From positions 1 through 62,897 of the forward strand of contig JAFYJV010000015.1 of assembly GCA_017537965.1 (NCBI GenBank): DNA of 62,897 nt, given 5' to 3'. A model generated the notes under the pieces. The model was not told the origin of the DNA. It did no database searches and saw only the letters and a program-made list of their open reading frames with translations. This document shows, in pieces, positions 1 through 62,897 of this stretch (the stretch's first letter is position 1; every line of letters begins with the position of its first letter). The DNA comes from Bacteroidales bacterium (GTDB taxonomy: Bacteria; Bacteroidota; Bacteroidia; Bacteroidales; F082). Position numbers and translations under genes: made by a program.

Positions 1-3000
1 ATCCAATGATTTCAAAGTTCCTTTCCAACCGTTGTTCTTTAAGGAGACAGATTGGGTCTTTCCTTTAATGGTGGTGCCTATTCCCGAACCGGCGGCCTCG
101 AGAGCTGCTTCAAGATCTTCCAAGGTGATTTCGAGGTAGGTCGAGAACCAGTTCACACCCTCTGCCAATGCAACGGTCTGGGTAAGTGTGGTCTGCTCAG
201 GCGTGGTGAAGGTAACCGTGTTGCTCCATTCCTCAGGATCGGAGCAGTCGCTCTTCACTTGGGCTTCGTATGGAGTCATGGGGGCGAGACCCGTCAGGGT
301 GACGTTGGTGGTAGTTGCACCTGCGGTTTGCCATTCGCCCGTAGGAATCGTTGTCGGGGTACCAATGAGCACGTTGTCGATGTGCAGGTTGTTGTCGGCA
401 TTGGCAACGGTGGATTCACCGTAGAAAGCGATGCACACGTTTTGACCGACATAGGCACTGAGGTCGATGCTCACTTGCTCGCCTTCGGCAGTGTTGGCGA
501 TGTCGTTATAGACGTAGGTTGAACCTTCTTCGTTGTCCCACTGGCGCAGGATGGTCCAGGTTTCCATGTTGTCTGTAGAAATCAACACGACAAACTTGTC
601 GTCGTCACCGGTGGTTTCAGGAGCTCCAAGAATTCCGCTGTAAGCGGTCAAGGCAAGGTCGAAGGTAAACGTTGAAGATGCCAATGTGAAGGTCGGGGTG
701 ATGAGCCAACCATGGCGTTCGCTGCTGCCATTGCCATAGATGTTGATTCTGGCATGGCTATCAAACACGCCATTGCTGGCACCAAAGTACCACTGAGTTG
801 TATTTGTCAATGCGGTTCCTTCCATGACATCGCTCAACAAACCAGACCGGTTCTTCCAACCCGAAGGAAGGCTTGTTGCATCGAACGTTTCATTGATACC
901 GCCTTCTATGTGTTCAACCACTCTGTATCTCACCGTGTAGCTATCCACATCGATAGAGCCATGCCAGCTGAGTCCAGCAGTGGTGGCTGTCAATAAGCTA
1001 TCGACAACAGTAAGATTCGTAGGCACTGGGCAAGTGTTGAGCGTGGTGAAGGAGATGATGTTGGTCTCAAGGCTCAAACCGTCGTCACCGCAATTGCCTT
1101 GCAACTTGGCTTCGTATGCGGTTTCAGGAATGAGGTCGGTAAGGATGGCAGGAGCCTCGTCAACGGTGACGGTCTCCCATTGGCCTGCTTCATGATCTAT
1201 GCCGCAATGTACATTGTCGATATGCAGGTGGTTGTCGGCATTGCTCACGGTGGATTCACCGTAGAAGGCGATGCGCACGCTTTGACCGGCATAGCTGCTG
1301 AGGTCGATGCTCACTTGCTCGCCTTCGGCAGTGCTATTGATGTTGTTATAAACGTAGGTAGAACCTTCTTCGTTGTCCCACTGGCGCAGGATGGTCCAAG
1401 TGGCCTCATTGTCAGTGGTAATCAACACGACAAACTTGTCGTCGGTACCGTCGGTTGCAGGAGCTGTAAGAGTTCCGCTGTAGGCGGTCAAGGCAAGGTC
1501 GAAGGTTAATGAAGCGTTTTCCAACACCGTAAAGGCGGGCGAGATAAGCCAGCCGTAACGGTTGGTGCCACTAGTACTACTATAGATGTTGATTCTGGCG
1601 TGTTGGTCAAATACGCCATTGGAATTACCGAAAAACCATTGGCTACCTGATGATAACTCTATGCTATCATTCATGACATAAGCTAAAAGACCGATCTTGT
1701 TTTCCCAACCAGTAGGAAGGCTTGTGCCGAATCCTTCCTCGAGTCCGTCCGTGTAGGCAGCCGTTCTATAGCTGACAGTGTAGCTTTCGCTGGTGCCCGT
1801 CCAGTTCAGTGTAGCAGTGTAGCCCGAAAGGTCGGCGACAGCAAAGCCAGTGGGAGCAGGGCAGGCAATGGTGGTGGTGAAGTTTGCGGGGCTGCTCCAT
1901 TCGCTCACGCCATCTTCGGCACCGCAGTTGCCGCGGACACGCACATAATATTGCGTTTCAGGATTGAGGCCGGTCAGCATGTAGTTCACATGGCTGTTGA
2001 CGTTTTCTTCAAAAACCACAATACGGCTGAAGTCGGAAGTGTCGGATACCTGCACATCCCAAACGGTTTGTGTTTCGTCAGTGAGGTTCCAATTGAGAGT
2101 GGCACCGTGGGCAGTTGGGTCGGAAGCGACAAGTCCAGTGGGTTTGAAGCATGCCGGCGGGAAGTTGATGGTGATGTCGTCAATGTAGACACCTCTGGAA
2201 ACACTACCAGAAGCATCGGGTCTTTCCATCATAATGGCGATATAGTTGCCCGTTGCGGTGGCAGGCACATCATAGACGAATTCCTGATAGGAAGTGGTCA
2301 ACTCTTGGGTGGCAATCTCCGTGAAGGTGGTCACATCGGCCGGGTCGGTCATCGTGCCAATCTTGAAGGTGCTTTGGTTGTTGTAGGCTTTTGCAAAAAG
2401 GGTAATCTGCTTGCCTGCCAGATTCTCCATCTGAGGCAGGATGGCATATTGGTCACTTATATTAGTGCTACTGGTGCTGCCATAAATATAGAAATACAGG
2501 CAGTTGGAAGTAGAGTGAGAGTTAGAACTAGTAACATACGGATAAGTGTCATAGGAAGTACCCGTGTTGATACGATCCCAGCAGAGGGGCAGGAAACCAG
2601 AAGCAGCCGTATAGCTGTCGAAGTTCTCTGTGTAGGGATATTCGGTGATGGCTACGCATTCGGTGAGGAAGTTAATCTCAGAGCTCCATCCGCCGAAGTC
2701 CTCGCCGCCGCAGAAGGCGCGCACCTTTGCATAATAGGTGGTGGCGGGTTGCAGATTGCTCATGGTGTAAGTGGAATCGCTGACAATCACTTCTGTTGCA
2801 TGGTCGAAACTGGCGTTGTCGGCATAGGCCACTTGCCATTGTCCGACTTCGCTGTTGTTCCAAACGAGGGTAGCGCTGTTGGCGGTGATGTTATTTACGG
2901 CCAAGCCAGTCACATCATACGCGCAGGCCAATTTGGTGATGCTCACATTATCGACAGCCGCAGGGGGTTGGTTGCCAGCGCTGTGGTCGTTTCTCCAAGC

Positions 3001-4338
3001 CAGCACCAAATAATAGTTGCCAGCGGGCACATTGACGGCAACAGCCTTGTTTTGCCATTCGGTAACCAGATTCAACTTGCTGCCACCGTCTACGGCAATC
3101 CAGCCGGTAGGAACAGCTGTGGTAGTCAAGCCAGAAGGAAGCGTTGTGCCGGCGGTCAGTGTTACCGAAGAGGGCACTAAGGCCACTCTCAAGTAGTCGT
3201 AGGTGCTTTCGCCGTTGGCCATCCAGTCGAAGGAGAATTCGAATTTGCCTTCGGTGAAGTTGAGGAGCTTGGTGGCATACACCATAGCGTCACTGTTGAC
3301 GGTATAGGCGTTGGTGGTGCCGCCGTCGTTGGAGATGTAGAGGGCGTGTGAGCCGCCATTAGTAGCGGCGGAGCCCCATGCCCAAGCGTTGTCAATCTCT
3401 CCGTTCACGAGTTCCCAAGCGCATGAGGTGCCTTCAAAGTCGTCGCTCCAAGCGTCGCCGACGGCCACGGCTACAGCGGTGGTGCTGAAGCTTGCGGTTC
3501 TCCATTCGCTGGTGGCACCGCCGTCGCACACGCTCTGTGCTTGGACATCGTATGCCGTAAGTGGAGTGAGTCCGCTGATCGTGAAGGTAGAATTGGTGCT
3601 GTTTGTCGCGACATCGGTCCAGACCGTAGCGGAAGCGGCTTTGTATTGCACGTTGTAGGTGCCGCTGCCTCCATCGACGGTCAGGGTAGCCGTGTTATGG
3701 GTGATGCCTGAAACCGCAAGGGTGGGCTTGTAGCAAACTGCGGTACCGCTGGGAGTGATGTCAAGTTGGATTTGGTTCTTCACATTCAGCACTGAACCGT
3801 TAACGCCGGGATTAGTGATGTCGTAAGCACTGGCATCCCTGTAAGCACGGATGGCTTGGCTTGTGGCATCGAACACCAAGCAGGCCATGTGGGGTGCGCT
3901 GCTGTAGTCGCCAGTCACATCGGCCACGCCAACGAGGAGATTGGAAGAACCGTTGTAGGCGAAAGGCGTGTCAAGTGTAATCGTGGTCCATTCGCCAACG
4001 GCAAAGGTGAGTGAGCCTGCGAAGACGAGGTCATTGTCGCTCATAGCCACCCAGTCGTCGTTTGCAGAGAAGGTCTCCTTGTCAGTGAGGAGCATGTACA
4101 CATTGTAGGTACGGGTCTTTTCGGCACCCGTGTTCTTGAAGGCGATGGAATTGATGGTTCCCGCCATGCCGATTTCTTCAGCAGTGTAAATCTGCTGCGT
4201 CAAGGAGTAGTTGTAGTAGTTGTAGCCAGGTAGGTACGAATTGTTGGCCGTACCGCCGTCACCAATCTCTACAACATCAGCTCTTGCCACGCCGAATAGG
4301 GCGAAGCAGAGCAGCAAGGAAAGTAATGCTTTTTTCAT
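1..4338 (-). CDS. Giant secreted multidomain adhesin-like protein (T9SS cargo type), 3' end outside window
   Basis: An uninterrupted minus-strand reading frame of 1446 codons runs from ATG at 4338 to the window edge, so the C-terminus is missing. The N-terminus is a signal peptide (MKKALLSLLLCFALFGVARA). After it come alternating fibronectin type III-like modules (for example about residues 205-300, with the motif YDVQAQS) and choice-of-anchor/cleaved-adhesin modules (motif SHALYISNDGG near residue 325). Two of the later modules are near copies 840 nt apart. The last visible residues (VNWFSTYLEITLEDL, then KGKTQSVSLKNNGWKGTL) resemble the region that precedes the C-terminal sorting tail in related Bacteroidales cell-surface proteins. 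Likely exported across the outer membrane and surface-anchored; ligand unknown. Start choice is firm: a TATCTTTG box lies 65 nt upstream. T9SS routing is inferred from family resemblance because the tail is not in the window. Confidence 0.85.
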   Translation of the reverse strand, partial: MKKALLSLLLCFALFGVARADVVEIGDGGTANNSYLPGYNYYNYSLTQQIYTAEEIGMAGTINSIAFKNTGAEKTRTYNVYMLLTDKETFSANDDWVAMSDNDLVFAGSLTFAVGEWTTITLDTPFAYNGSSNLLVGVADVTGDYSSAPHMACLVFDATSQAIRAYRDASAYDITNPGVNGSVLNVKNQIQLDITPSGTAVCYKPTLAVSGITHNTATLTVDGGSGTYNVQYKAASATVWTDVATNSTNSTFTISGLTPLTAYDVQAQSVCDGGATSEWRTASFSTTAVAVAVGDAWSDDFEGTSCAWELVNGEIDNAWAWGSAATNGGSHALYISNDGGTTNAYTVNSDAMVYATKLLNFTEGKFEFSFDWMANGESTYDYLRVALVPSSVTLTAGTTLPSGLTTTAVPTGWIAVDGGSKLNLVTEWQNKAVAVNVPAGNYYLVLAWRNDHSAGNQPPAAVDNVSITKLACAYDVTGLAVNNITANSATLVWNNSEVGQWQVAYADNASFDHATEVIVSDSTYTMSNLQPATTYYAKVRAFCGGEDFGGWSSEINFLTECVAITEYPYTENFDSYTAASGFLPLCWDRINTGTSYDTYPYVTSSNSHSTSNCLYFYIYGSTSSTNISDQYAILPQMENLAGKQITLFAKAYNNQSTFKIGTMTDPADVTTFTEIATQELTTSYQEFVYDVPATATGNYIAIMMERPDASGSVSRGVYIDDITINFPPACFKPTGLVASDPTAHGATLNWNLTDETQTVWDVQVSDTSDFSRIVVFEENVNSHVNYMLTGLNPETQYYVRVRGNCGAEDGVSEWSSPANFTTTIACPAPTGFAVADLSGYTATLNWTGTSESYTVSYRTAAYTDGLEEGFGTSLPTGWENKIGLLAYVMNDSIELSSGSQWFFGNSNGVFDQHARINIYSSTSGTNRYGWLISPAFTVLENASLTFDLALTAYSGTLTAPATDGTDDKFVVLITTDNEATWTILRQWDNEEGSTYVYNNINSTAEGEQVSIDLSSYAGQSVRIAFYGESTVSNADNHLHIDNVHCGIDHEAGQWETVTVDEAPAILTDLIPETAYEAKLQGNCGDDGLSLETNIISFTTLNTCPVPTNLTVVDSLLTATTAGLSWHGSIDVDSYTVRYRVVEHIEGGINETFDATSLPSGWKNRSGLLSDVMEGTALTNTTQWYFGASNGVFDSHARINIYGNGSSERHGWLITPTFTLASSTFTFDLALTAYSGILGAPETTGDDDKFVVLISTDNMETWTILRQWDNEEGSTYVYNDIANTAEGEQVSIDLSAYVGQNVCIAFYGESTVANADNNLHIDNVLIGTPTTIPTGEWQTAGATTTNVTLTGLAPMTPYEAQVKSDCSDPEEWSNTVTFTTPEQTTLTQTVALAEGVNWFSTYLEITLEDLEAALEAAGSGIGTTIKGKTQSVSLKNNGWKGTLKSLD

Positions 4339-4402
4339 TTTTATTTTTTTTATTTCAATGATTTAGATTAAGAATTTCTCTTAATGGCTTTTGTAACAAA
4401 TG

Positions 4403-4410
4403 CAAAGATA
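4403..4410 (-). promoter_or_regulatory. Promoter -7 box of the adhesin gene
   Basis: TATCTTTG on the minus strand fits the Bacteroidota TAnnTTTG -7 consensus; a TTTTTGG stretch lies at about the right distance upstream for the -33 element. It predicts a leader of roughly 55-60 nt. Confidence 0.6.
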
Positions 4411-4468
4411 AAACTAATAATATCCAAAAACAAGAAAAAAAACTTTATTACATGAAGATCGAATTTTT

Positions 4469-4476
4469 TATTTTTG
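4469..4476 (+). promoter_or_regulatory. Promoter -7 box of the beta-helix/redox operon
   Basis: TATTTTTG matches TAnnTTTG and sits 33 nt before the ATG at 4509. Because it lies downstream of the in-frame ATG at 4452, it supports 4509 as the true start. Confidence 0.6.
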
Positions 4477-4508
4477 CATCAGAAACTCTTAGAAATAACA
4501 CATTGGAT

Positions 4509-5876
4509 ATGAAAAGGCTTTTACCCATCTTTTTGTTAATCGTTGGATTAACCATATCATTGAAAGCACAGTGGACCAGTCCTGGCAATGGCACCACCTA
4601 TACCCTGCCCGACTTAGTGAACGTCACCGACGGTGTCGTCACCAATAGTGGCACCGTGTTTTCCATCAACGCCGACTTGACAATCTCTGAACGCGACGTT
4701 TTAAAAATCGACAACCAAGTGGCCAGAATCGACGCCCCAGGCGTGCTCCTCACCATCAACGGCTCCATGACCTGTACCAATACCGACAGAGTCAAACTAT
4801 ATGGTGCCGAAGACGCTCCTTTCAAGATGAGGTTTGAAAACGCCACCGATTGCCTGATCAAGAAGATGTATTTCTCCGACGGCGCTGGCATCAAACTCAT
4901 CGAGTCGGACGTCACCTTCAATGATGTCAAGTTCGTGTATTTCACAAGGGATTACTGCAATGCTGTGATTGACATCTTCAACTGCAATCCCGAGATCAAC
5001 AACTGCTATTTCATGCTCAATCAAGGTGCCGCCGTCAGCTCGCCAGCTAACGGACAAGCTTCACCCAAGATCCTGAATTGCCAACTCGACACCAATGTTG
5101 ACGGCATCAACAGCCCACAAATCAACCTAGGCCCTGGCGGCGAAGACACCATCTATATTGTCGGAAACGACATTTATACCCTTTATGCCTCATGGTATGT
5201 AGGTGGTGTTTCCGTCGCTGATCTTACAGGCGTCGGATCCACCAAAGTACTCTTGAAAGACAACATCATCAGAGAAGGCCGCTATGGCTACAACCAACAA
5301 GGCCAAACCATCTCGTCGCTGATCATCGGAAACCAATTCATCAACAACAACCACGAAGACAACCCAATGAACGGAGGAAGCGGCATCTCGATTTATGGCT
5401 ATTCAACCAACAACAAGGCAGTCTTGCGCAACAACATTATCACAGGCAACCTCTGGGGCATCACTGCCATCTATTTCCATGACATCGACATGGGCACGGA
5501 AGACGAATGGGGTCACAACGAGATCCACGACAACGGCAATGGTGGCATCATTTACGACCTATACAACAACTCCACCTGCGACCTCATGGCGGTCGGCAAC
5601 GACTGGGGCACCACCGAAGTGCGGCTCATAGAAGACCACATCTTCCATCAGCATGACGACCCCAGCCTCGGCCTCGTCACCTTCGTCCCTTATGTGGGAG
5701 GCGAGGATGAGTTGGACGAGTTCGTGATCGACCTCCAACAATTCGACCCATCAACCATGAAACTCTATAGCATCACTGGACAACGAGTCAGCAACAAACC
5801 GTTAAAACCCGGCATTTACATCGCAGTGGTGAAACATGACTCTCAAACCATCGCTAAAAAAATCATCATCCAATAA
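4509..5876 (+). CDS. Secreted right-handed beta-helix protein with T9SS sorting tail
   Basis: A 455-residue protein. Residues 1-20 form a signal peptide (MKRLLPIFLLIVGLTISLKA). The middle (about 110-370) is rich in Asn turns and short repeated strands (NNCYFML, KDNIIREG, GNQFINNN, RNNIITGN, GHNEIHDN), the pattern of parallel beta-helix (PbH1/NosD-like) proteins. The last ~60 residues (MKLYSITGQRV ... KPGIYIAVV) match the T9SS type A C-terminal sorting domain, so surface delivery by the type IX system is expected. The ATG at 4509 was chosen over 4452 because the extra 19 codons precede the signal peptide and overlap the promoter. It is followed 51 nt later by the polyferredoxin gene on the same strand, with a heptamer repeat array in the gap. 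Substrate unknown; beta-helix proteins often bind or cleave polysaccharides, but no catalytic motif was recognised. Confidence 0.85.
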   Translation: MKRLLPIFLLIVGLTISLKAQWTSPGNGTTYTLPDLVNVTDGVVTNSGTVFSINADLTISERDVLKIDNQVARIDAPGVLLTINGSMTCTNTDRVKLYGAEDAPFKMRFENATDCLIKKMYFSDGAGIKLIESDVTFNDVKFVYFTRDYCNAVIDIFNCNPEINNCYFMLNQGAAVSSPANGQASPKILNCQLDTNVDGINSPQINLGPGGEDTIYIVGNDIYTLYASWYVGGVSVADLTGVGSTKVLLKDNIIREGRYGYNQQGQTISSLIIGNQFINNNHEDNPMNGGSGISIYGYSTNNKAVLRNNIITGNLWGITAIYFHDIDMGTEDEWGHNEIHDNGNGGIIYDLYNNSTCDLMAVGNDWGTTEVRLIEDHIFHQHDDPSLGLVTFVPYVGGEDELDEFVIDLQQFDPSTMKLYSITGQRVSNKPLKPGIYIAVVKHDSQTIAKKIIIQ

Positions 5877-5882
5877 TACATT

Positions 5883-5917
5883 CCTCACTCCTAACTCCTA
5901 ACTCCTCACTTCTAACT
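5883..5917 (+). repeat. Heptanucleotide repeat array (CCTAACT/CCTCACT type), five units
   Basis: Five consecutive 7-mers CCTCACT, CCTAACT, CCTAACT, CCTCACT, TCTAACT fill the gap between two same-strand genes. The same family, in either orientation, recurs at 7321, 9304, 12121, 37918, 38738 and 53043. Confidence 0.8.
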
Positions 5918-5927
5918 ATAAATTACC

Positions 5928-7322
5928 ATGCTACGAAAACTACGAATCACTCTGGCAGTCATCATGCTTTTGATGATAACGTTCCTCTTCGTGGGCGCTG
6001 GCTACGGCGTCAGCCACTGGGTGGGATGGACAGCAAGAATCCAGTTCATTCCAGCCCTGCTCTCCCTGCCCTTTGTCGTGGTGGCCGCCATCATCGTCAT
6101 CACCCTGTTCTTTGGCCGCATCTACTGCAGTGTCATCTGCCCCTTGGGAATCATGCAAGACATCTATAGCTGGCTCGGCGGCAAGTTCAAGAAAAACCGT
6201 TTCAGCTATGTGAAGGAGCACAAATGGCTGCGCTACACCATCTGCATCGTCTTTATCATCTGCCTCATCTTCGGTTTCGTGCCGGTAACCACCCTACTGG
6301 AGCCATACGGCAACTACGGACGCATCGTCACCAGTTTTTATTTGCGCAACATCACCCTCTCTATCATTGCCTGGGTAGTGATGCTGGTGCTCGGCGTGCT
6401 GGCTTTCCTTTACGGCCGCGCCTACTGCAACTCAATCTGCCCCGTGGGAACCATCCTCGGCCTCTTTTCAAGACATTCTGTGTTCGGCATTCAGTTCGAC
6501 ATGGAAAAATGCAAGCATTGCGGTCTGTGCGAGAAAAACTGTAAGTCGCGCGCCATTAACGCTATGGTAGGAACTATCGATTATTCCCGCTGCGTGTTAT
6601 GCGGTGACTGCATGGCGCAGTGCAAGCTCGATGCACTCCATTATTCGATTAAGCAACCCGTACCCTACGTTGAAACGAACCCCAAGGAGACCGTGGATCA
6701 AGGTCGCCGTTCCTTCCTAGTGGGTGCAGCCCTTGCCACTGGCACCGCTGCCATGGCTCAAGCCCAGATGAAGGTGGACGGAGGACTTGCTGTCATCGAA
6801 GACAAGCAGGCACCGAAACGGGAGACTCCCATCACACCCCCCGGATCGGTATCGGCCCGTCATATTCAGCAGTACTGCACCGCCTGCCAACTCTGCATCT
6901 CGGCCTGTCCCAATCACGTGTTGCGGCCTTCGAGCGACCTATTGCATTTCATGCAGCCCACGATGTCATACGAGATAGGTTATTGTCGTCCCGAATGCAC
7001 CCGTTGCAGCCAGGTCTGTCCCACCAGCGCCATCATGCCCATCACCAAGGAAGAGAAGACCACCATCCATGTAGGTCATGCGGTCTGGGTGAAAGACAAC
7101 TGCGTGGTGCTCACCGACGGCGTCAGCTGCGGCAACTGCGCCCGCCACTGCCCTACCGGCGCCATCCAGATGGTGAAATACAGCCACAAAGGCCAAACCG
7201 TCATGGTGCCTGCCGTCAACGAAATCAAATGCATCGGCTGCGGAGCCTGCGAGAACCTCTGTCCATCACGGCCGTTCAGTGCCATTTACGTAGAAGGAAA
7301 CGTCAAGCATCACGTTGATTAG
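5928..7322 (+). CDS. NapH/YccM-like membrane polyferredoxin with fused C-terminal ferredoxin domain
   Basis: A 464-residue electron-transfer protein. Residues 1-175 hold about four membrane segments with two NapH-type Cys motifs (CSVICPLG and CNSICPVG). Residues 185-245 carry two [4Fe-4S] motifs (CKHCGLCEKNC, CVLCGDCMAQC). Around residue 262 a twin-arginine-like sequence (GRRSFLVGAALATGTAAMA) starts a second segment. It is followed by further clusters (CTACQLCISACP, CTRCSQVCP, CGNCARHCP, CIGCGACENLCP). The layout resembles NapH joined to a NapG-like exported ferredoxin in one chain. Known family members pass electrons from quinol or cytosolic donors to periplasmic acceptors. The partner is probably the Tat/lipobox aldo-keto reductase ferredoxin encoded 29 nt downstream. 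Whether the internal twin-arginine segment is translocated is inference. Confidence 0.85.
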   Translation: MLRKLRITLAVIMLLMITFLFVGAGYGVSHWVGWTARIQFIPALLSLPFVVVAAIIVITLFFGRIYCSVICPLGIMQDIYSWLGGKFKKNRFSYVKEHKWLRYTICIVFIICLIFGFVPVTTLLEPYGNYGRIVTSFYLRNITLSIIAWVVMLVLGVLAFLYGRAYCNSICPVGTILGLFSRHSVFGIQFDMEKCKHCGLCEKNCKSRAINAMVGTIDYSRCVLCGDCMAQCKLDALHYSIKQPVPYVETNPKETVDQGRRSFLVGAALATGTAAMAQAQMKVDGGLAVIEDKQAPKRETPITPPGSVSARHIQQYCTACQLCISACPNHVLRPSSDLLHFMQPTMSYEIGYCRPECTRCSQVCPTSAIMPITKEEKTTIHVGHAVWVKDNCVVLTDGVSCGNCARHCPTGAIQMVKYSHKGQTVMVPAVNEIKCIGCGACENLCPSRPFSAIYVEGNVKHHVD

Positions 7323-7348
7323 AAGTCAGAATCCAGAAGTCAGAAGTC
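7321..7348 (+). repeat. Heptanucleotide repeat array (AGAAGTC type), four units
   Basis: AGAAGTC, AGAATCC, AGAAGTC, AGAAGTC occupy the whole spacer between the polyferredoxin stop codon and the next ATG at 7352; the first unit overlaps the stop codon. Confidence 0.8.
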
Positions 7349-7351
7349 AGT

Positions 7352-8755
7352 ATGAAAAGAAGAGATTTTATAAAGAAAATGGGCGGCGCGGCTGTAGCGA
7401 CATCAGTAGTGCTCTCCGCCTGCAAACCCAATCATAAACCATCCGTTACGCCTACCGACGTCATCGACGGGCAAGGTGAGATGACCTACCGGGTCAACCC
7501 CAACAGCGGCGACCGAGTCTCCCTGCTGGGCTATGGCATGATGCGACTCCCCATTGAAAACGGTGATGACTTGCGCCAAAATCCCAACGCCCAAGTGGAC
7601 CAAGAGATGGTCAACCAAGAGATCGACTACGCATTGGAACACGGCGTCAACTACTTCGACACTTCCCCGGTATATACCCGTGGGCGCTCCGAAGGAGCCA
7701 CCGGCATCGCCCTCTCAAGGCATCCTCGCAAAAGCTATTTCCTCGCCACCAAACTCTCCAACTTCAGCCCTTCCACATGGAGTACCGAAGCCTCCAAAGC
7801 CATGTTTGAGAAATCGCTGAAAGAGCTTCAGACCGACTATATCGATTACCTACTGTTGCACAGCATCGGCGGCAGCAACGACAACATGGACTGCATGCAG
7901 CTTTTCAATGCCCGTTTCATGGACAACGGCATCCTCGACTGGCTAGTGGAGCAGAAACAAGTTGGACGCATCCGCAACCTGGGCTTCTCCTTCCACGGCG
8001 ACGTGAAGCTGTTCGACACCATGCTCCAATGGCATGATGAAGGCCGTTACCACTGGGATTTCGTACAGATCCAGATGAACTATGCCGACTGGAACTATGC
8101 CAACCGGATCGATCCCGACAACGTCAACGCCAACTACCTCTATGAGGAGCTGCATCGTCGCGGCATCCCCGTGGTCATCATGGAGCCTTTGCTCGGTGGT
8201 CGTCTCGCCAAACAGCCTGACTTCATCGTGAAGCAGATGAAAGAACGCGAACCCGAGACCCCCGTAGCCCGCTGGGCCTTCCGTTTTGCAGGAACCCCTG
8301 AAGGTGTGCTCGTAGTGCTCAGTGGCATGACCTACATGGAACACCTGGTGGAAAACGTGGCGACCTACTCGCCGCTGCGACCCATCACCGCCGAAGAGAA
8401 CGAGTTCCTAATGAAGGTCGCCGAGGAGTTTGTGGAACTCAAGACCGTGCCTTGCACTGCCTGCAACTACTGTATGCCCTGCCCTTACGGCATGAACATC
8501 CCGGCCATCTTCGCCCATTACAACGACTGCATCACCGAAGGCAACATGCCTGCCGGCAACCCCGAAGCCGAAGAATACCGTCGCAACCGCCGAGCCTTCC
8601 TGCTAGGCTACGACGAAAAGGTACCATACGTGCGCCAAGCAAGCCATTGCATCGGATGCCGCCAATGCGAGTCGCACTGTCCACAAAAAATCGCCATCGC
8701 CGACGAGATGCGCCGTATCGACGAGTTTGTAGAGCATTTGAAACAGCAAGGATAA
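7352..8755 (+). CDS. Exported aldo/keto reductase with C-terminal 2[4Fe-4S] ferredoxin domain
   Basis: A 467-residue protein. It begins with a twin-arginine signal (MKRRDFIKKMGG) that runs into a lipobox (LSAC), so Tat export and lipid anchoring in the envelope are predicted. Residues about 55-340 are an aldo/keto reductase barrel with recognisable active-site pieces: NYFDTSPVY (Asp and Tyr), FLATKLS (Lys) and DYLLLHS (His). Residues about 370-455 carry two cluster motifs (CTACNYCMPCP and CIGCRQCESHCP). It is the third gene of the plus-strand group with the polyferredoxin, which could feed it electrons. Substrate unknown. The fusion is a recognised Bacteroidota family, so the family call is secure while the physiological reaction is not. 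Confidence 0.87.
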   Translation: MKRRDFIKKMGGAAVATSVVLSACKPNHKPSVTPTDVIDGQGEMTYRVNPNSGDRVSLLGYGMMRLPIENGDDLRQNPNAQVDQEMVNQEIDYALEHGVNYFDTSPVYTRGRSEGATGIALSRHPRKSYFLATKLSNFSPSTWSTEASKAMFEKSLKELQTDYIDYLLLHSIGGSNDNMDCMQLFNARFMDNGILDWLVEQKQVGRIRNLGFSFHGDVKLFDTMLQWHDEGRYHWDFVQIQMNYADWNYANRIDPDNVNANYLYEELHRRGIPVVIMEPLLGGRLAKQPDFIVKQMKEREPETPVARWAFRFAGTPEGVLVVLSGMTYMEHLVENVATYSPLRPITAEENEFLMKVAEEFVELKTVPCTACNYCMPCPYGMNIPAIFAHYNDCITEGNMPAGNPEAEEYRRNRRAFLLGYDEKVPYVRQASHCIGCRQCESHCPQKIAIADEMRRIDEFVEHLKQQG

Positions 8756-8794
8756 TAATTTCTTCGGAACCCGAAAAAACACAACGTTTTTTCT

Positions 8795-8802
8795 TATTTT
8801 TG
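8795..8802 (+). promoter_or_regulatory. Promoter -7 box of tRNA-Arg
   Basis: TATTTTTG (TAnnTTTG) lies 17 nt before the mature tRNA 5' end, giving a short leader. An A/T stem GAAAAAAC/GTTTTTTC (8773-8793) just upstream may end the preceding operon. Confidence 0.55.
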
Positions 8803-8819
8803 CAGCGCTTTGAAACTAC

Positions 8820-8891
8820 GGACCCGTAGTTTAATGGATAGAATAAAGGATTCCGGTTCCTTCGATCAGGGTTCGATTCCCTGCGGGTTCA
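8820..8891 (+). tRNA. tRNA-Arg (anticodon CCG)
   Basis: A complete 72-nt cloverleaf. The acceptor stem GGACCCG pairs with CGGGTTC (one G-U), with discriminator A at 8891. The anticodon stem AAGGA/TCCTT encloses loop TTCCGGT, giving anticodon CCG at 8853-8855 (reads CGG). The T arm is CAGGG-TTCGATT-CCCTG. CCA is not encoded. It is followed by a hairpin terminator. Confidence 0.95.
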
Positions 8892-8902
8892 CGCTTCACC
8901 CT

Positions 8903-8936
8903 AAGCCCCTCTCCTCAAAGAAAGGGGTTTTGTTTT
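8903..8936 (+). terminator. Terminator after tRNA-Arg
   Basis: GCCCCT and AGGGGTTTTGTTTT form a stem with a T-rich 3' side. It overlaps the 3' end of the convergent lipoprotein gene. Confidence 0.6.
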
Positions 8937-9301
8937 GAATATACAACCGCTACTTCCCCCAATGGCGTAACTGTTTCAATCTCAATCAATCCGTCTTCAT
9001 AACGACCAAAAAGCATCCCTTCAAGAAACAATTGTGTTCCGCGTAACGAGCACTTCCCTCTCATGGTATCACCGTCAGAGATAAAAACAAGCGTCGAATC
9101 CTTGCCTATCTCGATGATGTTACCCTTTTCAATCTCGCCGTATTGTCGCACCATCTCTGGCGTGGAAAGGTTCTCGTCGAAATCCACATTCACTTTCTCC
9201 ACCGTCCAACGCCCCACAAAGGGATCTTGTTTGCCCACACACGACAACAGCACCATGAACGGCATTAGCAGCAATATCAGATACCTTTCTTTTCTTCCCA
9301 T
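8915..9301 (-). CDS. Small lipocalin-like lipoprotein
   Basis: 128 residues from ATG at 9301. The N-terminus MGRKERYLILLLMPFMVLLSC is a lipoprotein signal with Cys21 as the lipidated residue. The body begins FVGRWTVEKVNV and has alternating short strands ending in GRYEDGLIEIETV, like the lipocalin-like small lipoproteins common in Bacteroidales. Function unknown. An earlier in-frame ATG (9325) would add eight residues (MRSQKIEE) that come from translating a heptamer repeat and would spoil the signal peptide, so it was rejected. It lies 27 nt downstream of the DUF2027-Smr gene, probably in the same transcript. Confidence 0.75.
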   Translation of the reverse strand: MGRKERYLILLLMPFMVLLSCVGKQDPFVGRWTVEKVNVDFDENLSTPEMVRQYGEIEKGNIIEIGKDSTLVFISDGDTMRGKCSLRGTQLFLEGMLFGRYEDGLIEIETVTPLGEVAVVYSKQNPFL

Positions 9302-9303
9302 CT

Positions 9304-9338
9304 CTTCTATCTTCTGACTTCTCACTCCTTACTTCTTT
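9304..9338. repeat. Heptanucleotide repeat array (CTTCTAT/CTTCTGA type), five units
   Basis: Units CTTCTAT, CTTCTGA, CTTCTCA, CTCCTTA, CTTCTTT span the gap between two minus-strand genes and include the stop codon of the DUF2027-Smr gene. Confidence 0.75.
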
Positions 9339-10411
9339 TCATTAATCACCACATCTATCGCTCCCACACCGAACTTGGCGATGGAAGCCATCTTGTTTTC
9401 CGTGTTCTTGTAATTCTTGAGCTCCTCTATGATGGCGTTCTTCAGCACACCGTTGCCCACCCCATGGATGAAAGTCACCTTGGTATATTCGGCAGCAATG
9501 GCACTGTCGAGCATCTTCTTGAAATAGTCCATCTGGATCTTGAACATGTCGTGGCTCGACAGGCCCATGATATTGTCAACCAACTCTCCGATATGCAAAT
9601 CCACAGTTGCCTCGCCCTGTCCTGTCCTGTGTCTGTCGATCGGTGCCTCTTTCTTGATCAGATCCTTCTTGGGAGCCTGCGAGCCGATTCCCTCTTTCAT
9701 GATCTTGTTGAAATCATCGTCACCATGTTTCAAGGCAACCAGTTCAGAGAGGCATACCGTCACAGCCTTCTCGCCCAGCACACCTGACATCAGATAGCTG
9801 CCTTCCTTGAAGAAACGGTTGGATCGCAACGCAAACGGGGCATTCAGCGGCAACAGCACCACGTCGGAAGTCTCAGCAGTGAAAACGGCCTGCACAATGC
9901 CATTGCACCAATACTCCAGATCATCGCGCGAGATAGTCTCCACGGTCACTTTTTCATACTTCTCGATCTGTCCATAGTCCACATTGGCAAATCGGTCTTC
10001 TTCCTTGATAGTGAAGGTATAAAGCATCTCGTATGGCGTATGATTGACCAGCACTACGTCCATGGCACCTGTCAGCAACCATTGTTGTTCGTGTGGCACA
10101 AAGGCAAGATACACACCCTCTTTCTCGGCTTCCTTGGCAAAACGGCGCAATCCACCATGACGTGCATCCTCCGCCTGTTGCTGTTGCACCAATTCCTTTT
10201 CTTTGATCTCCTTCTGAACCGTATCTACGATCTGTTGTTGCCGAGAGGGCTGCAAACGGTAATCCAACACCAAGTCGGAAATCAGGCACGGCACCTCAAA
10301 GCCGTCCTCAATCTCCACCATCACCATCCTCGAATCGATGATCTTCGTCACCTTCCCGCCTCCCACGGAACTAAGGAAATTCACTTTGTCTCCAATACTA
10401 ACGTTGGTCAT
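9329..10411 (-). CDS. DUF2027 protein with C-terminal Smr domain
   Basis: 360 residues from ATG at 10411 (MTNVSIGDKVNFLSSVGGG). An upstream in-frame start at 10477 lies beyond the promoter and adds unrelated residues. The N-terminal ~70 residues match the DUF2027 beta-domain (SVGGGKVTKI, EDGFEVPCLISDLV). The C-terminal ~85 residues are an Smr domain (VDLHIGEL near 285; FIHGVGNGVLKNAI near 325), the DNA/RNA-handling domain of MutS2 and its relatives. No MutS ATPase part is present. The Smr HGxGxGxLK motif is intact, so nuclease activity is possible; the biological role is unknown. It is transcribed divergently from the cytochrome peroxidase gene. Confidence 0.85.
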   Translation of the reverse strand: MTNVSIGDKVNFLSSVGGGKVTKIIDSRMVMVEIEDGFEVPCLISDLVLDYRLQPSRQQQIVDTVQKEIKEKELVQQQQAEDARHGGLRRFAKEAEKEGVYLAFVPHEQQWLLTGAMDVVLVNHTPYEMLYTFTIKEEDRFANVDYGQIEKYEKVTVETISRDDLEYWCNGIVQAVFTAETSDVVLLPLNAPFALRSNRFFKEGSYLMSGVLGEKAVTVCLSELVALKHGDDDFNKIMKEGIGSQAPKKDLIKKEAPIDRHRTGQGEATVDLHIGELVDNIMGLSSHDMFKIQMDYFKKMLDSAIAAEYTKVTFIHGVGNGVLKNAIIEELKNYKNTENKMASIAKFGVGAIDVVINEKK

Positions 10412-10430
10412 AGCACTGCGATTTTTTCGG

Positions 10431-10438
10431 CAAAGATA
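10431..10438 (-). promoter_or_regulatory. Promoter -7 box of the DUF2027-Smr gene
   Basis: TATCTTTG on the minus strand, 20 nt before the ATG at 10411. It faces the plus-strand box at 10451 with only 12 nt between them. Confidence 0.6.
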
Positions 10439-10450
10439 ACAAAAAACACG

Positions 10451-10458
10451 TACCTTTG
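10451..10458 (+). promoter_or_regulatory. Promoter -7 box of the cytochrome c peroxidase operon
   Basis: TACCTTTG lies 18 nt before ATG 10477, which argues that 10477 rather than 10456 can be a start. Confidence 0.55.
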
Positions 10459-10476
10459 CGTACCAATTCAACAACA

Positions 10477-11610
10477 ATGCATCCTCAACGGACGATACTC
10501 CTCCTCACATGCCTCGCCCTCTTCAGCGCCTGTCGGCAAAAGAACGACACCGGCGCCATCATGCAAAACCAAACGGCGCAACAGACACTCAAGAAAAACG
10601 GACATGACGTCTTCAGTCTTTCGCTGATGAGATTTCCCGCACTCCTCCTCCTTTTGTCCATGCTCTTTTCATCTTGTCATCCCTCTCAAGAGGAAACACA
10701 CAAACCCACTCCATACAACCTTCCACAGCCCGTCTTCTTCCCAACTGCCAACAACATACCCGCCGACAACCCCATGACCGAGGAAGGTGTCGCCTTGGGA
10801 GAAAAGCTGTTCTTTAACGGGGTTACACCCAACCGGCATGGCATCCCAACGGGATGTGCATCCTGTCATCATCCCGAATACAGCTTCGAGGGCGGTCCCG
10901 AAGCCACACTGGAGCATCTCGGCACCGAACACACCATGCTCCCACTCATCAACTTGGTTTGGAACACTTCCGGATTAGGCTGGAAAGGAGAGGTCGAAAC
11001 CCTGGAGGACATGGTCTATGCCGCTGTCACCAGCCCCGTGGAGATCAACACCGACACTTCAGAGGTGGTACGCTACCTGCAACAGGACGAAGCCTATCCC
11101 GAGTTGTTCCTTAAAGCCTTTGGCTCCTCGGAGATCACCTTTGTCGGAGTAGAAAAAGCCATTGCGCAATATGTAAGAAGTCTGGTCTTCGCCAACAGCA
11201 AATTCGACCGTTATCTACGAGGCGAAGAGCAACTCAGTCAGGACGAGCTGAACGGCTACATGCTCTTCATCACCGAGGAGGGAGCCGACTGCTTCCATTG
11301 CCACGGCGGAGGTTCCAACGCCTTGTTCACCACCAATCTGCTTTACAACAACGGCTTGGATGCTGAATACCATGGCGACTTCAAGGCTCCTACGCTGCGC
11401 AACGTCGCCCTCACCGCACCCTACATGCATGACGGACGATTCCATAGCCTTGACGAGGTCATCGACTTCTACTCCGACAGCGTGCAGTATTCCGAATTCA
11501 TCAGTCCCTTGATGCATCATGTGATGCAAGGCGGCATCCGTCTTACCCCGCAAGAGAAACAACAGCTCAAAGCCTTTCTTAACACATTAACGGAGAATGA
11601 GTTACCTTAA
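10477..11610 (+). CDS. Di-haem cytochrome c peroxidase (MauG/CcpA family) lipoprotein
   Basis: Two haem c motifs, CASCHH and CFHCHG, lie about 170 residues apart. Conserved peroxidase-family stretches (NLVWNTSGLGWKG, FKAPTLRNVALTAPYMHDG) identify a periplasmic di-haem peroxidase that reduces hydrogen peroxide with electrons from the respiratory chain. The N-terminus is odd: from ATG 10477 there is one lipoprotein signal (ILLLTCLALFSAC), about 30 polar residues, then a second one (MRFPALLLLLSMLFSSC) from ATG 10627. A 327-residue product from 10627 has normal family length; the 377-residue form from 10477 is what the promoter position favours. The gene ends 14 nt inside the SpoU methyltransferase gene, so the two are translationally coupled. 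Confidence 0.85.
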   Translation: MHPQRTILLLTCLALFSACRQKNDTGAIMQNQTAQQTLKKNGHDVFSLSLMRFPALLLLLSMLFSSCHPSQEETHKPTPYNLPQPVFFPTANNIPADNPMTEEGVALGEKLFFNGVTPNRHGIPTGCASCHHPEYSFEGGPEATLEHLGTEHTMLPLINLVWNTSGLGWKGEVETLEDMVYAAVTSPVEINTDTSEVVRYLQQDEAYPELFLKAFGSSEITFVGVEKAIAQYVRSLVFANSKFDRYLRGEEQLSQDELNGYMLFITEEGADCFHCHGGGSNALFTTNLLYNNGLDAEYHGDFKAPTLRNVALTAPYMHDGRFHSLDEVIDFYSDSVQYSEFISPLMHHVMQGGIRLTPQEKQQLKAFLNTLTENELP

Positions 11611-12148
11611 ATCAAACGACCTTTTCAAGCACATTCCCACAGAGGAGATCTTCCAACGCATCCCCCGTCCCATCGTCATCGCCGACCACCTCATGACGCC
11701 TGACAACATGGGATCCATGATACGCATCGCCGACAACATCGGGGCTACGGAGATGGTGTTTCTAGGGGACGAGAGCCGTCATAGTCTTGGCAAGATACGT
11801 CGTGCCGCCGCCTCCAGTCGTGGAAACATCCAATGGTATTTCACCGAGGAGACTGACTTGCGCAAGATCGTCCCCGAAGGCAAATCCATCGTCGCCATTG
11901 AGACCGCCGACAACGCTACCTGCATCTACGACACCGAACTTCCCGAGGACGCTGCTTTCGTCGTAGGCAATGAAAGCCAAGGGCTCAGCGAAGAACTGCT
12001 TCAGCAATGCGACATGGTGGTTTTCATCCCGGTCCCAGGTCCCACCCGCTCGCTCAACGTCAGCCATGCTGCCGCAGTGGCCCTCTTCGAGTGGCAAAGG
12101 CAGATGATTGTTAAGAATTCAGAAGACAGAAGACAAAATGAAGTATAG
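11597..12148 (+). CDS. SpoU/TrmH-family RNA 2'-O-methyltransferase
   Basis: 183 residues with the three SPOUT family motifs in order: NMGSMIRIADNIGA near residue 36, VVGNESQGLSEE near 122, and the knot-forming PVPGPTRSLNVSHAAAVAL near 146. These enzymes methylate ribose 2'-OH groups in tRNA or rRNA using S-adenosylmethionine; which RNA is modified cannot be told here. It lacks the N-terminal substrate-binding domain of the longer rRNA methylases, so it resembles the short tRNA (TrmL/TrmH-like) forms. The last ten codons (NSEDRRQNEV) are encoded by a degenerate heptamer repeat and overlap the next gene. Confidence 0.85.
   Translation: MSYLKSNDLFKHIPTEEIFQRIPRPIVIADHLMTPDNMGSMIRIADNIGATEMVFLGDESRHSLGKIRRAAASSRGNIQWYFTEETDLRKIVPEGKSIVAIETADNATCIYDTELPEDAAFVVGNESQGLSEELLQQCDMVVFIPVPGPTRSLNVSHAAAVALFEWQRQMIVKNSEDRRQNEV
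12121..12134 (+). repeat. Two heptamer units (AGAAGAC) inside the gene overlap
   Basis: AGAAGACAGAAGAC encodes part of the methyltransferase C-terminus and lies directly before the next ATG at 12138. It is the same repeat family as the larger arrays. Confidence 0.55.
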
Positions 12149-12830
12149 TCACATTTTCTTTGATTTGGATCGGACCCTATGGGACTTCGATGCAGCCGCT
12201 GAAGTTGCCTTCGAACGCATCTACGAGCAATACCGTCTCAAGGATCTGGGCATCCCCAGCGCCCATGAGTTTCACGAGGTGTATCATCCGCTGAACGAGC
12301 ATCTTTGGGAACTGTATCGCGGCAACCAGATCACCAAGGACGAACTCAACCGGACCCGATTCATGAAGCCCTTGGAACACTATGGCATCCACGACGTTGA
12401 GTTGGCCGATCATCTTAGCGAGGACTATGTGTATTGGTCGCCCCGCATCGTAAGGCTCATCCCAGGCACCATGGAACTGTTGGATTATCTAAAGCCCAAA
12501 TACCATCTCCACCTCATCACCAACGGATTTCAGGAAGTGCAACATACCAAGTTGAGCGGCTCGGGACTGGAACCCTATTTCGAGACCCTTACCGTTTCCG
12601 AGGAAGTCGGAGTGAAGAAACCCGACCCTGAGATTTTCCGATATGCCTTAAGGAAAGCCGGTGCCACCCCCGAGGTGAGCCTCATGATCGGCGACGAGAT
12701 GGAAGTGGATATCGACGGTGCCCGCGCCGCCGGCATGGATCAACTCCTCTTCAACCCAAACGGAAAAGAGCCTCTGGGAGATCGGACTTTTGAGGTTCAC
12801 AATTTACTGGAAATCAAATCGATTATTTAG
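12138..12830 (+). CDS. YjjG-family HAD hydrolase (noncanonical pyrimidine nucleotidase type)
   Basis: 230 residues from ATG 12138 (MKYSHIFFDLDRTLWDF). HAD motif I is FFDLDRTLW, motif II is HLITNGFQEVQ, motif III the Lys in GVKKPDPEIF, and motif IV IGDEMEVDIDGA. The alpha-helical cap after motif I and the closing GARAAGMDQLLFNP give the closest match to YjjG-type 5'-nucleotidases, which dephosphorylate pyrimidine and damaged nucleotides. The start at 12108 was rejected because its extra ten residues are repeat-derived. The gene overlaps the methyltransferase by 11 nt. Confidence 0.85.
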   Translation: MKYSHIFFDLDRTLWDFDAAAEVAFERIYEQYRLKDLGIPSAHEFHEVYHPLNEHLWELYRGNQITKDELNRTRFMKPLEHYGIHDVELADHLSEDYVYWSPRIVRLIPGTMELLDYLKPKYHLHLITNGFQEVQHTKLSGSGLEPYFETLTVSEEVGVKKPDPEIFRYALRKAGATPEVSLMIGDEMEVDIDGARAAGMDQLLFNPNGKEPLGDRTFEVHNLLEIKSII

Positions 12831-12836
12831 GTCTTC

Positions 12837-13514
12837 CTACTTCATCAACGCCAACACCGAGGCTTTGCCACGTACCTTTTGCCCGATGTGGACTTCCACT
12901 TCGGCGTCCAATGGAAGGAAGACATCCACTCGGGAGCCAAAACGGATCATTCCCAATTCCTCGCCAGCAATGGAAGCGTCGCCAGGTTCCGTATCACAAA
13001 CGATACGGCGTGCCACAAAGCCGGCTATCTGCCGCAACATCACCTCACGGCCTTGAACATCTTTGATGACGATGGTATTATGTTCGTTTTCGGTAGATGA
13101 CTTGGGATTGAAAGCCACGAGGTATTTCCCAGGGTGGTATCTGTAATAGGTCACCACCCCATCGAACGGGAAAAAGTTGATATGAACGTTATAGATCGAC
13201 ATGAAGATGGAGAGCTGCCTCCTTTGCTCATGGAAATACTCGTCTTCCATCACTATTTCATTAGCCGCCACTACTCCATCGGCAGGTGACAGCACTGCGT
13301 GCTGCAGGTGAGTGGTATGACGGGAAATGGGAACACGAAAGAAACGGACAATCAAGGCAAGGAAAGCCGCAGACAACACATAAACCACGATATGCCACCA
13401 GTCTTGCCGAGGCCAAAAAACGTTAATGCCAACGATGATGGCAGCCACCACCAGCAAGTTGATCACTATCGCCTTATTGCCTTCCTCGTGAATCCGTTTA
13501 TGTATCCGTTTCAT
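12837..13514 (-). CDS. psd: Phosphatidylserine decarboxylase proenzyme, short type
   Basis: 225 residues. An N-terminal hydrophobic hairpin (about 17-65) anchors it in the inner membrane. LSPADGVV, HINFFPFDGVVTYYRYHPG and the C-terminal RFGSRVDVFLP identify the short PSD family. The Gly-Ser in FGSR is the self-cleavage site that produces the pyruvoyl cofactor. It converts phosphatidylserine to phosphatidylethanolamine. Its start overlaps the stop of cdsA by 4 nt, so the two phospholipid genes are translationally coupled. Confidence 0.92.
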   Translation of the reverse strand: MKRIHKRIHEEGNKAIVINLLVVAAIIVGINVFWPRQDWWHIVVYVLSAAFLALIVRFFRVPISRHTTHLQHAVLSPADGVVAANEIVMEDEYFHEQRRQLSIFMSIYNVHINFFPFDGVVTYYRYHPGKYLVAFNPKSSTENEHNTIVIKDVQGREVMLRQIAGFVARRIVCDTEPGDASIAGEELGMIRFGSRVDVFLPLDAEVEVHIGQKVRGKASVLALMK

Positions 13515-14281
13515 AGCAACAGCAAAAATACGAAAACAAAAGGCATGGCAAACAGCACCGAGTCAAATCTGTCCAGCACACCACCATGACCCGGGATGAG
13601 CTTCCCAGAGTCCTTCACCCCAGCCTGCCGTTTCAGCATCGACTCGCACAAGTCGCCCAGCGTGCCAAACACCACCGCGATCAAGCCCATGCCCACCGCC
13701 TCTGTCAAAGAAAGCCAACTGGCATAATGGCTGAACACGATGACGCCTGCCATGGTAAACAACAAACCGCCGATGCTGCCTTCGATGGTTTTCCCCGGGG
13801 AGATCCGCTCGATGAGCTTGTGTTTGCCTAACAGTTTGCCTATAAGGTAAGCAAAGGTATCGTTTGTCCATAAAAGAACAAAAACAAGCAACACCTTCTC
13901 TGGACCAAAAGCAGTCTGATGCATCTGTGCCATCATGATACAGGGAAGACACAAAAACACAATGGAACCAAAAGCGAATGCCGCTATCGTCTTGAAATCG
14001 TAAGTCTTGGAAAACAACGCCAAAACAAAGGGAGCCATGACGAAAAACCAATGAACTCCAGGTAAAAACAACTTGGCCAAGAAATACCCCAATACGATTA
14101 TCTCTACCAATACCAGATGCCACTTGTCGTCAACATGTTGCAGCCGTCCCATTTCGTATGTGCCTACTGCAACGATGAAAAGCGCCAGGGCAGTCAAGCT
14201 CCAAAACGAAAACAACACGCACACAATGATGACGGCCACCAACACCGCACCCGACAAAGTTCGTGTCAACAATTCTTTCAT
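13511..14281 (-). CDS. cdsA: Phosphatidate cytidylyltransferase
   Basis: 256 residues from ATG 14281 (MKELLTRTLSGAVLVAVIIV). It has several membrane segments and the C-terminal CDP-diacylglycerol synthase signature: SMLKRQAGVKDSGKLIPGHG followed by GVLDRFDS. It makes CDP-diacylglycerol from phosphatidic acid and CTP, the precursor for the phospholipids completed by psd. An upstream in-frame ATG (14329) would start inside the hairpin terminator and encode MKKAAQLGGFFYL; it is rejected because the promoter box at 14289-14296 lies downstream of it. With the -7 box ending 8 nt from the ATG, the transcript is probably leaderless or nearly so. Confidence 0.92.
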   Translation of the reverse strand: MKELLTRTLSGAVLVAVIIVCVLFSFWSLTALALFIVAVGTYEMGRLQHVDDKWHLVLVEIIVLGYFLAKLFLPGVHWFFVMAPFVLALFSKTYDFKTIAAFAFGSIVFLCLPCIMMAQMHQTAFGPEKVLLVFVLLWTNDTFAYLIGKLLGKHKLIERISPGKTIEGSIGGLLFTMAGVIVFSHYASWLSLTEAVGMGLIAVVFGTLGDLCESMLKRQAGVKDSGKLIPGHGGVLDRFDSVLFAMPFVFVFLLLL

Positions 14282-14288
14282 GATGATG

Positions 14289-14296
14289 CAAAGATA
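14289..14296 (-). promoter_or_regulatory. Promoter -7 box of cdsA-psd
   Basis: TATCTTTG on the minus strand, only 7 nt separate it from the ATG. It sits directly downstream of the preceding gene's terminator hairpin. Confidence 0.65.
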
Positions 14297-14327
14297 AAAA
14301 AAGCCGCCCAATTGGGCGGCTTTTTTC
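14297..14327 (-). terminator. Intrinsic terminator of the T9SS cargo gene
   Basis: GCCGCCC-AATT-GGGCGGC (14303-14320) with A7 on one side and T6 on the other, a strong, symmetrical hairpin able to work in both directions. Confidence 0.9.
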
Positions 14328-14350
14328 AATATTTCCTGAAGAAACCAGGA

Positions 14351-16834
14351 TTATTTGGTGACAACCAAACGACGGACCATGTTATTGCCCGCATCGTCAT
14401 AAATGCTGAAGAAATAAACACCGGCCTCCATGTTCAGGTCAATGACGTTGGCTCTGCTATCGAGTCTCACGACACGAACCAACTGGCCAGCCACGTTGTA
14501 GATGGCAAGCGAACTGAGGTTCTCACCTTCAATGGTTACCTTGTTGTAAGCTGGATTGGGATACACGGAAACCAGTTGGTCGTCGCTTTCAACCACCGAC
14601 TCGTTACCCACCGTCAGCGAAACAGGAATCACAACATAAGACAAATCCGCGTCGTTGGAGTTGAAGACGAAGTCAGCGTTGTACACGCCATTGGCAACAC
14701 CGATAGAATTGAAGGTGAAGGTGACAACTTCGCTTTGGCCACCAAGGATAGAGCCTTCATTCTTGTCAATAGAAGCCCAAGTAGCAGGAATCAAAGTACC
14801 CCGGCAGTTGACCGTAATCATCCAAGCGCCTTGGAAACCGTCGCTGGAAGCCGATGGTGCTTGATAGCAGTGAGAGAAGGCGTTGCCATTCGTGCTGAGC
14901 CAGTTGCCATCGAATTCCTCCTCATTGATGCCGCCGTCCATAGAAAGCGGATATTGTCCAGCAGTTTGCTCCATCTTGACTGCGACCCAATAGGTTTCAC
15001 CCGTCAAATAGATTGGCGCGTCAAAAACGGTGGAGATCCAGGATTCCGTAGCGTATGAATTGACGGTCTGCTCAGCGAGGAGTTCACCAGGCTGGTTGTT
15101 GACGCCTTGGCCATAAACACGGAAGGTGTAATTGTAATCGGTAGAAGTATAAGTACCAATGTAATACTGAATTGAGTTGATCATCATACCCATTGCAGCA
15201 CCGGCATAATACGAGGCAGGCAGACGGATGGCAATCTCACGCGTATAGGCATCCGTAGAACCAATACCTGAATTGTATTCGCCGTCATGATAATAGAGGT
15301 CAGCGGTCTGGTTTCCGTCCTCTCCCTGTCCGAAATCGAGCCAACCGGTCCAGTCGCCGATGGAGTTGCCAGTATTGTTGATGGTGAGTTCAACGAGTTT
15401 CATATCATTGGGCTCGATGGATTCTTCGATCGACTCAGCGCTGAGGTTGAGGTGAGGAGCGGATTCGCCGCCAATCTTCTTGAAGCTGAAGTTATCGAGA
15501 TAGAATTCCGAAGAGCCATCCGACATAGGAACAAAGAAGTCCATAGCAGCAAGAGTACGGCCGACCACATTGTTGCCGAAGCTGTCCAAGCTCCACTGCC
15601 AAGTGCAAACGAGAACCTCTTCTTCACCAGGAGCAGTGTAATAGAAGTTAGCCTCATCGGTATCGGTGTCAACATTCAAACGGAAGTGCATCCATGCGTC
15701 AAACACGAGGTTAGTCAGGGTTGCAGTGCCATTGCTGCCAGCGTGGATAGTACCTTGGCCAGGAGCCACAGTTGAGTTCTGACCATCATTGATCAAATGG
15801 AGATAAGCCTGCATAGCCCATTTGCTGTTGGAACCGGCGAAACGGTGCAGGATGTTGAAGTAACCGTTCTTACCTTCAGGTATGAGGATGTCGAACTCGA
15901 GGTCATAGTTGCCGTTTTCTTCATCGCCAAGGAGGAATACTTGGTCAACGGAAGTACCGGCAATCTGCACACATTGGGATTCTCCCATTTCAACAATGAT
16001 ACCGTCTTCAGAACCGCCAGGCTGATTGGTCCAAGTGGTCCAGTAATCCTGACCCATTGCAATGGACTGTTCAGCAAGATGGCCACCAACCTGATATGAT
16101 TCGAAATCTTCGAAACGCAATATCTCGTCATTGCTTTGCAGTGTGACGGTAAGGTTGTCTATGTAATACTCTGAAGTATTGGCATTGGTAGGCGGGAAGA
16201 AGTCCATGGCGGCTAGGATACGGTTGGTGGAGTTCTCACCGAAGCTGTCCAAGCTCCACTGCCATTCGGCATACATTACTTCGGGCTCACCCACCACATT
16301 GAAGTAAAGCTGGGCAACATCGTTGTCGGCATCGACATGTACGCGGAAGTGCATCCATTGGTCATAAACGCAAGGGAGGTCAGCCGTGGCGTTGCTACCA
16401 GCGTGCACTGTGCCATGGCCGGGGGCCTGTGTTGAGTTCTGACCGTCGTTGGTCTCATGCATGTAAACCTGAATAGCCCAAATGCAGTTGTCGCTGTTGT
16501 TGCCATCGAAATGGTGCAGCACATTGAAATAGCCATTCTTGCCTTGCGGAACCCAAGCGTCGAATTCGAGATCATAGACACCTACTTCATGGTCGCCAAG
16601 GTAAAGGATCTGGTCGTTGCCATAGGTAAAGTGAGCAGCCATCGAGCCACCAATTTCACCAAAGACACCGTCTTCAGTACCGCCAGGATGATTGGTCCAA
16701 GTTGTCCAAGGCATGCCATAGGTTTGAGCGATTTTAGCGCCGGCAACGCCGTCGTTGAAATCATAGCTCATCTGAGCGAAAACATTGCCGCAAACAAAGG
16801 CAACCATCGCAATGAGTAAAGTCAATCTTTTCAT
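14351..16834 (-). CDS. Large secreted T9SS cargo with duplicated laminin-G-like domains
   Basis: 827 residues. A signal peptide (MKRLTLLIAMVAFVCGNVFAQ) is followed by two similar ~215-residue lectin-like domains (about 22-240 and 243-455) that share GKNGYFN, NDGQNST, GTVHAGSN/GTIHAGSN and WMHFR. Residues 470-740 hold beta-rich modules with an LSAESIEESIEPNDMK type spacer and a WAVKMEQTAGQYPLSMDGG segment. The end (VSVYPNPAYNKVTIEG then GVYFFSIYD) is a clear T9SS type A sorting domain. Probably a surface-displayed binding protein; no catalytic residues are evident. It has its own promoter and a strong terminator, so it is monocistronic. Confidence 0.87.
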   Translation of the reverse strand: MKRLTLLIAMVAFVCGNVFAQMSYDFNDGVAGAKIAQTYGMPWTTWTNHPGGTEDGVFGEIGGSMAAHFTYGNDQILYLGDHEVGVYDLEFDAWVPQGKNGYFNVLHHFDGNNSDNCIWAIQVYMHETNDGQNSTQAPGHGTVHAGSNATADLPCVYDQWMHFRVHVDADNDVAQLYFNVVGEPEVMYAEWQWSLDSFGENSTNRILAAMDFFPPTNANTSEYYIDNLTVTLQSNDEILRFEDFESYQVGGHLAEQSIAMGQDYWTTWTNQPGGSEDGIIVEMGESQCVQIAGTSVDQVFLLGDEENGNYDLEFDILIPEGKNGYFNILHRFAGSNSKWAMQAYLHLINDGQNSTVAPGQGTIHAGSNGTATLTNLVFDAWMHFRLNVDTDTDEANFYYTAPGEEEVLVCTWQWSLDSFGNNVVGRTLAAMDFFVPMSDGSSEFYLDNFSFKKIGGESAPHLNLSAESIEESIEPNDMKLVELTINNTGNSIGDWTGWLDFGQGEDGNQTADLYYHDGEYNSGIGSTDAYTREIAIRLPASYYAGAAMGMMINSIQYYIGTYTSTDYNYTFRVYGQGVNNQPGELLAEQTVNSYATESWISTVFDAPIYLTGETYWVAVKMEQTAGQYPLSMDGGINEEEFDGNWLSTNGNAFSHCYQAPSASSDGFQGAWMITVNCRGTLIPATWASIDKNEGSILGGQSEVVTFTFNSIGVANGVYNADFVFNSNDADLSYVVIPVSLTVGNESVVESDDQLVSVYPNPAYNKVTIEGENLSSLAIYNVAGQLVRVVRLDSRANVIDLNMEAGVYFFSIYDDAGNNMVRRLVVTK

Positions 16835-16895
16835 AGTGTAAATAATTAGTGAATAATGAATGTGAATAATAATGTGTTCTTTATGTATTAGCTTA

Positions 16896-16903
16896 CAAAA
16901 ATA
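16896..16903 (-). promoter_or_regulatory. Promoter -7 box of the lectin-like T9SS cargo
   Basis: TATTTTTG on the minus strand, 61 nt before the ATG at 16834. Confidence 0.5.
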
Positions 16904-16949
16904 CTATTTGTATTTGAATAACGCCAAAAAAAACTACTTTTTTTGAAAT

Positions 16950-17726
16950 CTACAAAGCGGTTTCCTTTGCTTCTTTCCAGATGGAAAGCATCTCCTCAAT
17001 AGATAGATGCTGAACTCCCCTGCCACTTTCGCGTGCTTTGCGCTCCAGATAATTGAACCGCTCGCGGAACTTCCTGTCGGTCTTCTCCAATGCATCGTCG
17101 GGATTCACGCCAATATAGATGCCATAGGCAGCCAACGCAAACAGCAAGTCGCCATATTCAGCCTCAATACGCTCCTGGTTGTCGGGTTTGTCCAGTTCGG
17201 AAAACAGCTCCTTCTTCTCCTCTTCCACCTTCTCCCAGGCCTGGGCGGCGTCTTTCCACCGAAAGCCCACACCAGCAGTCTTCTGATGCATACGGTAGGC
17301 CTTCAACAACGAGGGCAGACCTGCAGGCACTCCGCCCAACACACTGCGGTTGTGTTCGCGTTCCAGTTTGATCTTTTCCCAATTCTTCTCCACTTGCTCG
17401 GCATTCTCCACTTTCTCATTACCGAAAATGTGTGGATGTCGCACTACCATCTTGTCGCAGATGCCGTTGAGCACATCCGTGATGTCAAAGGCGCCTTTTT
17501 CCGAACCTATCTTCGCATAAAATACCAGATGCAACATCAGGTCTCCCAACTCTTTCTTCACCTCATCCAAGTTCCCGGCAAGGATCGCCTCACTCAACTC
17601 AAATGTCTCCTCAATGGTCAGGTGGCGCAAACTTTCGATCGTTTGGATGCTGTCCCAAGGACATCCAGCCCTTACTCGATCCATGATGTCAAGCAACCTC
17701 TGAAATGCTTCAAGTCGTTTATCCAT
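16950..17726 (-). CDS. mazG: Nucleoside triphosphate pyrophosphohydrolase MazG
   Basis: 258 residues from ATG 17726 (MDKRLEAFQRLLDIMDRV). The diagnostic CPWDSIQTIESLRHLTIEET, ELSEAI and KKELGDLMLHLVF motifs are present in the N-terminal MazG domain, and a second, more divergent copy (ERIEAEYGDLLFAL) follows near residue 190. The protein hydrolyses NTPs to NMPs and pyrophosphate, a house-cleaning activity. A TTG codon three codons upstream is possible but less likely. It is transcribed divergently from the PagL-like gene. Confidence 0.92.
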   Translation of the reverse strand: MDKRLEAFQRLLDIMDRVRAGCPWDSIQTIESLRHLTIEETFELSEAILAGNLDEVKKELGDLMLHLVFYAKIGSEKGAFDITDVLNGICDKMVVRHPHIFGNEKVENAEQVEKNWEKIKLEREHNRSVLGGVPAGLPSLLKAYRMHQKTAGVGFRWKDAAQAWEKVEEEKKELFSELDKPDNQERIEAEYGDLLFALAAYGIYIGVNPDDALEKTDRKFRERFNYLERKARESGRGVQHLSIEEMLSIWKEAKETAL

Positions 17727-17746
17727 ATCGGTCAATTAAAATTGTG

Positions 17747-17754
17747 CAAAAATA
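17747..17754 (-). promoter_or_regulatory. Promoter -7 box of mazG
   Basis: TATTTTTG on the minus strand, 20 nt before the ATG. Confidence 0.55.
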
Positions 17755-17792
17755 ATCATTTCAAAATAATACACAATATAATCTTAAATGAT

Positions 17793-17800
17793 TACTTTTG
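17793..17800 (+). promoter_or_regulatory. Promoter -7 box of the PagL-like gene
   Basis: TACTTTTG, 15 nt before the ATG at 17816. A 6-bp inverted repeat ATCATT/AATGAT (17755-17760 and 17787-17792) lies between the divergent boxes. Confidence 0.55.
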
Positions 17801-17815
17801 TAAATTCATATCAGA

Positions 17816-19075
17816 ATGAAGAGAAAGACAGCATATATCGCCCTATGGACACTGCTCTTGCTTCTAACGGGCATTCAAGTCAAGGGGCAGAATTATCAGT
17901 GGCTTTCAAACAAAAACTTCCTGATGGAGGTTAGGGGTCACTATGGTGTCTTTTACCATCATCATTTTGAAATGGAGCACTTCAACGCACACTTCCCTGC
18001 TTTCGAGTGTTCACTCTACAAAGGCACTTTTGGCGAGAAAGAATGGGAAGCGGCATACAATTACCCCTACATCGGACTCAGCTTCTACTACTCGGGGCTC
18101 GGCGGATTCGACGAGATCGGCAAGGTGTTTGCCTTGTATCCTTTCATCAACTACCCGCTGCTCTTCAACGACCGCCACATGCTCTCATTCAAGCTGGGCG
18201 CGGGATTAGGCTATCTCACACAAAAGTTCGACCACACCGAAAACCATTACAACTTCTCCATCGGATCCAACCTCAACGCTGCGGTCAACATCTCGTTCGA
18301 ATACCGGCTGAAGATCAACAAAACGCTTACCTCCGTGGCCTCTTTCGGCCTCACCCATTTCTCAAACGGCGCCACCAAGTCGCCCAACTACGGACTGAAC
18401 ACCTTCAGCGGTGCATGGGGCTTTTCCTATTATTTCACAGCGCCAAGACTCAATTTCGATCCTGTACGCAGACCCGATTACTACAAGTTCGAATTCGATG
18501 GCAAACGCTGGTTTTCCATCGATCTCGACTATGGCATCGGAGTCAAAGACGTCTCACAGACTTTCGGCAACAATGAACGTTATTTGGTCCACGACCTTTC
18601 GACACATGTTCTCTTGCGTTTCACCAACTACAGCCGCGCGGGAGTCAGTCTCTCTTTCGTCAAGGACAACTCCGACAAGGCACTCCCCAACGCGCCCGAC
18701 CCCAACAGCACCAAGGAATACCAATGGATCAAACCCAATGTCGCGCTATGCTACTCCATGACCATGGAACGCCTGTCATTCATTTTTGAGCTGGGCCTGC
18801 ATCTCGACTTGCGTTATAGCAGCAACCAACATAATTTTTTCAACGACCACCTTCTCAAGCCTTTGGGGATGGTCACCGACCTCAGCAAGGGCAAGACGTT
18901 TCAAAAGGTCACCATCCGATACGAGCTCTTCGACAACGTTTTCGCCAACATTGGACTGACCACCCATCTTGCCAGGGCCGACCACCTCTGCTTCGGCTTA
19001 GGATACCGATTCAATCAGAAATATTATCTCAACAAACATGCAAAAAGTTCCATCCATATTCCTGGTGTTCATTAG
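17816..19075 (+). CDS. PagL-like lipid A deacylase / acyloxyacyl hydrolase, outer membrane
   Basis: 419 residues with a signal peptide (IALWTLLLLLTGIQVKGQ) and alternating amphipathic strands. The motif THFSNGATKSPNYGLN near residue 180 matches the His-Ser catalytic region of PagL-type 3-O-deacylases (HxSN). These enzymes trim acyl chains from lipid A in the outer leaflet. The protein is about twice the length of Pseudomonas PagL, but long forms are usual in Bacteroidota; the extra C-terminal half has further beta-strands. Its 3' end overlaps the next gene by 38 nt, implying coupled expression. Confidence 0.8.
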   Translation: MKRKTAYIALWTLLLLLTGIQVKGQNYQWLSNKNFLMEVRGHYGVFYHHHFEMEHFNAHFPAFECSLYKGTFGEKEWEAAYNYPYIGLSFYYSGLGGFDEIGKVFALYPFINYPLLFNDRHMLSFKLGAGLGYLTQKFDHTENHYNFSIGSNLNAAVNISFEYRLKINKTLTSVASFGLTHFSNGATKSPNYGLNTFSGAWGFSYYFTAPRLNFDPVRRPDYYKFEFDGKRWFSIDLDYGIGVKDVSQTFGNNERYLVHDLSTHVLLRFTNYSRAGVSLSFVKDNSDKALPNAPDPNSTKEYQWIKPNVALCYSMTMERLSFIFELGLHLDLRYSSNQHNFFNDHLLKPLGMVTDLSKGKTFQKVTIRYELFDNVFANIGLTTHLARADHLCFGLGYRFNQKYYLNKHAKSSIHIPGVH

Positions 19076-19871
19076 TCTATTGCTTGCCTCGTGCAGCAAG
19101 GACGTGTTTTTCACCAATGGCCCCACCGTCGAAGAAGACAGGTTGGTTGAAGGTCATTTCCGATTCTTGGAGATGCACGACAACGTCAATGTCCGACTGG
19201 TCCACCGCGACAGGCAAGACAATCCAGACCTCACTCCCATCCATATCGAAACGGGAGAGAACCTCATACCCAAAATCCGCACCGCAATCCATGGCGACAC
19301 CCTGACGATTGGCAACGACAACACCCTCAACTGGCTGCGCAACTACGACTATCCACTCAACGTGACCGTTTATTATGACTCCATTTACAAGATCACTTTC
19401 GACTCCAATGGCGACCTTGTGACCGACACCCTCCGAGGGATGGTTTCACATGACGAAGGCAACTCGCTGACCACCATCCGCGTCAACATCATAGGAGGCT
19501 CAGGGAACCTCAACCTGGCAGTCCATTGCCAACGTCTGCATACCAACTACGAGTTCGGAACCGCCTGCCTCACCACCAAGGGCAGCGCGCGTATCGCCTA
19601 CACCACCACCAACTACAATAGCCACGGCCCCATCGACGACTTGGCATTGGAGACCAACATCCATTACATCTATGCCTACGGGACCAACGACATCAAGGTA
19701 AAAGCCTTCCATGAAATCCAGGCACGGAACCAGAACAACGGATCAATCTATTATCTGAAATACATAGGGAAACGATGGAACTATCAAACGCAGAGCTTTG
19801 ACGACGTCCATTGTCCCGAAGTGGTCAATTCCGACGGGCACAACATCTTTCCTATCGAACAGGATCAATAG
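19038..19871 (+). CDS. GIN-domain (DUF2807-like) lipoprotein
   Basis: 277 residues. The signal [13 protein letters not shown] ends in a lipobox Cys. The following [19 protein letters not shown] and [15 protein letters not shown] match the start of head-GIN domains, which continue as a right-handed repeat of short beta-strands ([21 protein letters not shown]). Family members are periplasmic or surface proteins of unknown role, often near envelope-maintenance genes. Its end overlaps the convergent proS gene by 7 nt. Function not known beyond the domain call. Confidence 0.8.
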
Positions 19872-21337
19872 GCCTTCGCGAAATAGACTTTCATCTTGGC
19901 GGGCTTGCCTGAATACACATCCACGCCTTCTTCTTCCTTGACATCCAACGGGATGAAACGCAAGGTGGCCTTGGTCTCTTCCTTGATCTTCAGCTCGGTC
20001 TCAGTGGTGCCATCCCAGAAGGCATGAACGAAGCCGCCTTTCTCAATCTGCGCCTTGAACTCATCCCAAGTGTTGACTTCGAAAGTATTGTCATTGCGGT
20101 ATTTCAGCGCTTTCTGGAACAGGTTCACCTGAATCTCATCCATCAAGCCGAGCACCTTGCCGACGATACCGTCGTAGGAAGCCGACTCTTTAGTCATGGT
20201 GTCACGACGAGCCACTTCAACGGTATTGTTGCTCACATCGCGAGGACCGACCACCAGACGCACCGGCACGCCCTTCAGCTCCCACTCGTGGAACTTGAAG
20301 CCTGGCTTCTGGGTATCGCGGTCGTCGAACTTCACACGGAGCCCGGCGTTGACCAGCTGTTGCTTCATCTCTTCACAACGGGCAAAAGTCAAGGCTTTCT
20401 CTTCGTCGTTCTTGTAAATCGGCACGATCACCACTTGGATCGGGGCGATCTTGGGTGGCAGCACCAGGCCGTCGTCGTCGGAGTGCGACATGATCAAGGC
20501 ACCCATCAAGCGGGTGGAGACGCCCCACGAGGTGGCCCATACGTATTCAAGCTTGTTTTCCTTGTTGAGGAACTTCACGTCGAAAGCCTTGGCGAAGTTC
20601 TGTCCCAAGAAATGAGAAGTGCCTGCCTGCAAGGCCTTGCCGTCTTGCATCATGGCCTCGATGCAGTAGGTGTTCAAGGCACCGGCGAAGCGCTCGTTGG
20701 CCGACTTCACGCCTTGATATACGGGGATGGCCAGGAACTTCTCGGCGAAATCGGTATAGACGCCAAGCATCTTTTGGGCTTCGGCCTCGGCCTCTTCCAT
20801 GGTGGCGTGGGCCGTGTGACCTTCCTGCCACAGGAACTCAGCAGTGCGGAGGAAGAGACGGGTACGCATCTCCCAGCGAACCACGTTGGCCCATTGGTTG
20901 CAGAGGATGGGAAGGTCGCGATAGCTCTTCACCCAGTTGCGGTAGGTGTCCCAAATGATGGTCTCGGAAGTAGGACGCACGATCAGCTCCTCTTCAAGCT
21001 TGGCAGAAGGATCCACAACCACGCCGTTGCCATTGGGATCATTCATCAGACGATGATGCGTCACCACGGCACACTCCTTGGCGAAGCCTTCCACGTGGTC
21101 GGCCTCACGGCTGAAGAAACTCTTGGGGATGAAAAGCGGGAAATAGGCGTTCACATGCCCCGTTTCCTTGAACATCTTGTCAAGGGCGTCGTGCATGAAT
21201 TCCCAAATCGCATAACCGTAGGGTTTGATCACCATGCATCCTCTAACAGCGGACTGTTCCGCCAAATCAGCCTTCACAACTAAGTCGTTGTACCATTGCG
21301 AATAATTTTCTGCGCGAGTCGTTAATTCCTTTGCCAT
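19865..21337 (-). CDS. proS: Prolyl-tRNA synthetase, short (archaeal/eukaryotic-like) type
   Basis: 490 residues. Class II motifs are visible: motif 2 region [20 protein letters not shown], the [15 protein letters not shown]/proline-binding segment, and [13 protein letters not shown]. The anticodon-binding domain carries [12 protein letters not shown], and the C-terminal zinc-type domain ends in KVYFAKAY, as in ProS type 3 enzymes. It charges tRNA-Pro. The gene is complete and stands alone with its own promoter. Confidence 0.96.
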
Positions 21338-21380
21338 CTTGGTATAATATTTGTATAATAATTCAGTTTGTTTGAGACTG

Positions 21381-21388
21381 CAAAAATA
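21381..21388 (-). promoter_or_regulatory. Promoter -7 box of proS
   Basis: TATTTTTG on the minus strand, 43 nt before the ATG at 21337. Confidence 0.5.
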
Positions 21389-21416
21389 GAAAATAAATCA
21401 TAAAATACATCACAAA

Positions 21417-22745
21417 ATGAAAGCAAGAAACATTATTACAATCCTTTTGGCAGCCGTAGTCATGGCGGGTTGCTCTTCCAGCAAGAAGATGGCGTATGAC
21501 GACACCTACTATTCGCCCTACAAGACCTCACAGCGGCAGCAGGCACGGAACGGTGGCGCAATCACCCCTAGCACCGGCAGCTACGATTATCAGGCCTATT
21601 ACTCCGACAGCAAGAACTTTGAAGCGAACGTGGATCCTGTTTATCGGACTACCGAGACCGTGACCGACACCAACGGCGTGGTTTACACCACCACCGAGAC
21701 CTATTATGATGCCGACTTCGCAGCCCGCATCAAGCGTTTCGGAACCGAAGCCTCCAGTACCTTGGACTATTATGACGACTATTATACCAGCGGAGGCAAC
21801 ACCTATTATATTATTGACAACGACCCTTGGAACTGGGGATTCTATCCATACCGTCCGGCCTACTACTACGATTATTATTATTCGCCAGGCTTCTACATCG
21901 GATTCGGCTATCCATACTACAGCTATTGGTACAGCCCTTGGTACCGTCCCTACTACTGGTATGACTACTACTGGAGTTGGTACAATCCTTTCTGGTACCA
22001 TCCACATCATCACCATCACCACCATCATCACGACGCGGGATGGGGTCGTGACTGGAACGGCATCAACGGCCACAACGGCATCCAACACAACGACTTCAAC
22101 CAATATGTCGCCTCTGTACGCCGCAACAACACCGCAAGCTCGTTGAGCCACCGTGCCACCAATGGCGGAGGTGTCAGCAGAAACGCCAGCGTCGGCACAA
22201 CCGGCAGGTCCAGCAGCCTCAGTGGCAACAGCACTTCCAGACCAACAGTCAACAGGCCCACTGCCAGCAACACTCGGCCCAGCACTTCAACACGGCCTTC
22301 GGTCTCCAATCGTCCCACGACTTCAACACGACCCAGCAGCACCAGCAACCGCCAAGAAACCAACACAGGACGCAAGACTTACACCTCGCCCAGCGAAAGC
22401 CGTCCGTCACGCACCAGCTCCGAATACGTTCGCCCGCAAGGCAGCCAGTCATCGAGCAGCCGTCCCTCCAACAGCGGATCCGTCAATAGGAACAGCAGCA
22501 GCCGCAACAACAGCGGGACTTCCAGCATGAACCGCAGCTCATCCTCCAGAAACAGCTCCAGCACTTACTCCAGAAGCAGTTCCAGCAACTCATCTAGAAG
22601 CAGTTCCAGCAGTTCTTCAAGAGGCAGCAGCTATAGCAGCGGTAGCAGCCACAGCAGCAGTAGCGGTGGAGGAAGAAGCAGCAGCGGTAGCAGCAGCAGT
22701 GGACGCAGCAGCGGTGGCGGAGGAAGTCACGGCGGAAGACGCTAA
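21417..22745 (+). CDS. Low-complexity Tyr/His/Ser-rich lipoprotein of unknown function
   Basis: 442 residues. The lipobox is VVMAGC (Cys19). Residues about 30-130 are ordinary and polar. Residues 130-200 are dominated by Tyr, Trp and Pro (for example YWYSPWYRPYYWYDYYW), followed by a tract of nine His (HPHHHHHHHHHD). The C-terminal ~200 residues are Ser/Arg/Asn/Thr-rich, ending in long Ser runs and RSSGGGGSHGGRR. The DNA of the tail (22490-22740) is a degenerate AGC trinucleotide repeat, which could vary in length. No known catalytic domain. The composition suggests a disordered, possibly metal-binding or surface-coat protein; this is inference. Similar low-complexity lipoproteins occur in other Bacteroidales. 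Confidence 0.8.
   Translation: MKARNIITILLAAVVMAGCSSSKKMAYDDTYYSPYKTSQRQQARNGGAITPSTGSYDYQAYYSDSKNFEANVDPVYRTTETVTDTNGVVYTTTETYYDADFAARIKRFGTEASSTLDYYDDYYTSGGNTYYIIDNDPWNWGFYPYRPAYYYDYYYSPGFYIGFGYPYYSYWYSPWYRPYYWYDYYWSWYNPFWYHPHHHHHHHHHDAGWGRDWNGINGHNGIQHNDFNQYVASVRRNNTASSLSHRATNGGGVSRNASVGTTGRSSSLSGNSTSRPTVNRPTASNTRPSTSTRPSVSNRPTTSTRPSSTSNRQETNTGRKTYTSPSESRPSRTSSEYVRPQGSQSSSSRPSNSGSVNRNSSSRNNSGTSSMNRSSSSRNSSSTYSRSSSSNSSRSSSSSSSRGSSYSSGSSHSSSSGGGRSSSGSSSSGRSSGGGGSHGGRR
22490..22740 (+). repeat. Degenerate AGC-type trinucleotide repeat encoding poly-Ser
   Basis: Repeated AGC/AGT codons interspersed with AGA and GGC make up most of this stretch in the coding frame of the Ser-rich lipoprotein. 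Confidence 0.65.
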
Positions 22746-22786
22746 TCCATAAAAGGAAAAAAGAGTTCAAATTACCATAATTAAAT

Positions 22787-22825
22787 CGAAAGGACTATCT
22801 TTGCAGGGCGAAGATAGTCCTTTCG
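22787..22825. repeat. Perfect 15-bp inverted repeat around a promoter
   Basis: Arms CGAAAGGACTATCTT (22787-22801) and AAGATAGTCCTTTCG (22811-22825) are exact reverse complements with a 9-nt loop. The left arm contains most of the -7 box of the FadL-like gene. It could be an operator, or a hairpin ending the upstream gene; there is no long T tract. Confidence 0.85.
22796..22803 (+). promoter_or_regulatory. Promoter -7 box of the FadL-like gene
   Basis: TATCTTTG, 43 nt before the ATG at 22847, embedded in a perfect inverted repeat. Confidence 0.55.
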
Positions 22826-22846
22826 CATTATCGACATCTTGTTTTG

Positions 22847-24352
22847 ATGAGATCTATCTACATATTATCGGCACTCCTTCTCATGACTCTCGGACTGCAC
22901 GCCCAAGGCGTTGACGACGCCATCCTCAACGCCACGACGTACTACGAAGGCACAGGAAGAAGTCTCGCCATGGGCAATGCCACAGGAGCCATGGGAGGCG
23001 ACATCACCGCGACATGCATCAACCCCGCCGGACTCGGACTCTACCGCACAGGCGAGATGACCTTCACCACAGGATTGCAGCACAACCTGATGCGATCATC
23101 CTATTACGACAACATCCAATATGCAGGAAAGACCAATGTCTCCATCCCCAACTTCGGCTATGTACTCGCCCTGGAATGCAGCAACTACAAGCCCCTTCGC
23201 TTCCTGCAGATGGCAATAGGGCTCACCCGCACCAACGACTTCGGCTACCGTTCCAACGTCCAAGGCATGAACCCAAACAGCTCCTTTATCGATGCTTACC
23301 TTCAAACCCTTGACGGCATCGACGAGCTTTACGAGCCATATTCCAATGTAGAGACCTATCTCAGCGAGAACTACCCTTATACCTTGCACCCCGCTTGGCG
23401 CGCATTTCTCATCGACCGATTCCACGACTCGCTCGGCTACTACTTCGACAGTCCCATCCCTCCGGGAAACGTCAATCAGTATGACAAGCTGACGTCGAAA
23501 GGACGCTCAGAAGAGTGGACCTTCGCCATCAGCGCCAATATCAAGGAGAAACTGTATATCGGCACCAGCATGGGCCTGACACACATCAAACGAATCAGCA
23601 CGCGCACCTATTCAGAGACCCCACAGGATCCCAACGACAGCCACAACAGCTTCAAAAGTTGGTCGTTCGAGGAGGAGTTGAAAGACAACGCATGGGGAAT
23701 CAACTTTAAAGCCGGCGTCATTTATTCTCCCATACACTGGCTTCGCTTAGGTGCCTCATGGCACACCCGAACAATTTACAACTTTGAAGAAAACTGGAAC
23801 ACAACAACCACTTCACAGTTGCTTGACAGCAATTTGGAAGACTATTACAAATACTACTCACCCACCCTTTACAACGACTACGTTTTCCGCACGCCAAATT
23901 CATTCATTGGCAGTGCTGCCTTCCTCTTCGGACAACGCGGCATGGTCACCGCCGACTTGGAATACATGAACTACGGCATGTCGAGGTTCTCAAGTTCCGT
24001 TCAAAGTTTCAGCGATGCCAACAATGACATCAAAGCGATCCTCAAGCCCACTTGCAACCTCCGAATAGGCACTGAATGGCGGTATTATCAGTATTTCATC
24101 CGTGGAGGCATGGCCTATTACGGCAGCCCATACGGCCTTGGCGATCGTTACAGAAGCGTCAAGAAACTCGCCCTCGGCATCGGATACGCCACCACCAGCG
24201 ATGTTTTCTGGGATTTCGCTTACGAATTGACGGAATCCACTTCGGGGTTTACTCCTTATCAGTGTTTTGTCGATGGAGAAAACATCGTGAGCGAAGCCGT
24301 CCAGCGTCAATGGCGAAACAAACTCGTCGCCACCATGAAGATCAGGTTATAA
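22847..24352 (+). CDS. FadL/OmpP1-like outer membrane beta-barrel protein
   Basis: 501 residues from ATG 22847, with signal peptide (YILSALLLMTLGLHAQG). The mature N-terminus (SLAMGNATGAMGGDITATCINPAGLGL) has the NPAGL motif typical of the OmpP1/FadL/TodX transporters and of their Bacteroidota relatives such as PorV. The rest alternates as transmembrane beta-strands and ends in a Phe/Leu-terminated strand (NKLVATMKIRL). Members move hydrophobic molecules across the outer membrane; PorV serves the T9SS. The substrate cannot be decided from sequence. A terminator follows. Confidence 0.82.
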   Translation: MRSIYILSALLLMTLGLHAQGVDDAILNATTYYEGTGRSLAMGNATGAMGGDITATCINPAGLGLYRTGEMTFTTGLQHNLMRSSYYDNIQYAGKTNVSIPNFGYVLALECSNYKPLRFLQMAIGLTRTNDFGYRSNVQGMNPNSSFIDAYLQTLDGIDELYEPYSNVETYLSENYPYTLHPAWRAFLIDRFHDSLGYYFDSPIPPGNVNQYDKLTSKGRSEEWTFAISANIKEKLYIGTSMGLTHIKRISTRTYSETPQDPNDSHNSFKSWSFEEELKDNAWGINFKAGVIYSPIHWLRLGASWHTRTIYNFEENWNTTTTSQLLDSNLEDYYKYYSPTLYNDYVFRTPNSFIGSAAFLFGQRGMVTADLEYMNYGMSRFSSSVQSFSDANNDIKAILKPTCNLRIGTEWRYYQYFIRGGMAYYGSPYGLGDRYRSVKKLALGIGYATTSDVFWDFAYELTESTSGFTPYQCFVDGENIVSEAVQRQWRNKLVATMKIRL

Positions 24353-24357
24353 AACAA

Positions 24358-24386
24358 AATAAGGTGGCCGTTTGGCCACCTTACTT
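24358..24386 (+). terminator. Terminator after the FadL-like gene
   Basis: AAGGTGGCC (24361-24369) pairs with GGCCACCTT (24374-24382) over a 4-nt loop, with AT-rich flanks. It lies between convergent genes and may act both ways. Confidence 0.8.
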
Positions 24387-24405
24387 AAACTCCCAAAACA
24401 ACTGA

Positions 24406-25194
24406 TCAATCGTGATAGTTGTCGATGATCGCCTTGTCAACCAAGATACGACCGCAGTACTCGCAGACGATGATCTTCTTGTGGGTGCAGATGTCCAACT
24501 GGTGTTGCGGCGGGATCTTGTTGAAGCAGCCACCGCAGGCGTCACGGGCAATGCCCACGACAGCCAAACCGTTACGTGCATTCTTGCGGATACGCTTGTA
24601 GGCGACGAGCAGACGGTCTTCGATGACGCTCTCGCATTCTGCTGAACGTTGCAGAAGGGCATCTTCCTCTTTCTGCGTGTCCTCGATGATCGACTGAAGT
24701 TCCTCCTTCTTTACGCCAAGATCGTTCTTGCGTTCTTCAAGACGTTGCTGAGCGGCGGCAATCTTGGTGGCGATTTCTTCCGACTTGGCAGTGGCCTCAC
24801 GGATTCTCTTTTCACTGAGTTGAATATCAAGTTGCTGATATTCGATTTCTTTACTCAGCGAATCGTATTCACGGTTGTTACGGACGTTGTTTTGTTGGTC
24901 CTCGTATTTCTTAATCAAGGCCTCTGCCTCTTTGATCTTGATCTTGTAGTTGGCGATGTCGGTCGCATGTTTCTTCGTCTCTTCCTGGAAATTCGTGATA
25001 CGGGTCTCCAGTCCGGCCACTTCGTCTTCCAGATCCTGGACCTCAAGCGGCAATTCGCCTCTATAGGCACGGATCTTGTCAATCTTTGAATTCACCTGCT
25101 GCAAGGTGTACAGGGCCTCTAACTTCTTTTCGATACTGACTTCCACCTGTTCTTCAGTGGGAGTGTTGTTCTTGACTTCTTTTTTCTCTACCAT
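24406..25194 (-). CDS. Coiled-coil protein with C4 zinc ribbon (CdsZ-like)
   Basis: 262 residues from ATG 25194 (MVEKKEVKNN). Residues 25-200 form a long antiparallel coiled coil rich in Glu, Lys and Gln. The C-terminus holds a four-Cys zinc ribbon: CGGCFNKIPPQ and VCEYCGRIL. The architecture is that of the c4-type zinc ribbon proteins related to chlamydial CdsZ. The cellular role in Bacteroidota is not established. The stop of the Nif3-like gene lies 14 nt upstream, so they are co-transcribed, a pairing seen widely in this phylum. Confidence 0.87.
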   Translation of the reverse strand: MVEKKEVKNNTPTEEQVEVSIEKKLEALYTLQQVNSKIDKIRAYRGELPLEVQDLEDEVAGLETRITNFQEETKKHATDIANYKIKIKEAEALIKKYEDQQNNVRNNREYDSLSKEIEYQQLDIQLSEKRIREATAKSEEIATKIAAAQQRLEERKNDLGVKKEELQSIIEDTQKEEDALLQRSAECESVIEDRLLVAYKRIRKNARNGLAVVGIARDACGGCFNKIPPQHQLDICTHKKIIVCEYCGRILVDKAIIDNYHD

Positions 25195-25208
25195 GGTATG
25201 AATCGAGT

Positions 25209-26000
25209 TTATCTTTTGCAAAAATAATGGACCGAGTTGGTGTTTGTCTCGGCAATTTCGGCTGCAAAGGTAGGAAATTTTTTCTGAATCAAGTCCTTAA
25301 TTAATTGTTTAGTGAATTGTTCGGTCTCAAAATGACCTCCATCGACCAGCAGGATGTTGTCGGGAGCGAAGAAGGTGTGGTACTTGATGTCAGCCGTAAG
25401 GTACGCGTCAACATGATGGACAAGGGCGTCATGGATAAAGGGACTTCCCGACCCGCCACAGAGGCCGACCGTGACGATCTTGCGCCCCGTAAGGTTGGAA
25501 TGGCGGACACACGGAGTGTCAAGACAATCTGCGACGAGAGCCAGGAAATCGGTTTCTTCCATCGGGGTCTTAAACTCGCCGACCATGCCAGCGCCACAAC
25601 ACTCCGGATCGGCCTGACTGGGCTGGAGCAGACGCAGATTGCGAAGTCCCAGCCGCTCTGCCAAGACCCGACTCACGCCAAGATGACAATTGTCGAGATT
25701 GGTGTGCATGGAGACGATGGAGATGTCGTGTTTGACGGCTTTGATCACCGTTCGTTCCTGGGCGGTCGCCGGCGTCAGGTGTTTCAGTCCGCTGAAGATC
25801 AGCGGATGATGGCTGACAATCAGGTCACACGACTTGGCGACCGCCTCGTCCACCACCTCTTCTGTCACATCCAGCGCAATCAACACTTTATGCGTCTCCG
25901 CATTCAAATCACCGACTTGAATTCCCGCATTGTCATAGTCTTCTTGCCACTGCAACGGAGCTATCTCCGTGATGCAGTCCACTATCTCCCTTACCGTCAT
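25209..26000 (-). CDS. Nif3-like (NIF3/YbgI family) dinuclear metal-centre protein
   Basis: 263 residues from ATG 26000 (MTVREIVDCITEIAPLQWQE). Metal ligands are visible in LIVSHHPLIFSGLKH and in the C-terminal GHFETEQF. NAGIQVGD and VGLCGGSGSPFIHDA are family signatures. The length fits the short form without the inserted PII-like domain. Proposed in other species to be a GTP cyclohydrolase-like or metal-dependent enzyme, but the activity is unsettled. Farther upstream in-frame starts lie beyond the promoter and are rejected. It is transcribed divergently from lpxK. Confidence 0.92.
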   Translation of the reverse strand: MTVREIVDCITEIAPLQWQEDYDNAGIQVGDLNAETHKVLIALDVTEEVVDEAVAKSCDLIVSHHPLIFSGLKHLTPATAQERTVIKAVKHDISIVSMHTNLDNCHLGVSRVLAERLGLRNLRLLQPSQADPECCGAGMVGEFKTPMEETDFLALVADCLDTPCVRHSNLTGRKIVTVGLCGGSGSPFIHDALVHHVDAYLTADIKYHTFFAPDNILLVDGGHFETEQFTKQLIKDLIQKKFPTFAAEIAETNTNSVHYFCKR

Positions 26001-26018
26001 ATTTTTCGAAATTTGGCT

Positions 26019-26026
26019 CAAAATTA
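26019..26026 (-). promoter_or_regulatory. Promoter -7 box of the Nif3/zinc-ribbon operon
   Basis: TAATTTTG on the minus strand, 18 nt before ATG 26000. It is one arm of a perfect inverted repeat with the lpxK box. Confidence 0.55.
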
Positions 26027-26038
26027 GAGAAAAATATC

Positions 26039-26046
26039 TAATTTTG
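26039..26046 (+). promoter_or_regulatory. Promoter -7 box of lpxK
   Basis: TAATTTTG, 8 nt before the ATG at 26055, so the lpxK transcript is probably leaderless or nearly so. Confidence 0.55.
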
Positions 26047-26054
26047 AATCCAAT

Positions 26055-27104
26055 ATGAACATTTTGCTGCTGCCCATATCGTTTTTGCACCATATCATAC
26101 TGAGTATCAGGCATAAATTGTATGATTGGCACCTCTTGAAATCGAAACGGTTCGACCATCCCGTGATCTGCGTGGGCAACCTTTCGTTGGGCGGTACAGG
26201 CAAGACTCCGCACACCGAGCACCTCATTCGTTTGTTGAGCGACAGCTACAGGGTTGCCGTACTCAGTCGCGGCTATGGAAGAAAGACGAAAGGCTATCGC
26301 TTGGCCAGTGCTTCAGACACCTCCGAGACGCTGGGCGACGAGCCGATGCTTTACCACCGGAAATACCCTGAGATTCTGGTGGCGGTGGATGAAGACCGAG
26401 TGGAAGGCGTTGAGACACTGCTTGAAGACACATGTCCTCCCGAGGTCATCCTTTTGGACGACGCCTTCCAGCATAGGAAGATCAACGCGGGACTGAACTT
26501 GCTGCTCACCGAATACGGACATCTTTATTCAAAGGACTTCCTTGTTCCTGCTGGGAAGCTGCGCGATGTAAAATCAGCGGCCAGACGGGCCGATATCATC
26601 GTCGTGAGCAAATCGCCAAAGGACCTGGACGAGAAGCAACGGGCAGTTGTCGTCGCACAATTAAAGCCGCTACCTCATCAAAAGGTGTTCTTTTCCAGTA
26701 TAGAACACGAGCCGTTGAAGCCGTTGAACGAGGAGGCGTCAAAGGTTGCCATTGAAGGCATTGTAGGGGGGCTGCTCTTCTGCGGCATCGCCAACCCAAA
26801 ACCGCTGATCAACGAACTCTCAGACCGTTATAAGAAGCTTGAGACCATTGCTTTTAGCGATCATCATGCCTTTAACGAAAACGACATCGATGCATTGCTC
26901 AAGAAATTCAAGCAGCTGCCCTTCGAGGAGAAAATCATGGTCACTACGGAAAAAGATTACGCACGTATCATAAATTCTCCTTATCTTTGTAAGTTTGATT
27001 CGGTTCCGCTTTTTGCAGCGCCGATCCACGTAAATATCCATCAACAAGAAGAATTCAACAAAGAAATATTGGACTATGTACGAAAAGATCATCAGCACGG
27101 TTGA
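26055..27104 (+). CDS. lpxK: Tetraacyldisaccharide 4'-kinase
   Basis: 349 residues. The Walker-like VGNLSLGGTGKTPHTEHLI, VLSRGYGRKTKGY, DEPMLYHRK and VILLDDAFQHRKI motifs are all characteristic of LpxK. An N-terminal hydrophobic segment anchors it to the inner membrane, where it phosphorylates the lipid A disaccharide at the 4' position. The start MNILLLPISFLHHI fits the family. It heads a plus-strand group with purine nucleoside phosphorylase (29-nt overlap) and lpxH, another lipid A enzyme. Confidence 0.95.
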   Translation: MNILLLPISFLHHIILSIRHKLYDWHLLKSKRFDHPVICVGNLSLGGTGKTPHTEHLIRLLSDSYRVAVLSRGYGRKTKGYRLASASDTSETLGDEPMLYHRKYPEILVAVDEDRVEGVETLLEDTCPPEVILLDDAFQHRKINAGLNLLLTEYGHLYSKDFLVPAGKLRDVKSAARRADIIVVSKSPKDLDEKQRAVVVAQLKPLPHQKVFFSSIEHEPLKPLNEEASKVAIEGIVGGLLFCGIANPKPLINELSDRYKKLETIAFSDHHAFNENDIDALLKKFKQLPFEEKIMVTTEKDYARIINSPYLCKFDSVPLFAAPIHVNIHQQEEFNKEILDYVRKDHQHG

Positions 27105-27912
27105 TTTTATCAACAAGAAAACCAACGGATTCAAGCCCGAAGTCGGCGTTGTGCTCGGCTCCGGCCTGGGCGGTTTGGCCAACGGCATCCAAGTGGAATA
27201 CACCATCCCCTATTCGGAGATCCCGAACTTCCCGATATCCACCGTAAAGGGGCACCAAAGCCAGATGCTGTTCGGCACCATCGCCGGGCGCAAGGTAGTC
27301 GCCATGCAGGGCCGTTTCCATTACTACGAAGGCTATCCCATGAGCGAAGTCACCTTCCCCATCCGAGTGATGATGAAGCTGGGCATCCAGTTCCTCATCC
27401 TGAGCAATGCGGCAGGCGGACTCAACCCAGCCTTCCATGTGGGCGACATCATGATCATCAACGACCAGATCCATGCCATGCCCAACCCGCTAATCGGGCC
27501 GCACGACGATCGTTTCGGAGAGCGTTTCCCCGACATGAGCGAGCCTTACGACAAGCGGTTGATCAAGTTGGCCGACGAGATCGCAATGGAAAAAGGCATC
27601 TGGGTACAGCACGGCGTGTACTGCTCCACCACGGGACCGACCTATGAGACGCCTGCCGAGTGCCGTTACTTCCGCATCATCGGGGCCGACACCATCGGCA
27701 TGTCAACGACTCCCGAGGTCATCGTGGCGCGACAGGGCAAGTTGCCGGTGTTTGGCCTGAGCATCGTCTCCGACATGGGCAACATCTACGGTGTGGACCA
27801 CACCTCTGAGATCACCCACGAAGAAGTCATCGCTGCCGTGAATGCCGTCGAGCCCAAACTCATCACCCTCATCACCGAGCTCATCCGTCGCAGCGCATCA
27901 ATCCAATTCTGA
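27076..27912 (+). CDS. Purine-nucleoside phosphorylase (PNP-I, trimeric type)
   Basis: 278 residues. VVLGSGLGGLA (phosphate site), VKGHQSQMLFG, MQGRFHYYEGYPM, LSNAAGGLNPAF, STTGPTYETPAE and GMSTTPEVIVARQ (purine site) are in the expected order for a trimeric PNP. It splits purine nucleosides with phosphate for salvage. It overlaps lpxK by 29 nt and its TGA overlaps the lpxH ATG, so it is transcribed with two lipid A genes despite belonging to a different pathway. Confidence 0.95.
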   Translation: MYEKIISTVDFINKKTNGFKPEVGVVLGSGLGGLANGIQVEYTIPYSEIPNFPISTVKGHQSQMLFGTIAGRKVVAMQGRFHYYEGYPMSEVTFPIRVMMKLGIQFLILSNAAGGLNPAFHVGDIMIINDQIHAMPNPLIGPHDDRFGERFPDMSEPYDKRLIKLADEIAMEKGIWVQHGVYCSTTGPTYETPAECRYFRIIGADTIGMSTTPEVIVARQGKLPVFGLSIVSDMGNIYGVDHTSEITHEEVIAAVNAVEPKLITLITELIRRSASIQF

Positions 27913-28664
27913 TGGCCATCTATTTCGTCACCGATTTCCATCTGGGCATCCCTACGCTTGAGGACAGCCATGAACGCGAGTTGAAGCTGATCAAGTTTCT
28001 TGACGGCATCAAGTCCGATTGCGAAGAGTTGTTCCTGATGGGCGACCTGTTCGACTTCTGGTTCGAATACAAGACGGTGGTACCCCGTGGCTTCGTTCGG
28101 ATACAAGGCAAACTGGCCGAATTCACCGATGCCGGCATCCCCGTGCATCTTTTCATCGGCAACCACGACCTATGGTGCTTCGGCTACCTCCATGACGAGT
28201 TAGGCATCCAGCTCCACCGCGAGCCGGAGGTCTTTACCTTGAAAGGTAAGAAGTTCTTTATGGTCCATGGCGACGGTTATGGTCCAGGCGACAAAGGCTA
28301 CAAGTTTCTGAAGAAGGTGTTTTCGAACAAGGTCAACCAATGGTTGTTCCGCCATATCCATCCCGACTATGGTGTTCGCCTGGCACTGCGCTGGTCGCAC
28401 AACCACCGCTTGAAGAAACTCAAAAACGAGGTTGAACGCGGCTATTACGACGATATCCCCAAGACCCGCCTCTACCAATACGCTGCTGAACAGGCCGCCT
28501 TGGATCCTTCCATTGATTTCTTCGTCTTCGGACACCAACATAAGCCTATGCAATACGCTTCAGGTGATCATGCTTTAACCACCGTGGTAGGCAACTGGAT
28601 TTATGATTTCACCTATGTGGTGTTCGATGGGGAGACGATGGAGTTGAAGAAATACACATCGTGA
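27912..28664 (+). CDS. lpxH: UDP-2,3-diacylglucosamine diphosphatase
   Basis: 250 residues of the calcineurin-like phosphoesterase fold: FVTDFHLG (metal Asp and His), FLMGDLFDFWFEY, FIGNHDLW, MVHGDGYGPGD and FVFGHQHKP. The DLFDFWFE block and overall length identify the LpxH branch, which cleaves UDP-2,3-diacylglucosamine to lipid X and UMP at the inner membrane. The ATG overlaps the stop of the PNP gene (TGATG). The stop codon abuts the stop of the convergent T9SS gene. Confidence 0.9.
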   Translation: MAIYFVTDFHLGIPTLEDSHERELKLIKFLDGIKSDCEELFLMGDLFDFWFEYKTVVPRGFVRIQGKLAEFTDAGIPVHLFIGNHDLWCFGYLHDELGIQLHREPEVFTLKGKKFFMVHGDGYGPGDKGYKFLKKVFSNKVNQWLFRHIHPDYGVRLALRWSHNHRLKKLKNEVERGYYDDIPKTRLYQYAAEQAALDPSIDFFVFGHQHKPMQYASGDHALTTVVGNWIYDFTYVVFDGETMELKKYTS

Positions 28665-29951
28665 TCATTCCACCACGATTTTTCGGACCGCATTCCCCAT
28701 TCTGGCGAAATAGAGTCCTTTAGGCAGGTTGATGGTTGTTTGACCATCGATTTCCTGGATTAGGACAGTTTGACCCAGCGCATTAGTGATGCTCAAGTTG
28801 CCTGTGCCTTCCACCGTGATGCGGTCTTTGGCGGGATTTGGATAAATTTGAAAATCGGATTCATCATATTCGCCTATGTCTGTCGTATCAATCCATGGAT
28901 TGTCTACTTTGTTTGAATAGGATAGGATTTTGTATTCACCACTGTCGGTAAGTTTAGCCACAGCACACTGGTAATATGGATGTTCATGAGCTGCTGGTAT
29001 TTGGTAACTTGTAGTACTTGATGGTAGGATTACTTGTCCTCCATTTACGATGAATGGATACCTTACTCCATTTGAATCGACGGTAAATATAGTATAAACA
29101 TACCCATCGTCTTCAGGTTGTAGGCTGGTTTTCATGTTTAGGTAATGTCCATTATTTTCATCTTTTGTACATAGGTACATACCTGGCAATACATCATATG
29201 GGGCGTTTATACAAGTATCAAACATTTGTGTTAGTATGTTCCATACAGTATTTTCATTGTAATTATAATTGTAAATTATATCTTCCGTATAGTTACCTGG
29301 ATATAGTTGTTCTCCTCCAATGAAATACCATCCTTCATCGTCTGGAATGTAGTTTGGATCATGATGAGTATTGTTTTGTGATATCCATTTTTGAAAGAAC
29401 CAAACATCATTATTTGCTGTAAAACTCAGTTTTGCATTTAGATTTCCATTTGTATTTACGATTTCCATTTCAAAATTGTCAGGTGGAATTACCCAGTTTT
29501 TTATATTGAAATAGATTGAATCACTACCAGTATTCCCATATTCATCAGTTACTGTTACTTTGATGTAGCAACTCACATTCAAAAACCCCCTAAATACATA
29601 ATTATGGGCACCATATACAATATAATCATCAGGTTTCAGAGAAGTCTCCCATGTATGCCAATGAGTGTAGTTTGTGTTGAAATAGTAGTTCGTTACGAAA
29701 TATAAGCCACCTAATGGACAAAGAAGAGATGAATCATTTTGGAAACTATAAAACTCTGGAATACTAGCATTAAGATCATATGTTGCCAATATCTCGACAT
29801 GGAGACTATCTATTGTCTCTCGACAGACAGAGCTTTTGTCTATTTCTGTCGAGTTGTCTACTTGACCTTTTGTCATCGTGGCAGGCTGAGCCATGGCCAT
29901 GCTAATCACTGCGAAAAGCATGAGCAAAATTGTAAAGAACTTCTTCATCAT
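28665..29951 (-). CDS. Secreted T9SS cargo protein of unknown function
   Basis: 428 residues from ATG 29951. The signal peptide is MMKKFFTILLMLFAVISMAMA. The central part (FLNVSCYIKVTVTDEYGNTG) looks like an Ig/PKD-type beta domain. The C-terminus (FQIYPNPAKDRITVEGTGN, then GLYFARMGNAVRKIVVE) is a T9SS type A sorting domain. The DNA between about 28,860 and 29,950 is visibly more AT-rich than its neighbours, which suggests transfer or relaxed composition. Co-transcription with the upstream XRE/toxin pair is possible because only 37 nt separate them and no -7 box was seen between. Specific function unknown. Confidence 0.75.
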   Translation of the reverse strand: MMKKFFTILLMLFAVISMAMAQPATMTKGQVDNSTEIDKSSVCRETIDSLHVEILATYDLNASIPEFYSFQNDSSLLCPLGGLYFVTNYYFNTNYTHWHTWETSLKPDDYIVYGAHNYVFRGFLNVSCYIKVTVTDEYGNTGSDSIYFNIKNWVIPPDNFEMEIVNTNGNLNAKLSFTANNDVWFFQKWISQNNTHHDPNYIPDDEGWYFIGGEQLYPGNYTEDIIYNYNYNENTVWNILTQMFDTCINAPYDVLPGMYLCTKDENNGHYLNMKTSLQPEDDGYVYTIFTVDSNGVRYPFIVNGGQVILPSSTTSYQIPAAHEHPYYQCAVAKLTDSGEYKILSYSNKVDNPWIDTTDIGEYDESDFQIYPNPAKDRITVEGTGNLSITNALGQTVLIQEIDGQTTINLPKGLYFARMGNAVRKIVVE

Positions 29952-29988
29952 AATGCTACTCATACGATAATAGAAACGTTTTTTTCAA

Positions 29989-30279
29989 CTATGCCATGAC
30001 ACACTCTTTAGGTTGTCCAGCTATCATGATAATATCCTCTCCCAAAGCGACTGATATTTTGCATAGCGTTGCCATGGTGAGATTATGTGTTCCCGAAAGC
30101 CAACGACAAACCTCGGTTTCCGTTTTACCCATCAACCGGGCAAAGTCTTTTTGCGACATATCCCTTTCTTCAAGGATGTCATAAATCCGGTTGGCTATGG
30201 CCACCGATAGTTCCATTTGCATCTTCAACGCCGGAGGAATGGTTCCGCGTATCTCATCCATGATTTTGTTTGTCTTCAT
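29989..30279 (-). CDS. XRE-family antitoxin-like regulator
   Basis: 96 residues. A helix-turn-helix is clear in MSQKDFARLMGKTETEVCRW followed by LSGTHNLTMATLCKISVAL. The size and the position 12 nt downstream of a small basic protein gene on the same strand fit the antitoxin of a HigBA-like pair in toxin-first order. It probably represses the pair by binding near 30790. Confidence 0.75.
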   Translation of the reverse strand: MKTNKIMDEIRGTIPPALKMQMELSVAIANRIYDILEERDMSQKDFARLMGKTETEVCRWLSGTHNLTMATLCKISVALGEDIIMIAGQPKECVMA

Positions 30280-30291
30280 CTGATATGAAAT

Positions 30292-30777
30292 TTATGGTTC
30301 ATCGTCTATTGAAAAGGTAAGCGTACCCAGCAGTTTTGTCCCGCTCACCGTGATAATTCTTTGTTTTTCTCTCTGCTTCAGTTGAATGTCTATTTTCTGA
30401 AGCGTCTGAACACATCTATTTAAATGCGCATCTTCCTGATAAGTTGAAGTAGTTTTCAGTCCTCCATTCCCCAATATCAATATCTTGGCATTGATGTTCA
30501 GAAGATACAACCGCAGTGATGTCGTTTCAAGATGGGAGGGCAAAGCCATCACCCTATCTCTCATTTTTCCTTCATACCTAAAATGACGGTCTTCCGCCCC
30601 GTCACGCTTTATGATATCAAGCCTATAAACCAACTGGCGAACATCATTGGGATAAATATCTTTATAGGCCAGCAAGAATTTCTCAAATTCCGAATACGTT
30701 TCACCTTCAAAATGAGGTGAATAAAGACTCACTTTATTACCATCCTCAAGCAACTCCAATAACAAGTTTCTTTCCAT
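30292..30777 (-). CDS. Putative RelE/HigB-like toxin
   Basis: 161 residues, no signal peptide. RHFRYEGKMRDRVMALP, TSLRLYLLN and ILILGNGGLKTTSTYQED are arranged like the core strands of RelE-superfamily mRNA interferases: a basic/aromatic strand, the LR-LY strand, then the GxKTT turn. Family membership is inferred from this pattern and from the adjacent XRE gene. No experimental family name can be assigned with confidence. AT-rich composition supports an accessory origin. Confidence 0.55.
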   Translation of the reverse strand: MERNLLLELLEDGNKVSLYSPHFEGETYSEFEKFLLAYKDIYPNDVRQLVYRLDIIKRDGAEDRHFRYEGKMRDRVMALPSHLETTSLRLYLLNINAKILILGNGGLKTTSTYQEDAHLNRCVQTLQKIDIQLKQREKQRIITVSGTKLLGTLTFSIDDEP

Positions 30778-30792
30778 GACTCAACTTTTCCG

Positions 30793-30800
30793 CAAAAATA
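30793..30800 (-). promoter_or_regulatory. Promoter -7 box of the toxin-antitoxin-like pair
   Basis: TATTTTTG on the minus strand, 15 nt before the ATG at 30777. Confidence 0.5.
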
Positions 30801-30856
30801 AACATAAAAGTTTATTTCTACAATAATTATTTCACTTCTTTTTTAAAAACTTTCTT

Positions 30857-30864
30857 TACCTTTG
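30857..30864 (+). promoter_or_regulatory. Promoter -7 box of the M20 dipeptidase gene
   Basis: TACCTTTG, 45 nt before the ATG at 30910. The leader contains repeated TTAAATCTT-like blocks. Confidence 0.5.
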
Positions 30865-30909
30865 TCAATCATTAAATCTTCAAATTTTTAAATCTTTAAA
30901 TGCCAAGAT

Positions 30910-32271
30910 ATGAAAAAAACCGACAAGTACATCAAAGACAACAAGGACCGTTTCCTTGAGGAATTGTTTGAACTCATCCGCATCCCCTCCATCAGCTCGG
31001 AGGCGGCACACAAACCCGACATGATTCGCTGCGCGGAGTGCTGGCGCAAGCACCTGCTGAAGGCTGGCGCCGACAAGGCTGAGGTGATGCCCACCGACGG
31101 CAACCCTATCGTTTACGGCGAGAAGATCATCGACCCGAAGAAGCCCACCGTGCTGGTGTATGGTCACTACGACGTGATGCCCGTGGATCCCATTGAGCTG
31201 TGGAAGACCAAGCCCTTTGAACCCGTGGTGAAAGATGGCAAGATCTGGGCACGCGGCGCCGATGACGACAAAGGACAGTCGTTCATGCACGCCAAAGCCT
31301 TCGAGACCATGGTGAAGACCGACACCCTCCCCTGCAACGTGAAGTTCATGTTGGAAGGCGAAGAGGAAATCGGCTCGGGCAGCCTCGCCAAATGGATTGT
31401 GAAATACAAGAACCTCGTGAAAGCCGACATCATCTTAGTGTCCGACACCTCGATGATCGCCAGCGATGTGCCTTCCATCACCACTGGACTGAGAGGTCTC
31501 GCCTATTGGGAGATCGAGGTCACCGGCCCACAAGCCGACCTGCACTCGGGACTCTTTGGCGGTGCCGTGGCCAACCCCCTCAACACGCTTTGCGAAATGA
31601 TCACCTGCTGCTTGGACGAGAACAATCACATCACGATTCCTCATTTCTATGACGATGTGGTGACATGCTCGCGCAAGGAGCGCCAACTGCTCAACAAAGC
31701 TCCTTACGACGAGAAGGAATTCAAGGCTAGCGTAGGCGTGAGGGCCCTCCGTGGCGAGAGAGGCTATACCAAGATCGAGCGTGTGGGCATCCGTCCGACC
31801 TTCGACCTTTGCGGTATGTGGGGAGGCTACACCGGCGAGGGCAGCAAGACCGTGTTGCCGTCAAAAGCCTACGCCAAGCTCTCCTGCCGTTTGGTGCCGA
31901 ACCAAGACCATGAGAAGATCGCCAAGCTGGTGAAGAACTACTTGGAGAAGATGGCTCCCAAATACGTCACGGTGAAGGTCACCCCGTTGCATGGCGGACA
32001 GGCATACGGTTGCCCCATAGACCTTCCTGCTTATAAAGCTGCTGAAGCCGCCTACATGGAGACCTACGGCAAGCAGCCCATCCCAATGCGCTCAGGCGGT
32101 TCCATCCCGATCATCTCTGAGTTCGAGAGGGTGTTAGGCATCAAGTCCATCCTCATGGGCTTCGGCCTCGGCGAAGATGCCATCCACTCACCCAATGAGA
32201 ACTATCGCCTCGACCACTTCTACAAGGGCATCGAGACGATCATCGCGTTCTATCAGCATTTCGCAAAATAA
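30910..32271 (+). CDS. M20-family dipeptidase
   Basis: 453 residues, no signal peptide. Zinc ligands and catalytic residues are recognisable: VLVYGHYDVMPVDP (His, Asp), WARGADDDKGQ (bridging Asp), MLEGEEEIGSG (catalytic Glu pair), VSDTSMI and, near the C-terminus, DAIHSPNENY (His). The lid domain lies between about 200 and 330. It belongs to the M20 carnosinase-like dipeptidases that hydrolyse short peptides in the cytoplasm. Monocistronic; a complex hairpin follows. Confidence 0.93.
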   Translation: MKKTDKYIKDNKDRFLEELFELIRIPSISSEAAHKPDMIRCAECWRKHLLKAGADKAEVMPTDGNPIVYGEKIIDPKKPTVLVYGHYDVMPVDPIELWKTKPFEPVVKDGKIWARGADDDKGQSFMHAKAFETMVKTDTLPCNVKFMLEGEEEIGSGSLAKWIVKYKNLVKADIILVSDTSMIASDVPSITTGLRGLAYWEIEVTGPQADLHSGLFGGAVANPLNTLCEMITCCLDENNHITIPHFYDDVVTCSRKERQLLNKAPYDEKEFKASVGVRALRGERGYTKIERVGIRPTFDLCGMWGGYTGEGSKTVLPSKAYAKLSCRLVPNQDHEKIAKLVKNYLEKMAPKYVTVKVTPLHGGQAYGCPIDLPAYKAAEAAYMETYGKQPIPMRSGGSIPIISEFERVLGIKSILMGFGLGEDAIHSPNENYRLDHFYKGIETIIAFYQHFAK

Positions 32272-32284
32272 GTTGGTCAGAATA

Positions 32285-32361
32285 AATTGAGGTAATCCCC
32301 ATAAGGCACCTCAGTAACTCCTGAAGGGGGTTACGTAGTGCCGTTGGGGATTACCTCAATT
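32285..32361. repeat. 77-nt complex hairpin between convergent genes
   Basis: Outer 16-bp perfect arms AATTGAGGTAATCCCC (32285-32300) and GGGGATTACCTCAATT (32346-32361). A middle stem GGCAC/GTGCC (32305-32309 and 32338-32342) and an inner stem GTAACTCC/GGGGTTAC (32314-32321 and 32327-32334) follow. It may serve as a two-way terminator for the dipeptidase and ABC permease genes, but it is longer and more elaborate than the other terminators here. Confidence 0.85.
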
Positions 32362-32363
32362 AT

Positions 32364-33557
32364 TTATTTCGAGAACATCACCTTCTCGTTGTTGAACAAC
32401 CGCGTCAACACCCAGACGGCGATGCCGGTGTAGGCAATATTGGCGGCCAGCGTGACGATGACGGGCATCCATTTCATTTCGTGGGCGAAAACGGAAGTCA
32501 TCACCTGAATCGAATTGAAGAACGGAATCAGGTAGGCGGTCAGACTCTCGGACGTCCCACTTTGGAACATGGGCATCAAGCCGCATAGCATCATCACCAG
32601 CATGAAGGGGACGATCATGGTACCGGCGTTCTTCACGTCTTTGGCCAATGCGGAGAGGATGCTCACCATGGAGGCCATGATCAGCACCGTCGCCAGGATG
32701 GTGATCAGCAGCACCACGTAGTCGGACACCGTGTAATGCAGGCCCAGATCCACGCCAGCCATATCCGCTTGGATCATCTTAGGCAACCCCAGGGCAATAC
32801 CGATGAAGCTGGAGACACCGCTCAACAGGGCCATGCCGCTGAGCGAAACCACCTTGCCCAATGCCAATTCATTTCTTTTCATTGGGGTAACAAGCAACGT
32901 AGCGATGGTACCGCGTTCCTTCTCGCCTGCAATGGCGCTAGGGGCGATGGCCATCACGCCACTGAAGATCATCATCAAGATGAGCATCGGAATGAGCTTG
33001 GAAAGGATGCCACCCACCACGTCGTCGGTATTGGCCATATCGAATTGAGCTTCTTCCGCGTCAGACCGGTTGATGTCGAAACGGTTGCTCAGTTGGTCTT
33101 CGTAGGCCGAGAGCGAGCCCTCCAACAAATGGTACACTCGAGCAGAAGCATTGTTGGCCGAGTTGTAGTAAATCTCCACATTGGGAGCGGATTCTCCACT
33201 TTGCGAGTCGTAAACGGCCACGATTGAATCGAAGGCTTCAGGAAAACGCATGAGCACCATATTGAGTCCCTTGTCTTCGAGAAGATTGATGTCTTCCTGT
33301 GAGAAAGGCTGTTGCATCACTTCGATGGAAGGCATCGACTCCATCAGCGGAGCCACGTTCTCCGGCAGGTTCTCTATACGAACAACGACCATGTCGTCCA
33401 TGCCATCGGTCGCCATCTTGTTGATGCCGCTGCCCAAGATGGTGTATAAGATATAGATAAGCAGACCGGGCAAAATGACCGCGGTGAACAATAACTGTCG
33501 ATCGCCAAAGAAGCGGGCGAATTCTTTTTTAATAATGGTCCAAGTGTTGCTTTTCAT
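32364..33557 (-). CDS. ABC-2 type transporter permease (NatB-like)
   Basis: 397 residues. One N-terminal membrane segment (LLFTAVILPGLLIYILYTIL) is followed by a ~150-residue extracytoplasmic domain. About five more segments come after residue 180, with the conserved AIAGEKERGTIATLLVTPM coupling region. This is the layout of NatB/ABC-2 exporters for sodium or drugs. Its ATG overlaps the stop of the ATPase gene by 4 nt; the two form one transporter. Substrate unknown. Confidence 0.88.
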   Translation of the reverse strand: MKSNTWTIIKKEFARFFGDRQLLFTAVILPGLLIYILYTILGSGINKMATDGMDDMVVVRIENLPENVAPLMESMPSIEVMQQPFSQEDINLLEDKGLNMVLMRFPEAFDSIVAVYDSQSGESAPNVEIYYNSANNASARVYHLLEGSLSAYEDQLSNRFDINRSDAEEAQFDMANTDDVVGGILSKLIPMLILMMIFSGVMAIAPSAIAGEKERGTIATLLVTPMKRNELALGKVVSLSGMALLSGVSSFIGIALGLPKMIQADMAGVDLGLHYTVSDYVVLLITILATVLIMASMVSILSALAKDVKNAGTMIVPFMLVMMLCGLMPMFQSGTSESLTAYLIPFFNSIQVMTSVFAHEMKWMPVIVTLAANIAYTGIAVWVLTRLFNNEKVMFSK

Positions 33558-34330
33558 TCCTCACCTCCTTTCACTTCCTTATAGATCTCAAAGAAACGGT
33601 CTTCCAGCGTCATGCCGCCACATACTTCCTCGAGCGTGCCGCAATTGATCATGCGTCCGTCGATGATGATGCCCACACGGTCGCACAGCCTTTCGACCAA
33701 GCTGAAGATATGGGTACTGAGGATGATGGTCTTGCCTCGCTCCCGCAGCTCTTGCAGGTAGTCGGTGACCGTGCGCGCCGTCAGCACGTCAAGGCCGTTG
33801 GTGGGCTCGTCGAAGATGATGATGTCGGGGTCATGAACTAGCGAGATGACCAATGACAGCTTCTGCTTCATGCCGGTGGACAGGTTGGCCACCTTCACCT
33901 CGGCAAAACGGTCGATACCGAAACGGCTGAACATCTGCCGTTTGCGTTCCCTGCTGACGGCCTCGTCCACATGATGCAGCTGGCTGAAGAAGTCGAACAG
34001 GTAGTTCGGGGTGAAGAAGTCTTCCAGTTTCAGTTCCGAAGTGAGGAAGCCGATTTTGGCCCTTACCCCTTCGGGTTGGCTCACTATGGAGCATCCGTCG
34101 AGAAAGGCGTCGCCACTGTCGGGGCGGATCAAGGTTGCCAGCATACGCAAGGTCGTGGTCTTGCCGGCGCCATTGGGACCCAGCAGGCCAAAGATCTCGC
34201 CTTGGTTGGCGGTGAACGAAAGGTTGTTCACCGCGACGATCTCCTTACGGGCGGTCCTTTCGATTTTCTGTTGTTTGCGAGAGAGCTTGAACGTCTTGCT
34301 CAGCCCTTCCACGCGAAGGATTTCGTTCAT
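33554..34330 (-). CDS. ABC transporter ATP-binding protein (NatA-like)
   Basis: 258 residues from ATG 34330 (MNEILRVEGLSKTFKLSRKQ). Walker A is LLGPNGAGKTTTLRM, the signature is NLSTGMKQKLSLV, Walker B is DIIIFDEPTNGLDV, and the switch His lies in IILSTHIF. The MNEILRVEGLSKTF start and the partner permease place it in the NatA branch. An upstream in-frame start at 34354 lies at the promoter and was rejected. Confidence 0.92.
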   Translation of the reverse strand: MNEILRVEGLSKTFKLSRKQQKIERTARKEIVAVNNLSFTANQGEIFGLLGPNGAGKTTTLRMLATLIRPDSGDAFLDGCSIVSQPEGVRAKIGFLTSELKLEDFFTPNYLFDFFSQLHHVDEAVSRERKRQMFSRFGIDRFAEVKVANLSTGMKQKLSLVISLVHDPDIIIFDEPTNGLDVLTARTVTDYLQELRERGKTIILSTHIFSLVERLCDRVGIIIDGRMINCGTLEEVCGGMTLEDRFFEIYKEVKGGEE

Positions 34331-34351
34331 AGCATTATCTTTGATACGGTG

Positions 34352-34359
34352 CAAAGATA
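34352..34359 (-). promoter_or_regulatory. Promoter -7 box of the ABC transporter operon
   Basis: TATCTTTG on the minus strand, 21 nt before the ATG at 34330. Confidence 0.6.
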
Positions 34360-34360
34360 A

Positions 34361-34590
34361 GAAAAGATGGTATTTCTATTTGGATTATCTTTCGCTAAAG
34401 AAAAAAATGTTATCTTTGCTTTCGATTGGAAAAAACCAATCATATTATTGTTTGAAGCGTTATGCTTGTCTATTAAGCGAAAACGCAGGAGCATACAGTT
34501 CCCGCTTCTTTTGTATACTATAAAATCTTGATGTATTACGACAATGCTTACAATCAAGCTAATGGCAACGATCTTTAACAAAAGATGCTC
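34361..34590. other. Gene-free AT-rich gap with an orphan plus-strand promoter
   Basis: No credible coding region was found. A plus-strand TATCTTTG lies at 34411-34418. It is followed by a small hairpin GATTGG-AAAAAA-CCAATC (34424-34441) and a second stem ATCTTT/AAAGAT near 34575. A transcript from here would run antisense into the ParE-like toxin gene. Confidence 0.4.
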
Positions 34591-34905
34591 CTATTCCACG
34601 ATCAGTTTTGACGCTAGAATCTTGTCGATAATCACTTTGTCTCGATAGGTATGAAAGAAGATACTCCACTTTTTGTTGTTGGTCAATAGCACTTTTTCTC
34701 TTTTGCTCCTGCTAAACTTCTTCGCTATCGCCCATTCGGAGACCTTGATACTATCAGCCAGAAAAGCCAAGGAACGGATCTCAGTATATAAATCAGCCGC
34801 GTAACGTTCAGCATGTTCGCGGCTGGTTTTATTAACAATAAAATCTTTGATTTGATCGATATCCCGCTTTACTTCGTTGCGAATCTGGACTTCATACTTC
34901 TTCAT
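34591..34905 (-). CDS. ParE/RelE-family toxin
   Basis: 104 residues. YEVQIRNEVKRDIDQIKDFI, EHAERYAADLYTEI and the C-terminal strand KWSIFFHTYRDKVIIDKIL fit the ParE/RelE plasmid-stabilisation fold. It would act in the cytoplasm on gyrase or on ribosome-bound mRNA; which one is not evident. The start overlaps the upstream antitoxin gene by 14 nt. AT-rich. Confidence 0.78.
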   Translation of the reverse strand: MKKYEVQIRNEVKRDIDQIKDFIVNKTSREHAERYAADLYTEIRSLAFLADSIKVSEWAIAKKFSRSKREKVLLTNNKKWSIFFHTYRDKVIIDKILASKLIVE

Positions 34906-35047
34906 AATGCCCCCTTATCTTCTCATTGAGGAGGTCTTGGAATTCTTCCAATGAGAAGCAGCCCTTCAAAGTCTTTGGATAAACCTTTTTCTTTGAATTG
35001 CGGACAGGCGACTTTGTCTTCGTAGTTGTGACTATCGTGGTTTGCAT
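34892..35047 (-). CDS. Small antitoxin partner of the ParE-like toxin
   Basis: 51 residues from ATG 35047 (MQTTIVTTTKTKSPVRN). A basic N-terminus precedes a short acidic helix CFSLEEFQDLLNEKI, the usual toxin-wrapping tail of small antitoxins. No DNA-binding fold can be named. The call rests on size, order and the 14-nt overlap with the toxin gene. Confidence 0.65.
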   Translation of the reverse strand: MQTTIVTTTKTKSPVRNSKKKVYPKTLKGCFSLEEFQDLLNEKIRGHYEEV

Positions 35048-35066
35048 ACGATTCCTTTCTGACCTA

Positions 35067-35074
35067 CAAAAATA
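35067..35074 (-). promoter_or_regulatory. Candidate -7 box of the ParDE-like pair
   Basis: TATTTTTG on the minus strand; a second identical box is at 35098-35105. Either could serve the antitoxin gene at 35047. Confidence 0.45.
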
Positions 35075-35235
35075 AAACAATTCTGTTCATTAGGGTGCAA
35101 AAATACGAAAAAATACAAAATGCTAATTAATTCATTATAATTTTTAAAATAATTATTCTATTTTTATAATATCTCAATCAACTTCAAATAGCCCCCACAA
35201 CACATCCACAAAAGACCCGCGAGTCGGTAAAGATA

Positions 35236-35266
35236 AAAAAAGCCACAACCTAAAGGCCACGGCTTA
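35236..35266 (-). terminator. Candidate terminator of dsbD
   Basis: On the minus strand AAGCC and GGCTT enclose a partly paired interior and are followed by a run of seven T. Interior pairing is poor. The rest of 35,106-35,235 holds nothing recognisable. Confidence 0.45.
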
Positions 35267-35283
35267 TTAGGATATGGAGCGCA

Positions 35284-37347
35284 CTAATCCAAAACGTGTT
35301 GATAGAACGTGCCCTCTTGGAAGTGCTTGATGCCGTCTTTCAAGAAGCTAACGAATGCGTCCTTGTCGAGGTCGTATGCGCGTGGCTTCATCAAGAGGTT
35401 GCCGTTGTGATCCATCAAACAATAGTATGGCTGGGCGTTGGTGCCGAACTTGGATATTTGGAAGTCGGCGTTTTTGCGACCGATGGTCTTCTTCTCTTTG
35501 CCGTCATAGCTTGATGTGTACCATTCCTCCTTGGGCAACGAGGCTTTGTCATCGACATACAGCGCACACAGGATGAAGTCGTTGCGCAGCATGTCCTTCA
35601 CACGTGGATCACTCCACACGTTGGCTTCCATCTCGCGACAGTTTACACAGCCATGACCCGTGAAGTCAATGAAGATGGGCTTGCCCTGAGCCTTGGCGCA
35701 ATTCAATGCCTGGTCGTAGTCGAAATAGCCCTTCAGGTTATGGGCAAGATGGAACAAGTCGGCATATTTGGGCTCTTCGCAGAGCACATCCACAGGAACT
35801 GCTTTCACGTCCCCTTGAGGAGCCACCGACATATTGGCAAACTTGGCATCCACATATTCAATCACCTTCTCGCTATTCTCCTCGATGATTCTATTCAGGT
35901 CGAAGTCAAGGGTTTGCTTTGGCGGAAGATAGCCAGAAAGGGCCTTCAACGGAGCGCCCCACATGCCTGGGATCATATAGATGACAAAGGTGAAGTCGAT
36001 GATGATCAGGATCAAGCGGAACACGCCCAACTCCTTCACTTCCTTCTCGCCCTTGAAACGGATCTTGCCCAAAAGATAGAAGCCCAGTAAGGCGAAGCAT
36101 ACGATCCAGATGCCTAGATAGACCTCACGGTCGAGCAGATGCCAATGGTAGGTTTGGTCGGCAACGCTCAGGAACTTGAAGCCGAGGGCGACTTCGATGA
36201 AGCCCAAGACCACCTTCACGGAGTTAAGCCAGCCGCCGCTCTTGGGCAGACGCTGCAACAAGTTCGGGAAGAAGGCAAACAAGGCAAATGGCAATGCGAA
36301 TGCCACTGCAAAGGCAAACATGGTCACGATGGGCGCCCAGAACTCGCCGGAAGTCGATTTGATCAGCACAGTGCCCACGATGGGACCCGTACAGGCAAAC
36401 GACACCAGCACCAAAGTCAAGGCCATGAAGAAGATGCCGCCGAGGTTCTTGGTGTTCTGTTTGCTGTCGCTCTTGTTCACCATGTTGCTTCCCAGAGTGA
36501 TCTCGAAAGCGCCAAAGAAAGAGGCGGCAAAGACCATGAACACCAGGAAGAAGATGATGTTCGGCAGCCAGTGCGTAGCCAGCCAGTTGAAGATGTCGGC
36601 CGTCACACTATTGCCGCCAACCAACCAGGTCACCAATATGATGATGGCAATGGGCAAGGTGTAAAGCAACACGATGAAGAGGAAATACATGAAAGCCTTG
36701 AAACGGCCCTGGGCTTTGGTCTCGCCCTCGCCATGCATGAAGAACGACACCGTCATGGGGATCATCGGGAAAACACAAGGCGTCAACAGTGCGGCAAAAC
36801 CCCAGAGGATGGCCTCGAGGATCATGGCCCAGATATTGGACTTGCCATGGCCGCCAACACCCTCATCGTCAGCCGCTGTCAGCACCGCATCGCCGTATGT
36901 CAGATCAATGTCTTCGGTAAGCGAAACGCAGCTGCCGTCTTTGCAAGCTTGGTAATCCAACTCGCCCACCAGCTGGAAAGGACCATCCTTGAGCTTCTTG
37001 AACTTCTGCGCAAACGAGGCGGCACCCGAAAACTGCTTGTATTCCACTTCAAAGATATCGTCGTAATACAACGCAACATCAGTCAAGTCGCGCCCACCGC
37101 CCACGGGCATGTAATACTCAGTCGTGTCGAAACTGAACACCGTCGGCAGCGGGGCCATGTCGGGCATGTCGGTGGAATAGATGTGGAACATTGGCTCGAT
37201 GGTCGCCGTGGCCACCAGCTCAAATTCCTCGTCATTCAGATCCTGGATCTCGAACTTCCATTGCACCGGATCAAGCACCAGTGACTGGGCTCTCATTGCA
37301 AAAGCTGTCGAAAAGACCAGCATGAGAGCGATAAACAATTTTTTCAT
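35284..37347 (-). CDS. dsbD: Thiol:disulfide interchange protein DsbD
   Basis: 687 residues. Signal peptide, then an N-terminal periplasmic domain with the pair CKDGSC (near 138). The membrane domain starts near 170 with the redox Cys in LLTPCVFPMIP; its partner is in VSFACTGPIVG. A C-terminal thioredoxin-like domain has GHGCVNCREME (near 585). Electrons pass from cytoplasmic thioredoxin through the membrane to periplasmic thiol acceptors. Length and order are normal for Bacteroidota DsbD. The promoter is flanked by an inverted repeat. Confidence 0.93.
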   Translation of the reverse strand: MKKLFIALMLVFSTAFAMRAQSLVLDPVQWKFEIQDLNDEEFELVATATIEPMFHIYSTDMPDMAPLPTVFSFDTTEYYMPVGGGRDLTDVALYYDDIFEVEYKQFSGAASFAQKFKKLKDGPFQLVGELDYQACKDGSCVSLTEDIDLTYGDAVLTAADDEGVGGHGKSNIWAMILEAILWGFAALLTPCVFPMIPMTVSFFMHGEGETKAQGRFKAFMYFLFIVLLYTLPIAIIILVTWLVGGNSVTADIFNWLATHWLPNIIFFLVFMVFAASFFGAFEITLGSNMVNKSDSKQNTKNLGGIFFMALTLVLVSFACTGPIVGTVLIKSTSGEFWAPIVTMFAFAVAFALPFALFAFFPNLLQRLPKSGGWLNSVKVVLGFIEVALGFKFLSVADQTYHWHLLDREVYLGIWIVCFALLGFYLLGKIRFKGEKEVKELGVFRLILIIIDFTFVIYMIPGMWGAPLKALSGYLPPKQTLDFDLNRIIEENSEKVIEYVDAKFANMSVAPQGDVKAVPVDVLCEEPKYADLFHLAHNLKGYFDYDQALNCAKAQGKPIFIDFTGHGCVNCREMEANVWSDPRVKDMLRNDFILCALYVDDKASLPKEEWYTSSYDGKEKKTIGRKNADFQISKFGTNAQPYYCLMDHNGNLLMKPRAYDLDKDAFVSFLKDGIKHFQEGTFYQHVLD

Positions 37348-37364
37348 CGAAAAGTAAGATTATT

Positions 37365-37390
37365 AGATTTGCCGCAAAAATAGCAAATCT
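37365..37390. repeat. Inverted repeat flanking the dsbD -7 box
   Basis: AGATTTGC (37365-37372) and GCAAATCT (37383-37390) enclose exactly ten bases that contain the minus-strand box TATTTTTG (37375-37382). A regulator binding here would block RNA polymerase. Confidence 0.65.
37375..37382 (-). promoter_or_regulatory. Promoter -7 box of dsbD
   Basis: TATTTTTG on the minus strand, 27 nt before the ATG at 37347. Confidence 0.55.
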
Positions 37391-37413
37391 GCCTCAACCA
37401 CAACACAAAAAGA

Positions 37414-38739
37414 TCAATCTTTTATGCTTACTTTCAAAATCGTACGAGTGGCATTAGTCACCTTGAAGCGCTCATCCACACGAAGGCCCACTATCCAAAC
37501 GATTTCCTCATCAGCAGTCAGCAACACGGAAATGTTTTCCTTTTGACTTGTTGTGAGCTTCAAGTCTTTCAAAAAATCACTTAACAGTCGAGAGCCTTTC
37601 ATCCCGATGGGATGGAAACGGTCTCCAGCCTGCCATTTCCTAAGTTTGAGCGGAAACGTCAGTTTGTCATAGTCCATTTGGGCCACCTCAGGAGATTTGT
37701 CGAGGATATACCTGTCGTCATTGGCAAACTGTTCATAAGACAACTCATCAAGGGCATCTTGTTGTTGGCACAAAGGGGTCAGCTCAAGTCCATCGCGCTC
37801 AACAGTCACCCGATGGGTAGGCGAAAAGAATGCCGTCCCCGGTTGTCCGTTCAAGGCTTCATAGACAAAGTGAACTTGGTCGCTGTTGAAACCATAATTG
37901 CGGAGCCATTCGAAAAGGAGGAGTGAGGAGTGAGGAATTCTTTGGGTTTCGCCGTCTTGCGTTACCATCTGATCCAGCTTTTCCTTCAGCAACTCCCTAT
38001 AGAGTTCATTCTCCGATGCCAAATGGCTGATGGATTTTAGAATCGATGCCCTACTCTCTTTGGAGATCTTGTCGATCACGGGAAGCAATTCATGGCGGAT
38101 CTTATTGCGGAGAAACTGGGTCTCGACATTGGTATGGTCTTCACGCCATTTGATCCCATTTTCGATAGCATATTGATGGATCTCTTCCCTTGAGAAATCA
38201 AGCAAAGGACGAATGATGTTGCCGTTGACGGGTTGCATTCCTTTCAGGCCTCGGATGCCCGCACCTCTTAAAAGATTAATGAAGAACGTCTCCAGCTGGT
38301 CATCGGCATGATGGGCTACGGCAATGTATTCATAGCCTAACTGTTGGCGCAACTCCTCAAACCAGGCATAGCGCAACTCACGGGCGGCCATCTCGATGGA
38401 AAGGCCTTGTTCCTTGGCATAACACGTCGTGTCAAATTGCTTCACATAGAGCGTCAAGCCATTTCGTTCGGCATAATCACGAACAAACTGCTCATCATCA
38501 TCGGACTCCTCACCACGCAGGTGGAAGTTGCAATGGGCAAGCACAAAGTCGGCCTTGGCTTTCAGCAGCAGATCGGCAAGCACCATCGAATCGATACCGC
38601 CGCTGATGGCGAGGATTATTTTTTTGTTTGCGATATGGGATTCTACCCCCAGGTTTCGCTTCGCTTCACTTGAGGTTATTGAGACGTCACCTCTCCGAGG
38701 CGCTTCTCGGCCAGTCTCTTTTCCACTATGAGGAGTCAC
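37414..38739 (-). CDS. tilS: tRNA(Ile)-lysidine synthase
   Basis: 441 residues if the GTG at 38739 is used. The P-loop SGGIDSMVL, LAHCNFHLRGEESDDDEQF, VAHHADDQLETFFINLLRG and GLKGM identify TilS, which makes lysidine at position 34 of tRNA-Ile(CAU) using ATP and lysine. Residues 1-38 are poorly conserved-looking and encoded by a palindromic, repeat-rich stretch; no standard start lies between 38739 and the P-loop, so the start is uncertain. A heptamer repeat lies inside the gene (37918-37938) and encodes IPHSSLL in frame, apparently in the linker before the C-terminal domain (which ends KVTNATRTILKVS). Confidence 0.9.
   Translation of the reverse strand: MTPHSGKETGREAPRRGDVSITSSEAKRNLGVESHIANKKIILAISGGIDSMVLADLLLKAKADFVLAHCNFHLRGEESDDDEQFVRDYAERNGLTLYVKQFDTTCYAKEQGLSIEMAARELRYAWFEELRQQLGYEYIAVAHHADDQLETFFINLLRGAGIRGLKGMQPVNGNIIRPLLDFSREEIHQYAIENGIKWREDHTNVETQFLRNKIRHELLPVIDKISKESRASILKSISHLASENELYRELLKEKLDQMVTQDGETQRIPHSSLLLFEWLRNYGFNSDQVHFVYEALNGQPGTAFFSPTHRVTVERDGLELTPLCQQQDALDELSYEQFANDDRYILDKSPEVAQMDYDKLTFPLKLRKWQAGDRFHPIGMKGSRLLSDFLKDLKLTTSQKENISVLLTADEEIVWIVGLRVDERFKVTNATRTILKVSIKD
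37918..37938. repeat. Heptamer repeat inside tilS, three units
   Basis: GAGGAGT, GAGGAGT, GAGGAAT on the plus strand. Because 21 nt is a multiple of three it keeps the tilS frame. Confidence 0.7.
38681..38718. repeat. Palindromic element in the 5' part of tilS
   Basis: GAGAC (38681-38685) pairs with GTCTC (38714-38718) and CCGAG (38695-38699) with CTCGG (38706-38710). It codes for the divergent TilS N-terminus. Confidence 0.55.
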
Positions 38740-38772
38740 TTCTTACTTCTTACTTCTTACTTCTTACTTCTT
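38738..38772. repeat. Perfect heptamer repeat ACTTCTT, five units
   Basis: Five exact copies of ACTTCTT between tilS and the flavin reductase gene. The array continues into the last codons (KKKK) of the flavin reductase. Confidence 0.9.
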
Positions 38773-39330
38773 TTTCTTCACCGAAAACCCAAATCCGCCA
38801 ATCTTTTCTCCCAGCCCATAATATTTCCCATGGGAATAAGCCAACGGCCGTGCATGATTCAGTTGGAAAGCGCCCGTACCTTTATCTATCAAATCTTCCT
38901 CCGCGTCGATGGCGACCACATTGGCGATGAACATGTCGTGCGATCCCAACTCTTTCACTTCCACCACCTTGCATTCGATGCTCAGCGGCGACTCCTTAAT
39001 CAAAGGTGCCTTCACGATTTGAGCCGGTTCCGTATGCAAATGCATCTGCTTGAACTTGTTGTAGTCCCTACCCGATCGCACCCCGCACCAATCTGTGGCC
39101 GCAGCCAATTCTTCCGTTGTCAGGTTGATCACAAACTCCATGTTCTTCAATATAATGTCATGCGAATGGCGTTCTTTCCTCACGGAAATATAGCACATAG
39201 GCGGATCAGAACAAATAGTGCCTGTCCAGCCGATGGTGATGATGTTATAATTCTCCTCGCAGTCGCCGCAGGTGACCATCACGGCAGGCAAAGGATAGAT
39301 CAAGGTTCCAGGTTTGAAAGGGATTTTCAT
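38764..39330 (-). CDS. Flavin reductase family protein
   Basis: 188 residues from ATG 39330 (MKIPFKPGTLIYPLPAVMVT). NIITIGWTGTICSDPPMCYISVR and HDIILKNMEFVINLTTE match the split-barrel FMN-binding flavin reductases found throughout Bacteroidota. It probably reduces or binds FMN; the partner enzyme is unknown. The C-terminal lysine run overlaps the heptamer array. The start at 39354 lies inside the korB terminator region and was rejected. Confidence 0.88.
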   Translation of the reverse strand: MKIPFKPGTLIYPLPAVMVTCGDCEENYNIITIGWTGTICSDPPMCYISVRKERHSHDIILKNMEFVINLTTEELAAATDWCGVRSGRDYNKFKQMHLHTEPAQIVKAPLIKESPLSIECKVVEVKELGSHDMFIANVVAIDAEEDLIDKGTGAFQLNHARPLAYSHGKYYGLGEKIGGFGFSVKKKK

Positions 39331-39341
39331 GGTATTAATAC

Positions 39342-39370
39342 GTAGGGCTGCCACATTGTGACAGCCCTAC
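39342..39370 (-). terminator. Terminator of the korA-korB operon
   Basis: GTAGGGCTG (39342-39350) pairs with CAGCCCTAC (39362-39370), extended by CAC/GTG, with an AT-rich tail on the minus strand. Confidence 0.75.
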
Positions 39371-39399
39371 AAATTTACGATTATTTTCAAATAATCAAA

Positions 39400-40431
39400 T
39401 TATTCGATGTTCCATGTGGAGCCACTATTCAGCAGGTCATCCATGCAATGGATCTTCGAGGCGGCCTTTTCCTTCTCGATGACCTCGTCGAGGCTATCGT
39501 TGAAGGTCGGGGCTTTCACGTCGCGGATCACGCCGATGGCGACCGGGAAATGAGGCGGTGCCATGTGGGCCAGCATCATGTGAAGACCAGTGTCCTCGAG
39601 GGTCTTGTCATGAACGAGGATGTCCTTCTCAGTGATGCCGTTCTCGCCGATGGTGACCACTTCAAGCTGATTGCCATTGAGGCGTATACCCTTGTCGCGG
39701 TTCTTGCCGAAGATCAGCGGCTGGCCGTGGACGCACTTCACTTGCATGTCGTCGCGGACGTCCTTACCGGTGATGTTCTCATGCACGCCATTCGAGAAAA
39801 TCATGCAGTTTTGCAGGACCTCTGTCACAGCGATACCGTCATGTTTGTATGACTCCATGAAGATCTCGGTAAGTTCCTTGGGGTTGACATCCACGCCACG
39901 GGCGAAGAAGGTCGCCTTGGCACCGATGGCGAGTTCGCCAGGGTTGAAAGGATCTTCGTAAGTGCCTTGAGGCGAAGTCTTGGTCTTGGTACCGCGGAAG
40001 GTGCAGGGTGAGAACTGACCCTTGGTCATGCCGTAGATACGGTTGTTGAACAGGATCAAGTTGATGTCGATGTTACGGCGGCAGGCATGGATGAAGTGGT
40101 TGCCTCCGATGGCGGTGCAGTCACCGTCGCCGGTGATCATCCAAACGCTCAGCTTCGGGTTGGCCAGCTTCACGCCAGTGGCGGCGGCAGCGGCGCGACC
40201 GTGGATGCTATGGAATCCGTAGGTGTTCATATAATAAGGGAAGCGCGAGGAGCATCCGATGCCGGACACCACCACGATGTCTTCCTTCTTAACGCCCAAC
40301 TTGGGAAATACGTCTTGCATGGCCTTCAGGATGGCATGGTCGCCGCAGCCGGGGCACCATTTCACCACCTGATCACTTGCAAAATCCTCTTTAGTCAACA
40401 TGACTTCTTGTTCGATATTTTGATTTTCCAT
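39400..40431 (-). CDS. korB: 2-oxoacid:ferredoxin oxidoreductase, beta subunit
   Basis: 343 residues. KWCPGCGDHAILKAM (cluster-side Cys pair), GIGCSSRFPYYM, the thiamine-diphosphate motif GDGDCTAIGGNHFIHA and NNRIYGMTKGQ place it in the KorB group. With KorA it oxidises 2-oxoglutarate or a related 2-oxoacid with CoA and passes electrons to ferredoxin, reversibly. It is 7 nt downstream of korA. Confidence 0.93.
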   Translation of the reverse strand: MENQNIEQEVMLTKEDFASDQVVKWCPGCGDHAILKAMQDVFPKLGVKKEDIVVVSGIGCSSRFPYYMNTYGFHSIHGRAAAAATGVKLANPKLSVWMITGDGDCTAIGGNHFIHACRRNIDINLILFNNRIYGMTKGQFSPCTFRGTKTKTSPQGTYEDPFNPGELAIGAKATFFARGVDVNPKELTEIFMESYKHDGIAVTEVLQNCMIFSNGVHENITGKDVRDDMQVKCVHGQPLIFGKNRDKGIRLNGNQLEVVTIGENGITEKDILVHDKTLEDTGLHMMLAHMAPPHFPVAIGVIRDVKAPTFNDSLDEVIEKEKAASKIHCMDDLLNSGSTWNIE

Positions 40432-40438
40432 GGTCGTA

Positions 40439-42280
40439 TTATTTTAAGAGGTCGTTAAACTTGGTCTCCAGTTCGTTGATGGTGAACGGCAGACCCATCA
40501 CCTTATTATATTGTTCTGATTTGTATTCCGGGAAGTTCATGCGGAGATACTTGGCAAATTGGCCACGGTTGATCTCGCAAACCAAGATCTTCTTGTGACC
40601 CTTAAGCACTTCCTCTGTATTGCGCGGCAGCGGCATGATATAGTCGAAATGCGCGTGGGCGATCGACTTACCCTGTTCCATGAGGTTCTCGACGGCAGTG
40701 CGGATCACGCCGAAGGTGCCACCCCAGCTGACGACGAGGAGGTCGGCGTTCTTGTCGCCGTAGATCTCTTGCAGCGGGATGTCGTTGGCAACGCGGGCGA
40801 CCTTCTCCTCGCGGAGTTCGGTCATACGCTGGTGGTTCTCCGGGTTGGTGGAGAGGTTACCCTTGCCGTCTTCCTTTTCCAGACCGCCTACGCGGTGACG
40901 CAGACCGGGAGTTCCAGGGATAGCCCATTCACGACGGAGCCATTTCTCGTCACGACGGAACGGCATATAGTCGGGATCATTGGCTTTGGCGATAGGAGGA
41001 GTAATGGTCGGAAGGTCGGCCATCTTGGGGATGCGGAACACCTCTGAGCCATTGCCGAGGGAGCCATCGCTAAGCATGATGACAGGAGTCATGTGCTCCA
41101 AGGCGAGACGGGCAGCTTCGAAAGCGGCATAGAAGCAGTCGGCAGAGCTACGGGCGGCGATGACGATCAACGGAGCGTCGCCATTACGGCCGTAGAGTGC
41201 CTGCAACAGGTCGCTCTGCTCGAACTTGGTCGGCAGACCCGTTGAAGGACCGCCACGCTGCACGTCGATGATCACCAACGGAAGCTCAGTCATCACAGCC
41301 AGACCCATGGCTTCACTCTTCAGCGAGAGGCCAGGACCCGAAGTGGTGGTGACAGCGAGGCAGCCTGTATAGGCGGCACCGATGGATGACATGATGCCAG
41401 CGATCTCGTCTTCAGCTTGGTAGGCCTTGACGTTTAAGTTCTTGTATTTGGTCAGTTCTGCCAGAATGTCAGTGGCAGGGGTAATAGGATAGGAACCGAG
41501 GAACAACGGACGGCCAGATTTCTCTGATGCAGCCATCAAACCCCAAGCGGCGGCAGTGTTGCCCGTGATGTTGCGGTACTTTCCCTTCTCAAGGTCAGCG
41601 GCTTCCACCTTGTAGGTATTGGTGAAGAGTTCCCAAGTATCAGCATAGTGGTAACCGGCGTCGAGCACGGTACGGTTGGCTTTGATCACTAGGTCCTTGC
41701 CTTTGAACTTGGTCTCGAAATAGGCATATACGGTGTCCAGCTCGCGGTTGAAGAGATACATCACAATACCGAGAGCGAACATATTCTTCGATTTCAGCAT
41801 CGCCTTATTGTCCATGCCGAAGTCCTTCAAAGCCTCTTTGGTAAGTTCCGAAATCGGGGCTTTCACTACCTGGTAGTCGGCTAAGGTGCCATCCGTGGTA
41901 GGATCAGCTTCATAACCAGCCTTTTCCAGCGCCTTGTCGGTGATGGAGTCGGTGTCGATGATGATGATGGTGCCGGGACGGAGCCAACGCATGTTGGCTT
42001 TGATGGAGGCCGGGTTCATGGCCACGAGGACATCGCAGAGGTCACCGGTGGAATGGATGGGCTTGTGACCGAAATGAACTTGGAATCCAGAGACGCCAGC
42101 GACGGTTCCTTGCGGAGGACGGATTTCAGCTGGATAGTCGGGGAAGGTGGCGAAATCGTTTCCGGCGAAAGCCGTCGAATCGGAGAAAAGATTTCCGGTA
42201 AGTTGCATACCATCGCCCGAGTCGCCCGCAAAGCGGATCACGACATGCTCAAGGGCTACAACTTTACTTTTTCCTGTCAT
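40439..42280 (-). CDS. korA: 2-oxoacid:acceptor oxidoreductase, alpha subunit (gamma-alpha fusion)
   Basis: 613 residues from ATG 42280 (MTGKSKVVALEHVVIRFAGD). The N-terminal gamma domain (GDSGDGMQLTGNLF) is fused to the alpha domain (YPITPATDILAEL, YQAEDEIAGIMSSIGAAYTG, TTTSGPGLSLKSEAMG). Together with KorB it forms the two-gene 2-oxoglutarate-type enzyme usual in Bacteroidota. The earlier in-frame start (42484) is upstream of the promoter and rejected. A 2[4Fe-4S] ferredoxin, a likely acceptor, is encoded divergently 220 bp away. Confidence 0.93.
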   Translation of the reverse strand: MTGKSKVVALEHVVIRFAGDSGDGMQLTGNLFSDSTAFAGNDFATFPDYPAEIRPPQGTVAGVSGFQVHFGHKPIHSTGDLCDVLVAMNPASIKANMRWLRPGTIIIIDTDSITDKALEKAGYEADPTTDGTLADYQVVKAPISELTKEALKDFGMDNKAMLKSKNMFALGIVMYLFNRELDTVYAYFETKFKGKDLVIKANRTVLDAGYHYADTWELFTNTYKVEAADLEKGKYRNITGNTAAAWGLMAASEKSGRPLFLGSYPITPATDILAELTKYKNLNVKAYQAEDEIAGIMSSIGAAYTGCLAVTTTSGPGLSLKSEAMGLAVMTELPLVIIDVQRGGPSTGLPTKFEQSDLLQALYGRNGDAPLIVIAARSSADCFYAAFEAARLALEHMTPVIMLSDGSLGNGSEVFRIPKMADLPTITPPIAKANDPDYMPFRRDEKWLRREWAIPGTPGLRHRVGGLEKEDGKGNLSTNPENHQRMTELREEKVARVANDIPLQEIYGDKNADLLVVSWGGTFGVIRTAVENLMEQGKSIAHAHFDYIMPLPRNTEEVLKGHKKILVCEINRGQFAKYLRMNFPEYKSEQYNKVMGLPFTINELETKFNDLLK

Positions 42281-42339
42281 AATTATTAGATTTAAATTTC
42301 TTATTAGAATATCAAAATTTGGTATCTTTTTTGAAGTTG

Positions 42340-42347
42340 CAAAGGTA
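42340..42347 (-). promoter_or_regulatory. Promoter -7 box of korAB
   Basis: TACCTTTG on the minus strand, 59 nt before the korA ATG. Confidence 0.6.
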
Positions 42348-42451
42348 CGTTTTAATTCGTAACAAAACCAACAATTGGAAAATCTTTTTTGACCCTTTTT
42401 TAGATCTTTTCTAAATTTCGGGAACATGCCTTCGGATAAGAAACAATGCAG

Positions 42452-42459
42452 TATATTTG
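42452..42459 (+). promoter_or_regulatory. Promoter -7 box of the ferredoxin gene
   Basis: TATATTTG, 41 nt before the ATG at 42501. Confidence 0.6.
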
Positions 42460-42488
42460 CTGCCTCAATAACAGAAACTAACACTTAA

Positions 42489-42668
<180 letters not shown>

Positions 42669-42694
42669 CCATGAAGTAAACTTGTGCATTAAAA

Positions 42695-42728
42695 AAGAAA
42701 AAAGCCTGTTTTTGCAGGCTTTTTTTAT
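42695..42728 (+). terminator. Terminator of the ferredoxin gene
   Basis: AAAGCCTG (42701-42708) and CAGGCTTT (42715-42722) flank a 6-nt loop and are followed by a T run. Confidence 0.9.
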
Positions 42729-42767
42729 TTTTTTCATGCATTGCAAGCATTTTGGCAAAAAATTTGA

Positions 42768-42775
42768 TAAATTTG
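42768..42775 (+). promoter_or_regulatory. Promoter -7 box of the 42851 lipoprotein gene
   Basis: TAAATTTG, 75 nt before the ATG, with TTTGG 13 nt upstream. Confidence 0.5.
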
Positions 42776-42850
42776 CACGGTCTTCTTCGTGAAGCAACAA
42801 TAGAAAGACACTTTAACACTTAAATTATTTACTAACTAAAACATTCAATC

Positions 42851-43672
42851 ATGAAGAAATTAGCTTTGGCACTTGTTTGCCTTTTCAGCGTTGCCTTCTT
42901 TGCAAGCTGCGACCCTGAAGAAACTGTCGTTGAGAATCCGGAACCATCTATTGCCGTTCTCGACATTGAAGGTTACCTTAATGAAGGCTTTGAAGCCAAC
43001 ATCAACACTCCTTATCCATTTGGATTTGTGATGGCATCCAACCCCGAAACCGGCAAAGAACTCGCCTCATTGACCATTTCCACCGTCCAAGGTGAATATG
43101 AAGAAGTGTACAACACCCTGACCATCTCTGGTACCGAGTACGAATACAGAGACACCATCATGTGGGAACTCTCACGCGATGAATTCCTTGGCACTGTCAC
43201 CATCAAGGCCACTGTGACCGATGTTGACAACCAGTCCAAGACCTCTACCATGACCATCAGCGTCTTCAACCCTGCACTTCCGCTCCTCACCAGCCCCTTT
43301 GAGTGGTATCGCCTCGGCAACACCCAGACCGGCCTTGATGAATTCGGACTCTACTGGGAAAACAACCAGAAGGCCACCCACGCTCAAATCAAGCCCAAAG
43401 ATGGTGTTCAGATGTTCTTCTTCGAGCCCGAGGTCTACGATGCAACGACCACCGACATCGAGAAGGCCAGCCTCTTCAACAATGCTGTTGAGACCATGCA
43501 TCCCCAGCCAGTTTACAACAACGTCTCCACTTCCGCCAACGGCACCTACAACGATGTGATCGGCACCATCGATGCCGAAGGCAACACGCACCTGATCCAC
43601 ATTACTAAATGTGTCATAGGCGAATTCGTACCTGCTGGCTATCCTATCACCATCTCTGGTGAAGCCAAATAA
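42851..43672 (+). CDS. Hypothetical lipoprotein
   Basis: 273 residues. The signal LALVCLFSVAFFASC ends in a lipobox Cys followed by an acidic linker. Residues 35-135 look like one Ig-like beta domain (TVTIKATVTDVDNQSKTSTM). Residues 140-270 form a second domain with EWYRLGNTQTGLDEFGLYW, a pattern seen in uncharacterised Bacteroidales surface lipoproteins. No enzymatic motif is visible and the function is unknown. It stands alone between its own promoter and a strong terminator. Confidence 0.75.
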   Translation: MKKLALALVCLFSVAFFASCDPEETVVENPEPSIAVLDIEGYLNEGFEANINTPYPFGFVMASNPETGKELASLTISTVQGEYEEVYNTLTISGTEYEYRDTIMWELSRDEFLGTVTIKATVTDVDNQSKTSTMTISVFNPALPLLTSPFEWYRLGNTQTGLDEFGLYWENNQKATHAQIKPKDGVQMFFFEPEVYDATTTDIEKASLFNNAVETMHPQPVYNNVSTSANGTYNDVIGTIDAEGNTHLIHITKCVIGEFVPAGYPITISGEAK

Positions 43673-43688
43673 GTCAACAATAGTTGAA

Positions 43689-43728
43689 TAAAAAAAACGC
43701 CTCGAAGATTTCGAGGCGTTTTTTTTAT
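43689..43728 (+). terminator. Bidirectional terminator
   Basis: AACGCCTCGAA (43696-43706) and TTCGAGGCGTT (43710-43720) pair perfectly over a 3-nt loop, with A and T runs on either side, between convergent genes. Confidence 0.95.
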
Positions 43729-45533
43729 TCTGCAAATGCGTGACTGATCTTCCTGTTGATCTCCAACAGGCGACGTTCATTCATCTTGACGACCGCCCGA
43801 TCGTACGTCATCAAGCCGTTCAACTCAGTCTCACAGTCGGTGGTCTGGGTATATACCGCAGCCGAGAATCCTTGAAACGCCATCTGAAAGAGCTTGTTGG
43901 CGTATTCCACATAAGTATCCGTCACCTGTTCCTCGCTGTCAAACTCCACATAGCCCCAGCCTTGGTCCTTCACCCAAGTGTGGCCTTCCACCTTTCTTCC
44001 GATGCCGCCATACTCTCCCAGCACAGTAGCCCTTGTGGGATCATACAGCACCATCTTGGGCTCCGGATAATGATGCAGGTCGAGGATGTCGCCACAAGCA
44101 TAGAAGTTGCCTCCGGAAGCGGGATTCACCAGACGGGTGGGGTCCAGTTTCTTGGTCATCTCCACGATCTCAGGGGTTTTGAACTGTCCCCACGACTCGT
44201 TGAAAGGCACCCACACGCCGATGCAAGGCTGTGAGGCCAGGCTCTCGATGATCTCCTTCCACTCCTTCTTGTAACACTCCTCCGATTCCATGGAGCGAAG
44301 ACTCTCCGGCCCGTCAAAGTATTGTGTGGTCTGCCACCCTGGGCCTCGCCCGCCACTAGGCATGTCCTGCCACACAATCATCCCAAGGCGATCGCAATGG
44401 TAGTACCAGCGGGCAGGTTCCACCTTCACATGTTTGCGTATCATATTGAATCCCAGCTCCTTGGTCTTCTCCACGTCAAATGCCAGCGCTGCATCCGTCG
44501 GGGCGGTATAAAGCCCATCAGGCCACCAGCCTTGGTCAAGGGGACCGAACTGGAAGACGGGTCTCCCGTTGAGGGTAAGGCGGACGATGCCGCTATCATC
44601 TCTTTTCGTCCCGAAGCAGCGCATGGCGAAGTAACTCTCCACGGCATCGACGGTCTTGCCCTTGCTCGTGACGGTCACCTTCATGTCATAGAGGAACGGA
44701 TGGTCGGGCGTCCAGCAGAGGAAGCCTTCGGGCATGTCGATCTCCACGTCACCTCCGCCGAGGGCTTTGCCCGAGGCGACCTGGGCGCCCTCACGCGTCA
44801 CGACGACCTCTACGAGGTCGTCGTGACGGGGATCCGAAAACTTCGGAGTCACCCGCACCGTGCCACGCTCCAAGTCAGGTACGGTGACCAACGATTGGAT
44901 ATAGCGTTCCGGCACCGGCTCCAACCACACCGTCTGCCAGATCCCCGTCACGGAAGTGTAGAAGATGCCTCCCGGCTTCCTCACCTGCTTCCCGTGCGGG
45001 ATATACGAGCCGTCGGTGGGATCCCAGACACGGACCACCAACGAGTTGGTCTTGCCACTCAAAGCCGGGGTGATGTCAAACGAGAACGGCACGTAACCTC
45101 CCGTGTGACTGCCCACCTTGACGCCGTTGACCCATACATCGGCCATCCAATCGACGGCACCGAAGTGGAGCAACACCCTCTTGTCTTTCCATGACTTGGG
45201 CACCGTGAAATCCTCCTGATACCACAAAGCATGGTCCTCACCCACCTCCTTCTGCACTCCCGAAAGAGACGACTCAATACAGAAAGGCACCAAGATGCGG
45301 CCATCGTATGCCGTCGGCATCTTCGCCTCTTTGGAGGTGATGGCATAGTTCCACCATCCATTCAGGTTTTTCCATTCAGGACGGGTCATCAGCGGACGGG
45401 GATACTCCGGGAGCACGTTCTCAGGATTCACCTCCTGCGCCCAACGGGTCTTGATCCTGTCACCCGCAGGCTGATATTGCGCAATCGCCGAATAGCCGGC
45501 CATCAGCAAAGCAATCATAAACAGTCTTTTCAT
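43725..45533 (-). CDS. Glycoside hydrolase family 2 protein, exported
   Basis: 602 residues with a signal peptide (LFMIALLMAGYSAIAQ). The order is the GH2 one: jelly-roll sugar-binding domain (RPEWKNLNGWWNYAI, VDWMADVWVNG), Ig-like domain, then TIM barrel (NMIRKHVKVEPARWYYHCD, IVWQDMPSGG). The acid/base Glu is in VWVPFNESWGQF; a candidate nucleophile Glu lies in VLGEYGGIG. It is likely a periplasmic beta-glycosidase; the sugar is not predictable. It follows the kinase/VTC operon by 31 nt on the same strand, so it may be co-transcribed, but its role there is unclear. Confidence 0.88.
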   Translation of the reverse strand: MKRLFMIALLMAGYSAIAQYQPAGDRIKTRWAQEVNPENVLPEYPRPLMTRPEWKNLNGWWNYAITSKEAKMPTAYDGRILVPFCIESSLSGVQKEVGEDHALWYQEDFTVPKSWKDKRVLLHFGAVDWMADVWVNGVKVGSHTGGYVPFSFDITPALSGKTNSLVVRVWDPTDGSYIPHGKQVRKPGGIFYTSVTGIWQTVWLEPVPERYIQSLVTVPDLERGTVRVTPKFSDPRHDDLVEVVVTREGAQVASGKALGGGDVEIDMPEGFLCWTPDHPFLYDMKVTVTSKGKTVDAVESYFAMRCFGTKRDDSGIVRLTLNGRPVFQFGPLDQGWWPDGLYTAPTDAALAFDVEKTKELGFNMIRKHVKVEPARWYYHCDRLGMIVWQDMPSGGRGPGWQTTQYFDGPESLRSMESEECYKKEWKEIIESLASQPCIGVWVPFNESWGQFKTPEIVEMTKKLDPTRLVNPASGGNFYACGDILDLHHYPEPKMVLYDPTRATVLGEYGGIGRKVEGHTWVKDQGWGYVEFDSEEQVTDTYVEYANKLFQMAFQGFSAAVYTQTTDCETELNGLMTYDRAVVKMNERRLLEINRKISHAFAE

Positions 45534-45564
45534 ATTTCATCTATTAATTCAATTCTCAACGTCC

Positions 45565-45978
45565 TCATTCCACCAAAGTCTGAAAACGCTCGGCGGCCTC
45601 TACCAAAGCTGCTATCGCCCGCGCCACGACCTTGTCGGACGCCTCCGCCCCTTCATCCAGCATCTGCTCGAAACACACCCAAACAGATGCCCCTCGCCGA
45701 CCCTTGTCCTCAAACTCATACAACGAGGCCTTCACCACCTTGTAGTTCCAGTTAAGCAGGTTGCACGCCATCAAAGCCTGAGCGTAGTTCTCTTCGGTGA
45801 CGTCGAAGATTCCTGGCAAGGTGAGACGAAAGAACAAAGGATCCTCCGCGTCATGCCAAAGCAGGAAGTTCCATCCTTCCCATAGGAAGTTGATCCCCAC
45901 CTTGGATCTCGATGCGTCGATGCCCTGCCCTTTCAGATAGGCGAGCACCATCTCTTTCGCGGTATTCTTCTGTCTCAT
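45565..45978 (-). CDS. YbjN-like small cytoplasmic protein
   Basis: 137 residues, no signal peptide. The pattern of a short helix, a beta-meander (KVGINFLWEGWNFLLWHD, LFFRLTLPGIFDV) and helices (NYAQALMACNLLNWNYKVVKA) resembles the YbjN/type III chaperone-like fold. It is 3 nt downstream of the kinase-AAA gene and so is tightly coupled with it; it could be a chaperone or adaptor for that protein (inference). Fold assignment is by eye. Confidence 0.6.
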   Translation of the reverse strand: MRQKNTAKEMVLAYLKGQGIDASRSKVGINFLWEGWNFLLWHDAEDPLFFRLTLPGIFDVTEENYAQALMACNLLNWNYKVVKASLYEFEDKGRRGASVWVCFEQMLDEGAEASDKVVARAIAALVEAAERFQTLVE

Positions 45979-45981
45979 GGC

Positions 45982-47727
45982 TTATTTGAATCCTATCTTC
46001 GTCTTGGTAGCGTATGTCGGGTTCTTGTAACGCAGCACATCCACAAGGATGTTCTGGCTTATCGGGACGTCCATGTAGGCAGCGGTCATGGCGGCTTCGT
46101 TGACCGCCTCGGTGATGTCGCCAGCCACAAAATCCTCCGACAGACGCGCCAACTCTTCGTAGTCGATCTCCTCGGTCGGACGTTCGCTCAGGTGTTTCTT
46201 GAAAATATCCTTCCTGGCTTCCATGTCAGGCTGCGAGACAAAGAACACGCGGTCGATGCAGCCGGGACGCAACAGGAAAGGATCGACCTGCTCGGGCTGG
46301 TTGGAGGTCACCACAAGCAAGATGCCGCGCTTGGCACAGCCGTTCATCAATGCCAACATGGCCACGCTTTCCTTGGTGACGTTCTCCGGTCCCGGGTTGG
46401 GGATCAGGTACTCCAACTCCTCCAAGCAGATGACGAAAGGTGCCATGAGTGAGGCGGCGTCGAAGATACGCTGCAGGCTGTCAATCACGCCAGGCTGATA
46501 GATGTTGCCGAACTCCGATGCCTTGAGGACAGTGTAGTTGAATCCCAACTCCTCGGCGAAGCACTCCATCACGAGGCTCTTGCCGCATCCGGGAGGACCG
46601 TACAGCAAGATGCCATTGACAGGAAGCAACTTGTATTTTTTGGCTTTCTCGGGGTTCTGCAACGCGAAGATCACCTCCTTGCGCAACTGTTCCTTGAGCT
46701 CGTCACGTCCAGCCACTTGGTCGAAGCCGTTGCCCGATCCTTTCTTGAACTTGATGCGTGCCGCTTCTTCGGGTAGCTGACCTTCGCCAGCCTTGGCATC
46801 GCCAGACTCGTTCAGAGCCTCTTCGTCAGCCACGTCCGTGCCTTCGGGCACCAGCCGTTCCACCAGGACGTTGAAGAACTCCTCCGCCGAGGTGAAACGG
46901 GAGTTCACCCTGAGCGACAAGGCCTTCTTCAAGATCTCCTTCAGGAAATCGGGAACATGGATCTCCTCGGTATCCAACACCAGTTCTTCTTTCCGTGCCT
47001 CCTTAACCTTCGCCTTCACCAGGTTCTTGTCGCCATAGCAGTCAGCAAGATCCACCTCCCACGGCGCTTTTCCAAAGATGAGATAGTAGAGCAACGCACC
47101 TACCGAGAACACATCCGACTTAGGGGTATAGATGCCCCGATAGGTCTCCGGCGCGCGGAAAAACGGTGCCAGGTCGCCCACAAAGAAGTTCGGCCTCCCC
47201 ATCACCATGGACGACACGTGACCAAGGTCGATGATGGTGGGCAGCAGCATCCCGTCTTCCGTCTCCTTCAACATGATGTTCGAAGGGGTGATGTCGTTGT
47301 GCAGCAGCGCCTTGGAATGCATGAAGATCAAGCCGTTCAATACACAGAGCGTGATCTGCATGGCGTCCTCCACATCGAAAACACCGTCTTTCTCAAGCGA
47401 TTCGTTCAGCAGCTGGCCTTGGTAAAACTCCGTCACGAGGTAGTGGTATTCCTTGTCGCCCTTTCTGAAACCGCCGTTGTCAACATAGCGTATGATGTTG
47501 TCGTTTTTCTCTTCGTTAAGTTCCCTGCAAAAGACGATCTCGAACACTTCCTTCCCTTCAAACAGTTGTGAGGATGCCATGCCCGTAATCTCGAACACCT
47601 TACAGAAATAGAGCATGTCGTCACTGCCGTACACCGTGTACGACTCCGCAGACGCACCTTTCTTGATGAATTCATTGACGGTGTATTTGCCAATTTTATC
47701 CCCTTTTTTGAACAATCTCTTATCCAT
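45982..47727 (-). CDS. Ser/Thr protein kinase fused to a Cdc48/FtsH-type AAA+ ATPase
   Basis: 581 residues, cytoplasmic. Residues ~13-290 are a Hanks-type kinase: glycine-poor loop FIKKGASAESY, Lys43 in FCKVFE, catalytic HNDITPSN (Asp145, Asn150), DLG (Asp167) and APE (193-195 region, RAPETYRG). A charged linker (295-330) leads to an AAA+ domain. This has Walker A GPPGCGKS (377-384), a variant Walker B ICLEELE (Glu436 replacing the usual Asp, Glu437 as catalytic Glu), sensor 1 TSNQ (Asn476) and Arg residues in LLRPGCIDR. HRD is replaced by HND. It is embedded in the VTC/DUF4956/DUF2490 operon. Suggested job: sense a signal by phosphorylation and remodel a partner by ATP hydrolysis; partner unknown. 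Confidence 0.88.
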   Translation of the reverse strand: MDKRLFKKGDKIGKYTVNEFIKKGASAESYTVYGSDDMLYFCKVFEITGMASSQLFEGKEVFEIVFCRELNEEKNDNIIRYVDNGGFRKGDKEYHYLVTEFYQGQLLNESLEKDGVFDVEDAMQITLCVLNGLIFMHSKALLHNDITPSNIMLKETEDGMLLPTIIDLGHVSSMVMGRPNFFVGDLAPFFRAPETYRGIYTPKSDVFSVGALLYYLIFGKAPWEVDLADCYGDKNLVKAKVKEARKEELVLDTEEIHVPDFLKEILKKALSLRVNSRFTSAEEFFNVLVERLVPEGTDVADEEALNESGDAKAGEGQLPEEAARIKFKKGSGNGFDQVAGRDELKEQLRKEVIFALQNPEKAKKYKLLPVNGILLYGPPGCGKSLVMECFAEELGFNYTVLKASEFGNIYQPGVIDSLQRIFDAASLMAPFVICLEELEYLIPNPGPENVTKESVAMLALMNGCAKRGILLVVTSNQPEQVDPFLLRPGCIDRVFFVSQPDMEARKDIFKKHLSERPTEEIDYEELARLSEDFVAGDITEAVNEAAMTAAYMDVPISQNILVDVLRYKNPTYATKTKIGFK

Positions 47728-47744
47728 GATATATTATTTTGATT

Positions 47745-48452
47745 TCAATATTTCAGATGGTATGACAATCCAAGATAAAAACGATCGAAAGGCTCCTTCA
47801 CCTGCAATTCATTGTCCATGCGCACGAATCCGCTGATGGATTGTCGTCGGGTGAGGCGGTAACTCACCGAGAAAGTCGTGCGCAAATGGTCGATGAAGGT
47901 CTCCGATGAATCCTCGCGCAATCTCAAGAAAAACTCCGATGAAAGCGTGTATTTGTACCGACTGCCTGGCATCTGGTAAACGGCTTGGAACTTATGTCGC
48001 CAATACCATTTGGGGTTGACCCGATAATCGCCGGTCCGCTCATCGCGATACGTAAACATCATACGGGTACGATAGCTGAGCTTGAGTCGCCTTACCGTCT
48101 CGGAATAGGAAAAATTTACCCCGAAACGGAGTCGGTTGTCGAAATAGCCTTTGTCGTCGTGATGCCTGACATAACCCAAATTGGCACCCATACGCAACCT
48201 GTTCCCCATGTATGGAAGTTGCACGGGAGTCTCAACCGACACCTCACTGAGCCATCGTTCCAAATGGAAACCTCCATAGTTCTCGAAGCGCAACTCCTCT
48301 TCCAGCTCAAGCTCGACATCATCCCACGGCTCCACAGTGTAATCCATCCCCGCAATGGCACCAAAATCCTTGTTCCGTCCACTTTGGGCGAACGAAGTCA
48401 TGGTCATCGCCAACAGCAGGAAACTGAATACTATGTGGATCTTACAGCGCAT
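47745..48452 (-). CDS. DUF2490 outer-membrane beta-barrel protein
   Basis: 235 residues. Signal peptide (IHIVFSFLLLAMTMTSFAQ) then alternating amphipathic strands: VELELEEELRFENYGGF, LRMGANLGYVRHH, NRLRFGVNFSYSE, RRLKLSYRTRMMFTYRD, ending SGFVRMDNELQ and FYLGLSYHLKY with a C-terminal aromatic/Tyr. This matches the DUF2490 family of probable outer-membrane barrels. The start overlaps the DUF4956 stop by 1 nt. Its place in this operon suggests it forms the outer-membrane element of the system (inference). Confidence 0.8.
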   Translation of the reverse strand: MRCKIHIVFSFLLLAMTMTSFAQSGRNKDFGAIAGMDYTVEPWDDVELELEEELRFENYGGFHLERWLSEVSVETPVQLPYMGNRLRMGANLGYVRHHDDKGYFDNRLRFGVNFSYSETVRRLKLSYRTRMMFTYRDERTGDYRVNPKWYWRHKFQAVYQMPGSRYKYTLSSEFFLRLREDSSETFIDHLRTTFSVSYRLTRRQSISGFVRMDNELQVKEPFDRFYLGLSYHLKY

Positions 48453-49183
48453 CAGTAGTTGAATTCCTTTAGCTTGGTAAATGTCCCTATGGTGCTGGCT
48501 TCTCCAGGAAGCGGCTTATACCAGATCTTAATGTATGCGGCGTCGCGCAGGTAGTCGATATGCCCCACCTCCATCTTCTCGATCTTGATGCCCGTACGTT
48601 CCTCCAGGTCGGCTTTCAGCTCGGCTTCTTTGCCCATCTTCACCAAGTCGATCTTGTCATAGAGGATCACCTTTTCGGCCATACGCTTCGCGTGTTTGTT
48701 GCCCTCGAAGGCCCAAATGGCAAGGATCACCAGGAAATTGGTGACCAGCAGCTCAATATAGCTCGTTGTCAACGCCTGACCGTTGATGATGGAAACACCC
48801 ATGACAACGAAGAGGTAGGTCATCTCTCGGATACGCAGTGTCTCCGTCCGGTATCGTATCATGCCAAAGATGGCAAAGAGTCCAAGGGCGTAGGCCACGT
48901 TCATCTTCATGTTATCCATCAAGGTGATGATGAGGAAGATGACGACGGCAAACATCATGAAGGTGAAGTAATAGTCACGACGTTGCGACTTCTTGTAGTA
49001 AAAAAGACGGATGATGATCCAGCAAACCAGGAAGTTGAGCAGGAATCGGAACAAGAGGGTCCAGAGGCTTGTGGCGTCGAACAGCGGCACGCCTAAGAAA
49101 TTGATGTCGGAAACGCCACCGCCATTGCCAAACTCGCGGGCAATATCCGGATCGAAACTTTGTGGAGCTTGTAAAAATACCAT
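48452..49183 (-). CDS. DUF4956 inner-membrane protein
   Basis: 243 residues. About four membrane segments between residues 40 and 160 (LLFRFLLNFLVCWIIIRLF, FTFMMFAVVIFLIITL, VAYALGLFAIFGMIRYRTE, LVTNFLVILAIWAF) precede a cytoplasmic C-terminal domain (VILYDKIDLVKMGKEAELK, KIEKMEVGHIDYLRDAAYI). FAIFGMIRYRTE is a hallmark stretch of DUF4956. The family commonly sits beside VTC-domain genes, as here (2-nt gap). It may anchor or translocate the polymer made by the VTC protein; this is not experimentally settled as far as I know. Confidence 0.85.
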   Translation of the reverse strand: MVFLQAPQSFDPDIAREFGNGGGVSDINFLGVPLFDATSLWTLLFRFLLNFLVCWIIIRLFYYKKSQRRDYYFTFMMFAVVIFLIITLMDNMKMNVAYALGLFAIFGMIRYRTETLRIREMTYLFVVMGVSIINGQALTTSYIELLVTNFLVILAIWAFEGNKHAKRMAEKVILYDKIDLVKMGKEAELKADLEERTGIKIEKMEVGHIDYLRDAAYIKIWYKPLPGEASTIGTFTKLKEFNY

Positions 49184-49185
49184 GT

Positions 49186-49959
49186 TTATGCTATATTACT
49201 GATTGATTTCAATTTGTTGATTCTTCTGATTTTTTTCTTGAAACGGTTCTGCTTGACTTCGGGACGTGTCATAGCGGTTCCAATGCAATACTTGCTTATT
49301 TTGTATGGCTTGATGCGAAGGTCGAAAAGCACTTCCTTCAACAAGGATCGGGCGCGCCCATCCTGCTTGAGTTCCATGATCACCAGATCGTCCATGGAGG
49401 CCGTGGTGCCCGAAACGAAGTTGTTGAAAACCAGGTTACAGTCGATGGTTAGCCTTTCCGTCTTCTCGTAGTTGACCAATGTGAAACGGTCGAAAGCCGT
49501 CTCCAGATTAGGGCTGAGGCTCTCCACGGGATAAGGCTGTTTCTCGGCTAGGAATGCCGCCGTGTCAGGATCCTTTGTGATGTCGATGCCCGGTTGCACC
49601 TCAATGCGTTTCTTCTTGGTCCTGCCTTTGTTGGTCTTGTGTTTCACCTCGCAGAAGGTCAGGTGCGAATCCACGTAGGTGCGCACCCTCACTTTGTCGC
49701 GAACCAGGTGACGGTCGTGATGGATGGTGTACATGGTGAGCTCCGGCGTGTCGTAATAGACAGTGCTGTATGGCGAAAGCCGGTTCCCTTCCACTTCCTG
49801 GGCATAGTAATGCTCATGAATACCCTTGAGGATGGCCAGAAGCTCATTGGAGGTCACCAGGTACTTGGTATCGACCCTGTTCATGAGTTTCACGTCTTTC
49901 ATCTCCCCAAGGGTGATTGGCTTCATGGAGTTCACTATGTCGAGGATCTCAGGTCTCAC
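49186..49959 (-). CDS. VTC-domain (polyphosphate polymerase-like) protein
   Basis: 257 residues, cytoplasmic, starting at a GTG that overlaps the previous stop (GTGA). The tunnel-fold basic residues of VTC domains are visible: NRVDTKYLV (Arg28, Lys32), YDTPELTMY, KVRVRTYVD, FCEVKHKTNKGRTKKKR and a late acidic/basic pair VIMELKQDG. In yeast Vtc4 this domain makes polyphosphate from ATP. Bacterial members are called polyphosphate polymerase domain proteins but few have been tested. The C-terminal tail is strongly basic (RFKKKIRRINKLK). An internal ATG (residue 12) is the only good alternative start. Confidence 0.88.
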   Translation of the reverse strand: MRPEILDIVNSMKPITLGEMKDVKLMNRVDTKYLVTSNELLAILKGIHEHYYAQEVEGNRLSPYSTVYYDTPELTMYTIHHDRHLVRDKVRVRTYVDSHLTFCEVKHKTNKGRTKKKRIEVQPGIDITKDPDTAAFLAEKQPYPVESLSPNLETAFDRFTLVNYEKTERLTIDCNLVFNNFVSGTTASMDDLVIMELKQDGRARSLLKEVLFDLRIKPYKISKYCIGTAMTRPEVKQNRFKKKIRRINKLKSISNIA

Positions 49960-50381
49960 CTTGCCACATATTCGTAAACCTTGACCGATTCCAGTTTGCC
50001 GTTGGGATAGTAGTTCAATTGCCGCTTCTTGGAGCCGTCGTCGTTGTATTCGAACTTTCGGATGCGCACCACCTTGTCACGGTCGTTGTACTCAATCTCC
50101 CGGGTCACCTTGGCAGTGACGTCGCTGTCGGGCGGGTATTCGCTCACCACGCGTGTCTTCTGACCATAGCTGGCATATTCAATCTCCTCAATCTTACGGC
50201 CGAGCGAGTCGTAGGTGGTCACATGGTCGAGGAACGGCATCTTTGCCCCCACGGCGGTGTTCCACTCTTTCAGGACCATTCCCTTGCGGTTCTCACGCTT
50301 CTGGATGGTAGCGTCGGAAACCGACTGCGCAAACGCCGGGACGGTCATCGTCATCAATACAAAAAACAAGATTCGTTTCAT
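49956..50381 (-). CDS. Small secreted protein with YD-like antitoxin/MORN-type repeats, function unknown
   Basis: 141 residues from ATG 50381, with signal peptide (MKRILFFVLMTMTVPAFAQ). The body has short repeating beta units (TTYDSLGRKIEEIEYA, REIEYNDRDKVVRIRKFEYN, RQLNYYPNGKLESVKVYEY) similar to toxin-repeat/MORN-like hairpins. No catalytic residues are evident. Its stop overlaps the VTC start, so translation is coupled. Periplasmic location is predicted; partner unknown. Confidence 0.7.
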   Translation of the reverse strand: MKRILFFVLMTMTVPAFAQSVSDATIQKRENRKGMVLKEWNTAVGAKMPFLDHVTTYDSLGRKIEEIEYASYGQKTRVVSEYPPDSDVTAKVTREIEYNDRDKVVRIRKFEYNDDGSKKRQLNYYPNGKLESVKVYEYVAR

Positions 50382-50426
50382 TTTTCCAAACATTAACCCT
50401 TGACAGGATCTCTAATTCTATTTCTG

Positions 50427-51143
50427 TTAAACTTGTATTCTCACTACAAACGTCGTATCGGGCGTCATCTCATAGATCTCGTCCGCGCCAACCGTAACGG
50501 TATCGATCATCGGCGAAGGCACCTCCAAGGCGTCTTGGGTATAGGTGATGACCTCGTAGGTTCCCGGCTGCACCTTTTGGAAGGCGAAGATGCCGTCGAT
50601 TCCCACACGGACGTCATCCTGATGATAGGTATCGCCAAGCTTGCGGAGGTAAACCCTATGCTCGTATGCCCAACCTTCTCCGCGGTAACTCTCGTTATGG
50701 AAATACACCCCCCACACCTTGCCTTTGATGATGGAAGTGCCGTACGCCTTGCCATCGTGGATGTAGAGGATAGGCACTTGCGCCACGCTTCCCCGTTCAA
50801 GTGACACTGTCTCCGAAACGGGGATCCGCTCACCCGAAGGCAGGGTGGAATAGGCAAACACCGTATATTGGCCTGGGGTGAGATACTCGAACTGGTACAG
50901 ACCATCGGGATTCGTCTCGGCGTCATCCCCATAGAAGTCGTCATTTCCATAGACGATAAACACATCCGTCTTGGCTGCATTGACGGTATCGACATTCAAT
51001 TGGTAGTCGTCATCGGGATGATGAACCAGTTTGACATAGCCTCGCACAGTACCAGTGCCCCCTTCTCCCTCATGGGTGTTGCAAGAAGCAAGCAACACAC
51101 ACAAAAGCGCGATCACAAAAAACAATCTTTTGGAATTATTCAT
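50427..51143 (-). CDS. Lipoprotein with carboxypeptidase-regulatory-like (CNA-B) domains
   Basis: 238 residues from ATG 51143, or one codon earlier. Lipobox LLASC (signal LFFVIALLCVLLASC). Two beta-sandwich modules follow: GTVRGYVKLVHH to GLYQFEYLTPGQYTVFAYS, and SIIKGKVWGVYFHN to IFAFQKVQPGTYEVITY. Both carry the G-x-Y/F-x-F-x-x-L-x-P-G-x-Y pattern of SdrD/CNA-B-type folds. It probably lies in the periplasm or on the cell surface as the first gene of the operon; the next gene is 45 nt downstream. Function unknown. Confidence 0.75.
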   Translation of the reverse strand: MNNSKRLFFVIALLCVLLASCNTHEGEGGTGTVRGYVKLVHHPDDDYQLNVDTVNAAKTDVFIVYGNDDFYGDDAETNPDGLYQFEYLTPGQYTVFAYSTLPSGERIPVSETVSLERGSVAQVPILYIHDGKAYGTSIIKGKVWGVYFHNESYRGEGWAYEHRVYLRKLGDTYHQDDVRVGIDGIFAFQKVQPGTYEVITYTQDALEVPSPMIDTVTVGADEIYEMTPDTTFVVRIQV

Positions 51144-51200
51144 CATTATAATTATGCTATAAATGTGTAAAAGTACATAATTTTCCATAACCAGAATCCA

Positions 51201-51231
51201 TCTCCTAGACAAAAATCAGTCCAAAAGGAGA
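51201..51231. promoter_or_regulatory. Possible operator between marR and the lipoprotein gene
   Basis: TCTCCT (51201-51206) and AGGAGA (51226-51231) form a spaced inverted repeat with CCA/TGG extensions. It could be a MarR site or a weak terminator. Confidence 0.3.
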
Positions 51232-51246
51232 AAATGGGCTCTGTCT

Positions 51247-51684
51247 TTACAAATTCAACCGCTCAATGTTGTCGCAAGCGTGGTTCAGCACTTTAACAAA
51301 AGTGGTGAGATCCTTCTCGGAGATGCCGTCAAGGATATCGTTGATGGCTGCAATCGCAACCCGTTTGGTATTGTCTTTCATCTCCATGCCCGTCTTGGAG
51401 AGTTTGATGTTGTTCACGCGACGGTCCGACTTATCTACCGAACGCAGCACCAAGCCCTTCTTCTCCAGGTTGTCGATGAATTGGGTCACCGAGTTCTTGT
51501 CTTTTTGGATGATGTAAGCGATATTCTGCTGGGTCATCTCCCCTTGGTTCCAAAGGGTGTCCATCACCAGGAACTGTTCCGCGGTGAGATTGATTCCATT
51601 GGCTTTGAAGACGGAGGCAATATGTTTCTTCAACTTGCAGTTGAGGATGTTGACCCATACGCCGGCTTGTTTTACGAGTAGCAT
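51247..51684 (-). CDS. MarR-family transcriptional regulator
   Basis: 145 residues. The winged helix is clear: LTAEQFLVMDTLW, GEMTQQNIAYIIQKDKNSVT (recognition helix) and the wing LEKKGLVLRSVDKSDRRVNN. MarR proteins bind palindromes as dimers and respond to small ligands. It lies 52 nt downstream of the oxoamine synthase gene and 103 nt upstream of the VTC operon, so it may control either. Confidence 0.92.
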   Translation of the reverse strand: MLLVKQAGVWVNILNCKLKKHIASVFKANGINLTAEQFLVMDTLWNQGEMTQQNIAYIIQKDKNSVTQFIDNLEKKGLVLRSVDKSDRRVNNIKLSKTGMEMKDNTKRVAIAAINDILDGISEKDLTTFVKVLNHACDNIERLNL

Positions 51685-51736
51685 GATATCCTATTTAGGG
51701 TTTGATAGTCGCTTGATCCGGAAAGCCGGACAGGTC

Positions 51737-52996
51737 TTAGTCGATTCTCATGTTCGGCACTTCGGTACCGTCGTAGAAGCCCTGGTCGAGTTTCTCCTTG
51801 ACTTCCTTGAAGGCGTTGAGCGTGTATTCCACGTCCTCCATGCTGTGGGCGGCAGTAGGGATGATGCGGAAGATGATCATGCCCTTGGGAATGACAGGAT
51901 ACGTCACAATCGAGCAGAAAATTCGATAATTCTCACGCAAATCGATGGCAATGTTGGTAGCTTGCACCACGTCGCCTTTCACATGCACCGGGGTGACGCA
52001 GGCTTCTGCGGGACCGATGTCGAAGCCTAGGTTGCGGAAGCCGTTTTGAAGCGCACGGGTCACCTTCCATAGCTGGGCACGCAGGCGGTCGCCTTCCTCG
52101 CCACGGATGATTTCCAGACGTTTCTCGCAGCCTTCCACGATGGCCAGCGGCAAGCTCTTGGCGTACATCTGCGAACGCATGTTGTAACGCAGGTATTCGA
52201 TCACGTGTTTCGGACCAGCCACAAAGCCGCCAATGATGGCCATTGCCTTGGCGTAGGCGCCGATATAGATATCCACTTCGTCCATCACGCCGAAATGCTC
52301 GGAGGTGCCGCGCCCCGTAGGTCCCATTACGCCGAAGCCATGGGCGTCGTCGATGAGGATGCGGAAACTGTATTTCTTCTTCAAGGCCACGATGCCGGCC
52401 AGGTCACCCAAAGCGCCCGTCATGCCATACACACCTTCGGTGATGACAAGGATGCCACCACCCGTCTTCTCCACCACTTCGGTGGCCACCTGAAGCTTCT
52501 TTTCCAAGTCGGCCATGTCGTTGTGACGATACTTGTATTTGTTGCCAAGATGCAGACGGATGCCGTCGAGCAGGCAGGCGTGTGCCTCGTTGTCATGGAC
52601 GATGACATCGTGGGGACTGGTAAGGGTGTCAATGGTGGACACGATGCCCTGGTAGCCAAAGTTGAAGAGATAGGCAGCCTCCTTCTTCTCGAAGTCGGCC
52701 AACTCTTTCTCGAAATGTTCGTGCATACGGGTCTGGCCCGACATCATACGGGCGCCCATGGGAGCGGCAAGGCCCCAGCGGGCTGCCCCTTCGGCATCGA
52801 CCTTGCGGATGGCCGGATGGTTAGCCAAACCAAGATAGTTGTTCAAACTCCAGCAAAGCACCTCTTTGCCGTTAAAAACCATTCGGGGACCGAGTTCGCC
52901 TTCCAGACGCGGAAATGCAAAATAACCGTCAGCACGCTCACGGTACTGCCCAATCGGGCCACCCGAATCCTTAGCTATTCTTTCAAAAATATCCAT
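51737..52996 (-). CDS. Alpha-oxoamine synthase (serine palmitoyltransferase / cysteate acyltransferase type)
   Basis: 419 residues of the PLP-dependent oxoamine synthase fold: LNNYLGLANHP, MGARMMSGQTRMHEHFEKEL, LFNFGYQGIVSTID, VHDNEAHACLLDG (His stacking on PLP), LIDDAHGFGVMG (Asp and His) and GAYAKAMAIIGGF (PLP Lys). The family includes SPT, glycine C-acetyltransferase, BioF and the cysteate C-acyltransferase that starts sulfonolipids. The RSQMYAKSLP variant and the divergent SDR partner favour a long-chain-base role over BioF. SPT versus cysteate enzyme cannot be decided by eye. The 5' leader contains a heptamer array. Confidence 0.85.
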   Translation of the reverse strand: MDIFERIAKDSGGPIGQYRERADGYFAFPRLEGELGPRMVFNGKEVLCWSLNNYLGLANHPAIRKVDAEGAARWGLAAPMGARMMSGQTRMHEHFEKELADFEKKEAAYLFNFGYQGIVSTIDTLTSPHDVIVHDNEAHACLLDGIRLHLGNKYKYRHNDMADLEKKLQVATEVVEKTGGGILVITEGVYGMTGALGDLAGIVALKKKYSFRILIDDAHGFGVMGPTGRGTSEHFGVMDEVDIYIGAYAKAMAIIGGFVAGPKHVIEYLRYNMRSQMYAKSLPLAIVEGCEKRLEIIRGEEGDRLRAQLWKVTRALQNGFRNLGFDIGPAEACVTPVHVKGDVVQATNIAIDLRENYRIFCSIVTYPVIPKGMIIFRIIPTAAHSMEDVEYTLNAFKEVKEKLDQGFYDGTEVPNMRID

Positions 52997-53042
52997 AATT
53001 TTGAATTATTAATTTATAATTTAGAGATTCCCAATTCTTCTT

Positions 53043-53070
53043 ACTTCTAACTTCTGTCTTCTATCTTCCA
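53043..53070. repeat. Heptamer repeat array in the oxoamine synthase leader
   Basis: ACTTCTA, ACTTCTG, TCTTCTA, TCTTCCA. It lies between the minus-strand -7 box at 53080 and the gene, so it is transcribed. Confidence 0.7.
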
Positions 53071-53079
53071 ACAAAAACA

Positions 53080-53087
53080 CAAAAATA
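53080..53087 (-). promoter_or_regulatory. Promoter -7 box of the oxoamine synthase gene
   Basis: TATTTTTG on the minus strand, 83 nt before the ATG at 52996. Confidence 0.5.
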
Positions 53088-53126
53088 GTAAATATATCGA
53101 TTATCCCAACATCAAGATTTTATTTT

Positions 53127-53134
53127 TATCTTTG
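53127..53134 (+). promoter_or_regulatory. Promoter -7 box of the SDR gene
   Basis: TATCTTTG, 20 nt before the ATG at 53155. Confidence 0.6.
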
Positions 53135-53154
53135 CGTCTTATTAGAAAAATGTC

Positions 53155-53946
53155 ATGATTAGCTTGAAAGACAAATATGCCATTGTGACGGGAGGAGGCA
53201 CCGGCATCGGCCGGTCCATCGCCATCCATCTGGCCAAGGAGGGCTGCAACCTGATCCTCACTGGGTTGGGCATCGACGACCTGAACAAGGTGAAAGAGGA
53301 GTGTGAGCACCTTGGCGTGAAGGCTTGGGCCACGGAGACCCGACTTGACGACTACGCCTCCATCGACGCCTTCCACGAGTATGTGATGAATCTCGGCACA
53401 GGCATTGACCTCTTCGTGCTCAACGCAGGCATCTCGCAACGCGAGAAAGCGCTTGACACCGACTTCAGCGTCGATGAGAAGATCCTGAAGATCGACTTCC
53501 TCAGCGGCGTGTATCTCGTGAAGAAGTTCGGCGACATGATCAAGGCGTCGGAGCACGTGCAGTTCTCGGTGACCACTTCCCTGTCGGGTCTGTTCGGCTT
53601 CCCGTTGCGAAGCGCCTATTGTGCCGCCAAGCATGCCCTGTTCGGGTTCTATGAGTCGTTGGAGCTGGAATATCCCAACATCAACGTCACCTTTCTCATC
53701 CCCGGACGCATCAACACGCAGATCAGCAAGAGCGCCCTCATGGGCGACGGCACTGCCCACGCCAAGATGGACGCTGGGCAGGCCAACGGGCTTGACGTGG
53801 ACAAATGCGGCGCCATCGCCGTGCGCGCCATCAAGCGTCAGAAACACCGCAAGCTCATCGGCAAGACCGAATTGCTGATGGCACATATCCACAAGTGGTG
53901 TTTGCCCTTGTATTATAAATTATCCAGAAAAATCTCTGCAACATGA
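53155..53946 (+). CDS. Short-chain dehydrogenase/reductase (3-keto long-chain base reductase candidate)
   Basis: 263 residues. Cofactor motif VTGGGTGIGRSIA, NAGISQR, catalytic Ser in SVTTSLSGLFG and Tyr-Lys in YCAAKHAL, followed by a C-terminal hydrophobic tail (WCLPLYYKLSRKI) that suggests membrane association. It is divergent from the oxoamine synthase gene. In sphingolipid and sulfonolipid pathways an SDR reduces the 3-keto product of that enzyme, so this is a plausible second step (inference). It overlaps the VOC gene by 4 nt. Confidence 0.87.
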   Translation: MISLKDKYAIVTGGGTGIGRSIAIHLAKEGCNLILTGLGIDDLNKVKEECEHLGVKAWATETRLDDYASIDAFHEYVMNLGTGIDLFVLNAGISQREKALDTDFSVDEKILKIDFLSGVYLVKKFGDMIKASEHVQFSVTTSLSGLFGFPLRSAYCAAKHALFGFYESLELEYPNINVTFLIPGRINTQISKSALMGDGTAHAKMDAGQANGLDVDKCGAIAVRAIKRQKHRKLIGKTELLMAHIHKWCLPLYYKLSRKISAT

Positions 53947-55010
53947 AAGAAAAGGTAATCTGCGGCATACAGCAGGTGGGCATCGGAGTCAACGACTTCG
54001 TGGAGGCCTGGAAATGGTATTACGACAACTTCGGCTTTGAGGTCAAGATCGTCGATGACGAAGGCGTAGCGGAGCGCATGTTGCCCTACACGGGTGGCAA
54101 GCCCCAGCCCCGTCGCTCGGGCATCGCCGTCAACATACGCGGCGGTGGCGGCTTCGAGATATGGCAGCCCAAAGGCCGTGAGCTGAACTATCTGAAAGAG
54201 CCCGTCAGCCTTGGCGACTCGGGCATCCTCGTCGCCAAGGTCAAGACTGCCGACGTCGAAGCCGCATACAACACCTTTATTAATAGAGGTCTCAACGTGA
54301 TCAGCGAGATCTTCACCGCCCCGACAGGGCAAAAGCATTTCTTCATGAAGGATCCCTACGGCAACCTCTTCGAGTTGGAGGAAGACGGCTACGTCTTCAT
54401 CGACGAGAAGAAGACCACCGGCGGCGCCAACGGCGCCGTCATCGGAGTGAGCGACATGGAGCGTTCCCTTCCCTTCTACATGAAGCTCCTCGAATACGAC
54501 AAGGTGGTCTTCGACCAGACCGGCGTATTCGACGACCTGAAGTCGCTCCCTGGCGGCGAAGCTTCGCTTCGCCGCGTCATCCTCGAACGCTCCAAGCCCA
54601 TCGAGGGACCCTTGAGCGGCATCATGGGCACTTCGCATCTGGAACTGATCCAAAGCGTTGAAGGCCATGGCAAGAAACTCTACGAAGGCCGCTACTGGGG
54701 CGACCCCGGCTTCATCCACCTCTGCTTCGACGTACGCAACATGGAGGCTGTCAGACAAGAGACCGAAGCCTTGGGACATCCCTTCGTATGCGACAGCGGA
54801 GCCGACTTCGGCATGGGCGAGGCCAACGGACACTTCACCTACGTGGAAGACCCCGACGGCACCCTGATCGAGTTCGTAGAGACCTACAAGATCCCCATCG
54901 TCAAAAAGATCGGCCTCTACCTGAACCTCGCCAACAAGGACGACCACAAACAACTCGGGATCTTGAAACTGTTGCGGTTCGCCAAGGTGAAACGCGACAG
55001 CATCAAATGA
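53943..55010 (+). CDS. Two-domain VOC (glyoxalase/dioxygenase superfamily) protein
   Basis: 355 residues with two vicinal-oxygen-chelate halves. The first is about 6-145 (IQQVGIGVNDFVEAWKWYYD, FMKDPYGNLFELEED). The second is about 160-310 (VIGVSDMERSLPFYMKLL, TSHLELIQS, YVEDPDGTLIEFVETY). Metal ligands His and Glu are in place. The C-terminal 45 residues are basic and partly hydrophobic. Such proteins include epimerases, lyases and dioxygenases; substrate unknown. Coupled to the SDR by a 4-nt overlap, so possibly a step in the same lipid pathway. Confidence 0.82.
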   Translation: MKEKVICGIQQVGIGVNDFVEAWKWYYDNFGFEVKIVDDEGVAERMLPYTGGKPQPRRSGIAVNIRGGGGFEIWQPKGRELNYLKEPVSLGDSGILVAKVKTADVEAAYNTFINRGLNVISEIFTAPTGQKHFFMKDPYGNLFELEEDGYVFIDEKKTTGGANGAVIGVSDMERSLPFYMKLLEYDKVVFDQTGVFDDLKSLPGGEASLRRVILERSKPIEGPLSGIMGTSHLELIQSVEGHGKKLYEGRYWGDPGFIHLCFDVRNMEAVRQETEALGHPFVCDSGADFGMGEANGHFTYVEDPDGTLIEFVETYKIPIVKKIGLYLNLANKDDHKQLGILKLLRFAKVKRDSIK

Positions 55011-55011
55011 C

Positions 55012-55052
55012 AAAAAAAGAAGAGACGCCAGATGATGACGTCTCTTCATTTT
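55012..55052 (+). terminator. Terminator between the VOC gene and skp
   Basis: GAAGAGACG (55019-55027) and CGTCTCTTC (55039-55047) pair over an 11-nt loop, with A7 before and ATTTTAT after. Convergent genes. Confidence 0.85.
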
Positions 55053-55069
55053 ATAAACGGGTTTTCTAA

Positions 55070-55588
55070 TTATTTGACACCCAATTTCGCCTTGACATCC
55101 TTGGTAACATCGACAGCGTCGGTACCGACATAGACCGCGGTGCCCGTGGCCAGGTCAAGAATATAGGTGTAACCCTTCTCCTTACCCACGGAGTTGATGG
55201 CGTTCTGGATCTTCTCCAAAAGCGGAGCCAGCAACTCGGCACGCTTGTTCTCAAACTCACCTTCAGCGTTCGACTGGAAAGCGGTGATGCGGCTCTCGAG
55301 ATCCACCAGCTCTTTCTCCTTCGACTGCTTCACCAGGTTCGACATGGTCTCGGCGTTGGCCTGATAGTCCTGAAGCTTGTTTTGATACTCGGTGTACATG
55401 GTCTTAAGCTGTTCCTGAAGCTCGTTGTAATAAGTCTCGAGTTTCTTCTCGGCTTTGGCCTTGTCGGGCATGGCATTCATGACCTCGTTGGTGTTCACAT
55501 GGGCAATTTTCACTGTCTGTGCGTTTACGACACCGTTCAAGGCGAAGAAGGCGACAAACAGCAGGCATACTTTGAAAAACTTGTTCAT
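55070..55588 (-). CDS. OmpH/Skp-family periplasmic chaperone (copy 1)
   Basis: 172 residues. Signal peptide (VCLLFVAFFALNGVVNAQ), then the Skp start VKIAHVNTNEVMNAMPD. A long alpha-helical coiled hairpin (about 40-120, KKLETYYNELQEQLKTMY) follows, and the closing KGYTYILDLATGTAVYV is the family C-terminal strand. Skp-like trimers carry unfolded outer-membrane proteins to the BAM complex. It has its own promoter and follows a second, longer paralogue and bamA. Confidence 0.9.
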   Translation of the reverse strand: MNKFFKVCLLFVAFFALNGVVNAQTVKIAHVNTNEVMNAMPDKAKAEKKLETYYNELQEQLKTMYTEYQNKLQDYQANAETMSNLVKQSKEKELVDLESRITAFQSNAEGEFENKRAELLAPLLEKIQNAINSVGKEKGYTYILDLATGTAVYVGTDAVDVTKDVKAKLGVK

Positions 55589-55639
55589 CTTATGGATTTA
55601 TTTATGATTTATTACTTGATCTGTTTCTTTTTGAGGGCG

Positions 55640-55647
55640 CAAAGATA
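55640..55647 (-). promoter_or_regulatory. Promoter -7 box of skp copy 1
   Basis: TATCTTTG on the minus strand, 51 nt before the ATG at 55588. Confidence 0.55.
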
Positions 55648-55677
55648 TGAAAAAACTCATTGCGTCATGCAAAAAAC

Positions 55678-56325
55678 TCAATTTTTAGATTTGGTTGATG
55701 GCTTAACCGTCTGACTGCCAGACGACTTGGTTCCGCTGCCGCTTGCAGCGCCAGCGGAGGAGCGTTTACGGTCTTCCCTGCGCACGGTCTGCATGACATT
55801 GCTCAACTGGTCGAGCACATCGTCACTGATGTCGGCACGGTCGGAAGCATAGAGGATGGAAGTGCCCGATGCCAGGTCGAAAACAAAGGTGTAACCCTTG
55901 GTCTGGGAGATCTCGGTCAAAGCGGTGTAGATCTTCTCCTGGATGGGCTGGACGAGTTCAGAACGTTTCTGGTAAAGCTTGCCCTCCGAGCCGAAGTACT
56001 GCATCTGAAGGTTCTTGGCTTCCTGTTCCTTGTTGACGATCTCCTGTTCACGGGCGCGTTTCTGGTCTTCTGACAAAAGGACCATCTCGGTCTGGTATTT
56101 CTTGTACATCTCCGACACCTTGTCATAAATGGCTTTCACCTCGTTCTGCCACTGGTTGGAAAGAGCGTTGAGCTCTTCTTGGGCGTCGCCGTATTCAGGA
56201 ATGTTGTTCAGGATGTAATCCGAATCGACGTAGGCAAACTTCTGCCCGCCGATCTGGGCGTTCATGCTAAGGACGCTGCAGCAAAGGATGGCAGCAGTCA
56301 AAATCAGTGATCTCAGTGTTTTCAT
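55678..56325 (-). CDS. OmpH/Skp-family periplasmic chaperone (copy 2)
   Basis: 215 residues. Signal peptide (LILTAAILCCSVLSMNAQ), QKFAYVDSDYILNNIPEYG start, coiled hairpin, KGYTFVFDLASGTSILYA closing strand. It differs from copy 1 by an added Lys/Ser-rich tail (EDRKRSSAGAASGSGTKSSG). It lies 61 nt downstream of bamA on the same strand and is probably co-transcribed with it, serving the same assembly route. Confidence 0.9.
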   Translation of the reverse strand: MKTLRSLILTAAILCCSVLSMNAQIGGQKFAYVDSDYILNNIPEYGDAQEELNALSNQWQNEVKAIYDKVSEMYKKYQTEMVLLSEDQKRAREQEIVNKEQEAKNLQMQYFGSEGKLYQKRSELVQPIQEKIYTALTEISQTKGYTFVFDLASGTSILYASDRADISDDVLDQLSNVMQTVRREDRKRSSAGAASGSGTKSSGSQTVKPSTKSKN

Positions 56326-56386
56326 TTTTATCTATGTTGATTTGTTTTCCAAAAAAAGTTTATACCACAATAACCATGCCGATTTA

Positions 56387-59044
56387 TCAGTCGATGGATC
56401 CTCCGATGGAGAAATGGAACTGACTGCCTGAGGCGTCGCTGGCGCCGGGAACCTGGTCGAATCCATAGCCCCAGTCGAAACCCAACAGGCCGAACATGGG
56501 CAGGTAGATGCGGATGCCGACACCGGCAGAGCGATATACATCGAAAGGATTGAAGCTGTCGAAGCCAAGCCAGCAGTTGCCCGCCTCAAGGAAGCCCATG
56601 GCATAGATGGTGGCCGTGGGATTGAGCGAGAGCGGATAACGCAGCTCCATGGTGTATTTCGAGAAGATATTGCCGCCCGTCATGGAGTTGTTGCCATAGC
56701 CCGGGGTGACGGATTCATTCTTGTAGCCGCGCATACCGATGATCTCACGGCTGTCGAAGATCATGCCGCTTGCCGAGAGTCCGTCGCCGCCTAAATAGAA
56801 ACGGTGGAAAGGCGTGGGGCCGATGTCCTCGTTATAGTAGCCCATGTAGCCGAAACGCACCCTGGTCATCAGCACGAGTTTCTCATAGAGCTCGGAGTAC
56901 CATGCCGCCTTGAACTTCCACTTGTGCATCTCGATCCAACGATATCTTTCGTCTTCCGAAAGCGTCGAGTAGTCCTTGTTGGAGAAGATGGAGACGGGAG
57001 GCGTGATCTCAAGGGAGAGCTGGACCTCCGAGCCGCTGCGTGGATAGAGGGGCTGGCTGATGGAGCTTCGTCCGACAGTGAAGTTATAGCTGATCATGTT
57101 GTAATAGCCGTTTCCCGTGCCAAAGCTGAAGGCGCTGTAGTTCTTCAACCGATAGCGCATGTACGACACACCTTGGTAAAGGGTGAAGTAGTCGTCGGGC
57201 CATTTGAGGCGCTGGCCGAGTCCCAGTGTCATACCCGTCACGCGGAAGGATCCGAAAAGCTCATCGTCCCGGCTATAGCCATTGGAGTAGTACGACTGGA
57301 AAATGGAGGCGGAAAGCGAGTTGGGCTTGCGACCTCCCAGCCAAGGCTCGGTGAAAGAGGCGGAATAATAGATGGACCGTGTTCCGTAAGTGGAGACCTG
57401 CAGGGAAAGTTTCTGTCCGTCGCCGCCAGGGATGGGTCGCCATGCCTCTTTGTTGAAGATGTTCCTCATGGAGAAGTTGTTGAACGACAGTCCTGCCTGG
57501 AGAATCAACATGTTGTAGCCCCAACCAGCCGAGAACGACACCTGGTCGGCGCTGGCTTCTTCCACTTCGTATTCGATATCGACCGTGTTGTTCGCATAGT
57601 TCGGATAGATCTGCGGGTTGATGCTCTCTTGGTTGAAAAAGCCGAGGTTGGCCAACTCACGTACGGAGCGAGTAACATCGCTGCGGCTAAAAAGCTGTCC
57701 GGGACGGGTGTACATCTCACGAATGACCACATGGTCGTTGGTCTTGGTGTTGCCTTTCAAGGTGACATTGCCGATACGTGCCTGTTTCCCCTCGTTGAGA
57801 CGGATCTCCAAGTCGATGGAATCGTTCTCCACCTGGACTTCCACAGGATCCACCCTGAAGAAGAGGTAACCGTCGTCCATGTAAAGGGAGCTGACGTCGA
57901 GGGTGGTCTCGCTATAGGTGAGGTTGGAGTTCAGGAGTTCCTTGTTATACACATCGCCCGGCTTGATGCCGAGAATCCCGTTGAGCGTCTCGGTGGAGTA
58001 TTTGGTATTGCCCGTCCAGTCGATGCTGCGGTAATGGTAGCGGTTGCCCTCGTCAATAACCAGATCGATGCCGATGTTGCGGTCATCGATGGGATATACC
58101 GAATCGCTGACGATGATGGCGTCGCGATAGCCTTTGGCATTGTATTTCTCGATGATGTGCTGCTTGTCGTCGCAATAGTTGGACTCAAGGAACTTGGAGC
58201 TCTTGAAGATGCGCGGACGGTAATTCTCATAGAAGTATTCCTCCACGTTGTTGATGGCGCGAAGAGGCTTCAAGGTAAGCACGTCGGCAACGGTGTTGAC
58301 GACCATGGGGCCGAGCGGGTCGAGCGGATTGAAGACCCCTTTCTGCTTGGTTTCCTTCATGGCAGAGAGGATCTGCACATCGGAGAGGTTCTCGTTGCCA
58401 ATGATATTGATCTTGCCGATCTTCACCTTATGGCCTTTGTTGACATCGATGATGAGATCCACATAATTCTCGCGCGTGGTGTCAGCCACCTGTTTGATAT
58501 CGACTTCCGTATTCAGATATCCCTTGTCGGCATAGTAGTCTTCGATGATCCTGCGGGTCTTGGTCTCGAGATGGTTGGTGGCGATGTCGCCTCTGCTCAG
58601 GTTGATCTTGTTGCGGAGGTCGTCCGCTTCCGACTTCTTGACGCCGTTGAAGGAGAACTTGGAGACACGCGGACGTTCCTTGACGACGATCTCAAGAAAG
58701 ATCTTGTTGCCGATGATGTTGGTGGCATTGATGGCCACGTCCTCAAACATGCCTTGATCCCAGATCTTACGGATGGCCATGGAGAAGTCGTCGCCCGGCA
58801 CCTTGATCACCTCGCCCACCCTAAGGCCCGAAAGCATGGAAAGCATATTGGGATCGACGAATTTGGTCCCTACGACGGTGATGCCTGCGACCTCATAGTC
58901 GGTAGGAAAGTCGTAGTCGATCTGCGAGAGGTCGTCGCCAATCCTGATCTGCGCCTTTGCGGGAAGGCTTGCCAAGAGCAGTAACATCAAGCAGCACGAC
59001 AGTGCTATATGTGGGAGACGTATCGTTTTTGTCATCAATTTCAT
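56387..59044 (-). CDS. bamA: Outer membrane protein assembly factor BamA
   Basis: 885 residues. After the signal peptide (CCLMLLLLASLPAKAQ) come five POTRA domains, about 45-440 (for example ISLRVGEV-like LSGLRVGEVIKVPGDDF, RVSKFSFNGVKKSEAD, GNRYHYRSIDWTGNTKYS, ARIGNVTLKGNTKTNDHVV). A C-terminal barrel follows, with the lid-lock motif region GMRGYKNES replacing VRGF and ending FHFSIGGSID. It is the essential insertase for outer-membrane barrels. The ATG overlaps the uppS stop (ATGA). Confidence 0.95.
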   Translation of the reverse strand: MKLMTKTIRLPHIALSCCLMLLLLASLPAKAQIRIGDDLSQIDYDFPTDYEVAGITVVGTKFVDPNMLSMLSGLRVGEVIKVPGDDFSMAIRKIWDQGMFEDVAINATNIIGNKIFLEIVVKERPRVSKFSFNGVKKSEADDLRNKINLSRGDIATNHLETKTRRIIEDYYADKGYLNTEVDIKQVADTTRENYVDLIIDVNKGHKVKIGKINIIGNENLSDVQILSAMKETKQKGVFNPLDPLGPMVVNTVADVLTLKPLRAINNVEEYFYENYRPRIFKSSKFLESNYCDDKQHIIEKYNAKGYRDAIIVSDSVYPIDDRNIGIDLVIDEGNRYHYRSIDWTGNTKYSTETLNGILGIKPGDVYNKELLNSNLTYSETTLDVSSLYMDDGYLFFRVDPVEVQVENDSIDLEIRLNEGKQARIGNVTLKGNTKTNDHVVIREMYTRPGQLFSRSDVTRSVRELANLGFFNQESINPQIYPNYANNTVDIEYEVEEASADQVSFSAGWGYNMLILQAGLSFNNFSMRNIFNKEAWRPIPGGDGQKLSLQVSTYGTRSIYYSASFTEPWLGGRKPNSLSASIFQSYYSNGYSRDDELFGSFRVTGMTLGLGQRLKWPDDYFTLYQGVSYMRYRLKNYSAFSFGTGNGYYNMISYNFTVGRSSISQPLYPRSGSEVQLSLEITPPVSIFSNKDYSTLSEDERYRWIEMHKWKFKAAWYSELYEKLVLMTRVRFGYMGYYNEDIGPTPFHRFYLGGDGLSASGMIFDSREIIGMRGYKNESVTPGYGNNSMTGGNIFSKYTMELRYPLSLNPTATIYAMGFLEAGNCWLGFDSFNPFDVYRSAGVGIRIYLPMFGLLGFDWGYGFDQVPGASDASGSQFHFSIGGSID

Positions 59045-59787
59045 TTTTTGTTGATTTGTTCGCTTGTCTTGCCAAAGCGGCGTTCACGGTGCTGGAAATC
59101 GAGGATGGCCTCATAGAGGTCGTCCCTCCTGAAATCCGGCCAGTATTTATCGGTAAAATAAAGCTCGGAATAAGCCAGTTCCCACAGCAGGAAGTTGCTG
59201 ATGCGGAGTTCTCCGCTGGTACGGATGAGCAGTTCAGGATCGGGCATCCCCGCCGTAGCGAGAAAGGAGCCGAAGGTCTCTTGGGTGATGGCATCAGGGT
59301 CGAGTCGGCCTTCTTTGACTTCCTTGGCAATCCGACGGGCGGCTTCGGTGATCTCCCAACGTCCCGAGTAACTCAAGGCGAGGTTGAGCGTCATTCTGGT
59401 GCCATGTCTGGTCGAGTTGACGACTCCTTGAAGCTGGTTGTATAGCGCTGTGGGCATCTTTGCAAGGTCGCCGGTCACCGTTAGCCTGATGTTGTTCTTG
59501 AGGAAGGTGACCTCCTCGTTCTTCAGCGTCTGGCCAAGCAAGCCCATCAGTCCGCCCACTTCGTCAACTGGCCGGTTCCAGTTCTCCGTGGAGAAAGCAA
59601 AAAGAGTCAAGTAGGGAACGCCCAGTTCCGCACATGCCTCATTGACATCGCGCACCGCCTGAATTGCGTTTCTATGGCCAAAGAGACGTGGTTTGCCCCT
59701 TTCCTTGGCCCAGCGTCCGTTGCCGTCCATGATGATGGCGATATGCTTGGGCAGCCTTTCTATGTCGATTTGTTCTTTCAGTGTCAT
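59041..59787 (-). CDS. uppS: Isoprenyl transferase (undecaprenyl diphosphate synthase)
   Basis: 248 residues. IAIIMDGNGRWAKERG (catalytic Asp), FGHRNAIQAVRDV, LTLFAFSTENWNRP, ELLIRTSGELRISNFLLWE and YFTDKYWPDF are all cis-prenyltransferase motifs. It makes the C55 lipid carrier for cell-wall and LPS sugars from isopentenyl diphosphate. It sits between the DUF6089 gene (1-nt gap) and bamA (4-nt overlap). Confidence 0.95.
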   Translation of the reverse strand: MTLKEQIDIERLPKHIAIIMDGNGRWAKERGKPRLFGHRNAIQAVRDVNEACAELGVPYLTLFAFSTENWNRPVDEVGGLMGLLGQTLKNEEVTFLKNNIRLTVTGDLAKMPTALYNQLQGVVNSTRHGTRMTLNLALSYSGRWEITEAARRIAKEVKEGRLDPDAITQETFGSFLATAGMPDPELLIRTSGELRISNFLLWELAYSELYFTDKYWPDFRRDDLYEAILDFQHRERRFGKTSEQINKK

Positions 59788-59788
59788 G

Positions 59789-60673
59789 TCAGAAGTCTAA
59801 GTTACAGGGAGTCCTTTTGGGAATTTCAAACTTCCAGGTCAACGAGACGCTCAAGCTTCCAAACCAATCCATTGATTGGGAGTTGCCTCGCTGCTGTCCG
59901 CTATGGAAGGTGCCGGAAGGGTCTGTCAGGTCATAGCCGTTGACGACGACATGGTTGCCGTCGTCGGGATAGACGCCGTGGACTCCATCCAGATAGTCGG
60001 TGAAGGTATAATGCATACGCCACTCGATGGAAGTGGCCAAACGTTTCATCAGGGAGAACTTGCATCCAAAGCCGAAAGGAATGGAAGCGGAGAAATGATG
60101 CCTTTGCCAATAAGGGACCTCGTCCTTCTTCATCCAATAGGGACTCTCCGCACTAAACACATCCGCCGAGGGCATGCCTTCTTCCGTCTCCAGAGTGGGA
60201 AAGCCCATGAGACAAAGCGTGTCAAGGTCTTCCCTGCCGGTATAGGGATGCACGTCATAGGAGAAGACAGAGATGCCGGCGAAGATATAAGGGGAAATCG
60301 AGCTCCCGACGCGGCCGGTATAATAGTCCAGGAAGTTGAACTCAACGATCAAGCTGAGGTCGTTGACTTTAGAGCGGAAATTCAGCATCCGCTCGGGGCG
60401 CCATCCCTCGATGGTGTCGGTTGACTTCACGGTGGCATGGGTAAAGTCGAGACGGAAGGCCCATCGCGAGTCGTAGTTGTATCGGGCGACGACGCCATAC
60501 TCCAAGTCGAACTGGTTGAAGAGCTTCCAAGTGTTGAGATCGCCAAGATAGGTCGTCATGCCCGCATGGGGCCCCACCTCGATAGTCTGCGGCGATTGGG
60601 CAAGCAAAGCTCCTGTCCGACCCATGAGGATCAGGCAAAAAAGGAGCAGCCAGAAATGCAGTCTTTGCTTCAT
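59789..60673 (-). CDS. DUF6089/PorG-like outer-membrane protein
   Basis: 294 residues. Signal peptide (LLLFCLILMGRTGALLAQ), then VGPHAGMTTYLGDLN, ARYNYDSRWAFRLDFTH, SLIVEFNFLDYY and SPYIFAGISVFSYD strands of a small beta-barrel. The family includes T9SS PorG and its relatives, which are often encoded next to uppS-bamA in this phylum. Assignment to PorG itself is not certain. Its promoter is 14 nt upstream and starts the envelope-biogenesis run. Confidence 0.82.
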   Translation of the reverse strand: MKQRLHFWLLLFCLILMGRTGALLAQSPQTIEVGPHAGMTTYLGDLNTWKLFNQFDLEYGVVARYNYDSRWAFRLDFTHATVKSTDTIEGWRPERMLNFRSKVNDLSLIVEFNFLDYYTGRVGSSISPYIFAGISVFSYDVHPYTGREDLDTLCLMGFPTLETEEGMPSADVFSAESPYWMKKDEVPYWQRHHFSASIPFGFGCKFSLMKRLATSIEWRMHYTFTDYLDGVHGVYPDDGNHVVVNGYDLTDPSGTFHSGQQRGNSQSMDWFGSLSVSLTWKFEIPKRTPCNLDF

Positions 60674-60687
60674 AGTCTAAAAGTGTG

Positions 60688-60695
60688 CAAAGGTA
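60688..60695 (-). promoter_or_regulatory. Promoter -7 box of the DUF6089-uppS-bamA-skp run
   Basis: TACCTTTG on the minus strand, 14 nt before the ATG at 60673. Confidence 0.6.
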
Positions 60696-60726
60696 AGAAA
60701 TTTTTTCAAGCGACAACGCAAGAGAC

Positions 60727-61608
60727 TCAATTTCTATTGTCTTTTCCCCACATCAGCTTGTTGCGGATGGTGCTGAAGAAATCGGTGTCGGTCATCCTGA
60801 CGGTACGGATGCAGAAATCCGCCTTTCTGACGACCAGCTCCACCGAGGTGTCAAGGGCGCAAACCCTGGAGTCCATGCTGAACACGAACTGCTTCTCCCT
60901 TCCTTCAACGTGGATGCGGACAACGCTGTCGTCGGGAATAACGATGGGACGTACCGTTAAATTGTGTGCGGCGATAGGTGTGATGACAAAATTTCTGGCA
61001 TCGGGGGTGAGGATGGGGCCTCCGGCACTCAACGAGTAGGCTGTGGATCCCGTAGGTGTGGCCATCAAGATGCCGTCGCCCCAGTAGGTGTTGAGGAAGA
61101 CGTCGTTGACAAAGACCTTGATGGCGAGGAGCGAATGCTCGGGGTTGCGTATGATGTTGATCTCGTTGAGGGCATAGTTGAACGCATCGTGGAAGACCCC
61201 TTGAGGTGCCACCAGCTCAAGCAGGGTACGGCTCTCTGTGGCATAGCGGCCCTGGAAGAGGTTGTCAACCGTCTGACTGATCTCGTCTTTCGCCACGCTG
61301 GAGAGGAAGCCGAGCCGGCCCATGTTGATGCCCAACACCGGGATGTCGGCATCGCGGATGAGGGGCACCGCATCGAGGATGGTGCCGTCGCCTCCGATGG
61401 AGAGCAACAAGTCGGCACGTCCTTTCAGCTCCTCATGCCGTGAGAAGACGGCAACAGTCATGCATTCGGGGACGCTGTCCGCTACCCATTCCATGAAAGG
61501 CCCGTAAACTGACACTTGCGCCCCGTGCCGCCAAAGGTCTTCCAAGAGCTGACGCATATAGGGCTTGTTCTCCGCCGAGAGGTTTCTTCCAAAGAGTGCG
61601 ATTCTCAT
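60727..61608 (-). CDS. nadK: NAD kinase
   Basis: 293 residues from ATG 61608 (MRIALFGRNLSAENKP). LLSIGGDGTILDAVPLI (GGDG), GINMGRLGFLSSV, ALNEINIIRNPEHSL, GDGILMATPTGSTAYSLSAGG and the late ITPIAAHNLTVRPIV define NAD kinase, which phosphorylates NAD to NADP with ATP. Alternative ATGs up to seven codons upstream exist but do not fit the family start. It follows the truncated CBS-type gene by 13 nt. Confidence 0.95.
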   Translation of the reverse strand: MRIALFGRNLSAENKPYMRQLLEDLWRHGAQVSVYGPFMEWVADSVPECMTVAVFSRHEELKGRADLLLSIGGDGTILDAVPLIRDADIPVLGINMGRLGFLSSVAKDEISQTVDNLFQGRYATESRTLLELVAPQGVFHDAFNYALNEINIIRNPEHSLLAIKVFVNDVFLNTYWGDGILMATPTGSTAYSLSAGGPILTPDARNFVITPIAAHNLTVRPIVIPDDSVVRIHVEGREKQFVFSMDSRVCALDTSVELVVRKADFCIRTVRMTDTDFFSTIRNKLMWGKDNRN

Positions 61609-61621
61609 AGTATTTTGCATA

Positions 61622-61960
61622 TTAGACATTCAGGTAACGCATCAGCAGCGAGTAGCGGTTGAAGAGGTCGCCATCCTCGTCGGGCGAGCTGAATGTGTTG
61701 ACCACATGGTAGTTGTAACGGTAAAAGCTTTGGAGGATGGCGCCACAGTCGGACTTGTTGACGAGAAGGCTGACCATGATCCTGCCGGGGTCTTCCTCCA
61801 CCGGGTCCATGGTGAGGGCCAGGATCCGCGCATCGTCCTCCTCCACGATCCTTGCGATCTCCGATAGGCTGTAGTCGTAGGCCCCCATCTCCAGCTGGAT
61901 CACGCAGGCTTGTTCCGTCTCCAGCCGTTTCATCATCATTTCCTTAATCGTCAGTTCCAT
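61622..61960 (-). CDS. C-terminal (ACT-like) part of the CBS-domain protein usually found next to nadK; CBS domains missing
   Basis: 112 residues from ATG 61960 (MELTIKEMMMKRLETEQACV). CVIQLEMGAYDYSLSEIARI and ILQSFYRYNYHVVNTF, ending LLMRYLNV, match the C-terminal ~110 residues of the ~220-residue CBS-domain proteins encoded upstream of nadK in Bacteroides. The two N-terminal CBS domains are absent; rsgA occupies that position and overlaps by 17 nt. It could be an independent regulatory ACT-like domain protein. The reading frame is intact, so it is not an obvious pseudogene. Family link is from memory. Confidence 0.7.
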   Translation of the reverse strand: MELTIKEMMMKRLETEQACVIQLEMGAYDYSLSEIARIVEEDDARILALTMDPVEEDPGRIMVSLLVNKSDCGAILQSFYRYNYHVVNTFSSPDEDGDLFNRYSLLMRYLNV

Positions 61961-62876
61961 AGCTCCAATCCTCATTGTTGTACATCCTGATATAGTTGGC
62001 ATAGCGCCAGTCGGCGATCTCGCCTTTTTCCACCGCCTCCTTGACGGCACATCCCGGCTCATGGGTATGGGTGCAGTTGGCGAAACGGCATCCGCCCATA
62101 CGGTCACGCATCTCGGGAAAGCGCTGGGCGAGAGTCTCGTTCTCCATGTCATAGAGCGCAAACTCCTTGATGCCCGGGGTGTCTACAATCCAGGCGCCGA
62201 AACCGAGACGATGCATCTCGGCGAAAGTCGTGGTATGCATGCCTTTCTTGTGGACATCGGAGATGGCACCGATGCGCAGGTTCAGGCTGGGATCGAGCGC
62301 ATTGACCAAGGCCGACTTGCCCACGCCGGAATGGCCCGAGAAGAGACAGGTCTTGCCAAGCATCAAGGCTTTCAGCTCATCCAGTTTGAAGCCCGTCTTG
62401 GCCGAGACCCCGAACGAGACATAGCCGATACTGGCATAGTATTCTATCAGCTCCGCCATCTCCCCTATCTGATCCTCGTCGTAAAGGTCACATTTATTGA
62501 AAATCAAAGCCGTGGGGATATGGTATGCCTCGGCGGTGACCATGAAACGGTCGATGAAGCCCGTTGAGGTTCGGGGTTGGGCCACCGTGGCCACGATGAT
62601 GGCCAAGTCGATGTTGGAGGCGATGATGTGGGAGGCCTTGCTCAGGTTGACCGACTTGCGCACGATGACATTGTTGCGCGTCTCAATCTTCTTGATCACG
62701 CCCGTCTCCTTCCCTGTTTCCTGCTCAAACTCCACCTTGTCGCCCACTGCCACGGGGTTGGTTGACCGCAGTCCGTCGAGGCGGATCTTGCCCCGCAGAC
62801 GACATTCCCATTGGCGTCCCGACTCGTCGAGGACGACATACCAGCTTCCCGTTGACTTGATAACTGTTCCTTTCAC
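61944..62876 (-). CDS. rsgA: Ribosome small-subunit-dependent GTPase A
   Basis: 310 residues starting at GTG 62876 (MKGTVIKSTGSWYVVL when read as fMet), which matches the family start. The OB-fold is followed by a circularly permuted GTPase: G4 FNKCDLY, G5 SAKTG, G1 GHSGVGKSALVN, G3 VDTPGIKEF. The C-terminal zinc knuckle is CRFANCTHTHEPGC. It assists late maturation of the 30S subunit. The frame is open upstream to the window edge, but no better start is visible in the 21 remaining bases. Confidence 0.95.
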   Translation of the reverse strand: MKGTVIKSTGSWYVVLDESGRQWECRLRGKIRLDGLRSTNPVAVGDKVEFEQETGKETGVIKKIETRNNVIVRKSVNLSKASHIIASNIDLAIIVATVAQPRTSTGFIDRFMVTAEAYHIPTALIFNKCDLYDEDQIGEMAELIEYYASIGYVSFGVSAKTGFKLDELKALMLGKTCLFSGHSGVGKSALVNALDPSLNLRIGAISDVHKKGMHTTTFAEMHRLGFGAWIVDTPGIKEFALYDMENETLAQRFPEMRDRMGGCRFANCTHTHEPGCAVKEAVEKGEIADWRYANYIRMYNNEDWSYGTDD

Positions 62877-62897
62877 TTTATGCCGATGGGATATTTC

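Follow-up and report, generated by a model that had tools for sequence, protein, structure and literature searches.

A Bacteroidales locus that probably combines a VTC-domain envelope operon with a separate kinase-AAA/YbjN cassette

The window analysed here, a 62,897-nucleotide stretch of DNA from a Bacteroidales bacterium (contig JAFYJV010000015.1), contains seven minus-strand open reading frames between positions 45565 and 51143; their positions and Pfam families agree with the earlier note, which had listed them as one operon. Genes on the same strand flank them on both sides. A Pfam scan of all ten genes (43725-52996) finds no CotH, as the earlier note had also reported.

43725..45533, minus strand: secreted GH2-family glycoside hydrolase (Pfam; signal peptide by eye)
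45565..45978, minus strand: YbjN-family protein, adjoining the kinase-AAA gene; second gene of the probable inserted cassette (Pfam)
45982..47727, minus strand: kinase-AAA fusion with a PknB-like kinase (aa 5-295) and a Cdc48-like AAA domain (aa 334-570); first gene of the probable inserted cassette
47745..48452, minus strand: DUF2490 protein, predicted outer-membrane barrel (putative porin family TC 1.B.81; Pfam; passage in PMC4827864)
48452..49183, minus strand: DUF4956 inner-membrane protein (Pfam)
49186..49959, minus strand: VTC-domain protein with a fold like that of the polyphosphate polymerase Vtc4 and an intact set of active-site residues (Pfam; alignment)
49956..50393, minus strand: small secreted protein with DUF2963/MORN-like repeats (Pfam; signal peptide by eye)
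50427..51143, minus strand: lipoprotein with beta-sandwich (SdrD_B / carboxypeptidase-regulatory-like) domains (Pfam; lipobox LASC by eye)
51247..51684, minus strand: regulator of the MarR family, also kept upstream of the operon in related genomes (Pfam; synteny)
51737..52996, minus strand: cysteate-C-fatty-acyltransferase-like enzyme (sulfonolipid synthesis), a further conserved gene on the upstream side (synteny)

The VTC protein matches PF09359 (E 1.2e-30; 107 bits against a cut-off of 23), the DUF4956 protein PF16316 (E 4.1e-53), the DUF2490 protein PF10677 (E 2.3e-8), and the YbjN protein PF10722 (E 5.4e-7; 30.3 bits against a cut-off of 22). The kinase-AAA protein matches Pkinase (4.7e-29) and AAA (6.5e-19), and the small secreted protein has a DUF2963-like match (E 3.1e-5). 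All matches of the lipoprotein are weak: SdrD_B (5.8e-6) and CarboxypepD_reg (7.7e-6) fall under the cut-off, and fn3_3 (1.2e-5) lies just over it.

The lipoprotein and secreted-protein genes are separated by 33 nt; the 45 nt first reported holds only if the start is the second ATG, at 50381. The remaining spacings are as previously given (-4, 2, -1, 17, and 3 nt, with 2 nt between VTC and DUF4956), and from this spacing the seven genes may be expressed as a unit. The GH2 gene starts 31 nt downstream of the YbjN gene, and upstream lie the MarR gene (103 nt) and then the acyltransferase gene (52 nt). G+C is 0.54-0.55 in the kinase-AAA/YbjN cassette, 0.50 from VTC to DUF2490, and 0.57 in GH2, values that are not telling.

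The gene order lipoprotein-secreted protein-VTC-DUF4956-DUF2490 recurs in related genomes, and the arrangement is therefore more than chance. The loci compared form groups A, B, and C, with group A comprising those in which kinase-AAA is linked to the VTC operon. The lipoprotein, the small secreted protein, and the upstream MarR gene are kept in all three groups; the acyltransferase gene is upstream in 13/14 group A, 5/8 group B, and 18/19 group C loci, some of which end at contig edges. The conserved operon ends with GH2 in groups A and C; the run therefore continues past YbjN, and the seven-gene list of the earlier note is incomplete. In group B, GH2 remains with kinase-AAA and YbjN away from VTC, which weakens the case for GH2 as a VTC partner. 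DUF4956 adjoins VTC at every VTC locus read; DUF2490 is kept beside DUF4956 in the genus, as it is in all four loci from other genera that have this VTC type. The part of the proposed functional set that treats VTC, DUF4956, and DUF2490 as an envelope module is well supported.

The kinase-AAA gene has a different distribution. VTC is present in 56 of the 58 same-genus genomes with kinase-AAA (a count that excludes distant paralogues of 32-40% identity and one partial extra match in genome G258) and in 22 of the 41 without it, a contrast that shared ancestry confounds. The two genes lie within 2 kb of each other in 17 of the 56 genomes with both and not in the other 39; ten of the 58 genomes, all of them linked, were assigned to group A from distance alone. 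No kinase-AAA orthologue match is found in 22 of the 78 VTC genomes. Nineteen of these 22 form a clade whose loci, when read, carry the operon minus kinase-AAA; two more (G314 and G318) are incomplete genomes (58% and 80%) with a group-B-like VTC, and in G274 VTC is at a contig edge and the locus was left unread.

On the tree the linked arrangement is paraphyletic and therefore probably ancestral to the kinase-AAA clade; one locus (L066, genome G237) has VTC and DUF4956 that group with A but the gene order of B. Since 17 genomes share the linked arrangement and it is paraphyletic, the idea that the genes came together by accident in a single strain not long ago is rejected. Probable ancestral linkage, together with VTC in nearly every kinase-AAA carrier, leaves room for a functional link. 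These two observations, the linkage in 17 of 56 genomes, and the short gene spacings favour a single seven-gene system, in which kinase-AAA and YbjN would regulate VTC/DUF4956/DUF2490 by phosphorylating or remodelling the polymerase. That reading is improbable given the 39 genomes in which the genes are apart, the 22 VTC genomes lacking an orthologue match, and the surroundings of more distant homologues of kinase-AAA (26-39% identity, in some cases confined to the AAA domain): of 15 such loci, five have Hsp70/TerB, four have YbjN, and none matches the VTC, DUF4956, or DUF2490 profiles. On the separate loci, the operons without kinase-AAA, and the same 15 distant loci, kinase-AAA is rejected as an essential part of a VTC machine. 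By genome count, kinase-AAA lies mostly away from VTC/DUF4956, which speaks against the tie drawn in the earlier note, and control of the VTC module by kinase-AAA is weakly supported.

The locus is very probably composite, a core envelope operon carrying an inserted kinase-AAA/YbjN cassette. The core operon would consist of MarR, lipoprotein, small secreted protein, VTC, DUF4956, DUF2490, and GH2; the kinase-AAA/YbjN pair is absent from some related species and located elsewhere in others, and the history that best suits synteny and tree is its insertion between DUF2490 and GH2. A mobile or phage-borne cassette is not supported: a plasmid search with kinase-AAA (E limit 1e-40) gave one distant match (32%), and a phage search (E limit 1e-20) gave ten matches, all confined to the AAA domain.

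The kinase-AAA protein would couple a Ser/Thr kinase to an unfoldase of Cdc48 type; YbjN is a putative adaptor or chaperone, and the pair may be a protein-quality or signalling module of its own that the VTC operon does not need. The kinase residues (VAIK Lys, HxD Asp, Asn, and DxG Asp) are present, and in the AAA domain K383 (Walker A), E437 (Walker B), and Y410 (aromatic pore loop) are found in 53/53 rows, which represent 52 loci as L016 and L120 are one contig. The Walker B Asp is replaced by Glu in the window protein alone and is Asp in 53/53 relatives. The first arginine finger is missing, with Cys490 in 53/53 orthologue rows at what is presumably the first-finger site in the second region of homology. 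The first position is Arg in 13/13 distant rows (profile A2), and 52/53 orthologue rows retain the second Arg. Two matches in the host's own genome were not counted as orthologues: one (L002/L026) is FtsH (Peptidase_M41, 1.5e-63) and the other (L003) is a separate kinase match. The YbjN profile (A4) gave one weak, unrelated PDB match by sequence (E 0.32).

The tunnel fold of the VTC protein, of the triphosphate tunnel metalloenzyme (TTM) type, is closest to Vtc4. Eighteen residues were checked, and each is present in 43/43 rows (42 distinct loci, the same contig being counted twice; in the residue alignments L013 was skipped as a duplicate of L044); the loss of active-site residues that the earlier note had considered is not seen. 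Among them, K32, R91, R93, R158, and R169 are the counterparts of Vtc4 K200, R264, R266, R361, and R373; K200, R361, and R373 are taken here to be catalytic basic residues. R264 and R266 are described as essential in a passage of PMC8749416. A phmmer search of the VTC protein alone against the PDB gave nothing useful. An active polymerase is plausible from these residues, and since the catalytic tunnel is of complete Vtc4 type, polymerisation of polyphosphate is the most likely activity; that the protein makes polyphosphate is favoured by a slight margin. A tripolyphosphatase or other TTM hydrolase is very unlikely. Literature searches, as far as they reached, found no biochemical proof of polyphosphate synthesis by any bacterial VTC protein and no bacterial VTC-domain gene with a shown product, although such genes are common in the host's family (65/100 genomes).

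With one Pfam domain each as query, PPK1 was not found in 99 same-genus genomes and PPK2 was absent in nearly all members of the genus. Neither VTC nor PPK1 is found in 21 of the 99, so polyphosphate may be dispensable in the genus. Among 74 genomes of other genera, 46 have VTC and 71 have PPK1; the two coexist there, and VTC is thus not simply a PPK1 replacement.

The VTC protein would most likely polymerise the gamma-phosphate of NTP on the cytoplasmic side of the inner membrane. In yeast, the Vtc membrane domains hold the enzyme and pass the chain outward, and DUF4956 may do the same here as a membrane partner. DUF2490 is the predicted barrel of the outer membrane; GH2, the lipoprotein, and the secreted protein are expected to be periplasmic or surface-located. 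Neither the DUF4956 nor the DUF2490 profile matched a PDB entry, which leaves the export route as a guess based on location; kinship of DUF4956 with MgtC, suspected from motifs, was dropped as too weak (2/14 members matched, best E 0.0046). Export of polyphosphate to the envelope is a tentative proposal. Its fullest form, a split VTC machine in a genus that has lost PPK1 and in nearly all members lacks PPK2, with a VTC tunnel, a DUF4956 conduit, and a DUF2490 pore that thread the polymer to the periplasm or surface during synthesis, is unlikely; if true, it would be a polyphosphate export pathway, with the lipoprotein and GH2 acting on the same envelope layer. In a rival reading, also unlikely, VTC/DUF4956 would make no free polyphosphate and would instead phosphorylate or regulate a glycan or lipid of the envelope, as an envelope-polymer module with GH2 and the sulfonolipid-type acyltransferase. 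GH2 occurs in 72/78 VTC genomes and 4/21 without VTC, the acyltransferase gene recurs upstream as given above, and a passage in PMC7112168 places genes for CotH, a poly-phosphate polymerase, DUF4956, and DUF4832 directly beside Gram-positive pel operons.

Overall, the best explanation, and on balance a probable one, is a composite locus made of a polyphosphate-related envelope operon and a separate kinase-AAA module. A genus in which PPK1 was not found and most members keep the VTC operon intact offers a clean natural setting: polyphosphate found there would implicate VTC, and if there were none, bacterial VTC would do something else. Synteny shows which genes travel with the VTC module, kinase-AAA being optional, and allows better-aimed knock-outs. 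The kinase-AAA/YbjN pair raises a second question, since its fusion of kinase and Cdc48-like unfoldase has homologues in the Hsp70/TerB cassettes that Bacteroidota carry.

The yeast VTC complex (Vtc4/Vtc3/Vtc1) shares with this locus the TTM catalytic tunnel and its five basic residues. The yeast complex includes a membrane part; here its place is taken by DUF4956, a protein in its own right and from a different family, and the host is a bacterium with two membranes and a predicted barrel in the outer one. The SPX domain is also absent (VTC is the sole Pfam match over cut-off in the 257-aa protein), so the label "VTC-domain family" is preferred to that of the yeast complex.

In CotH-VTC-DUF4956 loci VTC likewise adjoins DUF4956. 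Streptococcal and clostridial pel accessory genes include a poly-phosphate polymerase gene with DUF4956 (passage in PMC7112168), and VTC genes lie near a CotH gene in NELoc-2 of C. perfringens (passage in PMC2879425). Unlike these, the present locus has no CotH, pel, or DUF4832, and has DUF2490, the lipoprotein, the secreted protein, and GH2 instead; a locus of the same bacterial family with CotH-VTC-DUF4956-DUF2490 (L074) bridges the two arrangements. In Bacteroides thetaiotaomicron, BT3498-BT3499 (DUF4956 and DUF2490) form one row of an iron-starvation table, whose second value, 0.175, is read as no significant response (table excerpt, PMC10434189).

The Hsp70-kinase-AAA-TerB cassettes of Bacteroidota (L019, L021, L022, L024, and L055, with L133 on Haliscomenobacter pHALHY02) have a homologous kinase-AAA fusion (32-35% identity). 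Their partners differ, being Hsp70 and a TerB-like protein (TerB is over the Pfam cut-off only in L024, and annotated in L133), with no YbjN or VTC in the five loci tested; several kinases of the wider family lack catalytic residues. Literature searches for this Hsp70/TerB system found none, and the part of PMC7159879 consulted describes other systems. The YbjN protein belongs by Pfam with the YbjN/AmyR/DR1245 family; here it directly adjoins a kinase-AAA gene, in 48/48 genomes read.

The seven-gene operon proposed in the earlier note, on the minus strand from 51143 to 45565, was borne out when the ORFs were read, and Pfam confirmed the gene families; the spacings of -4, 2, -1, 17 and 3 nt also stood, while the first gap, given as 45 nt, depends on the choice of start codon. 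The tightly spaced run is extended by a secreted GH2 hydrolase gene 31 nt downstream, and upstream on the same strand lie a MarR gene (103 nt away) and, 52 nt beyond it, an acyltransferase gene:

51737-52996, minus strand, PLP-dependent acyltransferase
51247-51684, minus strand, MarR
50427-51143, minus strand, lipoprotein
49956-50393, minus strand, small secreted protein
49186-49959, minus strand, VTC (Vtc4-like polyphosphate-polymerase type)
48452-49183, minus strand, DUF4956
47745-48452, minus strand, DUF2490
45982-47727, minus strand, kinase-AAA fusion
45565-45978, minus strand, YbjN
43725-45533, minus strand, GH2

The assembly holding the contig (C13) comprises 2.32 Mb and is 94% complete; the nearest named kinase-AAA relatives (76-84% identity) are from Bacteroidales/Bacteroidia assemblies, several titled as ruminant gut samples. 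The PLP enzyme scores 542 bits against 28eh_A, a cysteate-C-fatty acyltransferase, and 579 bits against 7u7h_A, and is predicted from these matches to act in sulfonolipid (capnine) synthesis.

Gene content, order and distribution were established directly from the loci, which fall into three groups within the genus, all with the acyltransferase gene upstream of the VTC operon. Group A (the window; L012-L018; L044-L046; L116, L119 and L120, with L013/L044 and L016/L120 each one contig listed twice) has the order acyltransferase-MarR-lipoprotein-secreted-VTC-DUF4956-DUF2490-kinase-AAA-YbjN-GH2; in L018, BLAST detected neither the acyltransferase nor MarR. Group C (19 loci: L067-L073, L121-L132) has the same operon without kinase-AAA and YbjN, the DUF2490-to-GH2 gap being 2-4 nt in 18 loci; in L123, with a mechanically assigned start, it is -86 nt. 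Between the acyltransferase and MarR, 18 of the group C loci carry an SDR gene whose start lies -53 to 8 nt past the acyltransferase. In group B, kinase-AAA-YbjN and VTC sit at separate places, and the surroundings of kinase-AAA-YbjN were read in every one of the 39 genomes that have both genes but not side by side (L047-L052; L081-L113): GH2 follows in 38 (3 of these at only 36-41% identity) and is missing after the pair in L092, gyrB is upstream in 32 (Pfam check on L048), the other seven have no marker gene in the fetched flank, some beginning at or near a contig end, and none of the 39 fetched flanks shows a VTC-module gene. The fetched flank after DUF2490 at eight group B VTC loci (L061-L066, L117, L118) gave no kinase-AAA or GH2 match; in L061 an alpha-2-macroglobulin-family gene (9218-13714) follows on the same strand.

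Kinase-AAA orthologues (at least 61% identity) occur in 58 of 99 same-genus genomes and VTC in 78, VTC being present in 56/58 kinase-AAA carriers versus 22/41 others. This co-occurrence is not independent evidence of a link, because the groups are clades. In the 56 genomes with both, the two genes are 1.5-1.9 kb apart in 17 and on different contigs in 37, while the remaining two genomes carry them on a single contig at distances of 40 and 131 kb; the linked 17 comprise all orthologues of at least 76% identity plus G308 and G238. The kinase-AAA protein is probably independent of the VTC module.

A VTC+DUF4956 tree (44 rows; quick search, SH-aLRT support only, with a program warning of long outgroup branches) recovers group C as a single clade (support 98) but splits group A, as G238 and G308 cluster with group B (support 88) despite their linked gene order. 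The most economical account is that kinase-AAA-YbjN entered once, between DUF2490 and GH2, in the last common ancestor of A and B, and that B later lost the linkage; loss of the cassette from group C is a further possibility. L066, of group B gene order, is placed beside group A (support 96) on a long end branch, which may reflect repeated loss of linkage or a misplaced row.

The first arginine-finger position is Cys in all 53 kinase-AAA orthologue rows, and the Walker B Asp is replaced by Glu in the window protein alone. Among more distant relatives, the 36% paralogues (L053, L054) belong to a second kinase-AAA/YbjN pair; beside it lie a C25 peptidase gene and two genes for Na/H exchangers (Pfam on L053). 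A further Bacteroidota cassette (L019, L021, L022, L024, L055, L133) encodes Hsp70, a kinase-AAA fusion and a TerB-like protein, and is preceded by two more conserved genes, one of which resembles a J-protein on visual inspection only; in L133, a Haliscomenobacter plasmid, it adjoins BREX genes. A literature search found no description of this cassette.

The VTC protein has the fold and conserved active site of its family, and would be expected to synthesize a polymer. PPK1 (PF02503) was found in 0/99 same-genus genomes (0/46 near-complete ones) and PPK2 (PF03976) in one, G245; 21 of the 99 have neither VTC nor PPK1. In a family sample, PPK1 occurs in 71/74 genomes of other genera versus 0/26 of the window's genus, and VTC in 46/74 and 19/26; lack of PPK1 therefore marks the genus, yet VTC extends beyond it.

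DUF4956 adjoins VTC at all VTC loci read, and DUF2490 comes next in the window's genus and at 4/4 other-genus loci with the same VTC type (L074, L075 and L077 by BLAST; L076 by Pfam, 2.8e-13), L074 additionally having CotH (Pfam 2e-44). At an E-value of 1e-150 or better, a GH2 orthologue is present in 72/78 VTC genomes versus 4/21 without VTC. The polymer could pass through DUF4956 and leave via DUF2490. No paper with the window's gene set was found among those listed by the literature search. DUF2490 has been assigned to TC 1.B.81, a putative porin family without established functions (PMC4827864), C. perfringens carries VTC/CotH genes (PMC2879425), CotH-polymerase-DUF4956 sets lie beside pel operons (PMC7112168), and in B. 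thetaiotaomicron a table row places DUF4956 and DUF2490 together as BT3498-BT3499 (PMC10434189).
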